A program made the translations under genes and the position numbers. Positions 1 through 64,000 of a stretch of 64,000 bases of DNA are shown here, one piece after another; the stretch's first letter is position 1; each line of letters starts with the position of its first letter. The notes under the pieces are model-generated. The model did not search any database, had not been told where the DNA came from, and saw only the letters and a program-made list of their open reading frames with translations. The stretch lies in assembly GCF_003115775.1 (NCBI RefSeq), contig NZ_QEES01000002.1:1426001-1490000 (forward strand). The letters run 5' to 3'. This DNA is from Cellulomonas sp. WB94 (lineage in GTDB: Bacteria > Actinomycetota > Actinomycetes > Actinomycetales > Cellulomonadaceae).

Positions 1-697
1 CGAGGTCTGTGCCTTCGTCGGCCGCCACGTCGGGCAGGGTGATGGCGATCTGTCCCTGCAAGAAGGGCGCAAAGACCTCGTCCGGTGTCGCCGGCTCAAG
101 CGTGACGACCGTGTCGCCGTCTTCCCAAGGTCCTGGAGCCGCGCGCCACGTCACGTCTCGACCGTCGGTGAACGCAAACAGCTGCCGAAGTCCCCACCAC
201 GCGAAGTGCACACCTCGATGCTTATCCGTGTTCGAGAGCCCAGCCAGCCGGCGCAAAGACGCGCCCAGCGCTTGCTGCGTACCAGCGTCGCGCTCGTCGC
301 CCGGGTCGGTCTCGTGACGCTCGGCCCAGTAACCGGACGGCTGAGCGAAACTCTGCACCGCCAGACCGAGGGTGCGTGCGTGCGCAGCGACAGCAACGTC
401 GACGTCCTTCCGTGCCGCCAGGCGTTCTGCGCGCTGCTCGAAATGGGCGAGAGAGTCGGACGTGGGGAGCGCGAGGACGCGTACTTCAGCATCCGTCAGG
501 TCACGACCAACAGCCTTCTCCACGCACCCCACGAAGCTCGTGTCGAGGGCGGAGCGCAGATTGTGAACAGCATCCCCAACAACGGCCGCCAACTCAGGTG
601 GGGGCGGGGACTTCACCCGCAACCGAAGACCAAGGCCGCCAGTCACGGCAACCTGCTCGAGTTCGCAAGGCTCCGAATCGAGGAAAGTGCGAACTAG
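1..697 (-). pseudogene. Fragment of an 'HNLRSALD/DKHR' family protein, interrupted by an IS, runs off the left edge
   Basis: An open minus-strand frame runs from the IS1380 junction at 697 to the window edge without a stop. It reads FLDSEPCELEQV, then PPPELAAVVGDAVHNLRSALD and, further on, RLAGLSNTDKHR. GDxxHNLRSALD followed by LSNxDKHR is typical of a widespread helical family of unknown function. The 5' end of the gene is displaced: removing the IS1380 element and one CTAG duplication, then the IS256 block and one AAGCTTGAG duplication, joins this frame to the codons at 2371-2419 and 5250-5282 with no frame break. The 3' end lies outside the window. The protein is almost certainly non-functional here. 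The plus-strand frames over this stretch look like shadows. Confidence 0.7.
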
Positions 698-2370
698 CCT
701 CGAGATTTCACCCCGGTGGCGTGCCGTGGACGTGAAAAGTGCTCCTGACCTGGGATGATGTGGATTGTCGAGGTCCAGATCAGCCAGTTCGAGGAGCACC
801 TTCCAGGTGAAGAAGGTTACCGGGTTCTATCCCCGTCCCCGCGTCGACACGAAGACCAGCACAGCAGTCGGTCAGGCTGGCGGGGTGCTGCTGACCGGCA
901 CGGTGCGCGCCTCGGGCCTGGACGCGGCGTTGAGCGAGGCGTTGTCGCGATGGCGGTCGCCGTTCGCGGTGCACGACCCGGCCAAGGTCCTGGTGGACCT
1001 GGCGCTGACGTTGGCTCTGGGCGGGGACACCTGCTCGGATCTGGCCGTCGTGCGGGCCGAGCCGGCTCTGTTCGGGCCGGTCGCCTCCGATCCGACCGCC
1101 TCGCGCGTGATCGCGGCGTTGGCCAAGGACGTGACGCGGGTGCTGCCCGCGATCGCCCGGGCCCGCGCGGCCGCCCGGGCCCGGGTCTGGAAGCTCGCCG
1201 GGGTGAACGCACCCGACCACGACGCCAGCGCATCGAGCCCGCTGGTGATCGACGTGGACGCGACGTTGGTGACCGCGCACTCGGACAAGGAGCAAGCTCG
1301 CGCGACGTTCAAGCGGGGGTATGGGTTTCACCCGTTGTGCGCGTTCGTCGACCACGGTCCGGCCGGCACCGGTGAACCCCTGACGATCAAGCTGCGTCCC
1401 GGCAACGCCGGGTCGAACACCGCCGCCGATCACATCGAGGTGCTGCGCGCCGCCCTCGCCCAGCTGCCAGGGCACCGGCCCGGGACCCGTCCCGGGCGCA
1501 AGGTCCTGGTCCGGATCGACGGAGCCGGATCGACCCACAAGGTCATCGAGTGGATCACCGGGCAGCGACTGTCGTACTCGGTCGGCTTCACCCTGCCGGA
1601 CAACACCCCCGACCTGCTGAAGCTGATCCCGGCCAAGGTGTGGGCCCCGGCGTTGGACGCCCACGACGCCGTGCGCGACGGGGCGTGGGTCGCCGAGATC
1701 ACGCACCTGATGGACCTGACCGGCTGGCCGCCCGGGATGCGGGTCATCGTGCGCAAGGAACGACCCCACCCCGGCGCACAGCTGCGGTTCGAGGACGTCG
1801 ACGGCATGCGGATCACCGCCTTCGCGACCAACACAACCCGCGGCCAGCTCGCCGATCTGGAGCTACGCCACCGCCGCCGGGCACGCTGCGAGGACCGCAT
1901 CCGCCTGGCCAAGGACACCGGCCTGGGGAACCTGCCCCTGGCCTCCTTCGCCGCCAACCGGATCTGGTGCGCAGTGGTGGCCATGGCCGCCGAGATCACC
2001 GCCTGGATGCAACTGCTCGCCCTGCACGACCACGACGCCCGCCGCTGGGAACCCAAGAAGCTCCGCTACCGGCTCTTCACCATCCCCGCCACCGTGGCCC
2101 GCACCGGCCGGCGCGTCGTGCTGCACCTATCCACCCGATCGCCCTTCACCCCACTCGCCCTGAACGGCCTCGCCAGGCTCGGCGCCCTCGCGCCCGGCTG
2201 ACCCCGGCGCCCCCGTCCCGACGACCCCGAGCACGACACCCGGCCAGTGGAACCGGCGCCCACCCGCACGACAGCGGGCCCTGCGTCACATCCTCAGACC
2301 AAAATCGCCCTCGAACGCGAACACCGAGCCGCGCACAACCCGCACGACCGGGCCCGATGAAAGATCGAGG
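698..2370 (+). mobile_element. IS1380-family insertion sequence
   Basis: The element has imperfect terminal inverted repeats (left end CCTCGAGATTTCA, complement of the right end CCTCGATCTTTCA). It is flanked by a 4-bp direct repeat CTAG at 694-697 and 2371-2374. It is 1673 bp and carries one intact transposase. Size, repeat style and a 4-bp duplication all fit IS1380. It sits inside the broken HNLRSALD gene, in opposite orientation to it. Clean ends and an intact transposase suggest a fairly recent insertion. Confidence 0.85.
807..2201 (+). CDS. IS1380 family transposase
   Basis: This is the DDE transposase of the surrounding element, 464 residues from a GTG at 807 (GAGGAG lies about ten bases upstream; an upstream ATG at 765 would add 14 unlikely residues). 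The N-terminus KKVTGFYPRPRVD, the first acidic motif LVIDVDATLVTAHSDKEQ, the second VLVRIDGAGSTHKVIEWI and the C-terminal CEDRIRLAKDTGLGNLP with a conserved E match the IS1380 pattern of a split RNase H-like catalytic core. Length is usual for the family and there is no frameshift, so it may be active. Its role is excision and re-insertion of the element by acting on its terminal repeats. Confidence 0.92.
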   Translation: MKKVTGFYPRPRVDTKTSTAVGQAGGVLLTGTVRASGLDAALSEALSRWRSPFAVHDPAKVLVDLALTLALGGDTCSDLAVVRAEPALFGPVASDPTASRVIAALAKDVTRVLPAIARARAAARARVWKLAGVNAPDHDASASSPLVIDVDATLVTAHSDKEQARATFKRGYGFHPLCAFVDHGPAGTGEPLTIKLRPGNAGSNTAADHIEVLRAALAQLPGHRPGTRPGRKVLVRIDGAGSTHKVIEWITGQRLSYSVGFTLPDNTPDLLKLIPAKVWAPALDAHDAVRDGAWVAEITHLMDLTGWPPGMRVIVRKERPHPGAQLRFEDVDGMRITAFATNTTRGQLADLELRHRRRARCEDRIRLAKDTGLGNLPLASFAANRIWCAVVAMAAEITAWMQLLALHDHDARRWEPKKLRYRLFTIPATVARTGRRVVLHLSTRSPFTPLALNGLARLGALAPG

Positions 2371-2419
2371 CTAGTGCTTCCAAGTCTTCGATGTGCGATC
2401 GCGCTCGAGTAAGCTTGAG
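2371..2419 (-). pseudogene. Middle piece of the interrupted HNLRSALD-family gene
   Basis: This short stretch between the two IS elements reads on the minus strand as codons for KLTRARSHIEDLEAL, in the same frame as the fragment at 1-697 once the elements are removed. It is bounded by the CTAG duplication (2371-2374) of the IS1380 insertion and by the AAGCTTGAG duplication (2411-2419) of the IS256 insertion. It holds no promoter or other gene that I can see. Confidence 0.65.
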
Positions 2420-2475
2420 GGTGACGTCCCGCTGAGTGGTGGAGTTTCTCGACACCGTGCGGGTCAGTGCTCAGA

Positions 2476-3045
2476 TCATGCCGTGAGGAGTTCGGTGTGG
2501 TCCACCTCCTGGGTCGTCAGGGTCATGGTGGCGAGTTGGGCCATGGAGTTCTCGGATAGGTAGCGGCGGTCGGTGGCGGCCCATTCGTCGTGGGCCTCGA
2601 CCAGGACGGCGCCGGCCAGGCGCAGCAGGGCGGCGGGGTTGGGGAAGACCCCCACGACGTCGGTGCGGCGTTTGACCTCCTTGTTCAGTCGTTCCAGGGG
2701 GTTGGTCGACCAGATCTTCTTCCAGTGGCTGGCGGGGAACGCGGTGAAGGCGAGCAGGTCCTCGCGGGCGTCGGTGAGCATGTGCCCGACCTTCGGGTGG
2801 GAGCGGGTCAGCATGGTCGCGATGACTTCGAACTGCTCGGCGACGTGGGCGGCGTCGGGTTGGGCGAAGATCGTGCGGATCGCGGCGGCGACCATCTCGG
2901 CGTTCGTCTTGGACACCGCGTCGAGGACGTTGCGGGTGAAGTGGACCCGGCAGCGTTGCCAGGACGAGCCGAGCAGGACCGAGGCGATCGCGGTCTTCAG
3001 GCCCTCGTGGGCGTCGGAGATGACCAGCGCCACACCGCCCAGCCC
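2476..3045 (-). pseudogene. 3' half of the disrupted outer IS256 transposase
   Basis: This encodes the C-terminal part of the transposase, from LGGVALVISDAHEGLK to the end, and is identical in protein sequence to the same part of the intact copy. It keeps the second catalytic Asp (ISDAHEG) and the Glu motif WSTNPLERLNKEVKRR, but its N-terminal half lies 1.4 kb away at 4457-5127. Translation would only restart inside the inner element's end, so no functional enzyme is expected. Confidence 0.85.
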
Positions 3046-3101
3046 GGTGACGTCCCGCTGAGTGGTGGAGTTTCTCGACACCGTGCGGGTCAGTGCTCAG
3101 A

Positions 3102-4334
3102 TCATGCCGTGAGGAGTTCGGTGTGGTCCACCTCCTGGGTCGTCAGGGTCATGGTGGCGAGTTGGGCCATGGAGTTCTCGGATAGGTAGCGGCGGTCGGT
3201 GGCGGCCCATTCGTCGTGGGCCTCGACCAGGACGGCGCCGGCCAGGCGCAGCAGGGCGGCGGGGTTGGGGAAGACCCCCACGACGTCGGTGCGGCGTTTG
3301 ACCTCCTTGTTCAGTCGTTCCAGGGGGTTGGTCGACCAGATCTTCTTCCAGTGGCTGGCGGGGAACGCGGTGAAGGCGAGCAGGTCCTCGCGGGCGTCGG
3401 TGAGCATGTGCCCGACCTTCGGGTGGGAGCGGGTCAGCATGGTCGCGATGACTTCGAACTGCTCGGCGACGTGGGCGGCGTCGGGTTGGGCGAAGATCGT
3501 GCGGATCGCGGCGGCGACCATCTCGGCGTTCGTCTTGGACACCGCGTCGAGGACGTTGCGGGTGAAGTGGACCCGGCAGCGTTGCCAGGACGAGCCGAGC
3601 AGGACCGAGGCGATCGCGGTCTTCAGGCCCTCGTGGGCGTCGGAGATGACCAGCGCCACACCGCCCAGCCCGCGGGCCTTGAGCGAGCGCAGGAAGCTGG
3701 TCCAGAAGGCGCCGTTCTCGGAGTCTCCGACGTCGAAGCCGAGGACCTCACGGTGCCCGTCGGCGCGGACCCCGGTGGCGATGACCACGGCCTGGGACAC
3801 CACCCGGCGCCCGACCCTGGCCTTGCAGTACGTCGCGTCCAGGAACACGTAGGGGAACCCCGCGTCGGCCAGGGACCGGTCACGGAACGCCGAGACCTCC
3901 TCGTCCAGGCCCGCGCAGATCCGGGAGACCTCACTCTTGGAGATCCCGGTGTCGGCCCCCAGGGCCCTGACCAGGTCGTCGACCTTCCTGGTGCTGACCC
4001 CGTGCAGGTAGGCCTCCATCACGACCGCGAACAGTGCCTGGTCGACCCGGCGGCGCCGCTCGAGCAAGGACGGGAAGAACGACCCGGTGCGCAGCTTGGG
4101 GATCCGCAGGTCCAGGTCCCCGGCCGTGGTCGTCAACACCCGGTCCCGCGACCCGTTGCGCAACGCCGTGCGGGCCTGCGTGCGCTGCCAGGGGCCGGCG
4201 CCGATCACCGCGGTCGCCTCGGCGTCGATCAGCTCTTGATACAGGTGCTCGGTCGCGGTCCGGATCCGGTCGCTGACGTCGGTGTCCTTCAATGCGGCGA
4301 GCAGGTCGAGCAGGGCAGACTGGTCCATAGCCAT
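3102..4334 (-). CDS. IS256 family transposase (intact copy)
   Basis: A 410-residue mutator-type DDE transposase. Visible motifs are VFLDATYCKAR (first Asp), LVISDAHEGLK (second Asp) and WSTNPLERLNKEVKRR (Glu, with the K/R-rich helix typical of IS256). The N-terminal 'RNGSRDRVLTTTAGDLDLRIPKLRTGSF' region (in pieces RNGSRDR and IPKLRTGSFFPS) is the family's usual DNA-binding part. The start ATG at 4334 follows a GGAAGGA ribosome-binding site and lies inside an inverted repeat (see 4330-4392). It is full length and in frame, and is probably what mobilised the nested pair. Confidence 0.95.
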   Translation of the reverse strand: MAMDQSALLDLLAALKDTDVSDRIRTATEHLYQELIDAEATAVIGAGPWQRTQARTALRNGSRDRVLTTTAGDLDLRIPKLRTGSFFPSLLERRRRVDQALFAVVMEAYLHGVSTRKVDDLVRALGADTGISKSEVSRICAGLDEEVSAFRDRSLADAGFPYVFLDATYCKARVGRRVVSQAVVIATGVRADGHREVLGFDVGDSENGAFWTSFLRSLKARGLGGVALVISDAHEGLKTAIASVLLGSSWQRCRVHFTRNVLDAVSKTNAEMVAAAIRTIFAQPDAAHVAEQFEVIATMLTRSHPKVGHMLTDAREDLLAFTAFPASHWKKIWSTNPLERLNKEVKRRTDVVGVFPNPAALLRLAGAVLVEAHDEWAATDRRYLSENSMAQLATMTLTTQEVDHTELLTA

Positions 4335-4392
4335 CGTGCGATGTCCTTCCGTGAGTTCCCTAGTCCGGTCTCACCGACCATCGCACGATGGC
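4330..4392 (-). promoter_or_regulatory. Inverted repeat that encloses the transposase ribosome-binding site and start codon
   Basis: The arms GCCATCGTGCGATG (4330-4343) and CATCGCACGATGGC (4379-4392) are perfectly complementary over 14 bp. The ATG of the transposase lies within the first arm and GGAAGGA just beyond it in the loop. A transcript entering from outside the IS would fold and hide the start, whereas one starting inside the loop would not. That is inference from the layout; such protection from impinging transcription is known for several IS families. The outer copy has the same structure at 5123-5185. Confidence 0.55.
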
Positions 4393-4456
4393 CTTCTCCG
4401 TCGTGGTCACCACGACGAAGAAGATCGAGAACTACACCACCTCACGGGACGCCACC

Positions 4457-5127
4457 GCCCAGCCGCGGGCCTTGAGCGAGCGCAGGAAGCTGGTCCAGAA
4501 GGCGCCGTTCTCGGAGTCTCCGACGTCGAAGCCGAGGACCTCACGGTGCCCGTCGGCGCGGACCCCGGTGGCGATGACCACGGCCTGGGACACCACCCGG
4601 CGCCCGACCCTGGCCTTGCAGTACGTCGCGTCCAGGAACACGTAGGGGAACCCCGCGTCGGCCAGGGACCGGTCACGGAACGCCGAGACCTCCTCGTCCA
4701 AGCCCGCGCAGATCCGGGAGACCTCACTCTTGGAGATCCCGGTGTCGGCCCCCAGGGCCCTGACCAGGTCGTCGACCTTCCTGGTGCTGACCCCGTGCAG
4801 GTAGGCCTCCATCACGACCGCGAACAGTGCCTGGTCGACCCGGCGGCGCCGCTCGAGCAAGGACGGGAAGAACGACCCGGTGCGCAGCTTGGGGATCCGC
4901 AGGTCCAGGTCCCCGGCCGTGGTCGTCAACACCCGGTCCCGCGACCCGTTGCGCAACGCCGTGCGGGCCTGCGTGCGCTGCCAGGGGCCGGCGCCGATCA
5001 CCGCGGTCGCCTCGGCGTCGATCAGCTCTTGATACAGGTGCTCGGTCGCGGTCCGGATCCGGTCGCTGACGTCGGTGTCCTTCAATGCGGCGAGCAGGTC
5101 GAGCAGGGCAGACTGGTCCATAGCCAT
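4457..5127 (-). pseudogene. 5' half of the disrupted outer IS256 transposase
   Basis: This encodes the N-terminal 220 or so residues (MAMDQSALLDLLAALK to SFLRSLKARG) and then runs into the end of the inner element as an unrelated tail. It retains the first catalytic Asp but not the second Asp or the Glu. The nucleotide sequence matches the intact copy apart from an occasional base (for example near 4701), which points to a very recent duplication. Confidence 0.85.
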
Positions 5128-5249
5128 CGTGCGATGTCCTTCCGTGAGTTCCCTAGTCCGGTCTCACCGACCATCGCACGATGGCCTTCTCCGTCGTGGT
5201 CACCACGACGAAGAAGATCGAGAACTACACCACCTCACGGGACGCCACC

Positions 5250-5282
5250 AAGCTTGAGGACCCAGGGATCCGGTCGGGGCAC
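5250..5282 (-). pseudogene. Presumed start of the interrupted HNLRSALD-family gene
   Basis: A GTG at 5282 opens a minus-strand frame that reads PRPDPWVLKL up to the AAGCTTGAG target duplication and continues in frame into 2419-2371 and then 697-1. No strong ribosome-binding site precedes the GTG, so the exact start is uncertain. Position and frame make this the natural 5' end of the gene that both insertion sequences destroyed. Confidence 0.5.
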
Positions 5283-5516
5283 CGGGGCGCGAACCACGAC
5301 TCGAGGGTAGCGGCTGGCTGCGCTCGTTCTAGGAAGATGCGTCAAGCACTCCAGCCGTCGAGGGCTGTCATGCTGGCGGCCACGCCGAGCGCAATTCCTC
5401 GTGCGGAACGTCTAGGGCACGTGGTCGGCCTCGCCGATCACTCCTCCGCTCAGCGGGGCGCTCTCTAGCCCGATTTCGAGCTCAGCTCAGGGGTCGGAGG
5501 CAGGCGGCAAGTGCTC

Positions 5517-5933
5517 CTACTCAGACTGCTTGCTGCCGAGGTCGAACCGCAGTTCTCGCAGGGTCTTGCCGGAGCGCTGATGTGTCCAGTTCGCCCACCC
5601 GTCGATCTGCGATCCCACAAGCCGCGACAGCGCCGCGGAAGGAGCCTGGTAGAGAGTCCCCTCGGACAGGATCCACCCGGACTCCACCACCTTGGCCTCA
5701 AACCGGTCGCCCTTGCGCGGGCGCTCGTGGAAGATGACATCGCCGTCATGGACGAGGCCGGCTGCCATGAGGGGTAGCAGTCTGCCAACCACGACGGGCT
5801 TGAGACGTGGCCTAGCCCTCCCGGTGTGGTCGATGAGTAGCAGACGGCGGAGGACGTCGTTCGGTTGCTCGAAGCCCTTGGCGTGCTTCTCTAGCTCCGC
5901 GTAAACCTCGTCGTCGATCTCGATGCGCCTCAT
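5517..5933 (-). CDS. RAMA-domain protein with a SeqA-like N-terminus
   Basis: A 138-residue protein. Residues 1 to about 35 (MRRIEIDDEVYAELEKHAK, then NDVLRRLL) look like a ribbon-helix-helix or SeqA N-terminal dimerisation segment. Residues about 50-135 match the RAMA domain pattern: LPLMAAGLVHDGDVIF, FEAKVVESGWILSEGTLY, QAPSAALSRLVGSQIDGWANW, and a final LRELR. RAMA (restriction enzyme and adenine methylase associated) domains occur fused to or beside DNA methylases and in defence islands, and are predicted to read modified DNA. No methylase lies next to it here. It is transcribed towards the broken HNLRSALD gene, 235 bp away. The molecular role is inferred from the domain only. Confidence 0.8.
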   Translation of the reverse strand: MRRIEIDDEVYAELEKHAKGFEQPNDVLRRLLLIDHTGRARPRLKPVVVGRLLPLMAAGLVHDGDVIFHERPRKGDRFEAKVVESGWILSEGTLYQAPSAALSRLVGSQIDGWANWTHQRSGKTLRELRFDLGSKQSE

Positions 5934-6495
5934 GTCGGCAACCCCGCTCTCTGCTCTTCTATCTGGTCCAGTCTGGCAGATCTCAGATTACGCAGAGGAC
6001 GCGTCTCCTGGCAAGCGCCCACGCCGGGCGGTCAACCCGAGATCGGGCCACGGCGACCAGCGAAAGCACCAGCGCTCGCGCAGGCCGATAGAGGGCCTGG
6101 GAGGACACACCCGCGACGCCACCACCAGGTCGTCCGTGACCTCCGGCCGTCCCCATCCGCGCAGGGAGGAGATCGTCAACCTGTCGGAGTGGACGTCGGG
6201 CACCCGAGAGCGGCGCAGTCGACAGCGCACGCAGTCGGCCGCACTCGCTGCATTCAGGGCTTGTTCGTCGATTGCGACCCGCAGATGTTCGACGCGACGG
6301 CGCCTTGAAAGCGATACGCAGCGTAAAGGAATTCCGGGGCTCGCACGTCGGCCAGAGGAAGCCCGCACTGACGCTCACGTGTTGAACTGTGACGTGCATC
6401 GTTCCGGGGTCTATCGCCACCGACGCCCATTACAGGCGCAGCGGGATGGCACGGGTGCGATGGAGTCTAGCTCCGAGCCTGTTAGCGTCGCTGTC
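5934..6495. other. Intergenic stretch between divergent genes, no gene seen
   Basis: About 560 bp separate the RAMA gene (-) and the DUF4062-like gene (+). Frames here are open by GC bias but read as low-complexity Arg/Ser/Pro protein on both strands, with no recognisable motif. Promoters for both neighbours should lie here; I could not identify convincing -35/-10 boxes. Confidence 0.4.
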
Positions 6496-7347
6496 ATGAC
6501 ATTCACGGCATTGGTGGTTCGAGTGTTGATCGCGTCGCCCGGCGATGTCGCTCTTGAGCGAGAGGTGATCTCAGAGACGATCGATGACTGGAACGCGGCA
6601 CGAGCGGTGGCAAGCGAAGTCGTGTTGATGCCCATCCGTTGGGAGACCCACGTAGTGCCAGAACTCGGCGTCGACGCGCAGATGGTCGTAAACACGCAGA
6701 TTGGCGACGGCAGCGACATCGTGATCGCTGTCTTCAGTTCGCGCGTCGGAACTGCGACGCCGCGAGCCGTGTCGGGAACGGTCGAGGAGGTCGATCGGGC
6801 GGTAGCGGACGGCCGAACCGTCCACGTCTGGTTCTCTCGCGCCCCCATCCCACACGACGCCGACCTCGAGCAAGTCGCAAAGGTTCGCGAGCTACCGCAA
6901 AGGTGGACGGGCCTGTTTGGTCACTACGCCGACCTAGCAGATCTGCGGTACCAGGTGAGACGCGCACTGGACCGGGACGTCGACAAGCTCGCCGCGGCCG
7001 ACAAGGTCGACCTCGTGCGCGTGTTCGAGGAAGGACTCAATGTGCGTCCTGCGCCAGCACCCGGCGCGAGACTACGTGCATCAGCAGCACGCGTGGCTGG
7101 TGGGGAGTACGTCATTGAAGTCGCGAATAGCGGCGTGGCGCCCGCCGAGGACCTGTCAGTCGTCCTGGTCGGTCAGAGCGGCGGAGAGCTCGCGCTCAAT
7201 GGCCCTCAGCACTTCGATCTGCTTGACGGGTCATCCGCGACGTGGCACGTATGGCTCAGCCTGGCCGACTCCATACCCGCCACGGTCAGGATGACCTGGC
7301 TCGAAGCGGGTTTCGCCCGATCGCTCGAGCAGACGGTGTCGACATAG
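6496..7347 (+). CDS. DUF4062-like protein with a C-terminal beta-sandwich-like segment
   Basis: The ATG at 6496 is preferred because the DUF4062-like domain begins directly after it (MTFTALVVRVLIASPGDV); the longer frame upstream is compositionally unlike protein. Residues 1 to about 130 follow the DUF4062 plan: SPGDVALEREV, IRWETHVVPELGVDAQ, DIVIAVFSSRVGTATP, SGTVEEVDRAVADGR. This alpha/beta fold, distantly like nucleoside deoxyribosyltransferases and TIR domains, is often found at the N-terminus of NTPase or effector proteins in defence islands. Residues from about 185 (YVIEVANSGVAPAEDLSVVL) look like a CARDB-type beta sandwich. There is no NTPase domain. Total 283 residues. The function is unknown; a sensor or effector role is only a guess. 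Confidence 0.72.
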   Translation: MTFTALVVRVLIASPGDVALEREVISETIDDWNAARAVASEVVLMPIRWETHVVPELGVDAQMVVNTQIGDGSDIVIAVFSSRVGTATPRAVSGTVEEVDRAVADGRTVHVWFSRAPIPHDADLEQVAKVRELPQRWTGLFGHYADLADLRYQVRRALDRDVDKLAAADKVDLVRVFEEGLNVRPAPAPGARLRASAARVAGGEYVIEVANSGVAPAEDLSVVLVGQSGGELALNGPQHFDLLDGSSATWHVWLSLADSIPATVRMTWLEAGFARSLEQTVST

Positions 7348-7526
7348 TCGCATCGGCCCCTCGAGACGAGGGTGCCGGGATAGCGCTCGTCCAGAGGCCA
7401 TGCAGTTTCGCGCGGTGCTCCGCACGCTTCACCACAGCTCCAGGCGGCGGGCGGGCGTCAAGACCCGCGATGCTGGCCATGCGCTGCGGACTGCGGACGG
7501 ATCACGCCTGCGCCCAAGGCGCAGCG

Positions 7527-8810
7527 TCACTCACCGCCCGGAAGACCCGCGATCGCAACGGACAGGGCCGCACGGATGGGGGCTTCCTGCTCAACGGGGA
7601 ACCCGCGCTCGGCGACCGCCAGCGCGAAAGCGGTCAGATGCGCGGCGTGCGGGCCGTGTGCAGCTCCTCCGATCCGGTTGAGTTCATCCAGACTCGCGAC
7701 TGAGAAGGCAGTGGTCGGCGCACTTGTGCCGACTCCGACGTCGACCAGATGGACGATGGAACTGGCCGGGAGCGCCGTCAGGAGCCGGTCAGCGATCCGA
7801 ACCCCGCCGAGATCTGCGTCCGGGGTGACGATTATCGGGCCGTTCGTCTGGGTCGCGGCCATGACGCACACAGCCAGCACGGCGTCGGCGGGCTGCCCGG
7901 CGAACCACACGACCGCGATGTTCGGGAACGCGTCACAGGCAGTCTCGGCGGCTTGCAGGTTCTCGACCAACAGAACGGCCCTGGCCCGCTCGTGGACCTG
8001 CACGATCAGGGGATCCTGCTGCGTGGCACGAAGGCGGACCGGTCCGGCGAACGCGGCTCCGATCGGAAGCCCGTTGACATCGATCGCGCCGCCGAGCCCG
8101 ACGTAGGGCGAACGCGCGAGCCCGAGGTCGCGCAGGGTGCGTTCGCTGACGCCTGCACGCCGCAGCAAGTCTGGTGCGTCGTCGCGTGCCTTGGTGTGCC
8201 CGAAATGGGTCTGGGAGAACGCGCGAGGTCCGTCATGGCTCACGCCGGTGAGGAGATCGCTCGCTGCCGCGACGGCGATGGCGAGCAACGGGGAGTGCGG
8301 CGGGGTGCTGAGAAGGACGTCCGCGAGGTCGTGATGCTCGACCTCGAGCGCACCGGCCAGCTGCGATGCTCGCTCTCGCAGGTCGTCGTGGCGCGCTCCA
8401 CGCTCACGAGTCCGCTGCGCCCCTTCGTTGGCCGGCCCGGGGGTCAGCGTCCATTTCTGCACGGCGTCCCAGACGAAGGTGGGCCCTGTCGGGTGCACCC
8501 GGACCGTCACGACGCCTGCGGCGACTAGGTCCAACGTCAGCCCCGCTGCCTGATCCCCGAAGCGTTCCACGACTGATCTCCACCGGCGTGTGCCAGCTGC
8601 GAGCATCCATGCCCAGTCGGCGTCGCTCACTCCCCCTGGTCGCTCCCAGGCGTCGTGTTCGGTCGCGGCGACCAGGTCGACGCGGTTCGACTTGACCCGT
8701 CCGGCCCGGTCCCGCGGAGCTGACCCGCCGTCGGGGCCGGGCCTTGGGACGATGAAGGCGCGGACGTCGCTGCGCGGCTCGAGCCACGTTGCCCGGATCG
8801 GTGTGGTCAT
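7527..8810 (-). CDS. jetD: JetD/MksG-like Toprim nuclease subunit of a Wadjet-like SMC system
   Basis: A 427-residue protein, last gene of the operon, starting at the ATG that overlaps the stop of the SMC-like gene by 4 bp. The C-terminal half holds a Toprim-like core: the Glu motif AVLLVENLQAAET at about residue 283 and the acidic motif PIIVTPDADLGGVRIADRL at about 329, where DxDxGG should bind metal. In Wadjet and MksBEFG systems JetD/MksG is the topoisomerase-VI-like nuclease that cuts circular DNA after the SMC motor has extruded it. Its N-terminal half (WAWMLAAGTRRWRSVVERFG) resembles no domain I can name but fits the arm or winged-helix region. The call rests on the Toprim motifs plus operon context; a typing search was not possible. 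Confidence 0.72.
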   Translation of the reverse strand: MTTPIRATWLEPRSDVRAFIVPRPGPDGGSAPRDRAGRVKSNRVDLVAATEHDAWERPGGVSDADWAWMLAAGTRRWRSVVERFGDQAAGLTLDLVAAGVVTVRVHPTGPTFVWDAVQKWTLTPGPANEGAQRTRERGARHDDLRERASQLAGALEVEHHDLADVLLSTPPHSPLLAIAVAAASDLLTGVSHDGPRAFSQTHFGHTKARDDAPDLLRRAGVSERTLRDLGLARSPYVGLGGAIDVNGLPIGAAFAGPVRLRATQQDPLIVQVHERARAVLLVENLQAAETACDAFPNIAVVWFAGQPADAVLAVCVMAATQTNGPIIVTPDADLGGVRIADRLLTALPASSIVHLVDVGVGTSAPTTAFSVASLDELNRIGGAAHGPHAAHLTAFALAVAERGFPVEQEAPIRAALSVAIAGLPGGE

Positions 8811-11800
8811 GCCAGCGGACGCCCGGCCTGCATGTACGGGGCGGCGAGGCGGGCATGCGCGCTGTCCTTGTCGAAGTCCCACATCTGGACCGGTCGGTTG
8901 AGCACGTCAGTGGCCGAGGCGTGCGTGAACCACAGCAGCTGCTTGGACGCGATGACGGCGTCCTTGAGCACGGAGTCCTGGCAGGTGCCGAGGATGGTGA
9001 TGTGTTGCGACTCCGATACCGAGCGCAGTGCTTCCAGCACGTCGTTGCGGTTCATGTCGCCCAAGGAGTTGCCGAGCTCGTCGATGATGACGACCTGTCC
9101 GCCGCCGTCGCCGGGATTCGCTCGCAGGGCCGCCAGGGCGATCAGGATCGCGTGCACCTTGATCTGGGCGCCGTTGCTGACCTTCTTGTACGAAACGAAC
9201 GCACGGCCAGGGCTGCGACGCCACCTGGGGACCACCTCGAACTGCCACGGTCTCGTCGCAGTGACGGGGCGCCGGGTCACGACATCCAAGGTCGCGCCAA
9301 AACCCTTGGCTGTGATGTCGAGCTCGTTGAACGCCACCTTCATGCGCTCGAAGTGCGTGTTTACGAGACCTTCCACCATGCTTTGGAACGCGTCGAGCGA
9401 TGACCGGCCGTCCTCGACCTCGCGGCGTTGCGCGTCAAGGGTGACCTGGCGTCGCAAGCGGTCAGCCTGGATCCGTTCCCCGTTGATCGCATCTCGGTCT
9501 GCGGCGCCGTCGAGCCGGTCTCGCAGAGGTCGTGCCATGTCCCGGAACGAGGGGGGGCGCGATCCGGCTGCGCCGTCGTCGTCGAGGAGCTGGCCGCGTG
9601 CGCTGTTGATCGCGGTGATGTCGGCGGGGACGTCGACGAGCTTGCCGACGTACGCCGCGACGGCGGCCAGCAACGCTTCGGAGGCGCGGCCTCGGTACCG
9701 CACGACCGCGAGGGGGCGTTCAGGCTGGGCGTCGATGAACTCGCGCGCCTCATCGAGGGCGCCGCCCCATCCGGCCGTCCAGTACGGCAGTCGGGCGTTC
9801 TCGACGCGTTGCTGCGCCGCGCGAACTGTCGGTTCGACCTTGCCGATGTCCTCAAGTGTCCGCCTCCACGTGCTTTCGGCCGCCGAGACCATTGCTCCGT
9901 GGTTCGTCGCCAACGCCCGTGCGGAGTCGTACTCCGTGACACGTATGTCCTCGACCTCGTCCAATGCCACCTTCTCCTGGGTGAGGGTCGCCAGGTCGAG
10001 GTTGCGGGCGTCGATGCGAGCCGAGTGCGCGGTGCGTTCCTGCTCCGCTGCCGCTCCCTTGCTGCGCGCCTCGGCCAGTTCGACACGACCGGCGGCACGC
10101 TCGACGGCATCGTGCGCCGCCGCCAGCTTGACCTTCGCTTCCATGAGGGCGAGTTCGGCGGCCTGCACACGACCGGCTCGCCCGGTCGTCGGGTTGGGCG
10201 CTCCGGAGATCGTGATGATGCCGAGCGCGACATCAATTACACCGTCGGGGTTCTGGGTCGGGGAGTGGCGACTAGCAAGCGCCGCAAGGAACCGCCCGAT
10301 CGGTTCACTGCTCGTGACCCCGGAAGGCAGCGATTCCGTGCCCCCTGCGGTGACGATCGTGGTGCCGGGCAGGTGAGCCGCGGCACGCACCGCAGCGTCA
10401 GCATCATCATCCTGCGCGACCACAGCGTGGCTCCACGGTGTCAGGGCCGCTTCCCAGAACGGGCGAGCCTGCTCGTCGAGCGTGATGACGTCCAGCAGGC
10501 CGACCGTCTGCACACCAGCGGACCGGAGTGCTTCCAGCGCGGGCGCGGTCGCGGGCGAGGCACCCGATCGTGCTGAGCGCAACGTCGCGTCTGCATCGGC
10601 ATGGTCGCGCTCGGCCAGGAGAAGCCCGGCGTCGGCGGCCGCCTTCGCTGTTGCTGCGCCGTCAACAACTGCCTGCGCCTCGGCGGGAGTGCTCGTGCCG
10701 TCCCACCCCTGCAGTGCGTCCCGCAAGTCGGCGATCTGGGTGCGCCGCGACTTGATCTCGGCGCGCACGTCCGCGATCTCGGACTGCTTGCCTTCAGCCG
10801 CAGCGCGGGCATCATCGGCAACCTGCTTGGCCCGGTCGCGCGCGTCGGCCAGGTCACGCCTGTCGCGTAGCGCTTCCCACGTGCGCTTCTCCACGTCACC
10901 ACGGCGACGGATCGTGGCCAGCATCGTCGTCGCGTCTGCGAGCGCCGCGGTCGCGTCGGCGTGGTCGACGTTGGCTTCCAGGAGACCCTTGGCCCAGTGC
11001 AGCCGCCATGCGAGCTCGCCGGCCGCCAGTTGTGTGCGCGCCTCATCGCGGCCGTGGATCGACTCCAGCTCGCTCTCCTCGATGCCGCGCATCGCCGTGT
11101 CGGCGGCGGCGTCCTGAGCCATGCCCTCTTCGGCGTCGGCGAGCTTGCTGCGCTGCTCTTGCTCCTGGTCGAGCATTGATGTCATGCCGGACAGGTCGAT
11201 CAGGGAGGCGCCGATCTCAGCGGGAGTCATCTGCGTCATCTGCTGGGAGAGCAACGACGGGCCGGTCTGACGCATCGCGGTGTCCAGGTACGACACGCAC
11301 CTTGGGGCCTCGCCGTAGAGGCGCTCGGCGTACACGTGCGCTGACATCTCAGACTTGGATCCCAGCCTGTCCCACAGGACATCTGCTTCGCGGGCGCGAT
11401 CGTCGTGCCGGTCGGCGGTCGCCAGGACGATGCCCGTGGAGGTGCGGACCCGCAGGTACGGCGAGGTGGTGGACAGCCGCACCCAGACGGTGATGCACGC
11501 GTCCGGGCTAGGGGCGTTGCGGGGCGCGAACGTTCCGACGACGTACCCGTGCAGGGCGTTGGACTGAGTGCCGCCGTCGGCACCGGCGGCTTCGGCCTCG
11601 AACAGCAGGCCGCCGGCCGCGTTCTTGCCGTGGTTGGCGCGCATGTTCCACAGGGGGTCGCCCAGCAGGACTGAGCAGGCGGCCTGGAACGACGTCTTGC
11701 CCGACCCGTTCGAGTCGCCCTTCGGTCCCTCGCCGGACACGACGACGAACGCCCCGGCGACCAAGTAGGCGACGTGGTTCGTCTGGCGGGCGATGTCGAA

Positions 11801-11890
11801 CGTCTGGATCATCGTCAAGACTCGGGAGCCGACGATGCCCGTCTTGGACAGGGTGGCCGTCGCCGCGGTCTCGGAGGCGGTCACGGTCAT
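8807..11890 (-). CDS. jetC: JetC/MksB-like SMC ATPase
   Basis: A 1027-residue SMC-like ATPase, the motor of the system. The Walker A motif GPKGDSNGSGKTS lies at residues 55-67, followed by LLGDPLWNMR. A long central region (about 270-480 and 600-700) is rich in Ala, Glu, Arg and Leu heptads, as in antiparallel coiled coils, with a hinge-like insertion near VQTVGLLDVITLDEQARPFW. The C-terminal head has a signature-like KKVSNGAQIKVHAILIAL and a Walker B VVIIDELGNSLGDMNRND at about 928-945. Wadjet JetC uses this head to extrude DNA loops on plasmids. It overlaps both neighbours by 4 bp, implying stoichiometric co-translation. At 1027 residues it is slightly short for the class but complete. Confidence 0.82.
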   Translation of the reverse strand: MTVTASETAATATLSKTGIVGSRVLTMIQTFDIARQTNHVAYLVAGAFVVVSGEGPKGDSNGSGKTSFQAACSVLLGDPLWNMRANHGKNAAGGLLFEAEAAGADGGTQSNALHGYVVGTFAPRNAPSPDACITVWVRLSTTSPYLRVRTSTGIVLATADRHDDRAREADVLWDRLGSKSEMSAHVYAERLYGEAPRCVSYLDTAMRQTGPSLLSQQMTQMTPAEIGASLIDLSGMTSMLDQEQEQRSKLADAEEGMAQDAAADTAMRGIEESELESIHGRDEARTQLAAGELAWRLHWAKGLLEANVDHADATAALADATTMLATIRRRGDVEKRTWEALRDRRDLADARDRAKQVADDARAAAEGKQSEIADVRAEIKSRRTQIADLRDALQGWDGTSTPAEAQAVVDGAATAKAAADAGLLLAERDHADADATLRSARSGASPATAPALEALRSAGVQTVGLLDVITLDEQARPFWEAALTPWSHAVVAQDDDADAAVRAAAHLPGTTIVTAGGTESLPSGVTSSEPIGRFLAALASRHSPTQNPDGVIDVALGIITISGAPNPTTGRAGRVQAAELALMEAKVKLAAAHDAVERAAGRVELAEARSKGAAAEQERTAHSARIDARNLDLATLTQEKVALDEVEDIRVTEYDSARALATNHGAMVSAAESTWRRTLEDIGKVEPTVRAAQQRVENARLPYWTAGWGGALDEAREFIDAQPERPLAVVRYRGRASEALLAAVAAYVGKLVDVPADITAINSARGQLLDDDGAAGSRPPSFRDMARPLRDRLDGAADRDAINGERIQADRLRRQVTLDAQRREVEDGRSSLDAFQSMVEGLVNTHFERMKVAFNELDITAKGFGATLDVVTRRPVTATRPWQFEVVPRWRRSPGRAFVSYKKVSNGAQIKVHAILIALAALRANPGDGGGQVVIIDELGNSLGDMNRNDVLEALRSVSESQHITILGTCQDSVLKDAVIASKQLLWFTHASATDVLNRPVQMWDFDKDSAHARLAAPYMQAGRPLA

Positions 11891-12510
11891 GACGGTGTTC
11901 CTTCGCGGGTACGGCGACGCTGAATGGACTCGGCGAGCATCCCGTTCGGTTCGGCGAGGAGCACGAGGTCGTCGTACAGGTCGGCGATCACTTCGGGGGT
12001 CAGGCGGTGGAACTGCGGTCCGGGCTTGATCAGCCGTTGTGCGCCGTACGCGAGGATGTCGGCGTCTCGCAGGCGACGGGTCGCGTCAGCGATGGAGCTG
12101 TCGGTCAGGTGCCGGCAGTTGCGCAGCGTCTCGGGGTGGACGGGCACGGCGTGTGTCCAGTCGTCGGCGCGCTCGGGTGGGATGCGCCCGTCGGCGCGCG
12201 GGATCGCCACACAGTGCAGGAGCACGAGGGTCAGGACGGCGCGCTCTTCGGCGGACAGGACCCCGATGCCGTCGGCAGTCAGGGCTCGCCGCACGTCGTT
12301 GTCGTAGCCGGAGGTGAAGCCACTGGGTGTCTCGATGAGTGTGCGTCCCTCCGCCCGCAGGAGCTCCTTGACCCCGGCGCGCAGGGTTGCGTCTCCGAGA
12401 GCACGGAAGGTCGACCTTGGCAGCGGCAGCTGTGCTTCGTCCACGGCGCGGGTCGCGGACATGATGTCGAGCTGGTCGCGGGCGGTGTACTGCTCGAGGG
12501 TGACGCTCAT
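11887..12510 (-). CDS. jetB: KITE-like (JetB/MksE) subunit, copy 2
   Basis: A 207-residue protein starting MSVTLEQYTARDQLD. Its C-terminus has the winged-helix and 'GP.F.RL' ending typical of MukE/MksE/JetB KITE proteins: RRLRDADILAYGAQRLIKPG followed by PQFHRLTPEVIADLYDDLVL. KITE proteins bind the kleisin and the SMC heads and touch DNA. It directly precedes the SMC-like gene with a 4-bp overlap, the usual jetB position. The gene immediately upstream (12507-13070) looks like a second KITE protein, which is unusual. Confidence 0.68.
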   Translation of the reverse strand: MSVTLEQYTARDQLDIMSATRAVDEAQLPLPRSTFRALGDATLRAGVKELLRAEGRTLIETPSGFTSGYDNDVRRALTADGIGVLSAEERAVLTLVLLHCVAIPRADGRIPPERADDWTHAVPVHPETLRNCRHLTDSSIADATRRLRDADILAYGAQRLIKPGPQFHRLTPEVIADLYDDLVLLAEPNGMLAESIQRRRTREGTPS

Positions 12511-13070
12511 GCGATGTCCGCGGCGGCGGGGATGCGGTCCCATGCCTGACGGAGCACGTTCAGGTCGTGCTCCGACCAGGATCCGAGGGCGTGGCCGAGT
12601 CGGATCTGGTCGTCGTCCTGGACGAGGAACCCGGCGTGGGCGAGGGTGCGCACCGAGCCGACGACATGCCGGGTCGCACCGATCGCCGAGGAAGCTGACG
12701 CGTCGGAGGCGGCACGCAGGTAGGTAGCGAGGTCGATGACGACGTTGTACGGCACCGACTTGCCGGGGAGCATGGGGGTGTCGGGGTCGTCCCAGCACAG
12801 CCGCAAGCACGCCGCGAGTGTCGTCTGCAGCCGGTCAGCTGCTGGTCCTTTCCCGCGCGCTGCCCCGAGCTCCGGCGCTTCCCAGAGGCCGTCGGTGTTC
12901 GGGTCGTGGGTCACGGTGATGCCGTCGGTGACCGTTACGACCCGCATGCGGGCGCCGGCGGCGGCGTCTTGCAGGGCGATGTAGTCCTTGCTGGTCGCTG
13001 GCGGCGGGGCCACTCCGAGGGCGCGGATCGCTGCGACGATCTGCGGGCCCGGACGGGTGTAGACGCTCAT
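12507..13070 (-). CDS. Second small winged-helix (KITE-like) subunit
   Basis: A 187-residue protein (MSVYTRPGPQIVAAIRALGV). Its C-terminal third (RHVVGSVRTLAHAGFLVQDD, then IRLGHALGSWSEHDLNVLR) reads as a winged helix with a 'hairpin then igLg' wing, as in KITE subunits. It sits between the kleisin-like and the jetB-like genes, overlapping each by 4 bp. Canonical Wadjet operons have one jetB. If this is a second KITE the complex could carry a heterodimeric KITE pair, as MukE and Nse1/Nse3 work in pairs. The fold is inferred from pattern only. Confidence 0.6.
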   Translation of the reverse strand: MSVYTRPGPQIVAAIRALGVAPPPATSKDYIALQDAAAGARMRVVTVTDGITVTHDPNTDGLWEAPELGAARGKGPAADRLQTTLAACLRLCWDDPDTPMLPGKSVPYNVVIDLATYLRAASDASASSAIGATRHVVGSVRTLAHAGFLVQDDDQIRLGHALGSWSEHDLNVLRQAWDRIPAAADIA

Positions 13071-14338
13071 GACAGCACTGCCCGCACGGCGAGGCCGTCT
13101 ACGTCGGGTTCGACGGGCGCGCCGGGCGCGCCGGCGACGGTGACTCGCGTGAGCGTGATCGGCGAGATGTGGGTGACGGGGCCGCCCGGGTCGACGATCA
13201 GCGCGTCCGACACGATGGCTTCGTATGGCTGGTCGCGCATCGAGAGCACCTCGGCGACCATCCGGCCGGCGGCGGGCCATCCAGCGGCGCGGAGCCGCGA
13301 GGTCAGGTCGACCTGCTGTTCACCGTTCAGGTGCTGCTCCATGGCGAGCTCCACCATGCGTTTGTCCTTCGCTTCGCGTTCAGCGGCGGCGATCACAGGG
13401 TTGACCCGGTCGGCCGGTTCGCTGTCGCCAGGCTCTGGTGGCCGACGACGGGCCTGGCGCGGTTTGGCGTGATCGACGGCTTCCACGACCGTCTCGGCGG
13501 TGATCAGGGGGTGTGGTGGGTCGAACAGGACCGCAGCGAACGGGGCCGCGAGTGCTGCCTTCGTCGAGTGCAGCGCGGCGTTCAGGTACTGGTCAGGGTC
13601 CAGCATGGTGAAGTCGCGGTGGGCGTGGCCCTCTTGCGCGATCCGGTCCCAGTACAAGGTCACAGCGTGCTGATAGCGGCCCACCGAGTCCACGAGCCTG
13701 GTTGCCGGCCCATGCAGGTCGGGGTACTTGTCGATCACGGCGTCGACGAGGTGCTTGGCGTTGTCGATCGCGCGGGCGTTGCGGTGATGACGTCGCTGGG
13801 CGATCAGGTCCGCGAACGTGGCCGTCTCGACGAGGGCGGTCAGGTGCTGAGCGAAGACGAAGAACGATGCTCGACCCTTGCCGAGCGCCGTGGCGACCTG
13901 CTCCCGTGTCGCCTCGTTGTTCCGTAGCGCCTCGGTGGTCGCGTCGAGCATGAGCAGCAGGTCTTGGACTCCACCTTCGCGCGACACCCGGTCCACGACG
14001 GCCATTCCAGCGACGGAGTTAGGAGACAGGGTGTACCGCTGCTGGTGTGCTTTGGATCGCTTCTGGATCAGCATGCCGAGCTTGACGTACACCTCGAACC
14101 GGGACTCGAACAGCGCCGGTGCGCAGATGCCTGTGCACGCGTCGGCAAGCTCGGCGCGTCCGAGCGGCAGGCCGTCGGCGGCATCGAACGCGTCGAGTAT
14201 TGCGTATGCGATCTCGAGGTCGGCCATGTCGTCGATGACCGCGCCGGCGTCTGACGCGAGAGGGGCGACAAACGCGCGCAACGTCGACCGCTGGGCGCTT
14301 TCCGCCGCCTGCTCCGAACTCAGGTCCAGAAGACTCAT
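13067..14338 (-). CDS. jetA: JetA/MksF-like kleisin subunit
   Basis: A 423-residue protein, first of the five SMC-system genes. The ATG at 14338 is chosen because it overlaps the preceding stop (ATGA). The N-terminal 130 residues look like a winged helix (RFEVYVKLGMLIQKRSKAHQ, YTLSPNSVAGM), followed by long helices (FVFAQHLTALVETATFADLI, KHLVDAVIDKYPDL), a Pro/Arg-rich linker near residue 330 and a C-terminal small domain. That order matches kleisins of the DUF3375/JetA class, which bridge the SMC heads and bind KITE proteins. No catalytic motif is seen. The assignment rests mainly on position and helix layout. Confidence 0.62.
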   Translation of the reverse strand: MSLLDLSSEQAAESAQRSTLRAFVAPLASDAGAVIDDMADLEIAYAILDAFDAADGLPLGRAELADACTGICAPALFESRFEVYVKLGMLIQKRSKAHQQRYTLSPNSVAGMAVVDRVSREGGVQDLLLMLDATTEALRNNEATREQVATALGKGRASFFVFAQHLTALVETATFADLIAQRRHHRNARAIDNAKHLVDAVIDKYPDLHGPATRLVDSVGRYQHAVTLYWDRIAQEGHAHRDFTMLDPDQYLNAALHSTKAALAAPFAAVLFDPPHPLITAETVVEAVDHAKPRQARRRPPEPGDSEPADRVNPVIAAAEREAKDKRMVELAMEQHLNGEQQVDLTSRLRAAGWPAAGRMVAEVLSMRDQPYEAIVSDALIVDPGGPVTHISPITLTRVTVAGAPGAPVEPDVDGLAVRAVLS

Positions 14339-14628
14339 GCGTGCCGTCCCGCTCGTCGTGGCCGTCGTGGCCGTCGAACGCAACGTAGCGACCAACACTG
14401 ACACCGAGGCTCAAAGGCGCTCTTGAACCGCTGGGCTGCCGGCATGGCGATCTGGGCCCGACTGTCAGGCCGCCTCAAGGGGCCCACCAGTCCGTCCTGC
14501 GCCGGCTCGGGCACGATCCGGGTCACGGGGCGCCCGTCCCTGGTCAACTGGACGATCGCGCCGGCCTCCACGAGGCGGACGACCTGGGCGGTGTGGCGGC
14601 GGAACACGCCGATTTCGACCTGCAACAT
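14335..14628 (-). CDS. Phd/YefM-like antitoxin-type protein, orphan
   Basis: The core reads QVVRLVEAGAIVQLTRDGRP followed by VTRIVP, the Phd/YefM signature that neutralises Doc or RelE-type toxins and represses its own operon. The Arg-rich tail is not part of the family. The stop overlaps the jetA-like start (ATGA). The start is uncertain: an ATG at 14685 in the same frame would overlap the upstream gene, and GGAGG lies only one base from the ATG at 14628, so TTG at 14625 is also possible. No toxin gene adjoins it. Confidence 0.6.
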   Translation of the reverse strand: MLQVEIGVFRRHTAQVVRLVEAGAIVQLTRDGRPVTRIVPEPAQDGLVGPLRRPDSRAQIAMPAAQRFKSAFEPRCQCWSLRCVRRPRRPRRAGRHA

Positions 14629-14677
14629 CCCTCCAGTGATCCGCCGCGGGTCGCTCCTTGCGTTCCCGACCGCCGAG

Positions 14678-15139
14678 TCACCCATCGGCGTCTCGAGCGA
14701 AGCGGCGCCGGATCTCCTGCTCGGGCCTCTCCAGCACAATCGCGATCATTGACCACGTGTCGCCCGCGCGGCGGGCCTGCCTGATAGCCCGCACCAGGGC
14801 GGCGCCTGCCTCTTCGTACGCTGCTTGAGCGGCGCTGATAGCTCGGAGGTGCAGCCCGTCACGCCATGCGGACCTCGCCGGGGCGGCGTCTGCCACGGCC
14901 AGCACCCACTGCGGGGTGGCCCTGCCCAGGCGGCGATCAGTGACGATCTGGCCGCGCGCTGCGTTGACCTGCGCGCGCGTGACCTGCACCTGGCGACGGA
15001 CGACCCTGTCGACAGAGCGGGCGGCGGCCGCCGGTGCGGATGCGGCTTGCCGGGTCGCACCCCGCACCACTCGACGCCATTGCCACGAGCCGCGAGGTGC
15101 GACGGCCAAGTGCGTTGCGTTCGCCATGCGCTTGGTCAC
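14678..15139 (-). CDS. Conserved small protein with a C-terminal HTH-like segment
   Basis: A 153-residue basic, Ala/Arg-rich protein. The last 45 residues (VRAIRQARRAGDTWSMIAIV, then EQEIRRRF) resemble the recognition-helix region of a sigma-region-4 or helix-turn-helix protein; the middle looks like a long helix (AQVNAARGQIV). The start overlaps the upstream stop by 4 bp. Nothing else is recognisable. A small DNA-binding protein of the operon is possible. Confidence 0.55.
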   Translation of the reverse strand: MTKRMANATHLAVAPRGSWQWRRVVRGATRQAASAPAAAARSVDRVVRRQVQVTRAQVNAARGQIVTDRRLGRATPQWVLAVADAAPARSAWRDGLHLRAISAAQAAYEEAGAALVRAIRQARRAGDTWSMIAIVLERPEQEIRRRFARDADG

Positions 15140-15723
15140 CTGTCCCCGCCGGTGTGCTGCGCGCAGACATACGCGTCCGGATCAATTGAGTGGTTGCCGG
15201 TTGTGGTGCGGATCGTGACGGTTGTCCCCGCGGCGGAGTGTCGGATCGTCACGCTGATCAGCGCGCCGACCGTGCGCCCGTCCGAGAGGGTCACGACCCG
15301 GCCGATGTGTAGGCCGCGTAGTTCGCGTGCCCGGACCGGCCGTTGCCGGATGGGAGCCACTGCGTAACCGAGAGCCTCGGGCGCGCAGAGGCGGCACGGT
15401 CGGCATTGCACGCCGACGAGGATCTCGGGGCCTCCCAGGGTCGGGACGCGAGGCCGCGCCGGATCGCCCAGGGGCAGGTCAACCAACTGCTCGGCAGAAT
15501 GCCGCGTCAGCCACTCATCCCAGCGGCGGAACCGATCGAGCTGGGGCCAGATCGTGCTGCAGTGCACGCGGTGGAAGACGGCGCGACGGCGGGGCGGTTG
15601 ATTGAGCGCGAGGGTCGCGCCAGCGGCGAGCGCGGCGTCGAGCCGGCCCTGCTCGCGGACAATGATTGTCTCGAGCCGCTGGGCAGTGACGGCGTCCAGC
15701 TCGGGTGGTGAGGAGCGGGTCAT
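15136..15723 (-). CDS. Unknown protein with a CxxCxxC cluster
   Basis: A 195-residue protein with GVQCRPCRLCAPEALGY in the middle and VCAQHTGG near the C-terminus, giving four or five potential metal ligands. The C-terminal half alternates beta-like segments (LHIGRVVTLSDGRTVGALIS, GTTVTIRTTTGN), as in a small beta barrel. Both ends overlap their neighbours by 4 bp. I do not recognise the family. Confidence 0.55.
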   Translation of the reverse strand: MTRSSPPELDAVTAQRLETIIVREQGRLDAALAAGATLALNQPPRRRAVFHRVHCSTIWPQLDRFRRWDEWLTRHSAEQLVDLPLGDPARPRVPTLGGPEILVGVQCRPCRLCAPEALGYAVAPIRQRPVRARELRGLHIGRVVTLSDGRTVGALISVTIRHSAAGTTVTIRTTTGNHSIDPDAYVCAQHTGGDR

Positions 15724-16043
15724 GCGTCATCGCCGCCGGTGTCGCGAGGGCTGACCTGCGCGGGCGGGACAGGGAGGTCGGTGATCATTCGGGCGTAAGC
15801 CGCTCCGTCGAACACACCGTCGGCGGACCACGAGGTCCAGTACGCCAGCTGGTGACGGGCCAGTCGCTCCTGAGCGGCTCGATACCACTCCCATGACACG
15901 ATGACCGCGGCGGGTGCACCATCACGGACGATGCTCACGCGCATCCCCGTGGTCATGACCTTCTCGACGAGGGCGTCAAGATCGCGGGCGGCCTCCTCGA
16001 CGGTCACCGTCACCGTCGGCGCGTCGATATGGCAGCCGGTCAT
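15720..16043 (-). CDS. Second Phd/YefM-like antitoxin-type protein
   Basis: A 107-residue protein: VTVEEAARDLDALVEKVMTT followed by GMRVSIVRDGAPAAVIVSW, close to the Phd/YefM consensus for the N-terminal beta-sheet domain. The tail (WYRAAQERLARHQLAYWTSW) is where a toxin-binding helix is expected. No Doc, RelE or YoeB toxin follows, so this is an orphan antitoxin-type protein, possibly a repressor. Overlaps of 4 bp on both sides tie it to the train. Confidence 0.68.
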   Translation of the reverse strand: MTGCHIDAPTVTVTVEEAARDLDALVEKVMTTGMRVSIVRDGAPAAVIVSWEWYRAAQERLARHQLAYWTSWSADGVFDGAAYARMITDLPVPPAQVSPRDTGGDDA

Positions 16044-16384
16044 GGGGGGTCCGAGGTGCCAGGAGCGGCAGGTGACTGCCTGCGAAGGAGCGCGACCGCT
16101 TCGTCGAGGGAGCGCTCAACACCCCGGCGCACTGCCTGCACAGCGATGCCGTGGTCGATGGTGGTTGTCCCAACGAGGAACGCGATCTCGTCGGCGACGT
16201 CGAGCTCACCGACGGCGACCCGCCTGCTCGGATCTGGCTCGCGAGTCTGAAGTCCGAGGGCGAACAGCTCCACGACCGTCGCGCGGTCCAGGTCAATGGG
16301 GTCGTGCGAGTCGCCGATGCGCAGTCGCACTCGAGCCGACGATGTGGATTTGGTGCGCGTGGGCACAGGAGGTCCGGGAGTCAT
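16040..16384 (-). CDS. Unknown small acidic protein
   Basis: 114 residues. VRLRIGDSHDPIDLDRATVV looks like a beta strand and turn followed by VELFALGL, and the C-terminal half is helical (IAVQAVRRGVERSLDEAVAL). No metal-binding or catalytic motif is visible. It overlaps the Phd-like gene by 4 bp and begins the strictly overlapping part of the operon; a 63-bp gap separates it from the gene before. Confidence 0.5.
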   Translation of the reverse strand: MTPGPPVPTRTKSTSSARVRLRIGDSHDPIDLDRATVVELFALGLQTREPDPSRRVAVGELDVADEIAFLVGTTTIDHGIAVQAVRRGVERSLDEAVALLRRQSPAAPGTSDPP

Positions 16385-16447
16385 GACCGGCTCCGGGGTT
16401 CACTCATCGCTCCTCGTTCCGGTGGACCGTTGTGGCGTGGGTGCCGG

Positions 16448-16711
16448 CTACCAGCCGGGGGCGAGTGAGATGGCGTGGGACGCGACTTGGGCGCGAGTGC
16501 GGCCCGGGTAGTCGCTGGGCGTCGTTACCCGCAGGTGGTAGCCCAGGGCGTCCTGCATTTCGCGTTGCAGTTCGTGCAGTTCGCCGTCCGGAATCTGCTC
16601 AATCATCAGGTCAGCGGACGCGCCGTCGGCATCGGAGTCGCGCAGCCGGGTCGGGACGATCAGGCGCCGGTGGCGTTGTGCCGGGTCAGGAGGACGTTCA
16701 ACGCGGCCCAC
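16448..16711 (-). CDS. Small unknown protein, start uncertain
   Basis: An 87-residue frame. The likely core begins near RLIVPTRLRDSDADG and contains ELHELQREMQDALGYHL. The ATG at 16711 overlaps the upstream gene by 52 bp, and the next ATG (16606) leaves only 52 residues. Translation may start between them at a rare codon. It lies between two better supported genes with the same orientation. The family is not recognised. Confidence 0.4.
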   Translation of the reverse strand: MGRVERPPDPAQRHRRLIVPTRLRDSDADGASADLMIEQIPDGELHELQREMQDALGYHLRVTTPSDYPGRTRAQVASHAISLAPGW

Positions 16712-17574
16712 ATGGCACGGACGTCGCCTGCCGTCGCGGTGAAGGCCGCAGTGCGGTGCTGGGTCAGGTGAACAGTCTCCGGGTCGCTGCCTCGTGCCGG
16801 GCGCGTGACCGCCCGAGCAAGCTCGACCAGGTTCGCCGGTGTCGCACCAGGCGGTGCCGTGAGCGGGTGGATCGATATGACGGGGCTGGTCGTCCTGATC
16901 GTGACCTCAACGTCGGGGTCGTCCGTGACGGTGAGGTGCAGCGCCATTGGGCGCCCGACTCGGACCGACTCGACGGCGTGCAGCACCGCCCAAGCACCGT
17001 CGCGCCGCAGCTCCCCTGCCGCCTCGTCCGGCAGCCGCATTGCCAGGGACCTGTCCAGATCGAGGACGTAGCTTGAGTTCTCGGTCCTGACTGCCCAGGC
17101 ACCAGTCGTCGGATCGAGCGTCTGGGTCGTCGTCCGTCGGCGGTCGGCACGGAGGCGCACCTCTGCCTGCAGCGCGTCCCAAAGGGGTGTTTGCATGACC
17201 CAGTTGCGGGCGAGCTTGCCCGCACCGGCAGTCATCGGCGGCAGGGGTGTCCTGGGTGTGAACCTGCCCATTTCGGTGCCGACGGCGTAGTCGAGCAGGA
17301 TCTCAGCAGCCCTGCGTCGCAGCAGAATGACGACATTCGCCAGGTGCTCATCGGACAATTCCTGGATGCGGTGAACGCGCCCGGCCGAGTCCACCCAAAC
17401 CTGGACCTGGTCCAGCACCCGGACATCCCACGTGCCCAGACGCAGGTGGCGCACCGCGCGAGGGAACGGCATCGCCCACGGGTACTCGCCGGAGCCATCG
17501 GGGTCGCGGGACCACGCCATCGGGCCGCTCATGGCAGCGCCGGATCCACGAGGGCAATGCCGCACGACAGGCAC
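16660..17574 (-). CDS. Unknown protein sharing a domain with the 17941-18351 product
   Basis: 304 residues from a GTG at 17574 that overlaps the preceding TAG by one base; ATG at 17532 is an alternative. The middle reads TGAWAVRTENSSYVLDLDRS followed by LAMR, nearly repeating TGVWAIRSESSTVYFVDLDR then GCLMR of the smaller gene upstream. A beta-rich tail (ALHLTVTDDPDVEVTIRTTS) and a C-terminal helix (DVRAMWAALNVLLTRH) follow. It is also transcribed with, and 5' of, the SMC-like genes. The shared domain has no name I know. Confidence 0.6.
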   Translation of the reverse strand: MPVVRHCPRGSGAAMSGPMAWSRDPDGSGEYPWAMPFPRAVRHLRLGTWDVRVLDQVQVWVDSAGRVHRIQELSDEHLANVVILLRRRAAEILLDYAVGTEMGRFTPRTPLPPMTAGAGKLARNWVMQTPLWDALQAEVRLRADRRRTTTQTLDPTTGAWAVRTENSSYVLDLDRSLAMRLPDEAAGELRRDGAWAVLHAVESVRVGRPMALHLTVTDDPDVEVTIRTTSPVISIHPLTAPPGATPANLVELARAVTRPARGSDPETVHLTQHRTAAFTATAGDVRAMWAALNVLLTRHNATGA

Positions 17575-17954
17575 TACCTGCCGTCAGGGCGCTGGTCGTG
17601 TTCGCACGCTCGCTGGCGCAACCAGGTGCGCACGGCTGCAACGGCCACGCGAACCGCGCGCGCTGGTGACTGTCGGTCGCCCTCGCGGAAGTCGTCGGAG
17701 ACGCCAGCGGCGACGGTGATCCCCTCGGCTGTCTCCGCCGGCCACGGGTTGCCAGTCGGCGCCGCATCCGGGGCGACAACGACCTCGTAGATCTCGGAGC
17801 GTTCCCGAACGTAGAAGGCGCGGCCGTCGACTTCGCCGACGATCACCCACGGGAAGGCGGGGATCTCCTGGCGGGCGGTGGCTCCCAGCTCGGCTGCTTC
17901 CTGCGCGACCTCGCGGGCAGCAGCCGCCGCCCAGTCCAGGTCATCGCGGTCCAT
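17574..17954 (-). CDS. Unknown 126-residue protein
   Basis: ATG at 17954 is preferred because GAGGA stands six bases ahead; it overlaps the upstream gene by 14 bp. The N-terminus is helical (LDWAAAAAREVAQEAAELGA). FPWVIVGEVDGRAFYVRERS is a beta hairpin that resembles the 'TVYFVDLDR' strands of the two neighbouring proteins, and a C-terminal helix (ARAVRVAVAAVRTWLRQRA) ends it. No catalytic motif is seen. Confidence 0.5.
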   Translation of the reverse strand: MDRDDLDWAAAAAREVAQEAAELGATARQEIPAFPWVIVGEVDGRAFYVRERSEIYEVVVAPDAAPTGNPWPAETAEGITVAAGVSDDFREGDRQSPARAVRVAVAAVRTWLRQRACEHDQRPDGR

Positions 17955-18351
17955 CGAGGTCCTCGCCGTCCGGTCCAGGCACTCTGAGAGCGACGACCTG
18001 CTCCTCGGTGACGGGCTCGATGGCCGTGATCGTGCGTTGGAGTCTCCACTCGTAGGCACCGGCCCCACCTCTGGGGTCGGTAAGCCACCGGGGGCGCTCC
18101 CCGACGCGTACTACGCCGAGGCGACCGGGACGCTGCGAGCTGTCGTGGCTCGACACCTCTATCAGCGGCAGCCATTGATCGTCGTACGGGAAGACCTGGG
18201 AGTCCTTGCCCCGCGCGCGCATGAGACACCCGCGATCCAGGTCGACGAAGTAGACCGTGCTGGACTCGCTCCGGATCGCCCAGACGCCGGTCGCGGTTGC
18301 CAGATCGAGGGCGTCAACCTGCGCTCGGAGTCGTGTCTCCCTGGGGTCCAT
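17941..18351 (-). CDS. Unknown protein with the 'WAIRSES/VDLDR' domain
   Basis: 136 residues starting at MDPRETRLRAQVDALDL. TGVWAIRSESSTVYFVDLDR aligns with TGAWAVRTENSSYVLDLDRS in the 304-residue product, both followed by MR. Beta strands dominate (RLGVVRVGERPRWLTD, YEWRLQRTITAIEPV). The two genes with the intervening one look like a small module of related folds. Unknown function. Confidence 0.52.
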   Translation of the reverse strand: MDPRETRLRAQVDALDLATATGVWAIRSESSTVYFVDLDRGCLMRARGKDSQVFPYDDQWLPLIEVSSHDSSQRPGRLGVVRVGERPRWLTDPRGGAGAYEWRLQRTITAIEPVTEEQVVALRVPGPDGEDLDGPR

Positions 18352-18407
18352 GGGGTTGAGCCTGGCACCGCTAGACAGGCTTGCGCAACAGCGTTTTCGC
18401 AGGTCAC

Positions 18408-18453
18408 ACGCTTGCGTGCTAGCTGACGACACGCTTGCGTGCTAGCTGACGAC
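18408..18453. repeat. Two perfect tandem copies of a 23-bp sequence
   Basis: The unit contains GCTTGCGTGCTAGCTGAC and is repeated at 18408-18430 and 18431-18453, with a partial third start (tCGCTTG) at 18454. It lies in the 130-bp gap between two genes of the minus-strand train, just upstream of the 136-residue gene. GTGCTAGC and its flanks contain a short palindrome (GCTAGC). Placement suits a repressor-binding array; it could also be a simple duplication. Confidence 0.75.
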
Positions 18454-18481
18454 TCGCTTGGGGGCACCAGACGCGAGCGAC

Positions 18482-18730
18482 CTAGCAGCCCAGCCCGCCT
18501 CGTCGTCCGCAGCGCTTTGGAATGCGCGCAGGGCGTCCCCGAGGCTCCTGCGGCGCGATCAGGGCCAGGATTGCGGCATCCCGGGCGCGCCGCTGCTCGG
18601 CGCGCTCCCGGACCCTCATCACGTACTCGCCACCGGGGGCGAGCTTGGCGTCGAGGGCATCGAACGCCGCCCGCCCCGCGGGGGTCAGTTGGCGGGCGGG
18701 CGGTGGTGCGTTGCCAGTCTCGCCAGTCAT
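18482..18730 (-). CDS. Small unknown protein, first gene of the minus-strand train
   Basis: 82 residues from ATG 18730, with GAGGTGGAG just ahead. LTPAGRAAFDALDAKLAPG is helix-turn-helix-like in feel and a basic helix follows (RVRERAEQRRARDAAILALI). The C-terminus is Arg/Gly-rich. It may be a small regulator. It lies closest to the divergent intergenic region. Confidence 0.42.
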   Translation of the reverse strand: MTGETGNAPPPARQLTPAGRAAFDALDAKLAPGGEYVMRVRERAEQRRARDAAILALIAPQEPRGRPARIPKRCGRRGGLGC

Positions 18731-19233
18731 CTCCACCTCGCGCATCAATCCCGGACGATCAGATCGGCAGTTCCCCACGAAGCATCCTCGCAAGTCGTGC
18801 CGGTACACAGCGTCAGACCCACCAGTCCACCATCGCTCGCCGACCGGCGACACCACACCAGGAGCGCCCGTCAACTCTGACGCCTGCTTCACGATCGAGC
18901 CTCCCGCAAAAGCTGCCGCCAAGCCCGCGCACCACCCACGTGCTCAGCAACCGCTGAACGACGACGGCGTCGCCTCGCGACGACCAGACCCGTCAGTCGC
19001 CGGCGACGGAACCCGACACATCTCGTTCGACGGACCCGCCGATCCGCTTTGACGCCTTTTGATTCTTTGGAGAGTCGCCGTGAAGCGCACCCCTACGGCG
19101 GAAGCGGGCCCTGCACGAGGTCCGACGAGGCACGAGTCCACCCACCCTGGAAGCGCCGAAGCCGCCCGAGTGTCAGCGGACTCCGGTTAACTGCCTTCCA
19201 AGACCCTGAGGACGACCGACCAACGAGGATCAC
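18731..19233. other. Divergent intergenic region between the SMC train and the DrmAB operon
   Basis: About 500 bp with no convincing gene; frames on both strands read as Pro/Arg/Ser low complexity. It must hold promoters for the minus train and the plus operon. TTGACG at 19049 followed by an AT-richer run (ccttttgattctttgg) is the best -35 candidate for the plus side, but no good -10 hexamer follows at 17 bp. Confidence 0.4.
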
Positions 19234-20163
19234 GTGTCACCGGGCATCGCGGGACCGCCAGTCCTCCCGCGCGCGCTGGAACACCTGATGGGCTTGGCTA
19301 GGGCCCTCGCCAGCCCCACCGGCGCACAGGACGGCCTGCGCACCTGGGTGACGGTGCCCACCTCCCGCCTCGCGATTGGCGCGAGCATCCTTGGGGCACT
19401 GTCCGCGACGACGCGCTGCGACGGGTGCTTCCACGCAGACCTGCACGCCGGGGACCGCGTGGCGGTCTACGTCGATTCCAAGTTCCAGGACACCGAACTC
19501 TCCGAGATCACTAGAGAGGGCCAGTTCCGCTATGCCGGCGTCCGCATTCCCTGCCAGAGAGCGTCCGTGTACCGGCTGCCAGTGGAGTTCCCTGCAGATC
19601 GCCACGCCGGACTGTTAAGCGCCGAGGACAAGCTTCTGCTCGCGGACGCGTACCAGTGCGTGCCTGACCTCGCCGGGCACCGGCACTTGCACGCATCCGG
19701 TCACCCGGTGCTTGTCGTCGGGCACCCCGAACGCACGCGGGACGACTTGCGGGCCTGGACGCCGCTGGCAGCTCAGCGCAGCCAGGTCCGCCGCGCCGCA
19801 GCCACCGACATTGACGACTGGTATCGCTCGGCGGTCCTGACGACCGGGACGTCCCCGACCTTGACTCGCCGCCCCTGGCTCACCCAAGTGCGGCCTCGAC
19901 TCGTCATCACAACCACGACGTCCGCTGCGCTGGCGCCCACCCCATGGCCGGACGTTCCCGTCCTCGCCCTGCTGTCTCGGCGGTCCCCGTCGTCGGTGCA
20001 CGCCGCCGACCTGGCCCATCAGATGCGCACCACCCCAGTGACCGTCGACGGACGCCTCGGCCTTGCGCTGCGCCCTGGGCATGGGCTCGAGATCTTCGCC
20101 GCGTACGTCCCCTGCGACCTGCCGATGCCCGTGGATGACGACGACCTCGAGGAGCAGTGGTGA
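19234..20163 (+). CDS. Unknown protein, first gene of the DrmAB-like operon
   Basis: 309 residues from GTG 19234 (GAGGA six bases upstream). RLAIGASILGALSATTRCDG, then DLHAGDRVAVYVDSKFQDTE and FRYAGVRIPC, reads like a small beta-barrel 'hold and bind' domain near the N-terminus. This resembles what I recall of the N-terminal part of DISARM DrmE, but I cannot verify it. The rest has alpha/beta segments (PRLVITTTTSAALA, VPVLALLSRRSP). It overlaps the next gene by 4 bp. An accessory subunit of the helicase system is the simplest reading. Confidence 0.6.
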   Translation: MSPGIAGPPVLPRALEHLMGLARALASPTGAQDGLRTWVTVPTSRLAIGASILGALSATTRCDGCFHADLHAGDRVAVYVDSKFQDTELSEITREGQFRYAGVRIPCQRASVYRLPVEFPADRHAGLLSAEDKLLLADAYQCVPDLAGHRHLHASGHPVLVVGHPERTRDDLRAWTPLAAQRSQVRRAAATDIDDWYRSAVLTTGTSPTLTRRPWLTQVRPRLVITTTTSAALAPTPWPDVPVLALLSRRSPSSVHAADLAHQMRTTPVTVDGRLGLALRPGHGLEIFAAYVPCDLPMPVDDDDLEEQW

Positions 20164-21737
20164 GCGACCTCGACGTGTGGCAGGTGGCTGCCGAACCAGA
20201 CATCGACGTCCACCGGGTGCCGTGGCCAGAACTGGGCGACCTGACGCGCGCTGTCCGCGCGCTCCGGGACGACACCACACCCGTCGCCGGACGCGTCACG
20301 AGCGCAGTGTGGGCGGCCCGGCGCATCCTGACCTCGACGCCGCTCCCCCCATCTCACACAGCCGTCGGTGTGGCCTCGCTCGTCGACGAGCTGCGCACGT
20401 TCCTCGTCGAACACCCAGCGCACACCGATGCCCCCGCCCTCGCGGCCGTGCGCGACGCCGCCGACGCTCTGCTCGCTTCCCCGTCACCGATCAACGCCTG
20501 GGTCGGGGACGTCCTGAGCGAGTACGGCGCCCAACGCGACGGACAACCAGAAGCAGTCCTGGTCGTGCCGCGCGCCGTGCTCGCCGAACCCGTGCGTGCA
20601 TGGCTGGCAGATGACGGGTTCACCTGCCTGGACATCGCCACACCGGCCGACCTTCGCCGAGGGCGGTTGCACAAGGCAGCACTCGTTCTCGGGCACCCCG
20701 CCGTGACGTACGCGACACCGTTCTCCCCGCCGCAGACCGCCGAGCGCGAAGTGGGCTGGTTGCTGACCAGTCCGCCCGCGCACCGAGTGCGGCTCGCACT
20801 GCTCGACGACGACCCCGCGCTGAAGGCCGACGAACTCTGGGTCTGGCCCGACGCAGTCGCGCACCCGCGATTGCGGCTGACCGTCCCCGACCGGACGCCT
20901 GCGACCGTCACCCGGATTGAGTGGTTCACGCCCGCGCCCGTCCCCGCCGGCACGGCCGCTCGACCCTCCGACCACGTCGACGACCCCGTGGACGCCACCG
21001 CGGTCGTCACGGCGTCCGGGCACACGGTGTACTTCTCTCCAGCGACCGGACCGCGACCGGCCGTCCTCGGGCTGGAAGACACCGGCGACGTGACGATCAG
21101 TCGGGTGCCCATCACCCAGCTCACAGTCGGACGCGTCCTGGTCGAGCACACCAGCAACGCAGCCCGCGACGAGCTCCTCGCACGCGCGAACCAGTGGCTC
21201 CTGAGCTCTCGCCGCTGGACCCAGGCTCGCATCGACGCCACTCGCACTGCGTCGCTGAACCTGAAGTTCGCACTGATGTGGGCGCTGAGCGAACGGGGGG
21301 AGGACGGCGTAGTTGACGCGCTGCGCAAGCGGGGCCTGGACCGTCCGTACGCCCGCCGGTTGACCGACCACGTCCTCGACCCCGACTACATCGCCCCGTT
21401 CACGAAGGGGTTCACTCCTCTGGTCAACGTGCTGGCGGAAACCCCATTCTCCGACACGGACTTCATCGGCCCGATCCGCGCGGCCGCACACGACCTGCCC
21501 ACCCTGCGCGCCGCACATCAGCACGCCGGTGAGCTCATCCACGTCGACCTGCGGCAACGGCTACGCGGACGCGCCTGGGAAGACGAGCTGACCACCACCG
21601 GGTACGCGCTCGTGCACGACGACACGCTCGGGGACGTGCTGCTGACCACCGTCCTGGTCGTCGACGGCACGCACCCAGTGCCGCGAGCGTGGCTTGGTAC
21701 CCCGCAACCCGCACACGACCGCCAGGAGCAGCAATGA
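20160..21737 (+). CDS. Unknown protein, second gene of the DrmAB-like operon
   Basis: 525 residues from GTG 20160 (GTGA overlap). EAVLVVPRAVLAEPVRAWLA followed by KAALVLGHPAVTYATPFSPP resembles one Rossmann-like lobe without a visible Walker motif. The C-terminal 200 residues are helical (WALSERGEDGVVDALRKRGL) with a final 'LGDVLLTTVLVVDG'. Together with the preceding gene it may correspond to a split DrmE-like protein of class 2 DISARM; this is a hypothesis from operon position and faint similarity, not a recognised family. Confidence 0.58.
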   Translation: MSDLDVWQVAAEPDIDVHRVPWPELGDLTRAVRALRDDTTPVAGRVTSAVWAARRILTSTPLPPSHTAVGVASLVDELRTFLVEHPAHTDAPALAAVRDAADALLASPSPINAWVGDVLSEYGAQRDGQPEAVLVVPRAVLAEPVRAWLADDGFTCLDIATPADLRRGRLHKAALVLGHPAVTYATPFSPPQTAEREVGWLLTSPPAHRVRLALLDDDPALKADELWVWPDAVAHPRLRLTVPDRTPATVTRIEWFTPAPVPAGTAARPSDHVDDPVDATAVVTASGHTVYFSPATGPRPAVLGLEDTGDVTISRVPITQLTVGRVLVEHTSNAARDELLARANQWLLSSRRWTQARIDATRTASLNLKFALMWALSERGEDGVVDALRKRGLDRPYARRLTDHVLDPDYIAPFTKGFTPLVNVLAETPFSDTDFIGPIRAAAHDLPTLRAAHQHAGELIHVDLRQRLRGRAWEDELTTTGYALVHDDTLGDVLLTTVLVVDGTHPVPRAWLGTPQPAHDRQEQQ

Positions 21738-24700
21738 CCGCCGAGGACACCCGCGACCGGCTCATCGATGCGCTGCGCCGCGACCTCCTCGGGCCGCTCG
21801 CTGATCCCGAAGGCCACTACCCGGCCGCGCAACCTGTGCCGATCACCCCCGGTGCCGCGCTGACGTCCCGCGACCTGTCCCAGCTCTTCATCGGGGCGGA
21901 CCGCTACGAAGTCCTCGTCGGGGAGTCCCCCATCGGCCGGTACGTCACCGGCGCGCTCTACCCCGTGATGGGCGCGGCGGACGAGCTCGCGATCGACGCC
22001 GAACAAGCACCTGACCCCGACGCCGACGCACCGGCGGACGACGCACCGCCCGTGACCGTCCCGGAGACCGCCGACATGGATGACGCCGCGCCGGAGCCGG
22101 CGACAGACGCGGACCTGGACACCACTGGCACCACGGTCGACCGGATCGGGCGCCCTTCATCGATGGGGGTGTCGTTCGTCATCAGCGCGGACGTTACTGA
22201 CCTTGCCGTGCACGCGACAGGGGCCAGGTACGAACCGTTCGCCGTCACCGTGGCCGGGAACGCGCGACCCGCGTGGCATCGCGTTCCCGTGGACATCACC
22301 ACCAGCGTGACCGTGCCTGCCGATGCTCGGCGCGTGGTGGAGAACATCACGGACGGGACGATCGCCGTGCAGGTCGGGATGGATGTCCGGGCAGTGTCGG
22401 ACGGCACGCGTGTCGTGACGGCCTTTATGGTGAACCGGTCCCAGAACACCGATCAGCCGCTGGCCACTCGAGTGCTGTTCACAGCAGCGCTTGCGGTGAC
22501 CGTGCCGACTGGGCATCTGGCCGACTACCCGCAGCCGGACGTCGACACGTCCGAGGAGGCCCGCTCCCTGCGCCTGCTGTACGCGCACGCACCCGTGCGC
22601 GCTGTGGGGCACGGTGTCGACGCGTCCGTGACCGACGACTCAGGCGGACACACGGTGCGCACGGAGACGTTCCCGGTCGCCCTCGTCGCTCCCACCACCC
22701 CGGACATCAGTGACGAGGGCGGCCCGCTCGGGGTCGACATGACCGACCTGGGAAACTGGGACGCCGATGCCCGTGCGGTCGTGGACCGCATGATCGCCTC
22801 GTACCGCACGTGGATCACGACCAAGCGCGCCGAGGTGCCCGCGCTGACGGGCGACGGCGCAGCCACGGCCGCCGAGCATCTGGCCGCGTGCGACACGTTC
22901 GCGGACGACATCGCTGCAGGCTGGCAGCTCGCGCAGAGCGGCACCGCCCACATCGCTCTCCGGCTCGCGTCCAGGGCCATGGCCATCCAGCGTCGCTCCT
23001 ACGCCGCCGCGACCCGGGCGGTCACGGTCAACGCGGCCGCCAAGGGCCTGACAGTCGCCCCCGCGGGGCCGGTCGGACGATCTCCGTCGTGGCGACCGTT
23101 CCAGCTCGCGTTCATCCTGGCGAACCTGCCCGCCCAAGTGGACCCCGACCACCCCCGCCGGGGCGCGGTCGACGTCATCTGGATGCCGACCGGTGGTGGG
23201 AAGACCGGGGCGTACCTCGGACTGGCGGCGTTCACGATGCTGCACCGCCGGCTGCTGGACCCGAAAGCTACCGGGACGACGGTCCTGATGCGGTACACCT
23301 TGCGGCTGCTGACCGCGCAACAGCTGCAAAGGGCAGCGTCGCTGATCTGCGCGCTGGACGACCTGCGCCGCGAGCCCGCCAACCAGCTGGGCACTGTCCG
23401 GTTCACGATCGGCGCGTGGCTCGGGAAGGCGGCCACACCGAACCGTCGCGCGGACGCGATCCAGATGCGCAACGAGCTTGCCCGCGCCACCAGGGGGACG
23501 CGGAAACGACCGTTCCTCCTGTCCCGGTGCCCGTCGTGCGCGGCTGCGATGGGTGACGTCGTCAACGGGCAGGTCACCGGCTATGCCAGCGAAGCCGCTC
23601 CCAACGGCGGCCAGCGGCTGGCTGCCCGCTGCCCGAACCCACGCTGCTCCTACTCGAGCGGCCTGGGCCTGCCGGTGTTCGAGGTCGACGAGGACATCTA
23701 CGCCGCCCGTCCCACGTTCATCGTCGCCACGGTCGACAAGTTCGCCCAGTTGGCCTGGAACCAGCAGCCGCGCGCCCTGTTCGGCATCGACACCGATGGG
23801 AATCGCAAGTGGCCGTCGCCCGAGCTGGTCATCCAGGATGAGCTCCACCTCATCTCCGGCCCGCTCGGGTCGCTCGTCGGCCTGTACGAGTCGACGATCG
23901 ACCAGCTCTGCCGTCACGACGGAGGCATGCCACCTCGGATCGTCGCCGCGACCGCAACGACGCGCGCGTACGGCCGCCAAGCCCAGAACCTGTACGCGTG
24001 CCCAGCCGACGATGTCCGTCTGGTGCCCCCGCCGGGCCTGAGCGTGGACGACTCGTTCTTCGCGACCGTGAGCACAGCCGTCCCGCCGCGCATCCACATC
24101 GGGGTGTGCGCCACGGGGGTCAGCCGGTTCCAGCACGCCGAGATGCGCGTCCTGTCCTCTCTCGCGCACGCCGCCGCAGCCATTGAGCAGGCCGATCCGA
24201 GCGCGAACCTCGACCCCTACTGGACCAACGTGGCGTTCTTCGGGTCGCTACGCGACCTCGGGCAAGCCAAGTCGTTGCTCGCGACCGACGCCCGCTCGTA
24301 CGCGTGGCGGCTGGTCCGCTCCACCGGGGTGCGCGCCGGCACCCTGCGCCCAGATGGCACTCGCGCCGCGGTCAGGTCGCTTCAGGACGTCGAGCTCACC
24401 TCTGCATCGTCCGGGGACGCGGCCGCGAACCTCGACCGGCTGACCAAGGCGAAAGGGGAGCAGGGCTGCGTCGACCTCGCCCTCGCGACCTCGGTCATCG
24501 AAGTCGGCGTCGACGTAGAGCGGCTCGGACTGCTGACGATCCTGCGCCAACCGAAGACCGCATCCCAATACATCCAGGTCTCCGGTCGTGTCGGGCGCGC
24601 CGCCAACACGGGGCCGGGCGTCATCGTCACGGTGCTGAACCCGGCAAACGCCCGCGACATGTCGCACTACGAACGGTTCACGTCCACTCACGACCGCCTG

Positions 24701-25177
24701 TACGCCGCGGTGGAGCCCGCGTCGGTAACCCCGTTCACCGGAGCGGCTCTGTCCCGTGGACTGCGCGGCGCGCTCGCTGCGAGCGTGCGCCAGACCCGTC
24801 CCACCCGGGACAGTCGCGTCACGGCCGGCGACATCGCCCTGCTCACGCAGGCGTCCGCGGCGATGCGGGTCCGGATCGCGACCTTGCCGCACGCCCAGGT
24901 TGACCTGTTCGACGAGATCGCCGAACACGCCCTCACCGAAGCGGCGTCCGCCCGCGACCTGGAGATGGACTGGGGCACACCACGGCAGGAAGGGTTCTTG
25001 CGACCACCGGAGCGAGCGCCGCGGGCGGACTTCCCCTCGTGGTCCGCGCCGATGTCGCTGCGGTCCGTGGACAGCAGCGCCGCCGTCCACATCGACGACC
25101 GATGGCTGCCTGGCAACCACGCCACGGTTCCTGCCCCCGCGACAGGCGAGCCCGACAAGGAGGAAGCGGAATGGTGA
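21734..25177 (+). CDS. drmA: DrmA-like superfamily 2 helicase (DISARM-type)
   Basis: 1147 residues, starting at MTAEDTRDRLIDALRRDLLG with a 4-bp overlap to the gene before. Helicase motif I (IWMPTGGGKTGAYLG) is near residue 483, a zinc ribbon (CPSCAAAMGD ... CPNPRCSYSS) near 600-640, motif II QDELHLISGPLGS near 701, ATATTR near 740, and motifs V/VI (ATSVIEVGVDVERLG; QYIQVSGRVGRA) near 920-955. The acidic N-terminal 450 residues form an unshared domain. The 'GPLGSLVGLYESTID' run after DELH is characteristic of DrmA helicases, which with DrmB form the DNA-loading core of DISARM. It is followed directly by a DrmB-like gene. Confidence 0.85.
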   Translation: MTAEDTRDRLIDALRRDLLGPLADPEGHYPAAQPVPITPGAALTSRDLSQLFIGADRYEVLVGESPIGRYVTGALYPVMGAADELAIDAEQAPDPDADAPADDAPPVTVPETADMDDAAPEPATDADLDTTGTTVDRIGRPSSMGVSFVISADVTDLAVHATGARYEPFAVTVAGNARPAWHRVPVDITTSVTVPADARRVVENITDGTIAVQVGMDVRAVSDGTRVVTAFMVNRSQNTDQPLATRVLFTAALAVTVPTGHLADYPQPDVDTSEEARSLRLLYAHAPVRAVGHGVDASVTDDSGGHTVRTETFPVALVAPTTPDISDEGGPLGVDMTDLGNWDADARAVVDRMIASYRTWITTKRAEVPALTGDGAATAAEHLAACDTFADDIAAGWQLAQSGTAHIALRLASRAMAIQRRSYAAATRAVTVNAAAKGLTVAPAGPVGRSPSWRPFQLAFILANLPAQVDPDHPRRGAVDVIWMPTGGGKTGAYLGLAAFTMLHRRLLDPKATGTTVLMRYTLRLLTAQQLQRAASLICALDDLRREPANQLGTVRFTIGAWLGKAATPNRRADAIQMRNELARATRGTRKRPFLLSRCPSCAAAMGDVVNGQVTGYASEAAPNGGQRLAARCPNPRCSYSSGLGLPVFEVDEDIYAARPTFIVATVDKFAQLAWNQQPRALFGIDTDGNRKWPSPELVIQDELHLISGPLGSLVGLYESTIDQLCRHDGGMPPRIVAATATTRAYGRQAQNLYACPADDVRLVPPPGLSVDDSFFATVSTAVPPRIHIGVCATGVSRFQHAEMRVLSSLAHAAAAIEQADPSANLDPYWTNVAFFGSLRDLGQAKSLLATDARSYAWRLVRSTGVRAGTLRPDGTRAAVRSLQDVELTSASSGDAAANLDRLTKAKGEQGCVDLALATSVIEVGVDVERLGLLTILRQPKTASQYIQVSGRVGRAANTGPGVIVTVLNPANARDMSHYERFTSTHDRLYAAVEPASVTPFTGAALSRGLRGALAASVRQTRPTRDSRVTAGDIALLTQASAAMRVRIATLPHAQVDLFDEIAEHALTEAASARDLEMDWGTPRQEGFLRPPERAPRADFPSWSAPMSLRSVDSSAAVHIDDRWLPGNHATVPAPATGEPDKEEAEW

Positions 25178-26943
25178 GAACCATGTTCGTCGCCACCATC
25201 CGGCGCGGGCACGTCATTAGCCCGGTCGGCCCCGGGGCGTTGACGTTGCTGCCGAACCGCGTGTCGGTGATCGTCACTGCCCCTGCCGCCTGGATGCGCT
25301 CCCTGCCCGACCGGCCCGCGGGGTCGATCGGCGTCTTGGACGAGCTCTCGATCACCGACCGGCACCTGCAGGCCGCAACACTCGTCGACCGGTTCGTGCA
25401 GCCGCCAGCGGCGGAGAACCCGCCGGTGCGGGACCGCGACTGGGTGCTGCCGGCAGCACGGTTCCCCCTGATGGACGCGTGCGTGAACCCGCAGTGTCAA
25501 CGGCTGATCGAACGGGACAACACCGACTCAAACGAAGGCCGCTGCACGCATTGCGCGATCGGGCGGCGGCGCTGGCCGACCTTCCAGGTCGCGACCGTAC
25601 TTGCCTGCCAGAACGGCCACCTCGCCGACATCGACTGGTCTGGGGTGCTACACGACGGGGAGCCGTGTGCTGCCCCCCAAGTCCGGTACTCCGTCGGGGC
25701 GTCCCCTGCCCGGCCTCGACTGAAGTGCGAGGCGTGTCACCGGGAAGTCACCTTCGACCCGGAGCAGGACTTCCCATGCCCGGGCGAGCGCCCATGGCTG
25801 CCCGGCGCTGGAGCGCAGGACTGCCAGCTGCGGGCCCGTCCGCTCGAACGGTCCTCGACGACGATGTACTACGCCCAGCAACTGTCCGCGCTCACGCTGC
25901 CGGTCGCGGGGGCGACGAACCCGACTTTGGTCCACGCCCTGCTGGACAACCCGGCCCTCGCGCCGCTGCTGCGCCTGGACGCCGGTGGTCGCCGCGAAGA
26001 CACCCTCGCGGAGATCGTCCGGATAGCCGGACGTCTCGGCATCACGACGACGCGCGACGAGGTCGTCGCCCACCTGGACGCCCTCGGGTCCGAGGCGAGC
26101 ACACCGCCGTCGCGAGAGGCCGAGCTGGACGCGCTCACGAGCGACGAGTACTCGCGCCATGTCACGGGCCACCTCCCAGACCTGATCGTCGAACGCCAGG
26201 ACCCTGCCGGCTACGCGACCCTTCTCGGGGACACGCTGACGGGCGTGTCCGCCGTGCCGCGGCTTCGGGAGACACGCATCCTGGCCGGCTTCACCCGCAT
26301 CGAACCCGCACCGGCCGATCCACCACGCGGCTACGAGCAGATGTGGGGCAAGGAGCACCCGCAGACGTTCTCCGCCGGCGCGCGCGACGACTGGCTGCCG
26401 GGCTACCGGGTGTACGGGGAAGGGATCCTCGTCGTCCTGGACGAGCAGACCTGCCAGACGTGGGCAGCCACCGCGGCCCACGACCCACGAGTGCTGGACG
26501 CCGCAGTGGAATTCCCCACCATCGCGCTCGACCCAGTCCGCGGCGTGCTAGCGCACACGATGGCGCACCTGTTGATGCGGGCACTCGCCCCACAGTCGGG
26601 GTACCCGCTGCCGGCTCTCCGGGAACGCCTGTTCGTGTCCGACACCAGGACGGCGTTCTTGATCTACACCGCCGCCGGGGACATCGATGGGACGCTCGGC
26701 GGCCTCGTTGAGCTTGCCACCCCGGACCGGCTGGCACTGCTGCTGGACGAGGCAATCAACTCGGCCGACTGGTGCTCAACCGACCCGGTGTGCGGCGAAG
26801 GGCATCCGCACCTCGGCGGACACGGAACGGCGCCGGGTGCGTGCCATCACTGCCTGTACGTCCCTGAGACGTCCTGCGAAGCGTTCAACCAAGGGTTGGA
26901 CCGCAAGCTCGTCACCGACTTCATGAGGCACCTCGGGCGCTGA
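25171..26943 (+). CDS. drmB: DrmB-like DUF1998 protein
   Basis: 590 residues. ATG 25171 has a strong AAGGAGGAA site and overlaps the helicase gene. The N-terminus GHVISPVGPGALTLLPNRVS is typical of DrmB. A first cysteine cluster (CVNPQCQRLIE ... CTHCAIG) and a second (LKCEACHRE ... FPCPG) precede the DUF1998 region: LAHTMAHLLMRALAPQSGYP, LRERLFVSD, and the final CSTDPVCGEGHP, GACHHCLYVPETSCE, NQGLDRKL. In DISARM, DrmB partners DrmA and binds DNA ends or overhangs. The Cys set is complete, so the protein looks intact. Confidence 0.85.
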   Translation: MVRTMFVATIRRGHVISPVGPGALTLLPNRVSVIVTAPAAWMRSLPDRPAGSIGVLDELSITDRHLQAATLVDRFVQPPAAENPPVRDRDWVLPAARFPLMDACVNPQCQRLIERDNTDSNEGRCTHCAIGRRRWPTFQVATVLACQNGHLADIDWSGVLHDGEPCAAPQVRYSVGASPARPRLKCEACHREVTFDPEQDFPCPGERPWLPGAGAQDCQLRARPLERSSTTMYYAQQLSALTLPVAGATNPTLVHALLDNPALAPLLRLDAGGRREDTLAEIVRIAGRLGITTTRDEVVAHLDALGSEASTPPSREAELDALTSDEYSRHVTGHLPDLIVERQDPAGYATLLGDTLTGVSAVPRLRETRILAGFTRIEPAPADPPRGYEQMWGKEHPQTFSAGARDDWLPGYRVYGEGILVVLDEQTCQTWAATAAHDPRVLDAAVEFPTIALDPVRGVLAHTMAHLLMRALAPQSGYPLPALRERLFVSDTRTAFLIYTAAGDIDGTLGGLVELATPDRLALLLDEAINSADWCSTDPVCGEGHPHLGGHGTAPGACHHCLYVPETSCEAFNQGLDRKLVTDFMRHLGR

Positions 26944-27272
26944 CCAGCCCCCCACCGAGCCAGCCGCCTGCTGCGGTGATCGCGCATGCCTCCACGTCGG
27001 ACGCAGCCTGGTTAGGCACGGTCACGCGCACGAGGAGTCGGTGACGTGCAATGCTCGCAGCCGGTCCAAGTCCACGATGCGGCGGCTATCGCGCACGCCA
27101 CTGATGTCCCTCATGCCTCACCCCACATCTGCCGAAGTAGAAGCGTGTTCTCATCCCGGCTTGCGCGAAGGCCGCCTCCGCTCCTCGTGACCGGCGCCCT
27201 CGCATCCTCGGTGACAGCCAAGTCGTGCGGGTACCGTGCGAGCGTGGGCACGCAAACGGGTGACGATCGACG
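26944..27272. other. Gap after drmB, no gene seen
   Basis: About 330 bp. There is no DrmC phospholipase, no methylase and no terminator that I can see; base composition is similar to the neighbours. A promoter for the 216-residue gene may lie near 27200-27250. Confidence 0.4.
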
Positions 27273-27923
27273 ATGACGCACATCCACGCTCGCCACTCCG
27301 ACGTCATCGGGACAGAATCGGCACTCCTCGCCGCCCGTCAGGGGAAGGAGACGCTTCGGCTGCCGTCTGGTACCCGCATCACACGTGCACATGACGACCT
27401 CGAGAAGGCAGCCGCCGAGTCGGTGCGCCTGCTCCGATGGAGCGGGGTCGCTCTCCCATGCGTCTGGCTCGCGGACGCGCTCGTTGTTCCTATCGTCAGA
27501 TGGAACGAGCATGGATGGCGCACGCGTCGGGCACGGAACGTAGGGCCGATCGTCGACCGGGCATGGTGGCTCGCGTCTGCCGATGCCTCCTACGGTGATG
27601 CACCGGACGCGCCGCTCGACATCCGGGGCTTTCTTGTTCTCGGTGCTCTGCACAGGTCACGTGCTGCGCTCGGTCGGCTGCGCACGACAGCTCCTGTCGC
27701 AGCACTCATACCGTCGTTGCCGGCACCCGATGCGCTTGAGCTGATCCGTTGCGACTACTACGGGTACAGCGTGGTGGCGGCGACCGACACGAAGGTCGAG
27801 CTCGTTCTCAACGCAGGCACGTGGGAACCACCCGACGGTCAGGTGCACTTCCAGCGCAAGCTGAGGGAAGAGCAGCTGTTCGAGGTCGCCCTCCGATCCG
27901 GTCAGGCGCCGATCTCGTTGTAG
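27273..27923 (+). CDS. Unknown 216-residue protein
   Basis: ATG 27273 opens a protein with beta-like and alpha segments: GIESALLAARQGKETL-like start (TESALLAARQGKETLRLPSG), VSVRLLRWSGVALPCVWLADA-like core and YGYSVVAATDTKVELVLNAG. It occupies the DrmC position after drmAB, but lacks the HxKxxxxD motif of phospholipase-D nucleases (its only near match is HFQRKLREE). The 3' end overlaps the convergent neighbour by 22 bp. The family is not recognised. Confidence 0.5.
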   Translation: MTHIHARHSDVIGTESALLAARQGKETLRLPSGTRITRAHDDLEKAAAESVRLLRWSGVALPCVWLADALVVPIVRWNEHGWRTRRARNVGPIVDRAWWLASADASYGDAPDAPLDIRGFLVLGALHRSRAALGRLRTTAPVAALIPSLPAPDALELIRCDYYGYSVVAATDTKVELVLNAGTWEPPDGQVHFQRKLREEQLFEVALRSGQAPISL

Positions 27924-29056
27924 GCCACGCGCCAGGCACCGATGAACGCCGGTGGTTCCAGCGGAACGCCCGTTGTGGACTCGATGTGCTGGTGTGCGAA
28001 CTGGGCGGCGTTACCTGCCTCGAACAGGGCCAGGCGCTGCAGTTCGGGACTCTTCGCCGACCCGACGCGCATCGCGGCGAAGTCGGTCAGGGCGCGGATC
28101 GAGTGCTCATAGGCGTGCCGGTCGGTGACGATCCGGTCGAGCCGCATGCCGTTGCAGGCCGTGCAGTCGCACACGAAGTACTGATCGATGTCCGGGTGCT
28201 GCACGAGGTCCGCGACCTTCTCGACCGACATGTACGCCATGAGCCGTGGCACCCACACAGCAATCCGCGCCGGCCTGCGTCCACTCTTCTTGTCCGGGTT
28301 CGGCAGCGGGTACAGGTGTCGCAGGCTGGTCAGCGTGCCGATTGCCCCGCCGGCGGCCCCATATGCCACGGCCGCGACGGCAGAGGCGTCACACCTGAGG
28401 ACCAACACGGGTTGGTCGGCGCCGAGGACGTGCACGAGGCCACGAACAACGGCCTGCACTCCCATCGGGTCGCCAGAGTGCTCGACGATCAGCCCGACCG
28501 GCACGCCGCCGCGGTTGATCGCCTCCCGCAACTCCCTGGGCCGGTTCCTGAGCCACAGGTAGCTGATCGGTAGCGCAGCCACAACTGGGCGGCCCGTCCG
28601 CCGAGCCTGCGCGAGGGTGCCGTCCAATGCCGCGAAGTCGCCGTCGGGGATGTACGGGGAGTCCGTCAGTGCGTACCGCTGACCCGCGCGGAGCTGGGCG
28701 TCAACCAGACCAACGTCGAGCGGCGCGCACCCGATCGTGCGGCGCACCCCCGAGTACCGGTTGGCGTCGAAGAGAGCGTGCTCGACGTCGCCGGTCACCT
28801 CGTGAAACGGAGCAAGCACGTCGGACACCTTGGACTCGGTCACGGGCCATCGGGCGGGGACCGTGAGGACGACCCCCAACGGAGTCTCGTTGCAGATGCC
28901 CGCGACCGAGCGGATGCCGTCGATGTTGGTCTCGGATTGCACGGCGATCGCCGGGCGCCCGGCGTACAGCTCGCGCACGGGTACGAGGGGTGTCGGCAGC
29001 GCTGGAGTCGCGAGCGTGAGCCCGTTCGGCATCAAGGTGTCGGTCACGGCAACCAC
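27902..29056 (-). CDS. Barrel-like protein with a TGT-like CxCxxC zinc site, partner of XRE-ImmA
   Basis: 384 residues from a GTG at 29056. ALPISYLWLRNRPRELREAI, VPVGLIVEHSGDPMGV and VLRCDASAVAAVAYGAAGGA followed by IGTLTSLRHLYP look like successive beta/alpha barrel units with a glycine-rich phosphate-binding-like loop. FVCDCTACNGMRLDRI with His residues 13 and 17 after the last Cys resembles the C-x-C-x2-C...H zinc site of tRNA-guanine transglycosylases and their DpdA relatives; in bacterial TGT the His lies further away (26). It is therefore a candidate distant TGT-like enzyme. Only 4 bp separate it from the XRE-ImmA gene upstream, so the two form an operon. Confidence 0.6.
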   Translation of the reverse strand: MVAVTDTLMPNGLTLATPALPTPLVPVRELYAGRPAIAVQSETNIDGIRSVAGICNETPLGVVLTVPARWPVTESKVSDVLAPFHEVTGDVEHALFDANRYSGVRRTIGCAPLDVGLVDAQLRAGQRYALTDSPYIPDGDFAALDGTLAQARRTGRPVVAALPISYLWLRNRPRELREAINRGGVPVGLIVEHSGDPMGVQAVVRGLVHVLGADQPVLVLRCDASAVAAVAYGAAGGAIGTLTSLRHLYPLPNPDKKSGRRPARIAVWVPRLMAYMSVEKVADLVQHPDIDQYFVCDCTACNGMRLDRIVTDRHAYEHSIRALTDFAAMRVGSAKSPELQRLALFEAGNAAQFAHQHIESTTGVPLEPPAFIGAWRVAYNEIGA

Positions 29057-29060
29057 CGTC

Positions 29061-30143
29061 CTAGGCGGTCATGGCGCTGTCGCGCGGTTCGATGGGGAAG
29101 TAACGACGGAAGCTCTGCTCGGTCATCAGGGCCGTTCGGGCTAGGTCGGTCACGGCCTGGCCGGAGCGCAACCTGCTCTGGAGCAGGTTGTGCAGGGTGG
29201 TCGGGTGCTCGGGCGGCACCTCGATCGGCTCGGAGGTCTTCCACCCGAGTCGGTTGAGACGGAGTTGGAACTCGCGATACTGGCGGTCGGAGATCTCGTC
29301 GATGTCGTACGCGCGCCTGATGAGCGCGGCGATGGACATTCCCCACTTGGGCTTGAGCTCGACGAGCCGACGGAACTGCGCCGTGGTGAGGCCAGCCAGG
29401 TCGGGACGGATCTCCTCCGGAGGCGCGAGTAGCGAGGCCGCGAACAGGTCGGCCTGGGCCTCCTGGTCGTCGCCCGGGAGGCGGTGCATCACCAGGTGCC
29501 CGAGTTCGTGCGCGATGGTGAAGCGCTGCCGGTCTCCGCTCAGGCCGCCGTTGACCACGAGCATCGGCACGCGACCGGGCGTCTGCGGCCACGACGACAC
29601 AGCGTCTTGCGCTGTCGAGCCCAGAGGCCGCTCGAACACGACGACGCCGGCGTTCTCGAGAGCACCGACAAGGTCCTTGACCGGACCCGCCGGCAGGCGC
29701 AAATGCTCCCGCACGATCGCCGCGATCTCAACCGGATCAGGCGCATCGAGCTGGGCCACTCGCGGAAGAGTGACGGGCGTGACCGGCTGCCCGTCCATGA
29801 TCTGTTCGATGGAGAGCCTCGACAGGTGCGCGAGCGCCTGGATCTTGTTCTTCGCGACCGCTGTCAGGCGGGAGGATCGCCGCCGATTGTGTAGGCAGGA
29901 GACATCGAGGCCGAGCTGGGGTGTCGGGTGCGTCAAGAGCTCGACGGGGCAGTCGAGGGCGTGCGCCACGTGGCGCAAGGTGTCGCCCTTGAGTTCGGCG
30001 AGCCCATTCTCGGCCTTGGAGATCGTCGACTGGTTGACGTCGGCGAGGGTCGCGAGCTCTCGCTGCGACAGCCCTTTGGCATCGCGAACGAGTACGAGCA
30101 TTCGACGGTCAGCGCTCTTCTCGGTGCTCGCCGCTGCAGTCAT
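29061..30143 (-). CDS. XRE-family regulator with ImmA/IrrE (DUF955) metallopeptidase domain
   Basis: 360 residues. Residues about 14-70 form an XRE helix-turn-helix (KGLSQRELATLADVNQSTIS followed by KAENGL). The DUF955 zinc peptidase motif is RQRFTIAHELGHLVMHRLPG (HELGH at about residue 217) with ADLFAASLLAP downstream. Such proteins cleave or antagonise repressors, relieving repression of mobile or stress genes. The C-terminal 90 residues (EISDRQYREFQLRLNRLGW) match the tail of this sub-family. It precedes the TGT-like gene, so it may control it. Probable promoter lies in 30144-30180. Confidence 0.85.
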   Translation of the reverse strand: MTAAASTEKSADRRMLVLVRDAKGLSQRELATLADVNQSTISKAENGLAELKGDTLRHVAHALDCPVELLTHPTPQLGLDVSCLHNRRRSSRLTAVAKNKIQALAHLSRLSIEQIMDGQPVTPVTLPRVAQLDAPDPVEIAAIVREHLRLPAGPVKDLVGALENAGVVVFERPLGSTAQDAVSSWPQTPGRVPMLVVNGGLSGDRQRFTIAHELGHLVMHRLPGDDQEAQADLFAASLLAPPEEIRPDLAGLTTAQFRRLVELKPKWGMSIAALIRRAYDIDEISDRQYREFQLRLNRLGWKTSEPIEVPPEHPTTLHNLLQSRLRSGQAVTDLARTALMTEQSFRRYFPIEPRDSAMTA

Positions 30144-30371
30144 GGGGAGATCGTATCACCAGGTGCATCGTTTCGGCATCACCTGCGTGATATTTGCCGG
30201 GGCCCGCCGCCGGTCAGGGTCGTTGCGCCGTGTGCCCGTCCGGCGCCGTCCGACGGTTGCACAGGACGCGAGGGAAGGACGCTGGACGCAGGGAGTGGGT
30301 TGTGGGCGAGGACTGAACCACGACCGCTCTGACATCACACAGCACTTTGCCTTGGCGCTCGAACCCCGCCG

Positions 30372-30794
30372 CTACTCGCGAGCGCCGCGAGTGCGGCCGA
30401 TGAAGGTCTCGAGCTCCTGCGCTGTCGACACGAGCGCCTTGACGATTTCGTCGAGAGCCCTCGCCTGCCGCAGGTTCAGCTCCGCTCCCCACGTGCTCAA
30501 GGCTGCCTCGGTGAACCTGCGTAGCTGCCTCGCCGCGTCCTCGACCCGAGCGAGCTCCGAAGGGTCGATCGCGACCCGCTCCTTCTGATCGGGAACCAGT
30601 CGAGCGTCGTACACGAGCGGGTAGACGCGCGATCCACCGGTGTGCTCGAACTTCCACTTCGCCTGATAGAACGCGCGGCGCTTCCGGCGATGAACGGTGC
30701 AGTACTTCGAGCGCGGTTCGCGGCGGACGCGTCGACCGAACGTCTCGCAGTCGTCGCACCAGAAGCCCGGCGCAAGGACTCGCGACTGGGCCAC
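30372..30794 (-). CDS. Unknown basic protein with a small zinc-like Cys cluster
   Basis: 140 residues. GTG 30794 is chosen because GGAGG lies four bases ahead. GFWCDDCETFGRRVRREPRS followed by KYCTVHRRKRR gives CxxC...CxxH, a plausible zinc finger. The second half is a long amphipathic helix (EDAARQLRRFTEAALSTWGA, IVKALVSTAQELETFIG). Probably a small DNA-binding protein. No neighbour is tightly linked; upstream of it lies non-coding sequence. Confidence 0.5.
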   Translation of the reverse strand: MAQSRVLAPGFWCDDCETFGRRVRREPRSKYCTVHRRKRRAFYQAKWKFEHTGGSRVYPLVYDARLVPDQKERVAIDPSELARVEDAARQLRRFTEAALSTWGAELNLRQARALDEIVKALVSTAQELETFIGRTRGARE

Positions 30795-31293
30795 AGCGCC
30801 TCCAAAATGTGCTCTGACCTGCGTATATACCGTCACTCCACTTGATGAAGCCCTTGCTCGCCGGCTAGGTTGGGAGATCCGGTCGACGTCGAGTCGACAC
30901 TCAAGAGGTTGTTCCGGCTGCTGTCGTACGTCGCACTCATCAAGGTTGTGCTTTGTCGCCATCCGCGCGACGACGAGTTCAGATCGACCGATCGGCACAA
31001 AGCGAAAGGCGCCACCCGAGGGTGACGCCCTTGCTGGACGGCGGAGCGCCAACTCCGCCGCTGAGAGGTCCCCGACCACCACAGGCAAGGAACCACCGCG
31101 TTGTACGTAACGAAGACAGCATCACACGCGCCCGTGCTCGACGCCAGGCACCTCTCGGGCGTGCCCTGTGCCTAGGCCGTCTCAGCCAGGACCCATCAGC
31201 GCCGAGGCCATCTGAACGGCGACGCTCGGGTACCAGCCGAACGGCGCTGGTCATGACCGCTGGGATGAGATCGGTCCCTTCGTCCGGGACGCC
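30795..31293. other. Non-coding stretch before the recombinase-like gene
   Basis: About 500 bp with no gene that I can support. It probably includes the left end of the recombinase/transposase element, but no terminal repeat matching 33883-34046 could be found by eye. Confidence 0.35.
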
Positions 31294-32113
31294 GTGGTCA
31301 ACGGCGGCTGCACATCCCTGTCCGGCGTGTATGTCGCCCTCAAGGCCGTGTCCGCGTTTGCCGACTGGGCGGCCTCGCACGCCATGCCGCTCGACAAGGA
31401 AGCCCTTCTTGACGAGCCGACGGTCGAGCATTTCGTCGCCGTCGGTCTGAACGGCATCAGCAATCGGAGTCGCGCCACCTATGCGTCGACCCTGCGGCGC
31501 ATCGGCAGGCTCGCCACCCGGCGCGCGTACTTGGTCGCCGGAACCACTGACGCACTCGCACAAGCTAGTGGCACCGCCGTACCGCTACGACGAGGTCGAC
31601 TGGATGTGGGAGATCGCAAGGACTCAGAAGACACCAGGCCGCACCCGTGGCGCTCTGGCACTGCTCTCACTCGCCCTGTGCGCTGGACTCAAGGGCCATG
31701 AGGTCGGCGCCGTGCGCGCCGACGATGTCCAGTTCCGCGACGACGCCGTGCTCGTGCACGTCCGCGGCGGACGCCCGCGCACCGTTCCGGTCCTGCCACG
31801 CGCTCACACAGCACTTCGCTCCTTGTGCGAGGAGTACGAAGGCCGACAGTTGTACGCGGACATCGCGGCCGGCCGGACGGCGGCCTCGCAGGTATCGAGG
31901 CACATCGAGGTGCCACCACGTGCACCGGCATTCGACTCGCCCAGACTGCGCACGACCTGGCTGGTCCACATGCTGAGCACTGGGCTGACCGTGTCGGAGG
32001 TCTACCGGTTCGCCGGCACCGTCTCCACGCACGCGCTACGTGACCTGCTGCCGTACGTGCCGACCCGTGACGAGACCGCCATCTTCGCCGACATCGCGAG
32101 GTGGAACCCGTGA
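31294..32113 (+). pseudogene. Frameshifted tyrosine-recombinase-like gene
   Basis: Frame 1 (from GTG 31294; the frame stays open upstream to a TGA near 31212) gives a SAM-like core-binding domain: VYVALKAVSAFADWAASHAM and NRSRATYASTLRRIGRLATR. Between about 31505 and 31560 the reading must shift by +1 to continue as THSHKLVAPPYRYDEVDWMW, ALALLSLALCAGLKGHEVGA and RLRTTWLVHMLSTGLTVSEV. The catalytic R-H-R-Y set is degenerate: GHEV replaces the expected R, and no clear nucleophilic Tyr is visible. It is a broken or non-catalytic integrase, or one expressed by programmed frameshift. The stop overlaps the next gene's GTG. Confidence 0.6.
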
Positions 32114-33882
32114 CCGAACTCAGGCCGCTGGACCGCAACGTCGCGAGACCGGGCAGGCTCTCCCTGTCTCGCGCCTACAAGATCGCGCGCGAGATCGCGC
32201 GGCGCTCCGGCGTCGCCGACGCCCTGCGCGAGAGCATCGACAGCCACACCGGCAGGCCGATGGATCTCGCATGGATCGACCTGCTCGCGATCTTCATCAC
32301 GCACGGCATCCTCGGGCAGGACATGCACCTGACGAAGGTTGAAGAGACCGCGCGGGATCTCGTCAACGCCCGACTTCTGACGGGCACACGCTCGGGGCGC
32401 GTCACCTACGACCACATCGCGCACAACCTGCGCCGGATCGAGGAGAGTCTTCGACACGGATACATCACGTCTGTTCATAGCCACAAGCGGTTCGACAGGA
32501 AGACCGGCGAACTGCATGAGTGCCCGGCGACGTGCACCGGTGAACGACCGATCGGCCCCGACCAGTTCGCCACAGCACTGCTGATGGCATCAGCGGCGGG
32601 ACTGCCGCGGACCACGACCTTCGCACTCGACTCGACCGACTACGAGACAACGGCGGCGCGCCGGTCGTGGCGCAAGAAGCCCGATGTCATCGACACGGAG
32701 GACGTGCCCGACCTCGCCGTCTCGGGCGAGGACTTTCGCACCGTCGAATTCCCGCTGGTCCGGGCGGACGGACGACTGCAGCACTCGCTGGACCCGGATG
32801 CATGCGCCGGCTATCGCTCCGGGAAGGGGCTCCGCCCGAAGGAGACCTTCCTCGGGTTTGACCTCCACATCACCGTTCCCGTGCCAGAACCAGGCATGCC
32901 CCCGCTCCCGCACCTGGCGCTCGGCCTGGTCACGATGCCAGCCGGATCTGGCAAGGCCGAAGCCGGCCTGCGCGCAGTCGACGCCTTGACGGACGCCGGG
33001 ATTCCACTGAAGACGCTGCTGTCCGACCGCGGCTACACGTACCGCAAACCGGAGGCATGGGCGCTGCCACTGGTCGGACGTGGCATCGCGTCGATCCACA
33101 ATCTTCACAAGAACCAGTTCGGCGTCCACCCCGGCCCCAGACTCCACACGATCTGGGTCGACGGCTCGCTGTACACGTCCGCGCTCCCCGCCGCGCTACG
33201 CAGCCTCGGCGGATTCAGCCTCGGCCTATCCGATGCCGCCAAGCGCGAGCTCCAAGGGAAGTACGACGAGCGACGGCCCTACCAGCTCGATCCGGTACCG
33301 CACGGCGATCGACCCGGAACAATGCGGTTCCGCGGCCCGGCACTCAGCCGCCGCGTCCGCTGCGTCAACACCCCCGAGTCTCTCCGTGCGCCGTACAGCG
33401 TCCCGGCGACGACGTGCCCGAAGCGCCCGGTCGACAAGGATGGGAACCGCGGTGCGCCAGTCTGCGGATGCGGCGTCACCGTCGTCGTCGACGCCGAAGA
33501 ACAGGCATGGACTCGACAGAGGACGCCCTTCGGGTCCACCGAGTGGGCAGCGCTCTACGGACGACGCTCCGGCGTCGAGCACATCAACGCCGAGATCAAG
33601 CACAACCGCGGCGTGAAGATCGTGCGCCACTTCACCCGCGTGCGAGGAGCGATCAAGAACCACATCCTTCTGACGTTCGCCCTCGTCGGCACGAACGTCC
33701 GGCTGCTGCGGGACTGGCATATCTGTCGGTCCGCGCCCGACCCGTGGATGGAACTCATCGGCGACGCCGATGATCCCGCCTGGGCCGTCGAGCACACACG
33801 CGTCAAGAAGCGCAGGAAGCGGAAGCGCGCGTTCCACGAGGCTTACTACGCCTCGAGAGGCAGACCGCTCCAAGTCGCCTGA
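32110..33882 (+). CDS. DDE-type transposase coupled to the recombinase-like gene
   Basis: 590 residues from GTG 32110, whose GTGA overlaps the stop before it (GTG 32101 is an alternative). DDE triad candidates: TTTFALDSTDYETT (D, about residue 175), LKTLLSDRGYTYRKPE (D, about 305) and GRRSGVEHINAEIKHNRGVK (E, about 490) followed by GAIKNHILLTFALVGTNVRL, an IS4/IS1182-like C-terminal arrangement. A Cys-bearing segment (CNTPESLRAP-type, CPKRPVDKDG, CGCGVTVVVD) lies between the second D and E. It is intact. Pairing with a tyrosine-recombinase-like gene is unusual for an IS. Confidence 0.75.
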   Translation: MTELRPLDRNVARPGRLSLSRAYKIAREIARRSGVADALRESIDSHTGRPMDLAWIDLLAIFITHGILGQDMHLTKVEETARDLVNARLLTGTRSGRVTYDHIAHNLRRIEESLRHGYITSVHSHKRFDRKTGELHECPATCTGERPIGPDQFATALLMASAAGLPRTTTFALDSTDYETTAARRSWRKKPDVIDTEDVPDLAVSGEDFRTVEFPLVRADGRLQHSLDPDACAGYRSGKGLRPKETFLGFDLHITVPVPEPGMPPLPHLALGLVTMPAGSGKAEAGLRAVDALTDAGIPLKTLLSDRGYTYRKPEAWALPLVGRGIASIHNLHKNQFGVHPGPRLHTIWVDGSLYTSALPAALRSLGGFSLGLSDAAKRELQGKYDERRPYQLDPVPHGDRPGTMRFRGPALSRRVRCVNTPESLRAPYSVPATTCPKRPVDKDGNRGAPVCGCGVTVVVDAEEQAWTRQRTPFGSTEWAALYGRRSGVEHINAEIKHNRGVKIVRHFTRVRGAIKNHILLTFALVGTNVRLLRDWHICRSAPDPWMELIGDADDPAWAVEHTRVKKRRKRKRAFHEAYYASRGRPLQVA

Positions 33883-34046
33883 CACCCGCAACCGAACAGC
33901 ACCGCGTCCGAGCCCGTCACCGTCCAGGTGAACGGGCCGATCGTCGTACCCGGGCCAGATGCCGACGCTCGCAGCACGCCAGGTCAAGATCAGGCAATAT
34001 CACGCCTGCGTGCTAGTCAAGAGGTCGGACGGACCCTGGACGCAGG

Positions 34047-34079
34047 AACTCCCGGCAGGATCACGTCCTGCCGGGAGTT
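34047..34079. terminator. Perfect 14-bp hairpin beside tRNA-Leu
   Basis: AACTCCCGGCAGGA and TCCTGCCGGGAGTT pair perfectly around a 5-base loop. It lies 41 bp beyond the 3' end of the tRNA-Leu gene, so it is well placed to end that transcript and to insulate it from the mobile element. No T-run follows on the tRNA side. Confidence 0.7.
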
Positions 34080-34120
34080 GTCCCGTCTACTGGGTCCCGG
34101 TTGTCCCGAGACCCCACTGT

Positions 34121-34202
34121 GCGCGAGGGGGGATTTGAACCCCCACGCCCTTTCGGACACTGGCACCTGAAGCCAGCGCGTCTGCCATTCCGCCACTCGC
34201 GC
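34121..34202 (-). tRNA. tRNA-Leu(CAG)
   Basis: Acceptor arms GCGCGAG and CTCGCGC pair; the anticodon stem CTGGC/GCCAG encloses loop TTCAGGT with anticodon CAG, reading CUG. A long variable arm and GGTTCAAATCC T-loop fit tRNA-Leu; CCA is not encoded. The 3' end faces the accessory island, a common integration site for mobile DNA, though no attachment-site duplication was found inside the window. Confidence 0.95.
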
Positions 34203-34373
34203 GCGCCGGAGAAGATTAGCACGCAGCGTGGCGGGGGCCGGAACGCGACGGGAGTCGGTGGACCGCGGATACGATCAAGGCCGACGAACCGCGGGCGCGC
34301 GGTCCGTCAGCGGGCGACGTCACCCACGCGACAGGTAGACCGGAGACGCAGGGGCGGCGAAGGAGGTGGGGCG

Positions 34374-35084
34374 ATGGGCATCCTCGACAAGTTCGAGCAC
34401 GGGGTCGAGCGTGCGGTCAACAACGCCTTCGCCAAGGCGTTCCGCAGCGAGCTGAAGCCTGTGGAGCTCGCGAGCGCGCTGCGCCGTGAGGTGGACGACC
34501 GGGCCGCCGTCGTGGACCGGGACCGCACCGTCGTCCCCAACGACTTCACCATCGAGCTCTCGCCGGCCGACCACGAGCAGGTCTCGGCGTGGGGCGCGGA
34601 GGCCCTGGCCGACGAGCTGGCAGCGAACGTCACCGACCACGCGGCGGGGCAGCGCTACGCGTTCGTCGGGCCGGTGACCGTGACGTTCCTCGAGCACGAG
34701 GACCTGGAGACCGGACGGTTCCGGGTCCGCAGCGCGACGGTCCGCGGTGCCGTCGCACCCGCGACGACCGTCGCACCGAGCCCGCGCCACCCGCTCGTCG
34801 ACATCGACGGCCAGCGCTACCTGCTGACGGGTCCCGTGACCGTCATCGGGCGTGGCTCGGAGGCGGACATCATCGTCGACGACCCCGGCGTCTCGCGCCG
34901 TCACCTCGAGATCCGGGTCGGGCCCGACGGCGTCGTCGCGACCGACCTCGGGTCCACGAACGGTCTGTTCGTCGAGGGCCATCAGGTCCCGGCCGCGACG
35001 CTGCTCGACGGCAACACGCTCACGATCGGCCGTACGCGCATCATGTTCTGGACCGGCGACGCGGCCGCCGAGCAGGACGAGTGA
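34374..35084 (+). CDS. fhaA: FHA domain protein FhaA (DUF3662 N-terminus)
   Basis: 236 residues. ATG 34374 follows AAGGAGGTGG. Residues 1-110 are the DUF3662 domain (MGILDKFEHGVERAVNNAFA, LKPVELASALRREVDD, VPNDFTIELSP); residues about 140-225 are an FHA domain with YLLTGPVTVIGRGSEADIIV, the phosphothreonine-binding SRRHLEIRV and STNGLFVEG. In mycobacteria FhaA binds phosphorylated MviN and PknB targets to control peptidoglycan synthesis. It is shorter than FhaA of mycobacteria, lacking the long linker. It opens the fhaA-pknB operon, with 9 bp to fhaB. Confidence 0.93.
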   Translation: MGILDKFEHGVERAVNNAFAKAFRSELKPVELASALRREVDDRAAVVDRDRTVVPNDFTIELSPADHEQVSAWGAEALADELAANVTDHAAGQRYAFVGPVTVTFLEHEDLETGRFRVRSATVRGAVAPATTVAPSPRHPLVDIDGQRYLLTGPVTVIGRGSEADIIVDDPGVSRRHLEIRVGPDGVVATDLGSTNGLFVEGHQVPAATLLDGNTLTIGRTRIMFWTGDAAAEQDE

Positions 35085-35093
35085 ACGGCCCGC

Positions 35094-35618
35094 ATGAGTG
35101 AGCTGACGATCACCCTCCTGCGCCTCGGCTACCTCGTCCTCCTCTGGGTCTTCGTGCTCTCCGCGATCGGCGTGCTGCGCCGCGACCTGTACGGCACCAA
35201 GATCGTCGACCGGCGCGGGCCCGCCCCGCGGACGCGCGCGACCGGCACTGCCGCCGGTGCAGCGAGCGCCGAGCAGCCCGCCCCACAGACCGGCGGCCGC
35301 GGCAGCCGGGCCGCACGTGCCTCGGCCATCCCCACTCGCCTCGTCGTGACCGAGGGGCCGCTGCGCGGCACGACGCTGCCGCTCGGCTCGTCGGCTGTCC
35401 TCATCGGGCGCGCGCCGTCGTGCACGCTCGTGCTCGACGACGACTACTCGTCGTCGCGGCACGCCCGGATCTTCCCGCAGGGCGGCCAGTGGCTCGTCGA
35501 GGACCTGGGCTCGACGAACGGCACGTTCCTCGGTGAGGTCAAGGTCCAGCAGCCGACCCCCGTCCCGCCCGGCGCGCAGGTGCGCATCGGCCAGAGCGTC
35601 ATCGAGCTGCAGAGGTAA
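35094..35618 (+). CDS. fhaB: Membrane-anchored FHA protein FhaB (FipA)
   Basis: 174 residues: one N-terminal transmembrane helix (TITLLRLGYLVLLWVFVLSA), a Pro/Ala linker, then an FHA domain (SAVLIGRAPSCTLVLDDDYS, SSRHARIFP, STNGTFLGEVKV). FhaB reads phosphothreonine made by PknA/PknB at the membrane and helps recruit divisome proteins. It stands 5 bp ahead of pstP. Confidence 0.94.
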   Translation: MSELTITLLRLGYLVLLWVFVLSAIGVLRRDLYGTKIVDRRGPAPRTRATGTAAGAASAEQPAPQTGGRGSRAARASAIPTRLVVTEGPLRGTTLPLGSSAVLIGRAPSCTLVLDDDYSSSRHARIFPQGGQWLVEDLGSTNGTFLGEVKVQQPTPVPPGAQVRIGQSVIELQR

Positions 35619-35623
35619 CCCGG

Positions 35624-36922
35624 GTGAGCATCGCTCTGCGGTACGCGGCACGGTCCGACGTCGGGCTGGTCCGCGCGAACAACCAGGACTCTGCGTACGC
35701 GGGCCCGCACCTGCTCGTCGTCGCGGACGGCATGGGCGGGCATGCGGGCGGCGACGTCGCGTCGTCGGTCGCGATCGCCGCCCTCGCCCCGCTCGACGGT
35801 GAGTCGCACGGGCCCGACGACGCGCTCGACGAGCTCGAGCGGGCCCTCGAGGCCGCGCGCGACGAGATCGTGGCCCGCACCGAGGCCGAGCCGGACCTCG
35901 CCGGGATGGGCACGACCGTCACCGCGATCCTGCGCGCGGGCAACAAGCTCGCGATGGTGCACCTCGGCGACTCGCGCGGCTACCTGCTGCGTAACGGCGC
36001 CCTCACCCAGGTCACGACCGATCACACGTTCGTCCAGCACCTCGTCAACACCGGCAAGATCACGCCCGAGGAGGCCGAGCACCACCCGCAGCGCTCGGTC
36101 GTGATGCGCGTGCTCGGTGACTTCGACCCCGACGTCGCCCCCGACCTGTCGGTCCGTGAGGCGCGCCCGGGCGACCGCTGGCTGCTGTGCTCGGACGGGC
36201 TGTCGGGCTTCGTCAGCGGCGACACGATCGCCGACACGCTGCGCGACATCGCGGACGTCGACGCGTGCGCCGACCGGCTCGTGCAGCTCGCGCTGCGGGC
36301 GGGCGGCGGGGACAACGTCACGGTCGTCGTAGCCGACGTCGTCGAGCTCGACAACGTCCCGGACGGCGGCGGCCCCTCGACGTCGGCGGCCATCGTCGGG
36401 TCGGCGGCGACCTCACGCAACCGTCCGACGGCCGCGGCCGACGGTCCGGCGGCCCGCGCCTCGGCGCTGTCGAAGCAGGCCGGGGCCGCCGCGCGTTCGG
36501 CGTCCGACGGCACCGCGCCGGGCACCGAGGCCAACGGCGCCGGCAGCACCGACGAGGCGGAGGACGCGGACGCACCGGATCCGCGCCGTCGTCGGCGCCG
36601 TCGGGTCGTGGCGGCCATCGTCACGCTCGTGGTGCTCGCCGCCCTCGTCACCGCCGGCGTGCTCGCCTACCAGTGGACCCAGACGCAGCACTACGTGGGC
36701 ATCGACGCCGGCAACGTCGCGATCTACCAGGGCATCCCGCAGACCGTCGGGCCGTTGTCCCTGTCCACCGTCGTGGAGCGCTCCGACGCACGGGTCGACG
36801 ACCTCTCGGCGTACGTGCGCGACCGTCTCGAGCAGACGATCCACACCGACTCCCTCGACGACGCACGCGAGCGCGTCCGGCTGCTCGAGCAGGACGCCCT
36901 GGCCAACGCGGCAACGGGATGA
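35624..36922 (+). CDS. pstP: PP2C-type Ser/Thr phosphatase PstP
   Basis: 432 residues from GTG 35624. The PP2C core has SDVGLVRANNQDS, VVADGMGGHAGGDVA, GDSRGYLLR, and GGGDNVTVVVADV, giving the Asp residues for two metal ions. After an Ala/Asp-rich linker comes a transmembrane helix at about residue 330 (AAIVTLVVLAALVTAGVLAY) and an extracellular tail. It dephosphorylates PknA, PknB and their targets, closing the loop of this operon. The TGA overlaps the rodA ATG by 4 bp (ATGA). Confidence 0.95.
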   Translation: MSIALRYAARSDVGLVRANNQDSAYAGPHLLVVADGMGGHAGGDVASSVAIAALAPLDGESHGPDDALDELERALEAARDEIVARTEAEPDLAGMGTTVTAILRAGNKLAMVHLGDSRGYLLRNGALTQVTTDHTFVQHLVNTGKITPEEAEHHPQRSVVMRVLGDFDPDVAPDLSVREARPGDRWLLCSDGLSGFVSGDTIADTLRDIADVDACADRLVQLALRAGGGDNVTVVVADVVELDNVPDGGGPSTSAAIVGSAATSRNRPTAAADGPAARASALSKQAGAAARSASDGTAPGTEANGAGSTDEAEDADAPDPRRRRRRRVVAAIVTLVVLAALVTAGVLAYQWTQTQHYVGIDAGNVAIYQGIPQTVGPLSLSTVVERSDARVDDLSAYVRDRLEQTIHTDSLDDARERVRLLEQDALANAATG

Positions 36923-38427
36923 TGGCGACCGTTCAGCCCCACCGGGTCCGTGTCGGTCGCAGCGTCGAGCTCGGGCTGCTCGCGCTCGCCCTCGCGATCG
37001 GCGTCGCGTCCTACGCGCTGGTCGGGATCGGCGCGACGGGAGCGGTCCCCGCGAACGTGCTCGGGTACGGGGTCGGGATGACGGTGATCGCGGTCGCGAT
37101 GCACGTGGTCCTGCGCCTGCGGGCACCGTTCGCCGACCCGGTGATCCTCCCGGTCGTCGTGGCGCTCAACGGCATCGGCCTCGCGATGATCTACCGGATC
37201 GACCTGGCCCGGTCGGCGCGCGGCATCGAGAGCAGCTTCGCCACCCGCCAGCTCGGGTGGACGGCCGTGTCCGTCGTGCTCGCGGCGGTCACGCTCGTCG
37301 CGCTGCGCGACCACCGGACGCTGCGCCGGTACACCTACACCGCGATGGTCGCCGGCCTCGTCCTGATCGTGCTCCCCCTGGTCAAGGGTCTGGGCGCCGA
37401 CATCAACGGTGCGCAGATCTGGATCCACGTCGGCGGCTTCTCGCTCCAGCCCGCCGAGCTGGCGAAGATCCTGCTCGCGGTCTTCTTCGCGGGGTACCTC
37501 GTGACGAACCGCGACACGCTTGCGCTCGCCGGTCCCAAGGTCCTCGGGCTGCAGCTGCCGCGGATCCGCGACCTCGGCCCCCTCGTCGTCGCCTGGGCCG
37601 TCTCCCTCGCGGTGCTCGTGTTCGAGGGCGACCTGGGCACCTCGCTGCTGTTCTTCGGGCTCTTCGTCGCGATGCTCTACCTCGCGACCGAGCGGATGAG
37701 CTGGATCGTCATCGGTCTCGTGCTCTTCGCGGGCGGTGCAGCGCTCGCCGCGATGTTCATCGGGCACGTCGGCGCGCGCTTCACCGTCTGGCTGCACGCG
37801 CTCGACACCGACGTGTTCAACCGTGCGCCGGGCGGCTCAGGGCAGCTCGTCCGCGGCCTGTTCGGCCTCGCGAGCGGTGGCCTGTTCGGCACCGGGTGGG
37901 GGCAGGGGCGCCCGGACCTCGTGCCGTACGCCGAGTCGGACTTCATCGTCGCGTCGCTCGGCGAGGAGCTCGGGCTGACCGGCCTCATCGCGATCCTGAT
38001 GTGCTACCTCGTCCTCGCCCAGCGGGGCCTGCGGACGGCGATCGGCGTGCGCGACGGGTTCGGCAAGCTGCTCGCGGGCGGGCTCGCGTTCGTCGTGGCG
38101 CTGCAGTGCTTCGTCGTCGTCGGCGGGATCACGCGGATCATCCCGCTGACTGGCCTGACGACACCGTTCCTGGCGTACGGCGGGTCCTCGCTGCTCGCCA
38201 ACTGGATCATCGTCGCCCTGCTGCTGCGGATCTCGGACGACGCGCGACGGCCCGCGGGGGTCGCGATGGCGGGTCCGCCGCCGCGTCCGCCGGTGACGAC
38301 GGCGCCGATCCCGGTCCGCACGTCCGCGGCGTCCGGCGGCTCCGGGACCGCCGGCAACGCGCCCGCCGCGGCCGACGGCGACGACCAGCCGACCGAACGG
38401 ATCAGCAGCCGGGGGGCGGACGCATGA
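36919..38427 (+). CDS. rodA: FtsW/RodA/SpoVE-family peptidoglycan glycosyltransferase RodA
   Basis: 502 residues from ATG 36919, overlapping pstP by 4 bp. A polytopic SEDS protein; about ten transmembrane segments are visible (VELGLLALALAIGVASYALV, GLVLIVLPLVKGLGADINGA, and others). The SEDS motifs GAQIWIHVGGFSLQPAELAK, ESDFIVASLGEELGLTG and TPFLAYGGSSLLANW are intact. It polymerises lipid II glycan chains with the class B PBP encoded next (pbpA). The C-terminal tail is Pro/Ala-rich and cytoplasmic. Confidence 0.95.
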   Translation: MMATVQPHRVRVGRSVELGLLALALAIGVASYALVGIGATGAVPANVLGYGVGMTVIAVAMHVVLRLRAPFADPVILPVVVALNGIGLAMIYRIDLARSARGIESSFATRQLGWTAVSVVLAAVTLVALRDHRTLRRYTYTAMVAGLVLIVLPLVKGLGADINGAQIWIHVGGFSLQPAELAKILLAVFFAGYLVTNRDTLALAGPKVLGLQLPRIRDLGPLVVAWAVSLAVLVFEGDLGTSLLFFGLFVAMLYLATERMSWIVIGLVLFAGGAALAAMFIGHVGARFTVWLHALDTDVFNRAPGGSGQLVRGLFGLASGGLFGTGWGQGRPDLVPYAESDFIVASLGEELGLTGLIAILMCYLVLAQRGLRTAIGVRDGFGKLLAGGLAFVVALQCFVVVGGITRIIPLTGLTTPFLAYGGSSLLANWIIVALLLRISDDARRPAGVAMAGPPPRPPVTTAPIPVRTSAASGGSGTAGNAPAAADGDDQPTERISSRGADA

Positions 38428-39878
38428 ACACGCCCCTGCGCAGGCTCGCGACGGTCGTCGTCGTCATGTTCGTCGTGCTCATCGGCGGCGTCAGCTGGGT
38501 GCAGTTCGGCCAGGCGAGCGCGCTCAACAACGACACCCGCAACGTGCGCACGCTGTACCGCGAGTACGGCAAGCCGCGCGGGCCGATCGTCGTCGCAGGT
38601 CAGGCCATCGCGTCCTCCACGCCGAGCGACGACGCGTTCGGGTACCAGCGCAGCTACGCGAACGGTCCGCTGTACTCGTCGGTCACCGGCTTCTACTCGG
38701 TCGTCAACGGCGCGTCCGGGCTCGAGTCGGCCGAGAACGACGTGCTCACCGGGTCGGCCGACTCCCTGTTCCTCACGCGCCTGCAGGACCTCATCACCGG
38801 CAAGCAGCCGCTGGGCTCGTCGGTCGAGCTGACGATCAACCCCGCCGCGCAGCAGGCCGCCTGGGACGCGCTCGGCGACCAGCGCGGGGCCGTCGTCGCG
38901 ATCGACCCGACCACCGGCGCGATCCTCGCCATGGTGTCCAAGCCCGGCTACGACCCGAACGTGCTGGCGTCGCACGACACCGCGGCGGCCGGCGCCGCGT
39001 ACAAGGAGCTCCTGGCGGCGGACGGCAACCCGCTCCTCAACACCGCGATCCGGGAGACCTACGCGCCCGGCTCCACGTTCAAGCTCATCACCGCGGCCGC
39101 GGCGCTCGAGTCCGGCAGGTATGCGGCCGACACCTCGGTCCCGTCGCCGACCGTGCTCGACCTGCCGCAGACGTCGGCGACCATCACCAACTTCGGCGGC
39201 GAGTCGTGCGGCGACGCCACGACGACGACGCTCACCGACGCGCTGCGGATCTCGTGCAACACCGCGTTCGCTCAGCTCGGGATGGACCTCGGTCAGGACG
39301 CTCTCGCCGCGCAGGCCGACAAGTTCGGGTTCGACGACGACGGCCTGACGATCCCGATGCTCGCCACCAAGAGCGTCTTCCCCGCGGGTCTCGACGCGCC
39401 GCAGACCGCGCAGTCCGCGATCGGCCAGTTCTCGGTGCGCGTCACACCGCTCCAGATGGCCATGGTGTCCGCCGCGATCGCGAACGGCGGCAAGGTCATG
39501 GAGCCGTACCTCGTGCAGACGGTGCGGACCGCCGACCTGGACATCATCAGCGAGGCGTCGCCGTCCGTGCGCTCCACCGCCGTCTCCCCCACGACCGCCA
39601 CCGCGCTGCGCGACATGATGATTGGCGTCGTCGAGAACGGCACCGGGACGGCCGCGAAGATCCCGGGCGTGCAGGTCGCGGGCAAGACGGGTACCGCGCA
39701 GACCACCGACGACTCCGCGCCCCACGCGTGGTTCACGGCGTTCGCCCCGGCGGACGCCCCGCGGGTCGCCGTCGCCGTGCTCGTCGAGCACGGCGGCAGC
39801 CTCGGCAACGAGGCGACCGGCGGACGCGTCGCCGCACCCATCGCCAAGGCCGTCATGCAGGCGGTGCTGGGCAAGTGA
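38424..39878 (+). CDS. pbpA: Class B penicillin-binding protein PbpA
   Basis: 484 residues from ATG 38424 (ATGA with rodA). An N-terminal membrane anchor (LATVVVVMFVVLIGGVSWV) is followed by a transpeptidase domain with active-site APGSTFKLITAA (Ser in SxxK), SCN in ISCNTAFAQLG, and KTG in VAGKTGTAQTT. It cross-links peptide stems behind RodA and is regulated by PknB in mycobacteria. The usual PASTA repeats are absent, as expected for PbpA. Confidence 0.96.
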   Translation: MNTPLRRLATVVVVMFVVLIGGVSWVQFGQASALNNDTRNVRTLYREYGKPRGPIVVAGQAIASSTPSDDAFGYQRSYANGPLYSSVTGFYSVVNGASGLESAENDVLTGSADSLFLTRLQDLITGKQPLGSSVELTINPAAQQAAWDALGDQRGAVVAIDPTTGAILAMVSKPGYDPNVLASHDTAAAGAAYKELLAADGNPLLNTAIRETYAPGSTFKLITAAAALESGRYAADTSVPSPTVLDLPQTSATITNFGGESCGDATTTTLTDALRISCNTAFAQLGMDLGQDALAAQADKFGFDDDGLTIPMLATKSVFPAGLDAPQTAQSAIGQFSVRVTPLQMAMVSAAIANGGKVMEPYLVQTVRTADLDIISEASPSVRSTAVSPTTATALRDMMIGVVENGTGTAAKIPGVQVAGKTGTAQTTDDSAPHAWFTAFAPADAPRVAVAVLVEHGGSLGNEATGGRVAAPIAKAVMQAVLGK

Positions 39879-41239
39879 GAGCCGCACAGGGTGAGGTCCT
39901 CGGCGACCGGTACCGGCTGGTCCGGCAGATCGCCGTCGGTGGCATGGGTGAGGTCTGGGTCGCGCACGACGAGTCGCTCGCGCGCGACGTCGCGATCAAG
40001 GTGCTCCGCGAGGAGTACGCGGGCGACCCGGGGTTCCTGTCCCGGTTCCGCACCGAGGCCCGCAACTCGGCGTCGCTGTCGCACCAGAACATCGCCCAGC
40101 TCTACGACTACGGGGAGCAGGACGGCTCGGCGTTCCTCGTCCAGGAGCTCGTCGTCGGCGAGCCCATGTCCGACCTGCTCGAGCGCGAGCCGGTGCTCCC
40201 GACGCAGCGACTCCTGCCGATCCTCGCCCAGACCGCCCGCGCGCTGCACGCGGCCCATTCGGCCGGCGTCGTGCACCGCGACGTCAAGCCCGGCAACATC
40301 CTGCTCGGCCGCGGCGGGCGCGTGAAGATCACTGACTTCGGGGTGTCGCTCGCGACGAACCAGGTCCCGATGACCGCGACGGGCATGGTCATGGGCACCG
40401 CGCAGTACCTGTCGCCGGAGCAGGCCGTCGGCAAGCCCGCGACCGCCGCGTCCGACCTGTACTCGCTGGGGATCGTCGCGTACGAGTCCCTCGTCGGGCA
40501 CCGGCCGTTCACGGGCCCGACGGCGGTGGACATCGCCGTCGCGCACGTCAACACGCCAGTGCCGCCGCTGCCGCAGTCGGTCGAGCCACGCCTGGCCGCC
40601 ATCGTCATGCGCCTGCTCTCCAAGGAGCCTGCCGACCGGCCCCGCTCGGCGGCCGAGCTGGCCCACGCGCTCGACGGCATGGTCGAGCAGACACCGCCGA
40701 CCGGCATCCACGTCGTCGTCACCGACCCGCGCGTCGCAGGGTCGGGTCGACGCGCCGAAGCCGTGCCCGAGCCCCGGCGCGAGGTACCGCCGGCGCCCGC
40801 AGCCGTCCCGATCGTGGTGGCTCCCCCGGCCCGGCCGACCGATCCGGGCGTGGTCCCGCCGTCGTACCCGCCGCGACGCGAGCTGCGCGACCAGGGCGAG
40901 CAGGACGCACGGCGGTCCGCCGGCTCGCACCGCGCGACGTCCGAGCCGGTGACCCGACGCACGTCGACGACGACCGGCACCCGCGTGGGCCGGTTGACCT
41001 GGCCGCTCGTGGCGCTGATGCTGCTGCTGATCGCGCTGCTCGGCGCGGCCCTCGCCCAGGCGTTGACGCGTGCGGACGTCCCCTGGGACGTGCCTGGTGG
41101 TTCGTCCGTGCTTGCGGTCGCAGAACAGCGCCTGCGCGCGGACGACGCCGGATACCCTCGTCCTCGGACCGAGGATGGGATGATCTCCGAGAGTGTGCCG
41201 GGCGATCCCGACACCCTGACAACAACGAAGGACGCCTAG
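39875..41239 (+). CDS. pknA: Ser/Thr protein kinase PknA
   Basis: 454 residues from GTG 39875, overlapping pbpA by 4 bp. The Hanks kinase domain has GGMGEVWVAHD, Lys in VAIKVLREEY, catalytic HRDVKPGNIL, DFGVS and the SPEQ motif. The C-terminus has a linker rich in Pro/Arg and a transmembrane helix (WPLVALMLLLIALLGAALA), ending in a short extracellular tail with no PASTA repeats. Together with PknB it phosphorylates division and cell-wall proteins. Confidence 0.95.
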   Translation: MRAAQGEVLGDRYRLVRQIAVGGMGEVWVAHDESLARDVAIKVLREEYAGDPGFLSRFRTEARNSASLSHQNIAQLYDYGEQDGSAFLVQELVVGEPMSDLLEREPVLPTQRLLPILAQTARALHAAHSAGVVHRDVKPGNILLGRGGRVKITDFGVSLATNQVPMTATGMVMGTAQYLSPEQAVGKPATAASDLYSLGIVAYESLVGHRPFTGPTAVDIAVAHVNTPVPPLPQSVEPRLAAIVMRLLSKEPADRPRSAAELAHALDGMVEQTPPTGIHVVVTDPRVAGSGRRAEAVPEPRREVPPAPAAVPIVVAPPARPTDPGVVPPSYPPRRELRDQGEQDARRSAGSHRATSEPVTRRTSTTTGTRVGRLTWPLVALMLLLIALLGAALAQALTRADVPWDVPGGSSVLAVAEQRLRADDAGYPRPRTEDGMISESVPGDPDTLTTTKDA

Positions 41240-43257
41240 TGGTGGACGAAGGTTCCCGGATCCTCGCCGGACGGTACGCGGTCGGTGAGCTCATCGGGCG
41301 CGGCGGGATGGCCGAGGTGCACATCGGCCACGACACGCGGCTCGGGCGCACCGTCGCGATCAAGGTGCTCCGCTCCGACCTCGCGCGTGACCCGTCGTTC
41401 CTCGCCCGGTTCCGGCGCGAGGCGCAGGCGGCCGCATCCCTCAACCACCCGGCCATCGTCGCGGTCTACGACACCGGCGAGGACCTCGTCACCGAGGCGT
41501 CGGGTGTCGTCGCGCACGTGCCGTTCATCGTCATGGAGTACGTCGAGGGCCACACGGTCCGGGACATCCTGCGCGACGGCAACGCCGTGCCGATCGACGA
41601 GGCCGTCGAGATCACCGCCGGCGTGCTGTCGGCCCTCGAGTACTCCCACCACGCGGGCATCGTGCACCGCGACATCAAGCCCGCGAACGTCATGCTCACC
41701 CCGACCGGCGCGATCAAGGTCATGGACTTCGGCATCGCCCGCGCGGTGGCCGACTCCGCGGCGACGATGACCCAGACCCAGGCCGTCATCGGCACCGCGC
41801 AGTACCTGTCGCCCGAGCAGGCCCGCGGCGAGCAGGTCGACGCGCGCAGCGACCTCTACTCCACGGGCTGCCTGCTCTTCGAGCTGCTCACCGGCCGCCC
41901 GCCGTTCATCGGCGACTCCCCCGTTGCCGTGGCGTACCAGCACGTCCGCGAGGCCGCCCCGACGCCGAGCTCGTTCGCGGCCGACGTCCCCGAGACCCTC
42001 GACCGCATCACGCTCAAGGCGCTCGCCAAGGACCGCGACGACCGCTACTCGTCGGCCGCGGAGTTCCGGGCCGACCTCGAGTCGGCAGCCCGCGGCGGAC
42101 GTGTCGCGGCACCGCCCATCAGCGCGTTCGCCGTGGGCGCTGCGGCGTCCGGTCCCGCGACGCAGGTCATGTCCCCCACAGCCGCTGCGACGGCCTCGAC
42201 GCAGATCGTGCCGGCCGGCGCGAGCCCGTGGGCGCCGACGACGCCGGGCGCCACCGGAGTCCTGCCGCAGTCGCACCGGACGGAGGACGAGGAGCCGCCG
42301 CGCAGGCGCTGGCTCCTGTGGACCCTCGTGGCAGTCGCCATCCTGGCGATCGGTGGGATCTTCGCCCTCATCCAGGCCAACGCGAACAAGGTGCAGACGC
42401 CGACGACGGTGACCGTCCCGACGGTCGCGAACCTCAGCGAGGCCGAGGCGAGGTCGAAGATCGTCGCCCTGGGCCTCGAGTTCGACCGGTTGGCCGAGTC
42501 CAACGCGACCATCGCGGAGGGCTTCGCCATCCGCACGGACCCTGTCGAGGGCACCGCGGTCCCGGAGAAGTCCCACGTCAAGGTCTGGATCTCGACCGGC
42601 CCGGACTCGGTGCAGCTCGGTGACCTCGCCGGTCTCACGCAGGACCAGGCACGCGCCCAGCTCAAGGACCTCGGGCTCACGGTCGGCAACATCACGCCCG
42701 TCGACGACCCCGTGCAGCCGCAGGGCAAGGTCATCAGCAGCGACCCGCCGGCGGGTTCGCCCGTGGCGGCAGGCTCGGCGGTGAACCTGTCGATCTCGAG
42801 CGGCAACGTGCAGCTCCCCGACCTCGTCGGCAAGTCCCGCACCGAGGCCCAGGGCATCCTCACGACGCTGCACCTGACCGGCAGCTTCACCAACGTGGAG
42901 TCCGCCGACAAGGCTCCCGACTCCGTCCTCTCGCAGGACCGGCCGCCGGGCCTCATCCAGCAGGGCAGCACGGTCGGCATCTCGGTGGCGATCGCGCCCA
43001 CGACCGTCACCATCCCGGACGGACTCGTCGGCAAGACCTACGACGAGGCGGCCGCGCAGCTCCAGGCCCTCGGCCTGCAGGCGTCGAGGAACGATGTCGC
43101 GAGCGCCGACTACGCCGCGGGGATCGTCACGTCGTCGAACCCGAACAAGGGCGCGATCGTGGCCCCGGGCTCGACGGTGATCCTCAACGTGTCGCAGGGT
43201 GCAACCCCGACCAGCGGCGCTACCGCACCGGTGCCAGGCGGCAAGCCAACCCCCTGA
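41239..43257 (+). CDS. pknB: Ser/Thr protein kinase PknB with four PASTA repeats
   Basis: 672 residues; the start is GTG 41239 or 41242. Kinase motifs GRGGMAEVHIGHD, VAIKVLRSDL, HRDIKPANVML, DFGIAR and SPEQARGEQVDARSDLYS are present. The transmembrane helix is near residue 360 (LVAVAILAIGGIFALIQAN). Outside the cell lie four PASTA repeats (starting TVPTVANLSEAEARSKIVAL, QLGDLAGLTQDQARAQL, QLPDLVGKSRTEAQGIL, IPDGLVGKTYDEAAAQL) that bind muropeptides and lipid II. Last gene of the operon, followed by a shared terminator. Confidence 0.96.
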   Translation: MVDEGSRILAGRYAVGELIGRGGMAEVHIGHDTRLGRTVAIKVLRSDLARDPSFLARFRREAQAAASLNHPAIVAVYDTGEDLVTEASGVVAHVPFIVMEYVEGHTVRDILRDGNAVPIDEAVEITAGVLSALEYSHHAGIVHRDIKPANVMLTPTGAIKVMDFGIARAVADSAATMTQTQAVIGTAQYLSPEQARGEQVDARSDLYSTGCLLFELLTGRPPFIGDSPVAVAYQHVREAAPTPSSFAADVPETLDRITLKALAKDRDDRYSSAAEFRADLESAARGGRVAAPPISAFAVGAAASGPATQVMSPTAAATASTQIVPAGASPWAPTTPGATGVLPQSHRTEDEEPPRRRWLLWTLVAVAILAIGGIFALIQANANKVQTPTTVTVPTVANLSEAEARSKIVALGLEFDRLAESNATIAEGFAIRTDPVEGTAVPEKSHVKVWISTGPDSVQLGDLAGLTQDQARAQLKDLGLTVGNITPVDDPVQPQGKVISSDPPAGSPVAAGSAVNLSISSGNVQLPDLVGKSRTEAQGILTTLHLTGSFTNVESADKAPDSVLSQDRPPGLIQQGSTVGISVAIAPTTVTIPDGLVGKTYDEAAAQLQALGLQASRNDVASADYAAGIVTSSNPNKGAIVAPGSTVILNVSQGATPTSGATAPVPGGKPTP

Positions 43258-43284
43258 CCCACTGACGACGCAGCCAGCCCGCCG

Positions 43285-43338
43285 CGAGCACGACCCCGGA
43301 ACGGGGGTTCGGCTACCTCGCGGCGGGGGTCGTGCTCG
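43285..43338. terminator. Terminator hairpin shared by pknB and trpG
   Basis: CGAGCACGACCCCG and its complement GGGGGTCGTGCTCG enclose a loop that itself holds a smaller CCCCG-GAA-CGGGG hairpin at 43294-43306. The right arm overlaps the last codons of trpG. The position between convergent genes fits a bidirectional terminator. Confidence 0.6.
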
Positions 43339-43969
43339 TCCGGACCAGCGGGTGCAGCCCGACCGAGCGCTCGAGCGCCTCGGTGTCCCCGCACAGGGTC
43401 AGCCAGTTCGCGAGGATCCGGTGCCCGCCCTCGGTGAGCACGCTCTCCGGGTGGAACTGCACGCCGTGCAGCGGCAGCGTCCGGTGCTGCAGGCCCATGA
43501 TGATCGGGCCGTGCGCGCTCTCGACGGTCGCAGTGACCTCGAGCTCGTCGGAGAACGTGCCGGCGACGACGGCGAGCGAGTGGTAGCGCGTCGCGGTGAA
43601 CGGGCTCGGCAGCCCGGCCAGCACGCCGGCGCCGTGATGGATGACCTGGCTCGTCTTGCCGTGCATGAGCTCGGGCGCGTGCGTGACGGTGCCGCCGAAC
43701 ACCTCGCCGAGCGCCTGGTGCCCGAGGCACACGCCGAGCATCGGGATCCCGGCCGCCGCGCAGTCGCGGATGACCTGCAGGCTCGCACCGGCCTCGGCGG
43801 GGGTGCCGGGTCCGGGGGAGATCAGGACGCCGTCGAACCCCGTGCGCTCCTCGACGGGGGGAACCGCGTCGTTGCGGACCACGACGGTCTCGGCGCCGAG
43901 CTGTGCGAGGTACCCCACGATCGTGTAGACGAACGAGTCGTAGTTGTCGACCACCAGGATCCGGGTCAT
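43313..43969 (-). CDS. trpG: Glutamine amidotransferase of anthranilate/aminodeoxychorismate synthase (TrpG/PabA)
   Basis: 218 residues, a class I amidotransferase: ILVVDNYDSFVYTIVGYLAQ, LISPGPGTP, nucleophile Cys in MLGVCLGHQALGE, and His/Glu in HGVQFHPES. It releases ammonia from glutamine for anthranilate or 4-amino-4-deoxychorismate synthesis. Near oriC it is the usual lone actinobacterial copy, probably serving folate (PabA) as well as or instead of tryptophan. It is the last gene of the DUF881-sortase operon, one base after the small membrane protein. Confidence 0.92.
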   Translation of the reverse strand: MTRILVVDNYDSFVYTIVGYLAQLGAETVVVRNDAVPPVEERTGFDGVLISPGPGTPAEAGASLQVIRDCAAAGIPMLGVCLGHQALGEVFGGTVTHAPELMHGKTSQVIHHGAGVLAGLPSPFTATRYHSLAVVAGTFSDELEVTATVESAHGPIIMGLQHRTLPLHGVQFHPESVLTEGGHRILANWLTLCGDTEALERSVGLHPLVRTSTTPAAR

Positions 43970-43970
43970 C

Positions 43971-44129
43971 TCACACCCCTACAGTCGTGTCGTTGAACGG
44001 CATGAGCGGCGCGATCGCCGGGAACAGCCACGTGAAGCAGGCCGCGAGGACCGCCGCCGCGAGGACGACGAGGATCGCGACCCGGACGGGCGTCGACCCC
44101 GGAAGGTGCCGCCACAACCACCCGTACAT
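43971..44129 (-). CDS. 52-residue single-pass membrane protein
   Basis: ATG 44129 overlaps the sortase stop (ATGA). MYGWLWRHLPGSTPVRVAI begins the protein, LVVLAAAVLAACFTWLFPAI is a transmembrane helix, and LMPFNDTTV follows outside. This tiny protein is regularly found between class E sortase and trpG in Actinobacteria. It is too short for many gene callers. The function is unknown; the tight coupling suggests a link to the sortase. Confidence 0.82.
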   Translation of the reverse strand: MYGWLWRHLPGSTPVRVAILVVLAAAVLAACFTWLFPAIAPLMPFNDTTVGV

Positions 44130-44959
44130 CAGGCTCCTCCGGCGATCTCAGCGGGAACACCCTCGGAGACCGGTGCCCAGTAGTCAAGCACGCCGTGCAC
44201 GATGAACCGCTCGCGGGCCGAGAACATCGGGTGGCACGTCGTGAGCGTGATCGAGCGCTCCGTCGGTGCGACGCCCGGCTTCCCGGGGACCGGGGCGATG
44301 ACCGCGACGTCCTGCGGACGGACGATCTCCGTGGACGTCACGCGGTACACGTACCAGGTCGACGCGGTCCGGACCACGATCGGGTCGCCGACCTGCAGCT
44401 CGGCGACGCGGTTGAACGGCTTGGCGTAGGTCGTCCGGTGCCCGGCCATCGCGAAGTTCCCGATGGCGCCCGGCATCACCGTGCCGGGGTAGTGGCCGAT
44501 GCCGAGGGAGTCGAGCACGGTCGCCTTGTCGACGCCCTCGCTGACGGGACGCTCGGGCTCCCCGTCCCAGCGCGGCACCTGCAGCGTCGCGAACGTCGTC
44601 CGGAGGTCGGGTTCCACGTCGACGGGCGGGTCCTCCCCGCGGTGCGGGGCGGCGATGACCACAGCCGGCGTCGCAGCCGGGCCGGCCGTCGCACCCGGGC
44701 CCGCCGCAGCAGAAGGTGCCGTCGTCGGTGCCTGGGCCCAGTCGAGGTTCCGGACGATCTCGGCCTGCGCGCGGTTGCCCTCGACGTCGGTCCACCACAG
44801 CTGCCACACGAGGAACGCGAGGAGCAGGACGCCGGCCGTGATCAGCAGCTCGCCGACGACGCCGAGACCGGCGAGCGCGACCGATCCCGCGCTCGTCGAC
44901 CGCGCGGGCTGCGGAGCCCGTCCGTGCCGAGGCGGGCCGACGCGCGCCGGAGCCGTCAC
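44129..44959 (-). CDS. Class E sortase
   Basis: 276 residues from GTG 44959, overlapping the DUF881 gene by 4 bp (GTGA). One N-terminal transmembrane helix (LLITAGVLLLAFLVWQLWW), an Ala/Pro-rich spacer, and a sortase beta-barrel with catalytic His (FAMAGHRTTY), Cys in SITLTTCHPMFS and Arg in ARERFIVHG. Class E sortases anchor LAxTG-type proteins to peptidoglycan in high-GC Gram-positives. No substrate is encoded beside it. Confidence 0.94.
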   Translation of the reverse strand: MTAPARVGPPRHGRAPQPARSTSAGSVALAGLGVVGELLITAGVLLLAFLVWQLWWTDVEGNRAQAEIVRNLDWAQAPTTAPSAAAGPGATAGPAATPAVVIAAPHRGEDPPVDVEPDLRTTFATLQVPRWDGEPERPVSEGVDKATVLDSLGIGHYPGTVMPGAIGNFAMAGHRTTYAKPFNRVAELQVGDPIVVRTASTWYVYRVTSTEIVRPQDVAVIAPVPGKPGVAPTERSITLTTCHPMFSARERFIVHGVLDYWAPVSEGVPAEIAGGA

Positions 44960-45747
44960 GAGCCCGAGCCTGACGTGGCCGCGGCGAGGCCCGGGAGCAC
45001 CTCGACGCCGTGGGGGACCTGCGCGTACTTGAGCTCGGTGATGCCCTCGTACGCGGGGAGGTTCAACGGGTCCTGAGCGGTCGTGACGCTCCAGCCGAGC
45101 CCCACGGCGTCGACCCACTGGAGGTAGATCTGCACGGCGGGGGAGGCGGCGAGCGCCGCCCGGAGCTTCTTGGGGTCGCCGACCGCGCGGACGACGAAGG
45201 GGGGCGAGTACCGCCGGCCGTGCAGCGACAGGACGTTGCCGATGCACTGGAACGCGCTCGTCGAGATGACCCGCTGGTCCATGAGGCTCATGGCCTCGGC
45301 CCCACCCGCCCACAGCGCGTTGACCACCGCCTGGAGGTCCTGCTGGTGGACGACGAGGTCGTCCGGGCGCACGTTCGGGAGGTTCTGCGAGTCGGCGGGC
45401 GCGTCGGTCATGCTCACCGTGATCCCGGGACCGGTGACGCCCACCATCCCGGAGGCGACGTCGTACCCGGACCCCGGCGAACCGATCTGCAGGCCCGTGA
45501 GTCGTGCCTGCTCCTCGGTCAACCGGTCGACCTCGGTGCGGAGCGTGCCCACCTCGCCCTGCAGCCGCGCGACACGCGACTCCTCGACAGCGGCGAGGTC
45601 GGCGAGGTTCTGGGGGTGGCGCTCGTCGGTCCCGCGCGCGAGCCGCGCGTTGGCCACGAACATCATGCCGGCGAGCGCGAGCACGAGCGTCACCGAGAGC
45701 GTTCCACGGCTGACCCTGTGCACGACGTGGTGGGTGCGGTCCGGCAC
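44956..45747 (-). CDS. DUF881 membrane protein
   Basis: 263 residues: N-terminal transmembrane helix (TLSVTLVLALAGMMFVANAR), a coiled-coil segment (ESRVARLQGEVGTLRTEVDR), and the DUF881 domain (VGVTGPGITVSMTDAPAD, VVNALWAGGAEAMSLMDQRV, DPKKLRAAL). DUF881 proteins sit beside the sortase and crgA near oriC in actinobacteria; a cell-division link is suspected. First gene of the operon, divergent from crgA. Confidence 0.93.
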   Translation of the reverse strand: MPDRTHHVVHRVSRGTLSVTLVLALAGMMFVANARLARGTDERHPQNLADLAAVEESRVARLQGEVGTLRTEVDRLTEEQARLTGLQIGSPGSGYDVASGMVGVTGPGITVSMTDAPADSQNLPNVRPDDLVVHQQDLQAVVNALWAGGAEAMSLMDQRVISTSAFQCIGNVLSLHGRRYSPPFVVRAVGDPKKLRAALAASPAVQIYLQWVDAVGLGWSVTTAQDPLNLPAYEGITELKYAQVPHGVEVLPGLAAATSGSGS

Positions 45748-45855
45748 GCATGCTCCTCTCGGGCGTGATCGCCACTACGCTAAGCCACGTTCCGGCGGGC
45801 CGGCGCCGATCTGCCGTTCGCCGCCCCGCCCCATCGCAGGACAGGAGCTGTTGAC

Positions 45856-46101
45856 GTGCCTGAGTCGAGGTCGCGGAAGAAGCCCGCGTACATCCCGCCC
45901 CCCAAGGCGGCCGGACCCGTGGTGAACCCGACCTGGCTCGTGCCGGTCATGCTCACCCTGATGATCGTCGGCCTGGCCTGGATCGTCGTGACCTACATGA
46001 TGCAGTCCCAGTACCCGATCCCGGGGATCGGGCAGTGGAACCTCGCGATCGGCTTCGTGCTGATCCTGGCGGGTTTCAGCCTCACGACCCGCTGGCACTG
46101 A
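45856..46101 (+). CDS. crgA: Cell division protein CrgA
   Basis: 81 residues from GTG 45856, with AGGAGCTG upstream. A short basic Pro-rich N-terminus (RSRKKPAYIPPPKA) is followed by two transmembrane helices (WLVPVMLTLMIVGLAWIVV and LAIGFVLILAGFSLTTRW), the standard CrgA layout. CrgA stabilises FtsZ rings and recruits divisome partners in actinobacteria. It is divergent from DUF881 with a 108-bp spacer. Confidence 0.95.
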   Translation: MPESRSRKKPAYIPPPKAAGPVVNPTWLVPVMLTLMIVGLAWIVVTYMMQSQYPIPGIGQWNLAIGFVLILAGFSLTTRWH

Positions 46102-46117
46102 GCCCCGCACCACGAGG

Positions 46118-46143
46118 GGGTTGTCCCCAGGCGGGGACAACCC
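46118..46143. terminator. Terminator hairpin between crgA and the rhomboid gene
   Basis: GGGTTGTCCCC and GGGGACAACCC form an 11-bp stem with a 4-base loop, followed by CTGTGGATAACTA. It lies between convergent genes and should terminate both. The bases just right of it contain a DnaA-box match (46144-46152). Confidence 0.7.
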
Positions 46144-46175
46144 TGTGGATAACTACACGGGTGTAATTCGCTTCC

Positions 46176-47024
46176 TCAGACGCTCGCGTACTTGAGCAGG
46201 GCCAGCCCGACGACGACCACGGCCGCCACGACGGTCGCGACGATGCCGATCTCACGACGACGCAGCGCCGGCGCGTACGCGTAGGCGGCGCCGAGGCCTG
46301 CCCCGACAACCAGGCCGCCGACGTGCGCCTGCCACGCGATGCCCGGCACGACAAACCCGATGACCAGGTTCAGTCCGATGATCATGAGGAAGCTCTGCGC
46401 GTTGCGGCCGAGCCTGCGGAGCACGACGAGCACTGCGCCGAACAACCCGAACACCGCGCCGGACGCGCCCACGGCCCCCTGGACCCACGCGAACTCCACC
46501 GGCGACGCGAACAGCAGCACCCCGACCGACCCGGCGACCGCGCTGATCAGGTAGAGCGCGATGTACCGCGCCCGGCCCAGAGCGTTCTCGAGGAACGGGC
46601 CGACGATCCACAGCGCGTACATGTTGAACAGGATGTGGAAGATGCTCGTCGAGTGCAGGAACGCGGTGGTGAGGAACCGGAAGGGCTCGACCTGACCTGC
46701 AGCGGGCGAGAACGCCCACCGGGCTGTCCAGCCGAGCACCGCCAGCTGGAGAACGAAGCTCACGACGCACAGCGCGATGATCGTGAGCGTCACGACCGGG
46801 CGCCCGTCGTGGACGCGCCCGCCGAGCACCGTCTGGGTCGGCCGGGCGTTGCGTGCCGCCTCAGCGACGCAGTCGACGCACTGGACACCCACGGGCGCCT
46901 GCCGCTGGCACTCCGGGCACACGGGCCGTCCGCAGCGCTGGCAGCGGACGTAGGAGATCCGGTCGGGGTGACGCGGGCAGACCGGGGGGCCCGCCGTCTC
47001 GGGCAGCGGCTGGAAGGAGCTCAT
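46176..47024 (-). CDS. Rhomboid family intramembrane serine protease with N-terminal zinc finger
   Basis: 282 residues from ATG 47024. Residues 1-55 have two CxxC pairs (YVRCQRCGRPVCPECQ, GVQCVDC), as in actinobacterial rhomboids. Six transmembrane helices follow, with the catalytic Ser in VGASGAVFGLFGAVL and His in AWQAHVGGLVVGAGLG; HILFNMYALWIVG is also conserved. The protease cleaves helices within the bilayer; substrates here are unknown. It is 22 bp after ppiA in the rnhA-ppiA-rhomboid operon. Confidence 0.93.
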   Translation of the reverse strand: MSSFQPLPETAGPPVCPRHPDRISYVRCQRCGRPVCPECQRQAPVGVQCVDCVAEAARNARPTQTVLGGRVHDGRPVVTLTIIALCVVSFVLQLAVLGWTARWAFSPAAGQVEPFRFLTTAFLHSTSIFHILFNMYALWIVGPFLENALGRARYIALYLISAVAGSVGVLLFASPVEFAWVQGAVGASGAVFGLFGAVLVVLRRLGRNAQSFLMIIGLNLVIGFVVPGIAWQAHVGGLVVGAGLGAAYAYAPALRRREIGIVATVVAAVVVVGLALLKYASV

Positions 47025-47046
47025 GAGACGGCGGGCGGGAAGCCGC

Positions 47047-47586
47047 TCAGTCCTCGATCGTGACCGACGAGATGACGACGTCCTCGACGGGGCGGTCGCC
47101 CGCACGCGTCGGGACGGCGATGATCGCGTCGACGACGGCGCGCGACGCGTCGTCCGCCACCTTGCCGAAGATCGTGTGCTTGCCGGTCAGCCACGTGGTC
47201 GGGGCGACGGAGATGAAGAACTGCGAGCCGTTGGTGCCACCCACCTTGCCGGTGATCGGGTCGCGCCGCGGGCCGGCGTTGGCCATCGCGAGCAGGTACG
47301 GCTCCGTGAAGCCGAGCTCGGGGTGGATCTCGTCGTCGAAGTTGTAGCCCGGGCCGCCGGTCCCGGTGCCCAGGGGGTCGCCGCCCTGGATCATGAAGCC
47401 GGAGATCACGCGGTGGAAGATCACACCGTTGTACAGGGGGTCGGTGCGCTCAGCACCGGTACGGGGGTCCTTCCATGCCTTGGAACCCGTGGCCAGGCCG
47501 GTGAAGTTCTCCACCGTCTTGGGCGCGTGGTTCGGGAAGAGCTCGATCCGGATGTCACCGGCGGTCGTGTGCAGCGTCGCGAACAT
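47047..47586 (-). CDS. ppiA: Cyclophilin-type peptidyl-prolyl cis-trans isomerase PpiA
   Basis: 179 residues, cytoplasmic type: FATLHTTAGDIRIELFPNHA, FHRVISGFMIQGGDPLGTG, GSQFFISVAPTTWL, KHTIFGKVADD. Active-site Arg and Phe residues of cyclophilins are present. It speeds Xaa-Pro isomerisation during folding. Confidence 0.95.
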   Translation of the reverse strand: MFATLHTTAGDIRIELFPNHAPKTVENFTGLATGSKAWKDPRTGAERTDPLYNGVIFHRVISGFMIQGGDPLGTGTGGPGYNFDDEIHPELGFTEPYLLAMANAGPRRDPITGKVGGTNGSQFFISVAPTTWLTGKHTIFGKVADDASRAVVDAIIAVPTRAGDRPVEDVVISSVTIED

Positions 47587-47609
47587 GGGAGCAGTGTTTC
47601 ACGACGACG

Positions 47610-48185
47610 TCAGCCGCGTCGCTCCCTGACCTGGTCCACACCACGGTTGGCGAGCTCGTCGGCCCGCTCGTTCCCGACGTCGCCCGCGTGCCCCTTGACC
47701 CACTGCCAGGTGATCGTGTGCCGCGCGACCTCCGTGTCGAGGGCCTGCCAGAGCTCGGCGTTCTTGACCGGCTTCTTGTCGGCCGTCCGCCACCCGTTGC
47801 GCTTCCAGCCCGCGAGCCACGAGGTCATGCCCTTCATGACGTACTGCGAGTCGATGTTGAGCTGCACCGTGCACGGCCGCTTGAGGGCCCGCAGGCCCTC
47901 GATGACCGCGGTGAGCTCCATGCGGTTGTTGGTCGTGTCCTCCTCGCCCCCGAACAGCTCGCGCTCGTGGGTGCCCGACCGCATCCAGACCCCCCAGCCG
48001 CCCACGCCGGGGTTGCCCTTGCAGGCGCCGTCCGTCCACATCTCGACGACTGTCGCGGCGGTGGCGTCCGTGGCCGGCCGGGACGACGAGGTCGCGGGCG
48101 CAGGCGTGGTCGCGGGCGCGGCGGGCGCGGGGGCGGAGGGCGCGGCGGCGGACGAGTCGGTGGACGAGGTGACGGACGACGGCAT
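47610..48185 (-). CDS. rnhA: Ribonuclease HI
   Basis: 191 residues from ATG 48185. After an Ala/Ser/Pro-rich N-terminal extension of about 45 residues, the RNase H core begins: [18 protein letters not shown] (Asp), [11 protein letters not shown] (Glu), [11 protein letters not shown] (Asp), [16 protein letters not shown] (Asp). It removes RNA in RNA:DNA hybrids. The extension is longer than usual and low in complexity, so a start nearer the core is possible. Confidence 0.93.
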
Positions 48186-48312
48186 GAGCCCGACTCTAGG
48201 TCGTCCCGCGGGGCATCGGCGCACCCGTGACGTGCGCCGGGACCCTGCGCGCTCCCGCGCGTGGTGGCAGAGTGGGACCTCAGGACGCCAGCCGCACAAC
48301 ACGGGAGTGGAC

Positions 48313-49242
48313 ATGACCTTCAGCATCCGTCGCCCGACGCTCGACCAGGTCGACACCGAGCGCCTCAAGGAGCACGCCGCGGACTTCGCAGCGAGCGCGA
48401 AGGTTCACGCCGGCGAGGCAGCGACGCACGCCGCCGAGGCTGCCGGGCAGGCCAAGGACTGGTCGACGCCGCGCATCGAGGCAGCTGTCGAGTGGCTCGT
48501 GCCGCGCATCGAGCACCTGTACAAGGAGAGCGTGAAGGCCGCGGCACCGCGCGTCGAGAAGGCCGCGGAGATGGCCGCGCCGGCCATCGACACCGCCCAT
48601 GACAAGCTCGTCGACGACCTGCTCCCGCGCCTGGTGACGGCCATCAACGAGGCCGCCGAGCGTGCCGGTGCGGCCGTCGAGAAGGCCGCCGACAAGGCGG
48701 CCACCGCACCCGCCGCACTGGCCGCCGCCGCGGCAGCTGCCGAGGCGGCCGCGACCGAGAAGAAGAAGCACACGGGCCGGAACGCCTTCTGGCTGTTCGC
48801 GCTCCTGGCGGGGATCGGCGCCGCTGTCGCCGCCTGGACCCGCACGCGATCGACCGAGGACCCGTGGGCCGAGCCCTGGGAGCCCGCCACCGAGGCGGGC
48901 CACACGGGCACCGAGACCCTGCGCGCCCGCGCGCACGAGGCACGCGAGGACCTCACCGTGAAGGTCGGCGACGCCGCCGAGACCGTCGGCGAGGTCGCCG
49001 GTGCCACGGTCGCGAAGAGCCGTGAGGCGACACGCAAGGCCGCCGACAAGGTGACCGCCGCCGCCGAGGAGCTGACCGAGAAGGTCACCGAGGCCCGCGA
49101 GGACCTCACCGAGAAGGTCACGGACGCCGCGAAGAAGGTCACGACGCGCCGCTCGGTGCCCAAGACCATCGACACGGCCGACTCGGCCGCCTCCGAGGGT
49201 GTCGAGGCTGCCAGCGAGACACCTGACGAGACGACCATCTGA
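48313..49242 (+). CDS. Ala/Lys/Glu-rich helical membrane protein, function unknown
   Basis: 309 residues. The sequence is almost all amphipathic helix of the apolipoprotein/LEA kind ([60 protein letters not shown]), with one short transmembrane segment in the middle ([17 protein letters not shown]). Orthologues are common at this locus in Micrococcales. A membrane-surface or stress role is possible but not shown. It is divergent from rnhA. Confidence 0.82.
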
Positions 49243-49256
49243 CCTCGGTCAGGAAG

Positions 49257-49287
49257 CGCCTCCGGCCACGCGCGTCGGCCGGAGGCG
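49257..49287. terminator. Bidirectional terminator hairpin
   Basis: CGCCTCCGGCC and GGCCGGAGGCG form an 11-bp perfect stem around a 9-base loop. It separates the helical protein gene (+) from the 143-residue gene (-), which converge here. Confidence 0.72.
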
Positions 49288-49301
49288 GCACGACCAGGGG
49301 G

Positions 49302-49733
49302 CTAGGACGTCCACGGCTCCCTGATGAGGTCCGGGTCGAGGCCCGGACGTCGCGGCACGTACCCGAACCCCTCGTCGCTCTGGGCGTCGTAGCTCACGAC
49401 GAGCCCGCGCTCGTCCGGCTCGCGACGCCAGCGTGCGAGGCGCACGGTGTCGCCGGGGGAGAGGGCCGCGCCGGCGCGCCTGCGGGCCTCCATGCGCAGC
49501 ATGGCCACCGCGAACGCCCGACGGTGGCAGTCTGCGACCTGCCACGGCACGAGACCGTCGTCCGGGCCGACCTGCTCTGTAAAGACGGTGCGTCGCCGGC
49601 AGTCGGCCCACACGGCGGCACCCGTGGTGACGTTGTACCGGCGCTCGTACTCCTCGCTCATCCAGGCGTACGTGCGGCCCTCGCCGAGCCAGCGGATGAC
49701 CTCGGCCTCATCTTGGATCAGGGGTGCTGACAT
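49302..49733 (-). CDS. Unknown 143-residue protein
   Basis: ATG 49733 opens MSAPLIQDEAEVIRWLGEGR, then TYAWMSEEYERRYNVTTG and WADCRRRTVF, resembling an N-terminal helix-turn-helix for a transposase- or phage-like regulator, and a beta-rich C-terminus (ERGLVVSYDAQSDEGFGYVP). LGEGRTYAWMSEEYERRYNV has the helix-turn-helix rhythm of a resolvase or terminase small subunit. It lies in core sequence, so it may be a conserved actinobacterial gene or a lone phage remnant. Confidence 0.6.
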   Translation of the reverse strand: MSAPLIQDEAEVIRWLGEGRTYAWMSEEYERRYNVTTGAAVWADCRRRTVFTEQVGPDDGLVPWQVADCHRRAFAVAMLRMEARRRAGAALSPGDTVRLARWRREPDERGLVVSYDAQSDEGFGYVPRRPGLDPDLIREPWTS

Positions 49734-50007
49734 GGGTCCGCCTCGTCGTTCGAGCACCCGGCGGTCCCTCGGGAGGTCGCGTGCGTCCGTTCTTCCTGCA
49801 CCGGAGGTGCGGGCGGGTCTTCTTCCGGGGGCACCGTGGACGGGACGCGGTTGCCGGCCAGCACGCCGGAAGGCTTGTCGCTGGACCTCGTGACCGGGAC
49901 GAGCATCCCACACGCCGGGAGGGCCGCTTCGCGCAGCGTGGTCAGGCCCGCGGGCGCGGGACGACGGAGGAGGCCGGACTGGACCGTGGCGAGGGGGCAG
50001 CATGGCA

Positions 50008-50038
50008 AAGGCCCCTCCCGGACACCGGAAGAGGCCTT
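50008..50038 (-). terminator. Intrinsic terminator of tRNA-Ala
   Basis: In the minus sense AAGGCCTCTTCCGG pairs with CCGGGAGGGGCCTT (two G-U pairs) around TGT, followed by TGCC. It starts 11 bases beyond the tRNA 3' end. Confidence 0.7.
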
Positions 50039-50048
50039 CGACCTGCGG

Positions 50049-50121
50049 TGGAGCCAAGGGGACTCGAACCCCTAACCCCCTGCTTGCAAAGCAGGTGCGC
50101 TACCACTTGCGCCATGGCCCC
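50049..50121 (-). tRNA. tRNA-Ala(TGC)
   Basis: A 73-base tRNA: acceptor GGGGCCA with TGGCTCC plus discriminator A, anticodon stem CCTGC/GCAGG around TTTGCAA giving anticodon TGC, and GGTTCGAGTCC T-arm. CCA is not encoded. It follows DLW-39 and tRNA-Ile in one minus-strand string, the usual actinobacterial order after gyrA. Confidence 0.97.
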
Positions 50122-50133
50122 GAGAGCGGTGGG

Positions 50134-50253
50134 TCACTCGAAGGTGTCGGTGACCTCTGCCCACAGATCCCGGTCGTCCTGGTTCTGCGAGTACTGCTGC
50201 CACGCGACATAGCCGACTGCCGCAACTGCCATCAGGAGAAGCAGCTTCTTCAT
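50134..50253 (-). CDS. DLW-39 family peptide
   Basis: 39 residues: MKKLLLLMAVAAVGYVAWQQ, then YSQNQDDRDLWAEVTDTFE. One membrane helix and a short acidic tail containing DLW, from which the family takes its name. It is conserved between tRNA-Ile and tRNA-Ala beside gyrA in Actinobacteria. Too short for routine gene finding. Confidence 0.88.
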   Translation of the reverse strand: MKKLLLLMAVAAVGYVAWQQYSQNQDDRDLWAEVTDTFE

Positions 50254-50274
50254 CGGTCCCCCACGGGTCGGGAG

Positions 50275-50348
50275 TGGGCCTAACAGGACTTGAACCTGTG
50301 ACCTCTTCCTTATCAGGGAAGCGCTCTAACCGTCTGAGCTATAGGCCC
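50275..50348 (-). tRNA. tRNA-Ile(GAT)
   Basis: A 74-base tRNA: acceptor GGGCCTA/TAGGCCC with discriminator A, anticodon stem CTTCC/GGAAG around CTGATAA giving anticodon GAT, D-arm TAGCTCAGACGGTTAGAG and T-arm GGTTCAAGTCC. CCA is not encoded. Confidence 0.97.
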
Positions 50349-50424
50349 GTATGTGCACCACGCTGGGCGGGGCGCGCCGGACGAGACTACCCCAGTCCAG
50401 CCATGGCGCCCAAACGCGGTCGGC

Positions 50425-51278
50425 CTACTCGTCGGTCATCGTCAGGTGCACCCCACCGACCAGCGCAGCGGTGATGTTGTAGAGGAACGCGGCGATGGTC
50501 GACAGCGCCGTCAGCAGGAAGACGTCGACCACGGCGATGAGCGTCGCGGCCGAGAGGATCCGGCTGAAGGAGACGTACTGAAGGATGTCGACGTTGCTCT
50601 CCGCGCCGAGCACCTCCCGGACGAGCGTGTCGGCCTGCGCGAAGACGTGCATGCCGTCCAGCGCGAACCAGACCACTGCCGCCGCGACGACGAGGATGAT
50701 CCCGAGCGCCACCGACAGCAGGAACGACAGCTTCATGACCGACCACGGGTCGATGCGGGAGACGGCGAGGCGGACCCGGCGCGGCGCACCGGTCGCGGAG
50801 ACCGTAGGGATCCGGCCCGTCGTCGGACGGGGGGCGGGTGTGCCCGACGCTCGCGGGGGGGCGGTGTTCGTGGTTCCGGTCATGGTGTGTTCCTCGGTGC
50901 GGGAGTGCGTGGCCGAGCCGATCGCGGCCGACGTGGCGGCTGCGGCCTTCTTGAGCGACGAGGTGACGGAGTCGACCGCGACCTGGAGCGGCGAGGGGGC
51001 GTCGTCGAGGTCGACGGAGGCCGACGCGCTCGACGCCGACGCGCTGGAGGCCGACGCGCTCGATGAGGTGGACGGCCGCACCGCAGCCGGGCCGCGCGGC
51101 GGACGCGGGCCGAAGCCGGTGGCCTCGTCGATCGGCTCGGACCCGGCGGGTCGCAACGTGGCCGGTGCGCCGGCGGGCGCACCGCCGGTGGGCGCACCGC
51201 CGCTCGGCACGCCGGGCCGGCTCACCGGCCCGGACGGCCGGTTGCGCGGCGGGATCGACGGGGGAGCGGGCTCAGTGC

Positions 51279-51282
<4 letters not shown>
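50425..51282 (-). CDS. DUF3566 transmembrane protein
   Basis: 285 residues from ATG 51282 (ATGA overlap with gyrA). The first 170 residues are low-complexity Pro/Ala/Ser; then the DUF3566 domain follows with [20 protein letters not shown], a transmembrane helix ([20 protein letters not shown]) and a second ([20 protein letters not shown]), ending in [20 protein letters not shown]. The family always follows gyrA in many actinobacteria and is linked to the divisome in some. Confidence 0.92.
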
Positions 51283-53891
<2,609 letters not shown>

Positions 53892-53947
53892 GGATCAGGT
53901 CCTTAGCTGTGCGGCTCGGTGGGCGCGGGGAGTCAAGTGGCGCGTCC

Positions 53948-56092
<2,145 letters not shown>

Positions 56093-56118
56093 TCAAGGTC
56101 TCACACGCGAATGGGGCG

Positions 56119-56140
56119 GCCCTCTGAGGTGTCAGAGGGC
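56119..56140. promoter_or_regulatory. Hairpin in the gyrB leader
   Basis: GCCCTCTGA and TCAGAGGGC form a perfect 9-bp stem with a 4-base loop, 42 bp upstream of the gyrB start. A second weaker hairpin (ACTCCA/TGGAGT) lies at about 56146-56163. The two could be a terminator or attenuator between dciA and gyrB; no T-run follows. Confidence 0.5.
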
Positions 56141-56296
56141 GGATCACTCCACTTCGCTGGAGTTCCAGGCACAGACGCGCCAGGAATGACCTTCACAGTC
56201 TACCTGGCGAACCGCGCCGGGCCCGCTCTCCACACCCTTCGGCGGACGGTCATCTGCGAGGTCGTCGGCCGTGTCATCCGCGAGGTCGTCCCGCGG

Positions 56297-56917
56297 TCAT
56301 CCCCAGGTGTCGCGGGGACCCCGTCCGGGGACGGACCGAGGACCGCGCTTGAACCCTGGACCCGCGGGCCCGACCACGTGGATCTCCCGCACCACGTCCT
56401 CGCCGACGTCGTCCGCGAGCCGCCGCAGGAGCTGCGGGACGAGGAGACGGACCTGGGTGGCCCACGCCGTGGAGTCGGTCCGCACCGTGAGGATCCCCGC
56501 GTCGAACGTCTCGGGCTCGCAGTGGTCAGCGATCTGGTCGCCCATGACGTCCCGCCAGCGACCGATCACGCCGCCGACCGAGACCTCCTGCACCCAGCCG
56601 CGGTCCCGCAGCAGCCGCGCGAGGGTGTCGGCGACCGGCTGAGGGTCGCGCCCGTCGCGGCCCGGCGATCCGCGTGGCGGGTCGAGCGGCGACCGTCTCT
56701 TGGCCGCCTGACCTGGGTAGATGCCCCGCGACTTCGCGCCGGCCTTGGCCCGCTCGAGAGCCGCGCGCGCGACGCTGCCCGGCGGCGTCAGCTCGATGAA
56801 CGCTCCGACGGGAGCGCCGTCGGGCGGCTCCACGACCGGCCGCGGCACCCGCTCGGCCGTGCCGGCGTCCACCACACCGGTCTCGGGCAGGTCCGCATCG
56901 GTCTGGTCAGAGGACAC
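56297..56917 (-). CDS. dciA: DciA-like DUF721 protein
   Basis: 206 residues from GTG 56917 (starts SSDQTDADL; overlaps the recF stop by 11 bp). The N-terminal half is variable ([20 protein letters not shown]). The C-terminal DUF721 domain reads [60 protein letters not shown]. DciA loads or activates the replicative helicase in bacteria without DnaC; in actinobacteria it lies between recF and gyrB. Confidence 0.92.
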
Positions 56918-58229
56918 GTGCGACCTCGCCGCCCATGACGTCGACGCGTGCACCGGCAAGCTGCTCGGGCACGTCTCCCGGGACCGCCGCGGTGATGATC
57001 ACCTGCCGCGCCGGGGCGACGAGCTCGGCGAGACGGTCCCGGCGACGCACGTCGAGCTCGGCGAACACGTCATCCAGGATCAGGACGGGTTCTCCGTCCT
57101 CGCCCCAGTCCGCCATCCACAGGTCGGTTCCGGCGTCGTCGCCGACGGCGGTCCCCGCGGCAGCGGCGTCGGGCCCCCGCGTGAGCAGCGTGTACGACGC
57201 AAGACGCAGCGCGAGCGCGAACGACCACGACTCACCGTGGCTCGCGTACCCCTTCGCGGGCAGGCCACCCAGCGTCAGCACGAGGTCGTCCCGGTGCGGA
57301 CCCACGAGGCACACCCCCCGTTCGATCTCCTTGGGCCGCAGGTGGCCCATCGCCTCGAGCAGCTGCGCTTCGACCAGACGTGCGGACCCGTTCGGCTCGC
57401 GGGACGCCGCCGGGCCGGGCTCGCCAAGAGAGGTCGGCCCGCGCCCCTGCTCGTCGGCGCGGTCGAGCTCGACGTCGAGCGAGGACCGGTAGGCGATGAC
57501 GGCCTCGCCCTGACCTGCACTGACCTGCTCGTAGGCGCGCGCGACGTACGGTGCGAGGGCGGCGACGATCTGGCGGCGCGCGACGATGACCTGGGCCCCC
57601 GCTTGCGCGAGCTTGGCATCCCACACGTCGAGCGTGCGCAGGTCAGCAGCCCCGCGCGTCCCCCGCACGGCAGCCGACGCGGACTTGAGGAGGGCGCTGC
57701 GCTGGCGGAGCACCCGGTCGTAGTCACCGAGGACCCCGGCCAGGCGCGGGGTCACGAGCACGGCGAGCTCGTCGAGGAACCGGCGGCGACCATCCGGGTC
57801 GCCCTTCACGAGTGCGAGGTCCTCCGGAGCAAACAGGACCGTCCGCAGGAGACCGAGCACGTCACGCGCGCGGCCGGGCGACCCGCCGTTGACCCGGGCT
57901 CGGTTGGCTTTGCCGGGTGTGATCTCCAGCTCCACGAGGCTCGTGCGGCTCGTGATCTCCGTGCCAGGCGCCCGGCCGAAGCCGTCGCCGCGGCCGTGCT
58001 CGCGCACGATCCTGGTGCGGATCACAGCGCGTGCCGCACCCGCCCGGACGAGAGCCGCGTCCGACGGCACCCGGTGGCTCGCGAGCGTCGCGACATAGCC
58101 GATCGCCTCGACGAGGTTGGTCTTGCCCTGGCCGTTGGGCCCGACGAGCGCGGTCACACCCGCGTCGAGGGGCAGCTCGACCTGCTCGTACGAGCGGAAG
58201 TCGGTCAGTGACAGGTGTGAGACATACAT
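56907..58229 (-). CDS. recF: DNA repair protein RecF
   Basis: 440 residues. [20 protein letters not shown], Walker [21 protein letters not shown], the [14 protein letters not shown] segment, signature-like [20 protein letters not shown] and Walker [21 protein letters not shown]. It loads RecA at gaps. It is longer than E. coli RecF because of linkers around residue 250-330. The start is 42 bp downstream of gnd. Confidence 0.95.
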
Positions 58230-58270
58230 CGCTGGAGCTCAGACGGACGGGTCGTCGGTGGAAGCCACGG

Positions 58271-59167
58271 TCAGCTCGATGGTGTGGCCGGCTTGGTCGC
58301 GTGGCCACCGAACTGCTGGCGCAGGGCCGCCACGGCCTTCATCGCGGGGGAGGCTCCCTGGCGTGACGTAAATCGCGCGAACAGTGCAGCAGAGATCACC
58401 GGCAGCGGGACTGCAGCATCGATCGCCTCGTCGACGGTCCAGCGCCCCTCGCCCGAGTCCTCGACCCAGTCGTCGATCGCGGCCAGCTCGGTGTCCTCCT
58501 CGAGCGCCTTGACCAGCAGGTCCAGGAGCCACGACCGCACGACGGTCCCGCGCGTCCACGCCTTGAGCGTTCCCGGGACGTCCTTGACGATGTCCTTCGC
58601 CACGAGCAGCTCGTAGCCCTCGGCATAGGCCTGCATCAGGCCGTACTCGATCCCGTTGTGGATCATCTTGGCGTAGTGACCTGCGCCGATGTCCCCGGCG
58701 TGGACGAATCCCTCGGCGCGCGGACCCTCCGGACGCAGCGCGTCGAAGACAGGCATCGCCCGCGCCACGTCGGCCTCGTCGCCGCCGACCATGAGCCCAT
58801 AGCCGTTGGCCAGGCCCCACACCCCGCCCGAGACACCGGCGTCCACGTACCCGATGCCGTGCGCGGCGAGCAGCTCCGCGTTCGGCGCGTCGTCCGTGTA
58901 GTGCGAGTTACCACCCTCGATGACGAGATCACCAGGCTGCAGGAGGCTCGCGAGCTCGGCGACCACACCGCGGGTGATGTCACCGGACGGGACCATCACC
59001 CACACGACACGCTCACCGGCAGGCAGTGCCGCGACCAGGGCGGGGAGGGTCGCGACGTCGGTCACCGCCGGGTTGCGGTCGAACCCGGTGACCTCGATGC
59101 CGCCGGCACGCAGGCGCTCACGCATGTTGGCGCCCATCTTGCCGAGCCCGATCAGACCGATGTGCAT
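58271..59167 (-). CDS. gnd: 6-phosphogluconate dehydrogenase, NAD-type (GntZ-like)
   Basis: 298 residues: N-terminal Rossmann MHIGLIGLGKMGANMRERLR, VIEGGNSHYTDD, DAGVSGGVWGLANGYGLMVG, GAGHYAKMIHNGIEYGLMQA with catalytic Lys. The short form lacking the long C-terminal tail is the decarboxylating NAD(P)-dependent enzyme of actinobacteria, feeding the pentose phosphate pathway. Its place between dnaN and recF is a conserved oddity of these genomes. Confidence 0.94.
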   Translation of the reverse strand: MHIGLIGLGKMGANMRERLRAGGIEVTGFDRNPAVTDVATLPALVAALPAGERVVWVMVPSGDITRGVVAELASLLQPGDLVIEGGNSHYTDDAPNAELLAAHGIGYVDAGVSGGVWGLANGYGLMVGGDEADVARAMPVFDALRPEGPRAEGFVHAGDIGAGHYAKMIHNGIEYGLMQAYAEGYELLVAKDIVKDVPGTLKAWTRGTVVRSWLLDLLVKALEEDTELAAIDDWVEDSGEGRWTVDEAIDAAVPLPVISAALFARFTSRQGASPAMKAVAALRQQFGGHATKPATPSS

Positions 59168-59267
59168 GACTGTGCCTCTCGTTCCTCGACGTCGCCCGAG
59201 CTCATTGCTGCGGACCGTCCGGGCGACGTGACGGACCGACCACGCGTCCAGCCTGACGCTGCGAGTG

Positions 59268-60398
59268 TCAGCTCGCGAACCGGATGGGCACCAGGAGGTA
59301 GCGGTACTCCGGGAGGTCGTCGCCCTCGAGCGACTCCTGCCCAGTGAACTCGACCGGCTTGTTGGGGTGTGTGAAGGACATCCGCACGAACGGGGTCGTC
59401 AACGCTCCCAGCCCGTCGAGCAGGAACTGGGGGTTGAACGCGACCGAGATGTCATCACCGACGAGGGTCGCCTCGAGCGCCTCGGACGCCTGGGCATCGT
59501 CGCCCTGACCCGCATCCAGCACGACCTGGCCGTCGCTGAACGACAGCCGGATCGGGGTGTTGCGCTCCGCGACGAGCGCGACGCGCTTGGCCGCATCCGT
59601 GAGGGACTGCGTGAGCACGACGGCGTGGATCGGGGTCTCGTCCGGGAAGAGCCGACGCACAGCGGGGTAGTCACCGTCGACGAGGAGCGAGGTCGTGTGC
59701 CGACCGCCGGCCTCGAACCCGATGAGATCGACACCCTGGCCCGTCGAGAGCGCGATGTTGACCGAGCCCGCCGAACCGAGGGACTTCGCCGCGTCGGACA
59801 GCGTCTTGGCGCGGACGAGGGCCACCTGGGAGATGTCCGGGGAGGTGGGGTGCCACGTGAGCTCGCGCAGCGCGAGACGGTAGCGGTCGGTCGCGAGCAG
59901 CGTGATCTTCTCGCCCTCGATCTCGACCCGCACGCCCGTGAGCAGCGGCAACGTGTCATCCCTGCTGGCGGCGACCGTCACCTGGGTGACCGCGTGCGTG
60001 AGCGCGTCACCGTCGACCGTGCCGGACACGGCTGGCATCGCCGGGAGCGCGGGGTAGTCCTCGACCGGCATGGTCAGCAGCGTGAAGCGGCTCGCACCGC
60101 ACGTCACGGTGACCTTCGTGCCCTCGAGCACGACATCGACAGGCTTGGCCGGCAGCGCACGGGAGATCTCAGCGAGCAGACGACCCGAGACCAGGACCGT
60201 GCCCGGCTCGCTCACGTCCGCCGGGATCTCCGAGCGGGCCGACACCTCGTAGTCGAAGCTCGAGAGCTGGAGCGTGCCGTCGCTGTGCGCCTCAATGCGC
60301 ACACCAGCCAGGACAGGGACGGGCGGGCGGGTCGGAAGACTACGAGCTGTCCACGTGACGGCTTCCGCGAGGACGTCACGTTCGACTCGAAACTTCAT
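59268..60398 (-). CDS. dnaN: DNA polymerase III sliding clamp (beta subunit)
   Basis: 376 residues, three DNA-clamp domains. MKFRVERDVLAEAVTWTARS, RFTLLTMPVEDYPALPAMPA, ALRELTWHPTSPDISQVALV, and the C-terminal EYRYLLVPIRFAS closing the hydrophobic pocket. It tethers polymerases and other proteins to DNA. It is the first gene after the origin region and has about 100 bp to gnd downstream. Confidence 0.97.
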   Translation of the reverse strand: MKFRVERDVLAEAVTWTARSLPTRPPVPVLAGVRIEAHSDGTLQLSSFDYEVSARSEIPADVSEPGTVLVSGRLLAEISRALPAKPVDVVLEGTKVTVTCGASRFTLLTMPVEDYPALPAMPAVSGTVDGDALTHAVTQVTVAASRDDTLPLLTGVRVEIEGEKITLLATDRYRLALRELTWHPTSPDISQVALVRAKTLSDAAKSLGSAGSVNIALSTGQGVDLIGFEAGGRHTTSLLVDGDYPAVRRLFPDETPIHAVVLTQSLTDAAKRVALVAERNTPIRLSFSDGQVVLDAGQGDDAQASEALEATLVGDDISVAFNPQFLLDGLGALTTPFVRMSFTHPNKPVEFTGQESLEGDDLPEYRYLLVPIRFAS

Positions 60399-60982
60399 GC
60401 CCCACCTCTCGGTCCATCGTGACGCGTCGGCTGAGCTGGCGGCCCACGCACGGCGACCAGGCCGGGGGCCTGGTCCTCAGCGTGCAGAGCCGGCGCGACA
60501 TCGACGCACAGGTCGGACCGAACACTACGCGAGTGGGCACATCGCTGGTACCTGCCTGGGAACGTCGTGGATCGTGTTGTCCGAGCGTGTGGCCGGGCTG
60601 GTGCTTGACCTCTCTTCGCTGGTGTGTGGATTTCCCAGTGAGAGGAGTCTCATCGTCGTCTTCGCCTTTGTGAATCCTGGGGACGACGGGTCGCACTGCA
60701 GGTCATCGTGTGATTCGCGTGTGGACGGGCGCTGTGCACGAACCGGGGACAAGTGCTCCGGCCCGTGGACGACGATTCGGTGTTCATCTGCCGTCCACCG
60801 AGAAGGTGTCGTCTGTCCACACGTTACCGGCGTGTCGTCCACCGCTGTCCACAGGTCTGTCCACAGATGTGAATATTCGTCCCACGGCTGTTTCACCCGG
60901 ACGTTGAGAGTTGGCGTCACGGCATGACCTCGGCGCGCGCCGTGGGACTTGTCTCATGATGTCCGGTTGAAGGCCGGGCCGA
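60399..60982. other. Chromosomal origin region (oriC) between dnaA and dnaN
   Basis: A 584-bp gap without a gene. It has clustered DnaA-box-like nonamers: CTGTCCACA at 60813-60821, 60845-60853 and 60857-60865, TGTGGACGG at 60720-60728 and TGTGGATTT at 60625-60633, next to AT-rich GTGAATATTCG (60870-60880), unusual in this high-GC genome. This combination of inverted DnaA boxes and an AT-richer stretch between dnaA and dnaN is the standard actinobacterial oriC. Confidence 0.8.
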
Positions 60983-62467
60983 TCAGCCGCGGTTCTGCTG
61001 CTTGATCCGGTTCGTCAGCTCGGTCACCTGGTTGTAGATGCTGCGTCGCTCAGCCATGAGCTCGCGGATCTTGCGGTTCGCATGCATGACGGTGGTGTGG
61101 TCCCGTCCACCGAACGCCTGGCCGATCTTCGGCAGTGACATCTCCGTGAGCTCACGGCACAGGTACATGGCGATCTGCCGCGCGGTCACGAGCACGCGCG
61201 AGCGCGACGACCCGCAGAGGTCCTCGATGGTCAGTCCGAAGTAGGCGGCGGTCTGACCGATGATCGCGGTGGCAGTGATCTCCGCGGCTGTGCCGTCGGT
61301 GATCAGGTCCTTGAGCACGATCTCGGCGAGCGGCCGATCGACCTGCTGGCGGTTGAGGTTGGCGAAGGCCGTCACCCGGATCAGGGCACCCTCGAGCTCA
61401 CGGATGTTCGTCGAGATCCGCGAGGCGATGTACTCGAGCACATCGTCCGGTGCCTTGAGGCGTTCGTTGCCGGCCTTCTTGCGCAGGATCGCGATACGGG
61501 TCTCGAGGTCCGGAGGCTGGACGTCGGTGATGAGGCCCCACTCGAAGCGCGACCGCATGCGGTCCTCGAAGCCGTTGAGCTGCTTCGGGGGCAGGTCGGA
61601 CGTGATGACGACCTGCTTGTTCGCGTTGTGCAGGGTGTTGAACGTGTGGAAGAACTCCTCCATCGTCTGTTCCTTGCCCTGCAGGAACTGGATGTCGTCG
61701 ATGAGGAGGACGTCGACCTCGCGGTAGCGGCGCTGGAACGCACCGGCCTTGTCGTCGCGGATCGAGTTGATGAAGTCGTTGGTGAACTCCTCGGAGTTCA
61801 CGTAGCGGACGCGCACCGACGGGTACAGGTTCTGCGCGTAGTGCCCGATGGCGTGGAGCAGGTGCGTCTTGCCGAGCCCAGAGTCCCCGTAGATGAACAA
61901 CGGGTTGTAGGCCTTGGCGGGAGCCTCGGCGACGGCGACCGCGGCCGCGTGGGCAAACCGGTTTGACGATCCGATGACGAAGGTCTCGAACTGGTAGTTC
62001 TTGTTCAGGCGCGCGGGCTCCGACGGGGTCGACGGGCGACGCCCGGACCCTGGACGGAACGGCTGTGAGTCCTGGGAGTGCCGTTCGTCCTCGTCGTCGT
62101 CGTCATAGCTGGTGTTGCGGGCGCTCGGCGCCTCGCGCGGCCGCTCGACGTCGTTCGGGGCCGCGGGTCGCGATGCCGCGAGGGCCGGCTCGTCGGAGGC
62201 CAGGTCGACGTCGATGGTGATCGCGAAGCGTCCCTCGCGGCCGAGGGCCGACGTGAGGGCCTCGGTGACCTCGGTGCGCACGCGGGTCTCGAGGTACTCC
62301 TTCGTCAGGTCGTTGCCGACCGCAAGGAGCATGGTGCCGTCGAGGAGGCCCAGCGGCTTGGCCAGCTTCACGAACGCGATCTGTCGCGGTGTGATGTCCG
62401 GGCTGTGCTCGAGCTCAGCGACCGCCTGGGCCCAGACGCGGGCCGGCTGATCGTCCTGTGATGACAC
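60983..62467 (-). CDS. dnaA: Replication initiator DnaA
   Basis: 494 residues from GTG 62467 with GAGGGA upstream. Domain I MEAs WAQAVAELEHSPDITPRQIA, a variable acidic linker (YDDDDEDERHSQDSQ), AAA+ with Walker A GDSGLGKTHLLHAIGHYAQN, Walker B LLIDDIQFLQGK, and domain IV GGRDHTTVMHANRKIRELMA that binds DnaA boxes. A longer frame upstream to 62710 is unlikely because it reads as low complexity. Confidence 0.97.
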   Translation of the reverse strand: MSSQDDQPARVWAQAVAELEHSPDITPRQIAFVKLAKPLGLLDGTMLLAVGNDLTKEYLETRVRTEVTEALTSALGREGRFAITIDVDLASDEPALAASRPAAPNDVERPREAPSARNTSYDDDDEDERHSQDSQPFRPGSGRRPSTPSEPARLNKNYQFETFVIGSSNRFAHAAAVAVAEAPAKAYNPLFIYGDSGLGKTHLLHAIGHYAQNLYPSVRVRYVNSEEFTNDFINSIRDDKAGAFQRRYREVDVLLIDDIQFLQGKEQTMEEFFHTFNTLHNANKQVVITSDLPPKQLNGFEDRMRSRFEWGLITDVQPPDLETRIAILRKKAGNERLKAPDDVLEYIASRISTNIRELEGALIRVTAFANLNRQQVDRPLAEIVLKDLITDGTAAEITATAIIGQTAAYFGLTIEDLCGSSRSRVLVTARQIAMYLCRELTEMSLPKIGQAFGGRDHTTVMHANRKIRELMAERRSIYNQVTELTNRIKQQNRG

Positions 62468-63006
62468 GTTTTCCCTCGCTACCGTCGGCGCTCGCGTGGT
62501 CGAGTTTCGCACGCCTGTACGTGATCCACATCTTTGTCCACAGCCTGTGTGCATCGACCGGCAAACCCATGGTAGGGACGGCACGGCCAGTGGACCGCAG
62601 CTGGTGAGTCGGACTGAATCGGTCCGCACCGAGCCGCGAAGAGGGTGACGACGGGTCAGCGTAGTCGTCCGGAGGTACCCCTGCGATAGTCCGCACGGGT
62701 GATCTGACACTCACAGGCGTGTCGGTGCGACGCTCTACGGAGCGGACGTGGGATCGTTGCTGACGGCAGTCGTCGCCGCGAGGCGAGCTGGCTGCCAGCC
62801 TCGAGCCGTCTGCCATTTGACCCGACACGGTAGCCCGGCGTAGCGTTGCCAAGCCTTCCTGATGGCTCCTGCTGGCGCGCCCTGGCGCCGGAATCGACCG
62901 CTGCGTGTTGACGCACGGTGTGTTGATCCGGAGCAGTCGAGCTCGGCACTCAGACCTGGTCGCGTACCTGTGCGCGATCGATGCCCCGAAGTAGTTGGAG
63001 AGACTC
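62468..63006. promoter_or_regulatory. Region between dnaA and rpmH with DnaA boxes
   Basis: About 540 bp, divergent promoters expected. A perfect actinobacterial DnaA box TTGTCCACA lies at 62534-62542 with TGATCCACA at 62522-62530, 55-75 bp ahead of the dnaA start. This fits autoregulation of dnaA by DnaA and a bipartite origin. No gene is seen in the rest. Confidence 0.65.
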
Positions 63007-63144
63007 GTGAGCAAGCGCACGTTCCAGCCGAACAACCGGCGCCGGGCCAAGACCCACGGCTTCCGTCTGCGTATGCGTACACGCGCAGGCCGCGCGATCC
63101 TCGCCGCTCGCCGGCGCAAGGGTCGCGAAGAGCTCTCGGCCTGA
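63007..63144 (+). CDS. rpmH: 50S ribosomal protein L34
   Basis: 45 residues from GTG 63007: [39 protein letters not shown]. The start follows GAGAGACTC. It is transcribed away from dnaA, the usual bacterial arrangement. Its stop is 12 bp ahead of rnpA. Confidence 0.98.
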
Positions 63145-63155
63145 CGACTGCACCG

Positions 63156-63518
63156 GTGCTGCCAGCAGCGCACCGGATGCGCCGCCCTGCGGAGTTCGAG
63201 CAGGCGGTGCGGCGTGGTGCGCGTGGCGGGCGGGACTCGCTCGTGGTGCATCTTGCGACACGGACCGACCCCGGACCTGGTCCGGTGGTCGGTCTTGTCG
63301 TGTCCAAGTCCATCGGGAACGCCGTGACGCGGAACAAGGTCAAGCGCCGTCTCCGCGCCCTCGTGCGTGGCCGGCTCGACTCGATGCCGGCTGATGCTGG
63401 CGTGGTCGTGCGTGCCCTTGCTCCCTCGGCGACGCGCCCGTACGCCGACCTCGGTGCGGACCTGGATGCCGCGCTCGAGACCGCAGCCCGACGAGCGCGC
63501 CGGTCGGCACGGGCATGA
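63156..63518 (+). CDS. rnpA: Ribonuclease P protein component
   Basis: 120 residues from GTG 63156 ([20 protein letters not shown]). [20 protein letters not shown] followed by [10 protein letters not shown] is the RNR signature that binds the RNase P RNA. The upstream open frame has no better start. The stop overlaps yidD by 4 bp. Confidence 0.94.
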
Positions 63519-63838
63519 GCAGTCATCCCATGACCGGAGTCTCGGTCAGGTCGATCGCGAGGGCTGTGGTCCGGTTGCCCGGCCGCTTCCTGCTCCTGCT
63601 GATCCGGGGCTACCAGCTGTTCATCTCCCCGATGAGACCCCCGACATGCCGGTACTACCCTTCGTGTTCGCAGTACGCGGTGCTCGCGATCACGCGGCAC
63701 GGTGCGATCCGGGGGACAGGGCTGGCGGCCTGGCGGCTGCTGCGCTGCAACCCCTGGAGCGCCGGCGGCGTCGACGACGTCCCGCCTGCTCACGACCGGC
63801 AGCGTCATCACCATCACGTGGCCTCGGCCACGTCCTGA
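63515..63838 (+). CDS. yidD: Membrane protein insertion efficiency factor YidD
   Basis: 107 residues from ATG 63515 (ATGA with rnpA). [20 protein letters not shown], then [20 protein letters not shown] and [18 protein letters not shown], the YidD signature with three Cys. The tail is His-rich ([12 protein letters not shown]). It assists YidC. Confidence 0.95.
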
Positions 63839-63862
63839 TCACCGAACGAGGAGCTCTGCCAC

Positions 63863-64000
63863 ATGTCGTGGTTTGACGGCCTGCTCTACCCGATCATGGT
63901 CGCGGTGGCCTGGATCATGGTCCAGTTCCACACGCTGCTCACAGCGATCGGCCTGGACCCGGCCTCCGGCGCTGCATGGGGGCTGTCGATCGTCGGCCTC
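63863..64000 (+). CDS. yidC: Membrane protein insertase YidC/Oxa1, 5' part only
   Basis: ATG 63863 (GAGGAG ahead) opens MSWFDGLLYPIMVAVAWIMV, then QFHTLLTAIGLDPASGAAW, an N-terminal membrane helix and the start of the insertase domain. It is cut by the right edge of the window. It follows yidD by 24 bp in the usual rpmH-rnpA-yidD-yidC order. Confidence 0.93.
   Translation, partial: MSWFDGLLYPIMVAVAWIMVQFHTLLTAIGLDPASGAAWGLSIVGL

Follow-up and report, generated by a model that had tools for sequence, protein, structure and literature searches.

The window, i.e. the whole 64,000-nucleotide stretch of Cellulomonas sp. WB94 DNA analysed here, contains an operon of five genes that all lie on the minus strand and are transcribed in the order kleisin-like protein, small-1, small-2, SMC and Toprim/JetD. 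The first gene of the operon (13067-14338), which also comes first in relatives, encodes a kleisin-like protein of 423 aa in the JetA/MksF position. It is followed by two small genes, small-1 or KITE1 (12507-13070, 187 aa) and small-2 or KITE2 (11887-12510, 207 aa), which correspond to the two halves of natural fusion proteins, small-1 to the N-terminal half with one predicted winged helix and small-2 to the C-terminal half with a predicted tandem winged helix. The fourth gene (8807-11890) encodes an SMC-like coiled-coil ABC ATPase of 1027 aa in the JetC/MksB position, with GPKGDSNGSGKTS as Walker A and VVIIDELGNS as Walker B, and the last gene (7527-8810) encodes a JetD/MksG-like Toprim nuclease of 427 aa with the Toprim motif DADLGG. 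The longest JetD frame starts at 8882, and its in-frame ATG at 8810 gives a 4-bp overlap with the SMC gene (8807-8810), equal to the overlaps between the other neighbours (13067-13070, 12507-12510 and 11887-11890). The five frames, the Walker and Toprim motifs and the 4-bp overlaps given in the preliminary description were all confirmed, the overlaps being exact for all consecutive genes with the JetD start at 8810, and the Wadjet/Mks-like layout with a Toprim JetD proposed there is supported by gene order and by JetD family matches.

Up to a tRNA-Leu gene (34119-34202), the G+C content of the window is 0.66-0.71 per 2 kb, compared with 0.72-0.73 in the next 12 kb, and dips of G+C also occur in later parts of the window. 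Transposases, a DISARM DrmA/DrmB pair and an RmrA-like regulator are found in the same stretch. Hence, together with its lower G+C, the stretch in which the operon sits looks like a defence-bearing island. With one exception, JetD-bearing relatives of the operon have differing neighbourhoods. A common upstream SbcD/SbcC-like cassette was seen by eye in Micromonospora MA102 (L074) and Amycolatopsis (L094).

JetD, the SMC ATPase and the kleisin-like protein

Single-sequence scans of the window's proteins against Pfam, PADLOC and NCBIfam gave nothing convincing for the kleisin-like protein, small-1 and small-2, and weak ABC or coiled-coil matches only for the SMC protein. JetD of the window matched the PADLOC JetD1 model (E 1.5e-7) and scored 21.7 bits against DUF2399, just below the Pfam cut-off of 23.4. 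Across the JetD family, DUF2399 was detected in 11/11 members, Toprim in 8/11 and JetD_C in 5/11, a catalytic-type Glu and the DADLGG motif were invariant in all 11 rows, and members matched the PADLOC models JetD1, JetD2 and JetD3. Moreover, comparison with a profile of type II JetD gave 94% probability over 73 columns. As judged by sequence, JetD clearly resembles Wadjet JetD.

The resemblance of the SMC protein to Wadjet JetC appears weak by the same kind of comparison. Its N-terminal part matched a type II JetC profile with 94% probability over 290 columns that include coiled coil, and among PADLOC models LmuB (Lamassu) and mad8 each matched 8/13 SMC rows and JetC2 3/13, with best E-values of 1.9e-6 for JetC2 and 6.5e-6 for LmuB. 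Walker A and Walker B are intact in 14/14 aligned SMC representatives, with and without JetD, and a hinge-like middle segment was seen by eye only. The signature motif is VSNGAQ in the window, AANGAQ in the relative L192 described below and xNTAx in the other 12 aligned proteins, all of them far from LSGGQ, the canonical ABC signature.

For the kleisin-like protein of the window, modelled with 42 relatives, a pLDDT of 72 was obtained. Its secondary structure gives a wHTH at 38-104, helices at 123-240 and a second wHTH-like part at 314-398, i.e. winged-helix-like ends and a helical middle, which is the order expected of a kleisin. Foldseek with this model gave no kleisin among the 50 matches listed (best E 0.15), and sequence comparison gave no match to kleisins and no convincing match to JetA of any type. 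The kleisin call of the preliminary description was not borne out by the structure search, and from operon position and predicted topology we infer that this protein is the putative kleisin.

The two small genes and the predicted fold of their products

Relatives were collected by a scan of named genome contigs, of which the best 80 of 180 were kept (L067-L146), and counts out of 80 refer to these. The patterns used in the scan, MDEKAVK and QDDME[PR]Y, are absent from the window's SMC protein, so that the collection underrepresents forms that have diverged as far as that of the window. In a six-frame search, using profiles that partly derive from the same loci, small-1 and small-2 were found together, on the strand of the SMC gene and in fixed order, in 76/80 loci (best 80 of 180). 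The order in the 76 is kleisin, small-1, small-2 and SMC, with the kleisin of L092 beyond the contig end. Three of the remaining four loci (L084, L104 and L140) are on contigs that begin within the operon; the fourth, L105 (Antribacter), is truncated and has SMC and JetD only. An apparent lack of KITE1 in L072, L073, L115, L118 and L145, and an apparently short one in L068, was dismissed as a matter of gene calling, as an all-frame search of the same strand found it in each.

In 33/80 loci (best 80 of 180, L119 left out), KITE1 and KITE2 are naturally fused in a single frame of 364-726 aa with the small-1 half first. All 33 are labelled Streptosporangiaceae, and Nonomuraea gerenzanensis likewise has one fused frame. 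Bailinhaonella (L143), the sister to the fused clade in a tree of 81 SMC proteins, keeps small-1 and small-2 separate, which suggests that the fusion arose once. An apparent triple fusion of kleisin, KITE1 and KITE2 in Fodinicola (L119, 730 aa) was rejected as a frameshift artefact, parts of it being out of frame; the SMC of this locus is in two pieces, and L119 was excluded from the structure alignment as well as from the fusion count.

Among nine hand-picked close pairs of relatives, dN/dS was 0.06-0.30 for small-1 and 0.02-0.30 for small-2; the window itself is too diverged for this ratio, and the purifying selection is that seen in the relatives' pairs. Both small genes are real parts of a conserved system. 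That small-1 might be a frame open by chance, or an insert that can be missing, was rejected in view of the 76/80 loci, the purifying selection and the fusions, and the optional unrelated gene that had been named beforehand as the adverse outcome was not encountered, both genes being present in 76/80 loci and fused in 33. The start MSV, pointed out earlier as shared by both candidates, is no family feature in alignments of small-1 and small-2 relatives, and comparison of the KITE1 and KITE2 profiles gave 1.2% probability, i.e. no demonstrable relation.

The alignment A6 has 88 rows; besides the two proteins of the window, it takes in 30 natural fusions out of the 33 and 56 unfused relatives. 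The rows of unfused proteins aligned to the correct half, except for the C-terminal tails of some small-1 rows. An AlphaFold model of the Planobispora longispora fusion, a homologue to which the window's proteins are 38% and 25% identical, had a pLDDT of 85.1 and a pTM of 0.54, and its fold was read from its secondary structure. The KITE2 half (residues 205-406, m2ba401c01027) is predicted as a tandem winged helix, mostly with pLDDT of about 90 or more. In the KITE1 half, a beta/helix part with pLDDT block means of 50-91 is followed by a single clear winged helix at 82-155. Judged by this predicted homologue, small-2 is a KITE protein with a tandem winged helix; of the two winged-helix or KITE proteins announced in the preliminary description, small-2 is thus clear and small-1 has one confident winged helix in the homologue's model.

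When the fusion model was compared with the PDB by Foldseek, the rank 1 match was chain D of 9qe0 (E 1.6e-4, probability 0.99, 390 columns with gaps), the only match with E <0.001. A profile made from 18 type II JetB proteins of actinobacteria shows this chain, from the Neobacillus vireti type II Wadjet, to be a JetB of 389 residues. Given its 390 gapped columns, the match almost certainly spans both halves. The paper on the type II Wadjet structure (Structure 2025) reportedly describes a pseudo-dimeric KITE. The next matches were ScpB, MukE, type I JetB (8dk1 chain E) and Nse1-Nse3 entries, with E 0.001-0.1, and among them were unrelated winged-helix proteins (MarR, IscR, TFIIH p52 and Pol III subunits) that scored about as well as MukE and JetB did. 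Because pTM is 0.54 and the rank 1 TM-scores are 0.24-0.25, the packing of the two halves is not readable from this model. By sequence, the KITE1-KITE2 fusion reached 3.6% probability against the type II JetB profile, and PDB sequence-profile searches with KITE2, KITE1, SMC, kleisin and JetD gave no useful match, the KITE1 profile finding C/EBP coils only (E 0.009). The best match of the PADLOC JetB1 model was to one of 31 KITE2 rows (E 0.072), and that of JetA1 to one of 28 KITE1 rows (E 0.018).

KITE1 and KITE2 are probably an asymmetric KITE pair, and their operon position and natural fusion would suit putative binding partners of the kleisin. Since type II JetB is the top match to the fusion, the two genes plausibly represent a double JetB that has been split, and the ‘extra’ KITE is best understood as one JetB of double length made of two chains. 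The single KITE gene that had been taken as the rule for Wadjet is therefore too narrow a description, type II JetB being of double length with 389 residues. As for the undescribed subtype that the second KITE was thought to mark, the second gene is real and conserved, but plausibly one part of a split double JetB and not a wholly new subunit.

Distribution of the operon and of JetD

The SMC protein was found in 7 genomes besides the window's own among 248 genomes of the order, all of one family and with 27-32% identity, and in 29/394 genomes of the class, own included. It occurs in 14/22 genomes of the Jiangellaceae group and 48/120 genomes of the Streptosporangiaceae group. Within the window's family, 3/221 genomes have it, namely its own, Antribacter gilvus and L192, and at least six further members of its genus gave no SMC match in this family search. 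Searches of viral contigs and phages for the system led nowhere, and the sole match of the plasmid search was one chromosome-sized Nonomuraea replicon.

L192, from another genus of the same family, has another complete operon, its five genes arranged as in the window, with identities to the window of 46% for JetD, 45% for SMC, 54% for small-2, 37% for small-1 and 43% for the kleisin. This operon was found by profiles that did not contain L192 (E 2e-74 for kleisin, 2.9e-29 for small-1, 1.4e-61 for small-2, 2.8e-250 for SMC and 8.8e-95 for JetD), and hence the five-gene order is more than chance. The A-B-C-D order (kleisin-like, KITE, SMC, Toprim) is present in the window and in L192, with the KITE position doubled.

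JetD lies directly 3' of SMC in 10/80 loci (best 80 of 180), seven of them from Micromonosporaceae, two from Pseudonocardiaceae and one from Antribacter; with the window and L192 added, there are 12 JetD-bearing loci. In the other 70 of these 80, JetD is absent from the sequence stretch examined around SMC, and in L092 and L100 among the 70 the contig ends <800 nt after SMC. In the survey for the five-gene order envisaged in the preliminary description, the kleisin-KITE1-KITE2-SMC part was accordingly kept and JetD followed in the 10 loci. The first two genes downstream of SMC in JetD-less loci include no common effector, and the same neighbours recur only within single lineages. A search of 18 genomes (17 SMC carriers and the window's own) with the JetD profile matched only the own genome, and ScpA was present in all 18, so that Smc-ScpAB is present besides. 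Among 347 genomes of the order, JetD protein was found in two, the own one and a Kineosporia genome (G065) with a lone JetD elsewhere (L194).

In the tree of 81 SMC proteins, which includes the longer SMC piece of L119, the JetD label changes five times, compared with a mean of about 10.5 after shuffling and 0/500 shuffles as low. The end branch of the window is 9 in this tree, and 1.5 when L192 is added and fewer rows are used. Smaller SMC and JetD trees, unrooted and compared by eye, agree where resolved: both contain the window with L192, Antribacter with two Pseudonocardiaceae (80/84 in the JetD tree), and Micromonosporaceae with the same inner order. A Paractinoplanes pair without JetD is nested among the JetD bearers of Micromonosporaceae, and Couchioplanes without JetD lies at the unresolved base of that group. 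Because the two trees agree where resolved, loss of JetD is likelier than gain, and repeated loss of an ancestral JetD would be the simplest reading of these unrooted trees.

Relation to known SMC systems

JetA, JetB and JetC do not jointly match the models of any one of Wadjet types I, II and III, and the KITE subunit, encoded by one gene in these types, is encoded by two genes in the window and by one fused gene in 33/80 loci (best 80 of 180). As far as sequence can place it, the system is a variant within the Wadjet/Mks kind that falls outside types I-III. No existing description of a two-KITE Wadjet-like system was found in the literature covered, which was short of most subscription papers and preprints. 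We consider it quite probable that the five genes make up a complete SMC nuclease operon of Wadjet-like type with an asymmetric KITE1-KITE2 pair, from a lineage that the models used leave unlabelled.

Type II Wadjet (9qe0) shares with this system a kleisin-KITE-SMC-Toprim operon with a KITE position of double length, and profile similarity in the N-terminal part of SMC and in the Toprim of JetD. Thus the operon could be an ordinary diverged type II Wadjet with a split jetB and otherwise unchanged, a reading in keeping with the top Foldseek match and the two profile matches at 94%. However, the KITE here is two chains or a separate fusion, kleisin and KITE are not alignable to type II JetA and JetB by sequence or profile, the ABC signature is atypical, and SMC, at about 1030 aa, is some 350 residues shorter than its type II counterparts, which have about 1360-1460 aa in the loci compared. 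JetD matches the JetD1, JetD2 and JetD3 models alike, and the split is common to all unfused loci examined and not a feature of one locus, which together make this reading rather unlikely.

Type I Wadjet or MksBEFG is similar in gene order, presumed roles and the match to the JetD1 model, and type I JetB/MksE has about the size of KITE2, beside an SMC of similar moderate length. It differs in that two KITE genes are present here and that kleisin, KITE1 and KITE2 give marginal single matches at most. If KITE2 were the sole true KITE, it would pair with itself, as the KITE proteins of type I Wadjet and MukBEF do, and KITE1 would be a system-specific accessory or DNA-binding subunit, e.g. a recognition or JetD-coupling factor. 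The lack of a winged helix in the N-terminal part of KITE1, its higher dN than that of KITE2 in 8/9 close pairs and its lower identity between the window and L192 (37% versus 54%) would suit such a subunit, but the natural 1:1 fusions and the double-length type II JetB as top structural match over nearly the whole fusion argue against it. KITE1 is also retained where JetD is absent and is hence not merely a JetD adaptor, and we regard a KITE2-only arrangement as improbable, preferring the asymmetric pair.

MksBEF and MukBEF resemble the four-gene form that lacks the nuclease and shares its chromosomes with ScpA, MksBEF-type condensins being chromosomal and working without cutting. Unlike in these systems, KITE is heteromeric or fused here, and the MukB, MukE and MukF models and chains gave no sequence match for the five-gene system. 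The 70/80 loci (best 80 of 180) without JetD in the stretch examined, the 14/22 Jiangellaceae genomes with SMC and the ScpA of all genomes tested might be explained by a core that is an actinomycete chromosomal condensin, analogous to MksBEF, with JetD captured secondarily; this we hold to be doubtful, since the unrooted trees of SMC and JetD are in agreement from their deepest split, that of the window and L192, towards the tips, and since the JetD-less Paractinoplanes pair, nested among bearers, is more easily explained by loss than by repeated capture.

The two different KITE proteins per complex proposed here have a counterpart in Nse1-Nse3 of Smc5/6, and the KITE fusion gave weak Foldseek matches to Nse1-Nse3 (7dg2, E 0.052; 5hvq, E 0.12). 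Smc5/6 is eukaryotic and has no nuclease, and no sequence relation to the system here was seen.

The asymmetric KITE pair would then fit into a machine that likely works in a Wadjet-like manner and would cut plasmids. By analogy with Wadjet, two SMC proteins, the kleisin and the KITE pair would form a loop-extruding DNA motor, which would stall on small circular DNA, where JetD would cut. The KITE position would be filled by one KITE1 and one KITE2 per motor instead of two copies of one JetB, and in most of the Streptosporangiaceae relatives seen, where the pair is one fused chain, it would occupy the same place as type II JetB. The complex itself, its loop extrusion, cleavage and plasmid target, the role of the kleisin and the 1:1 pairing in the window are all read across from known systems in this way. 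In most relatives examined, JetD is absent and the chromosome retains the four-gene motor beside Smc-ScpAB, where it would probably be non-cutting, like MksBEF-type condensins.

We tentatively put forward, as a possibility that we hold at somewhat less than even weight, that these operons encode a fourth Wadjet-like class of SMC machines, observed in actinomycetes only so far, with an asymmetric KITE1-KITE2 heterodimer akin in architecture to Nse1-Nse3, and that the nuclease-free descendants on the chromosomes of several families would be independent loop extruders turned to chromosome organisation or to non-cutting plasmid control. Because Pfam and NCBIfam (for the kleisin and KITEs of the window) and PADLOC (for the proteins of the window and its relatives) name no kleisin or KITE convincingly, defence surveys probably leave such loci without a label. 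Since the same motor occurs with and without the nuclease, related genomes allow a direct study of how JetD was gained or lost, and the KITE pair, occurring in two-chain and in naturally fused form, offers a handle on KITE asymmetry.

Defence-related and mobile genes in the window

Elsewhere in the window, a DISARM pair was matched by PADLOC models on the forward strand, with DrmA at 21734-25177 (E = 8.8e-176) and DrmB at 25183-26943 (E = 3.8e-53), and the pair is preceded by an unnamed frame of 526 aa (20157-21737). A protein with an HTH and an IrrE/M78 peptidase (29061-30101, minus strand) matches PADLOC RmrA models. A Mutator-family transposase gene (3102-4328) lies between two frames within 2420-5121, exact 300-nt repeats are common to the gene and both flanking frames, and these frames are duplicated partial copies.

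Nearer to the SMC operon, a small frame (5517-5933, minus strand) matches PADLOC PDC-S14 (E = 1.6e-10), and the frame beside the operon's end (5923-7347, plus strand) gave only a weak DUF4062 match that fell below the cut-off (E = 0.0021). At the other side, a small frame that resembles a Phd-type antitoxin by eye (14335-14739, minus strand) overlaps the start of the kleisin gene by 4 bp at its end.

Isolated and partial copies in relatives

In the Kineosporia genome G065 the SMC operon is without JetD, yet a lone JetD of the same family as that of the window, with 39% identity to it, is present in the genome (L194:6776-7909, minus strand), and one stop codon was found within its longer match. 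In Antribacter gilvus (L105/L193) we found SMC and JetD only; the kleisin and both KITE genes were searched for and not found in about 20 kb. A 264-aa frame of genome G362 (L065:9366-10160) joins a C-terminal piece of SMC to a piece of JetD and looks like a remnant, and a DUF2398 (type II JetB) gene is located 8-9 kb from it.

Neighbours of the operon in relatives

Among the best 80 of 180 relatives from the scan of genome contigs, five Actinomadura loci (L069, L075, L104, L114 and L133) carry a related protein of ~930-1130 aa after SMC on the same strand. Upstream of the operon, Micromonospora (L074:1-7156) and Amycolatopsis (L094:1-7183) have a four-gene run in common, encoding proteins of about 490, 440, 420-430 (SbcD-like) and 1000 (SbcC-like) aa, where the two runs were equated by gene length and opening letters. 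This run is perhaps a cassette travelling with the operon.
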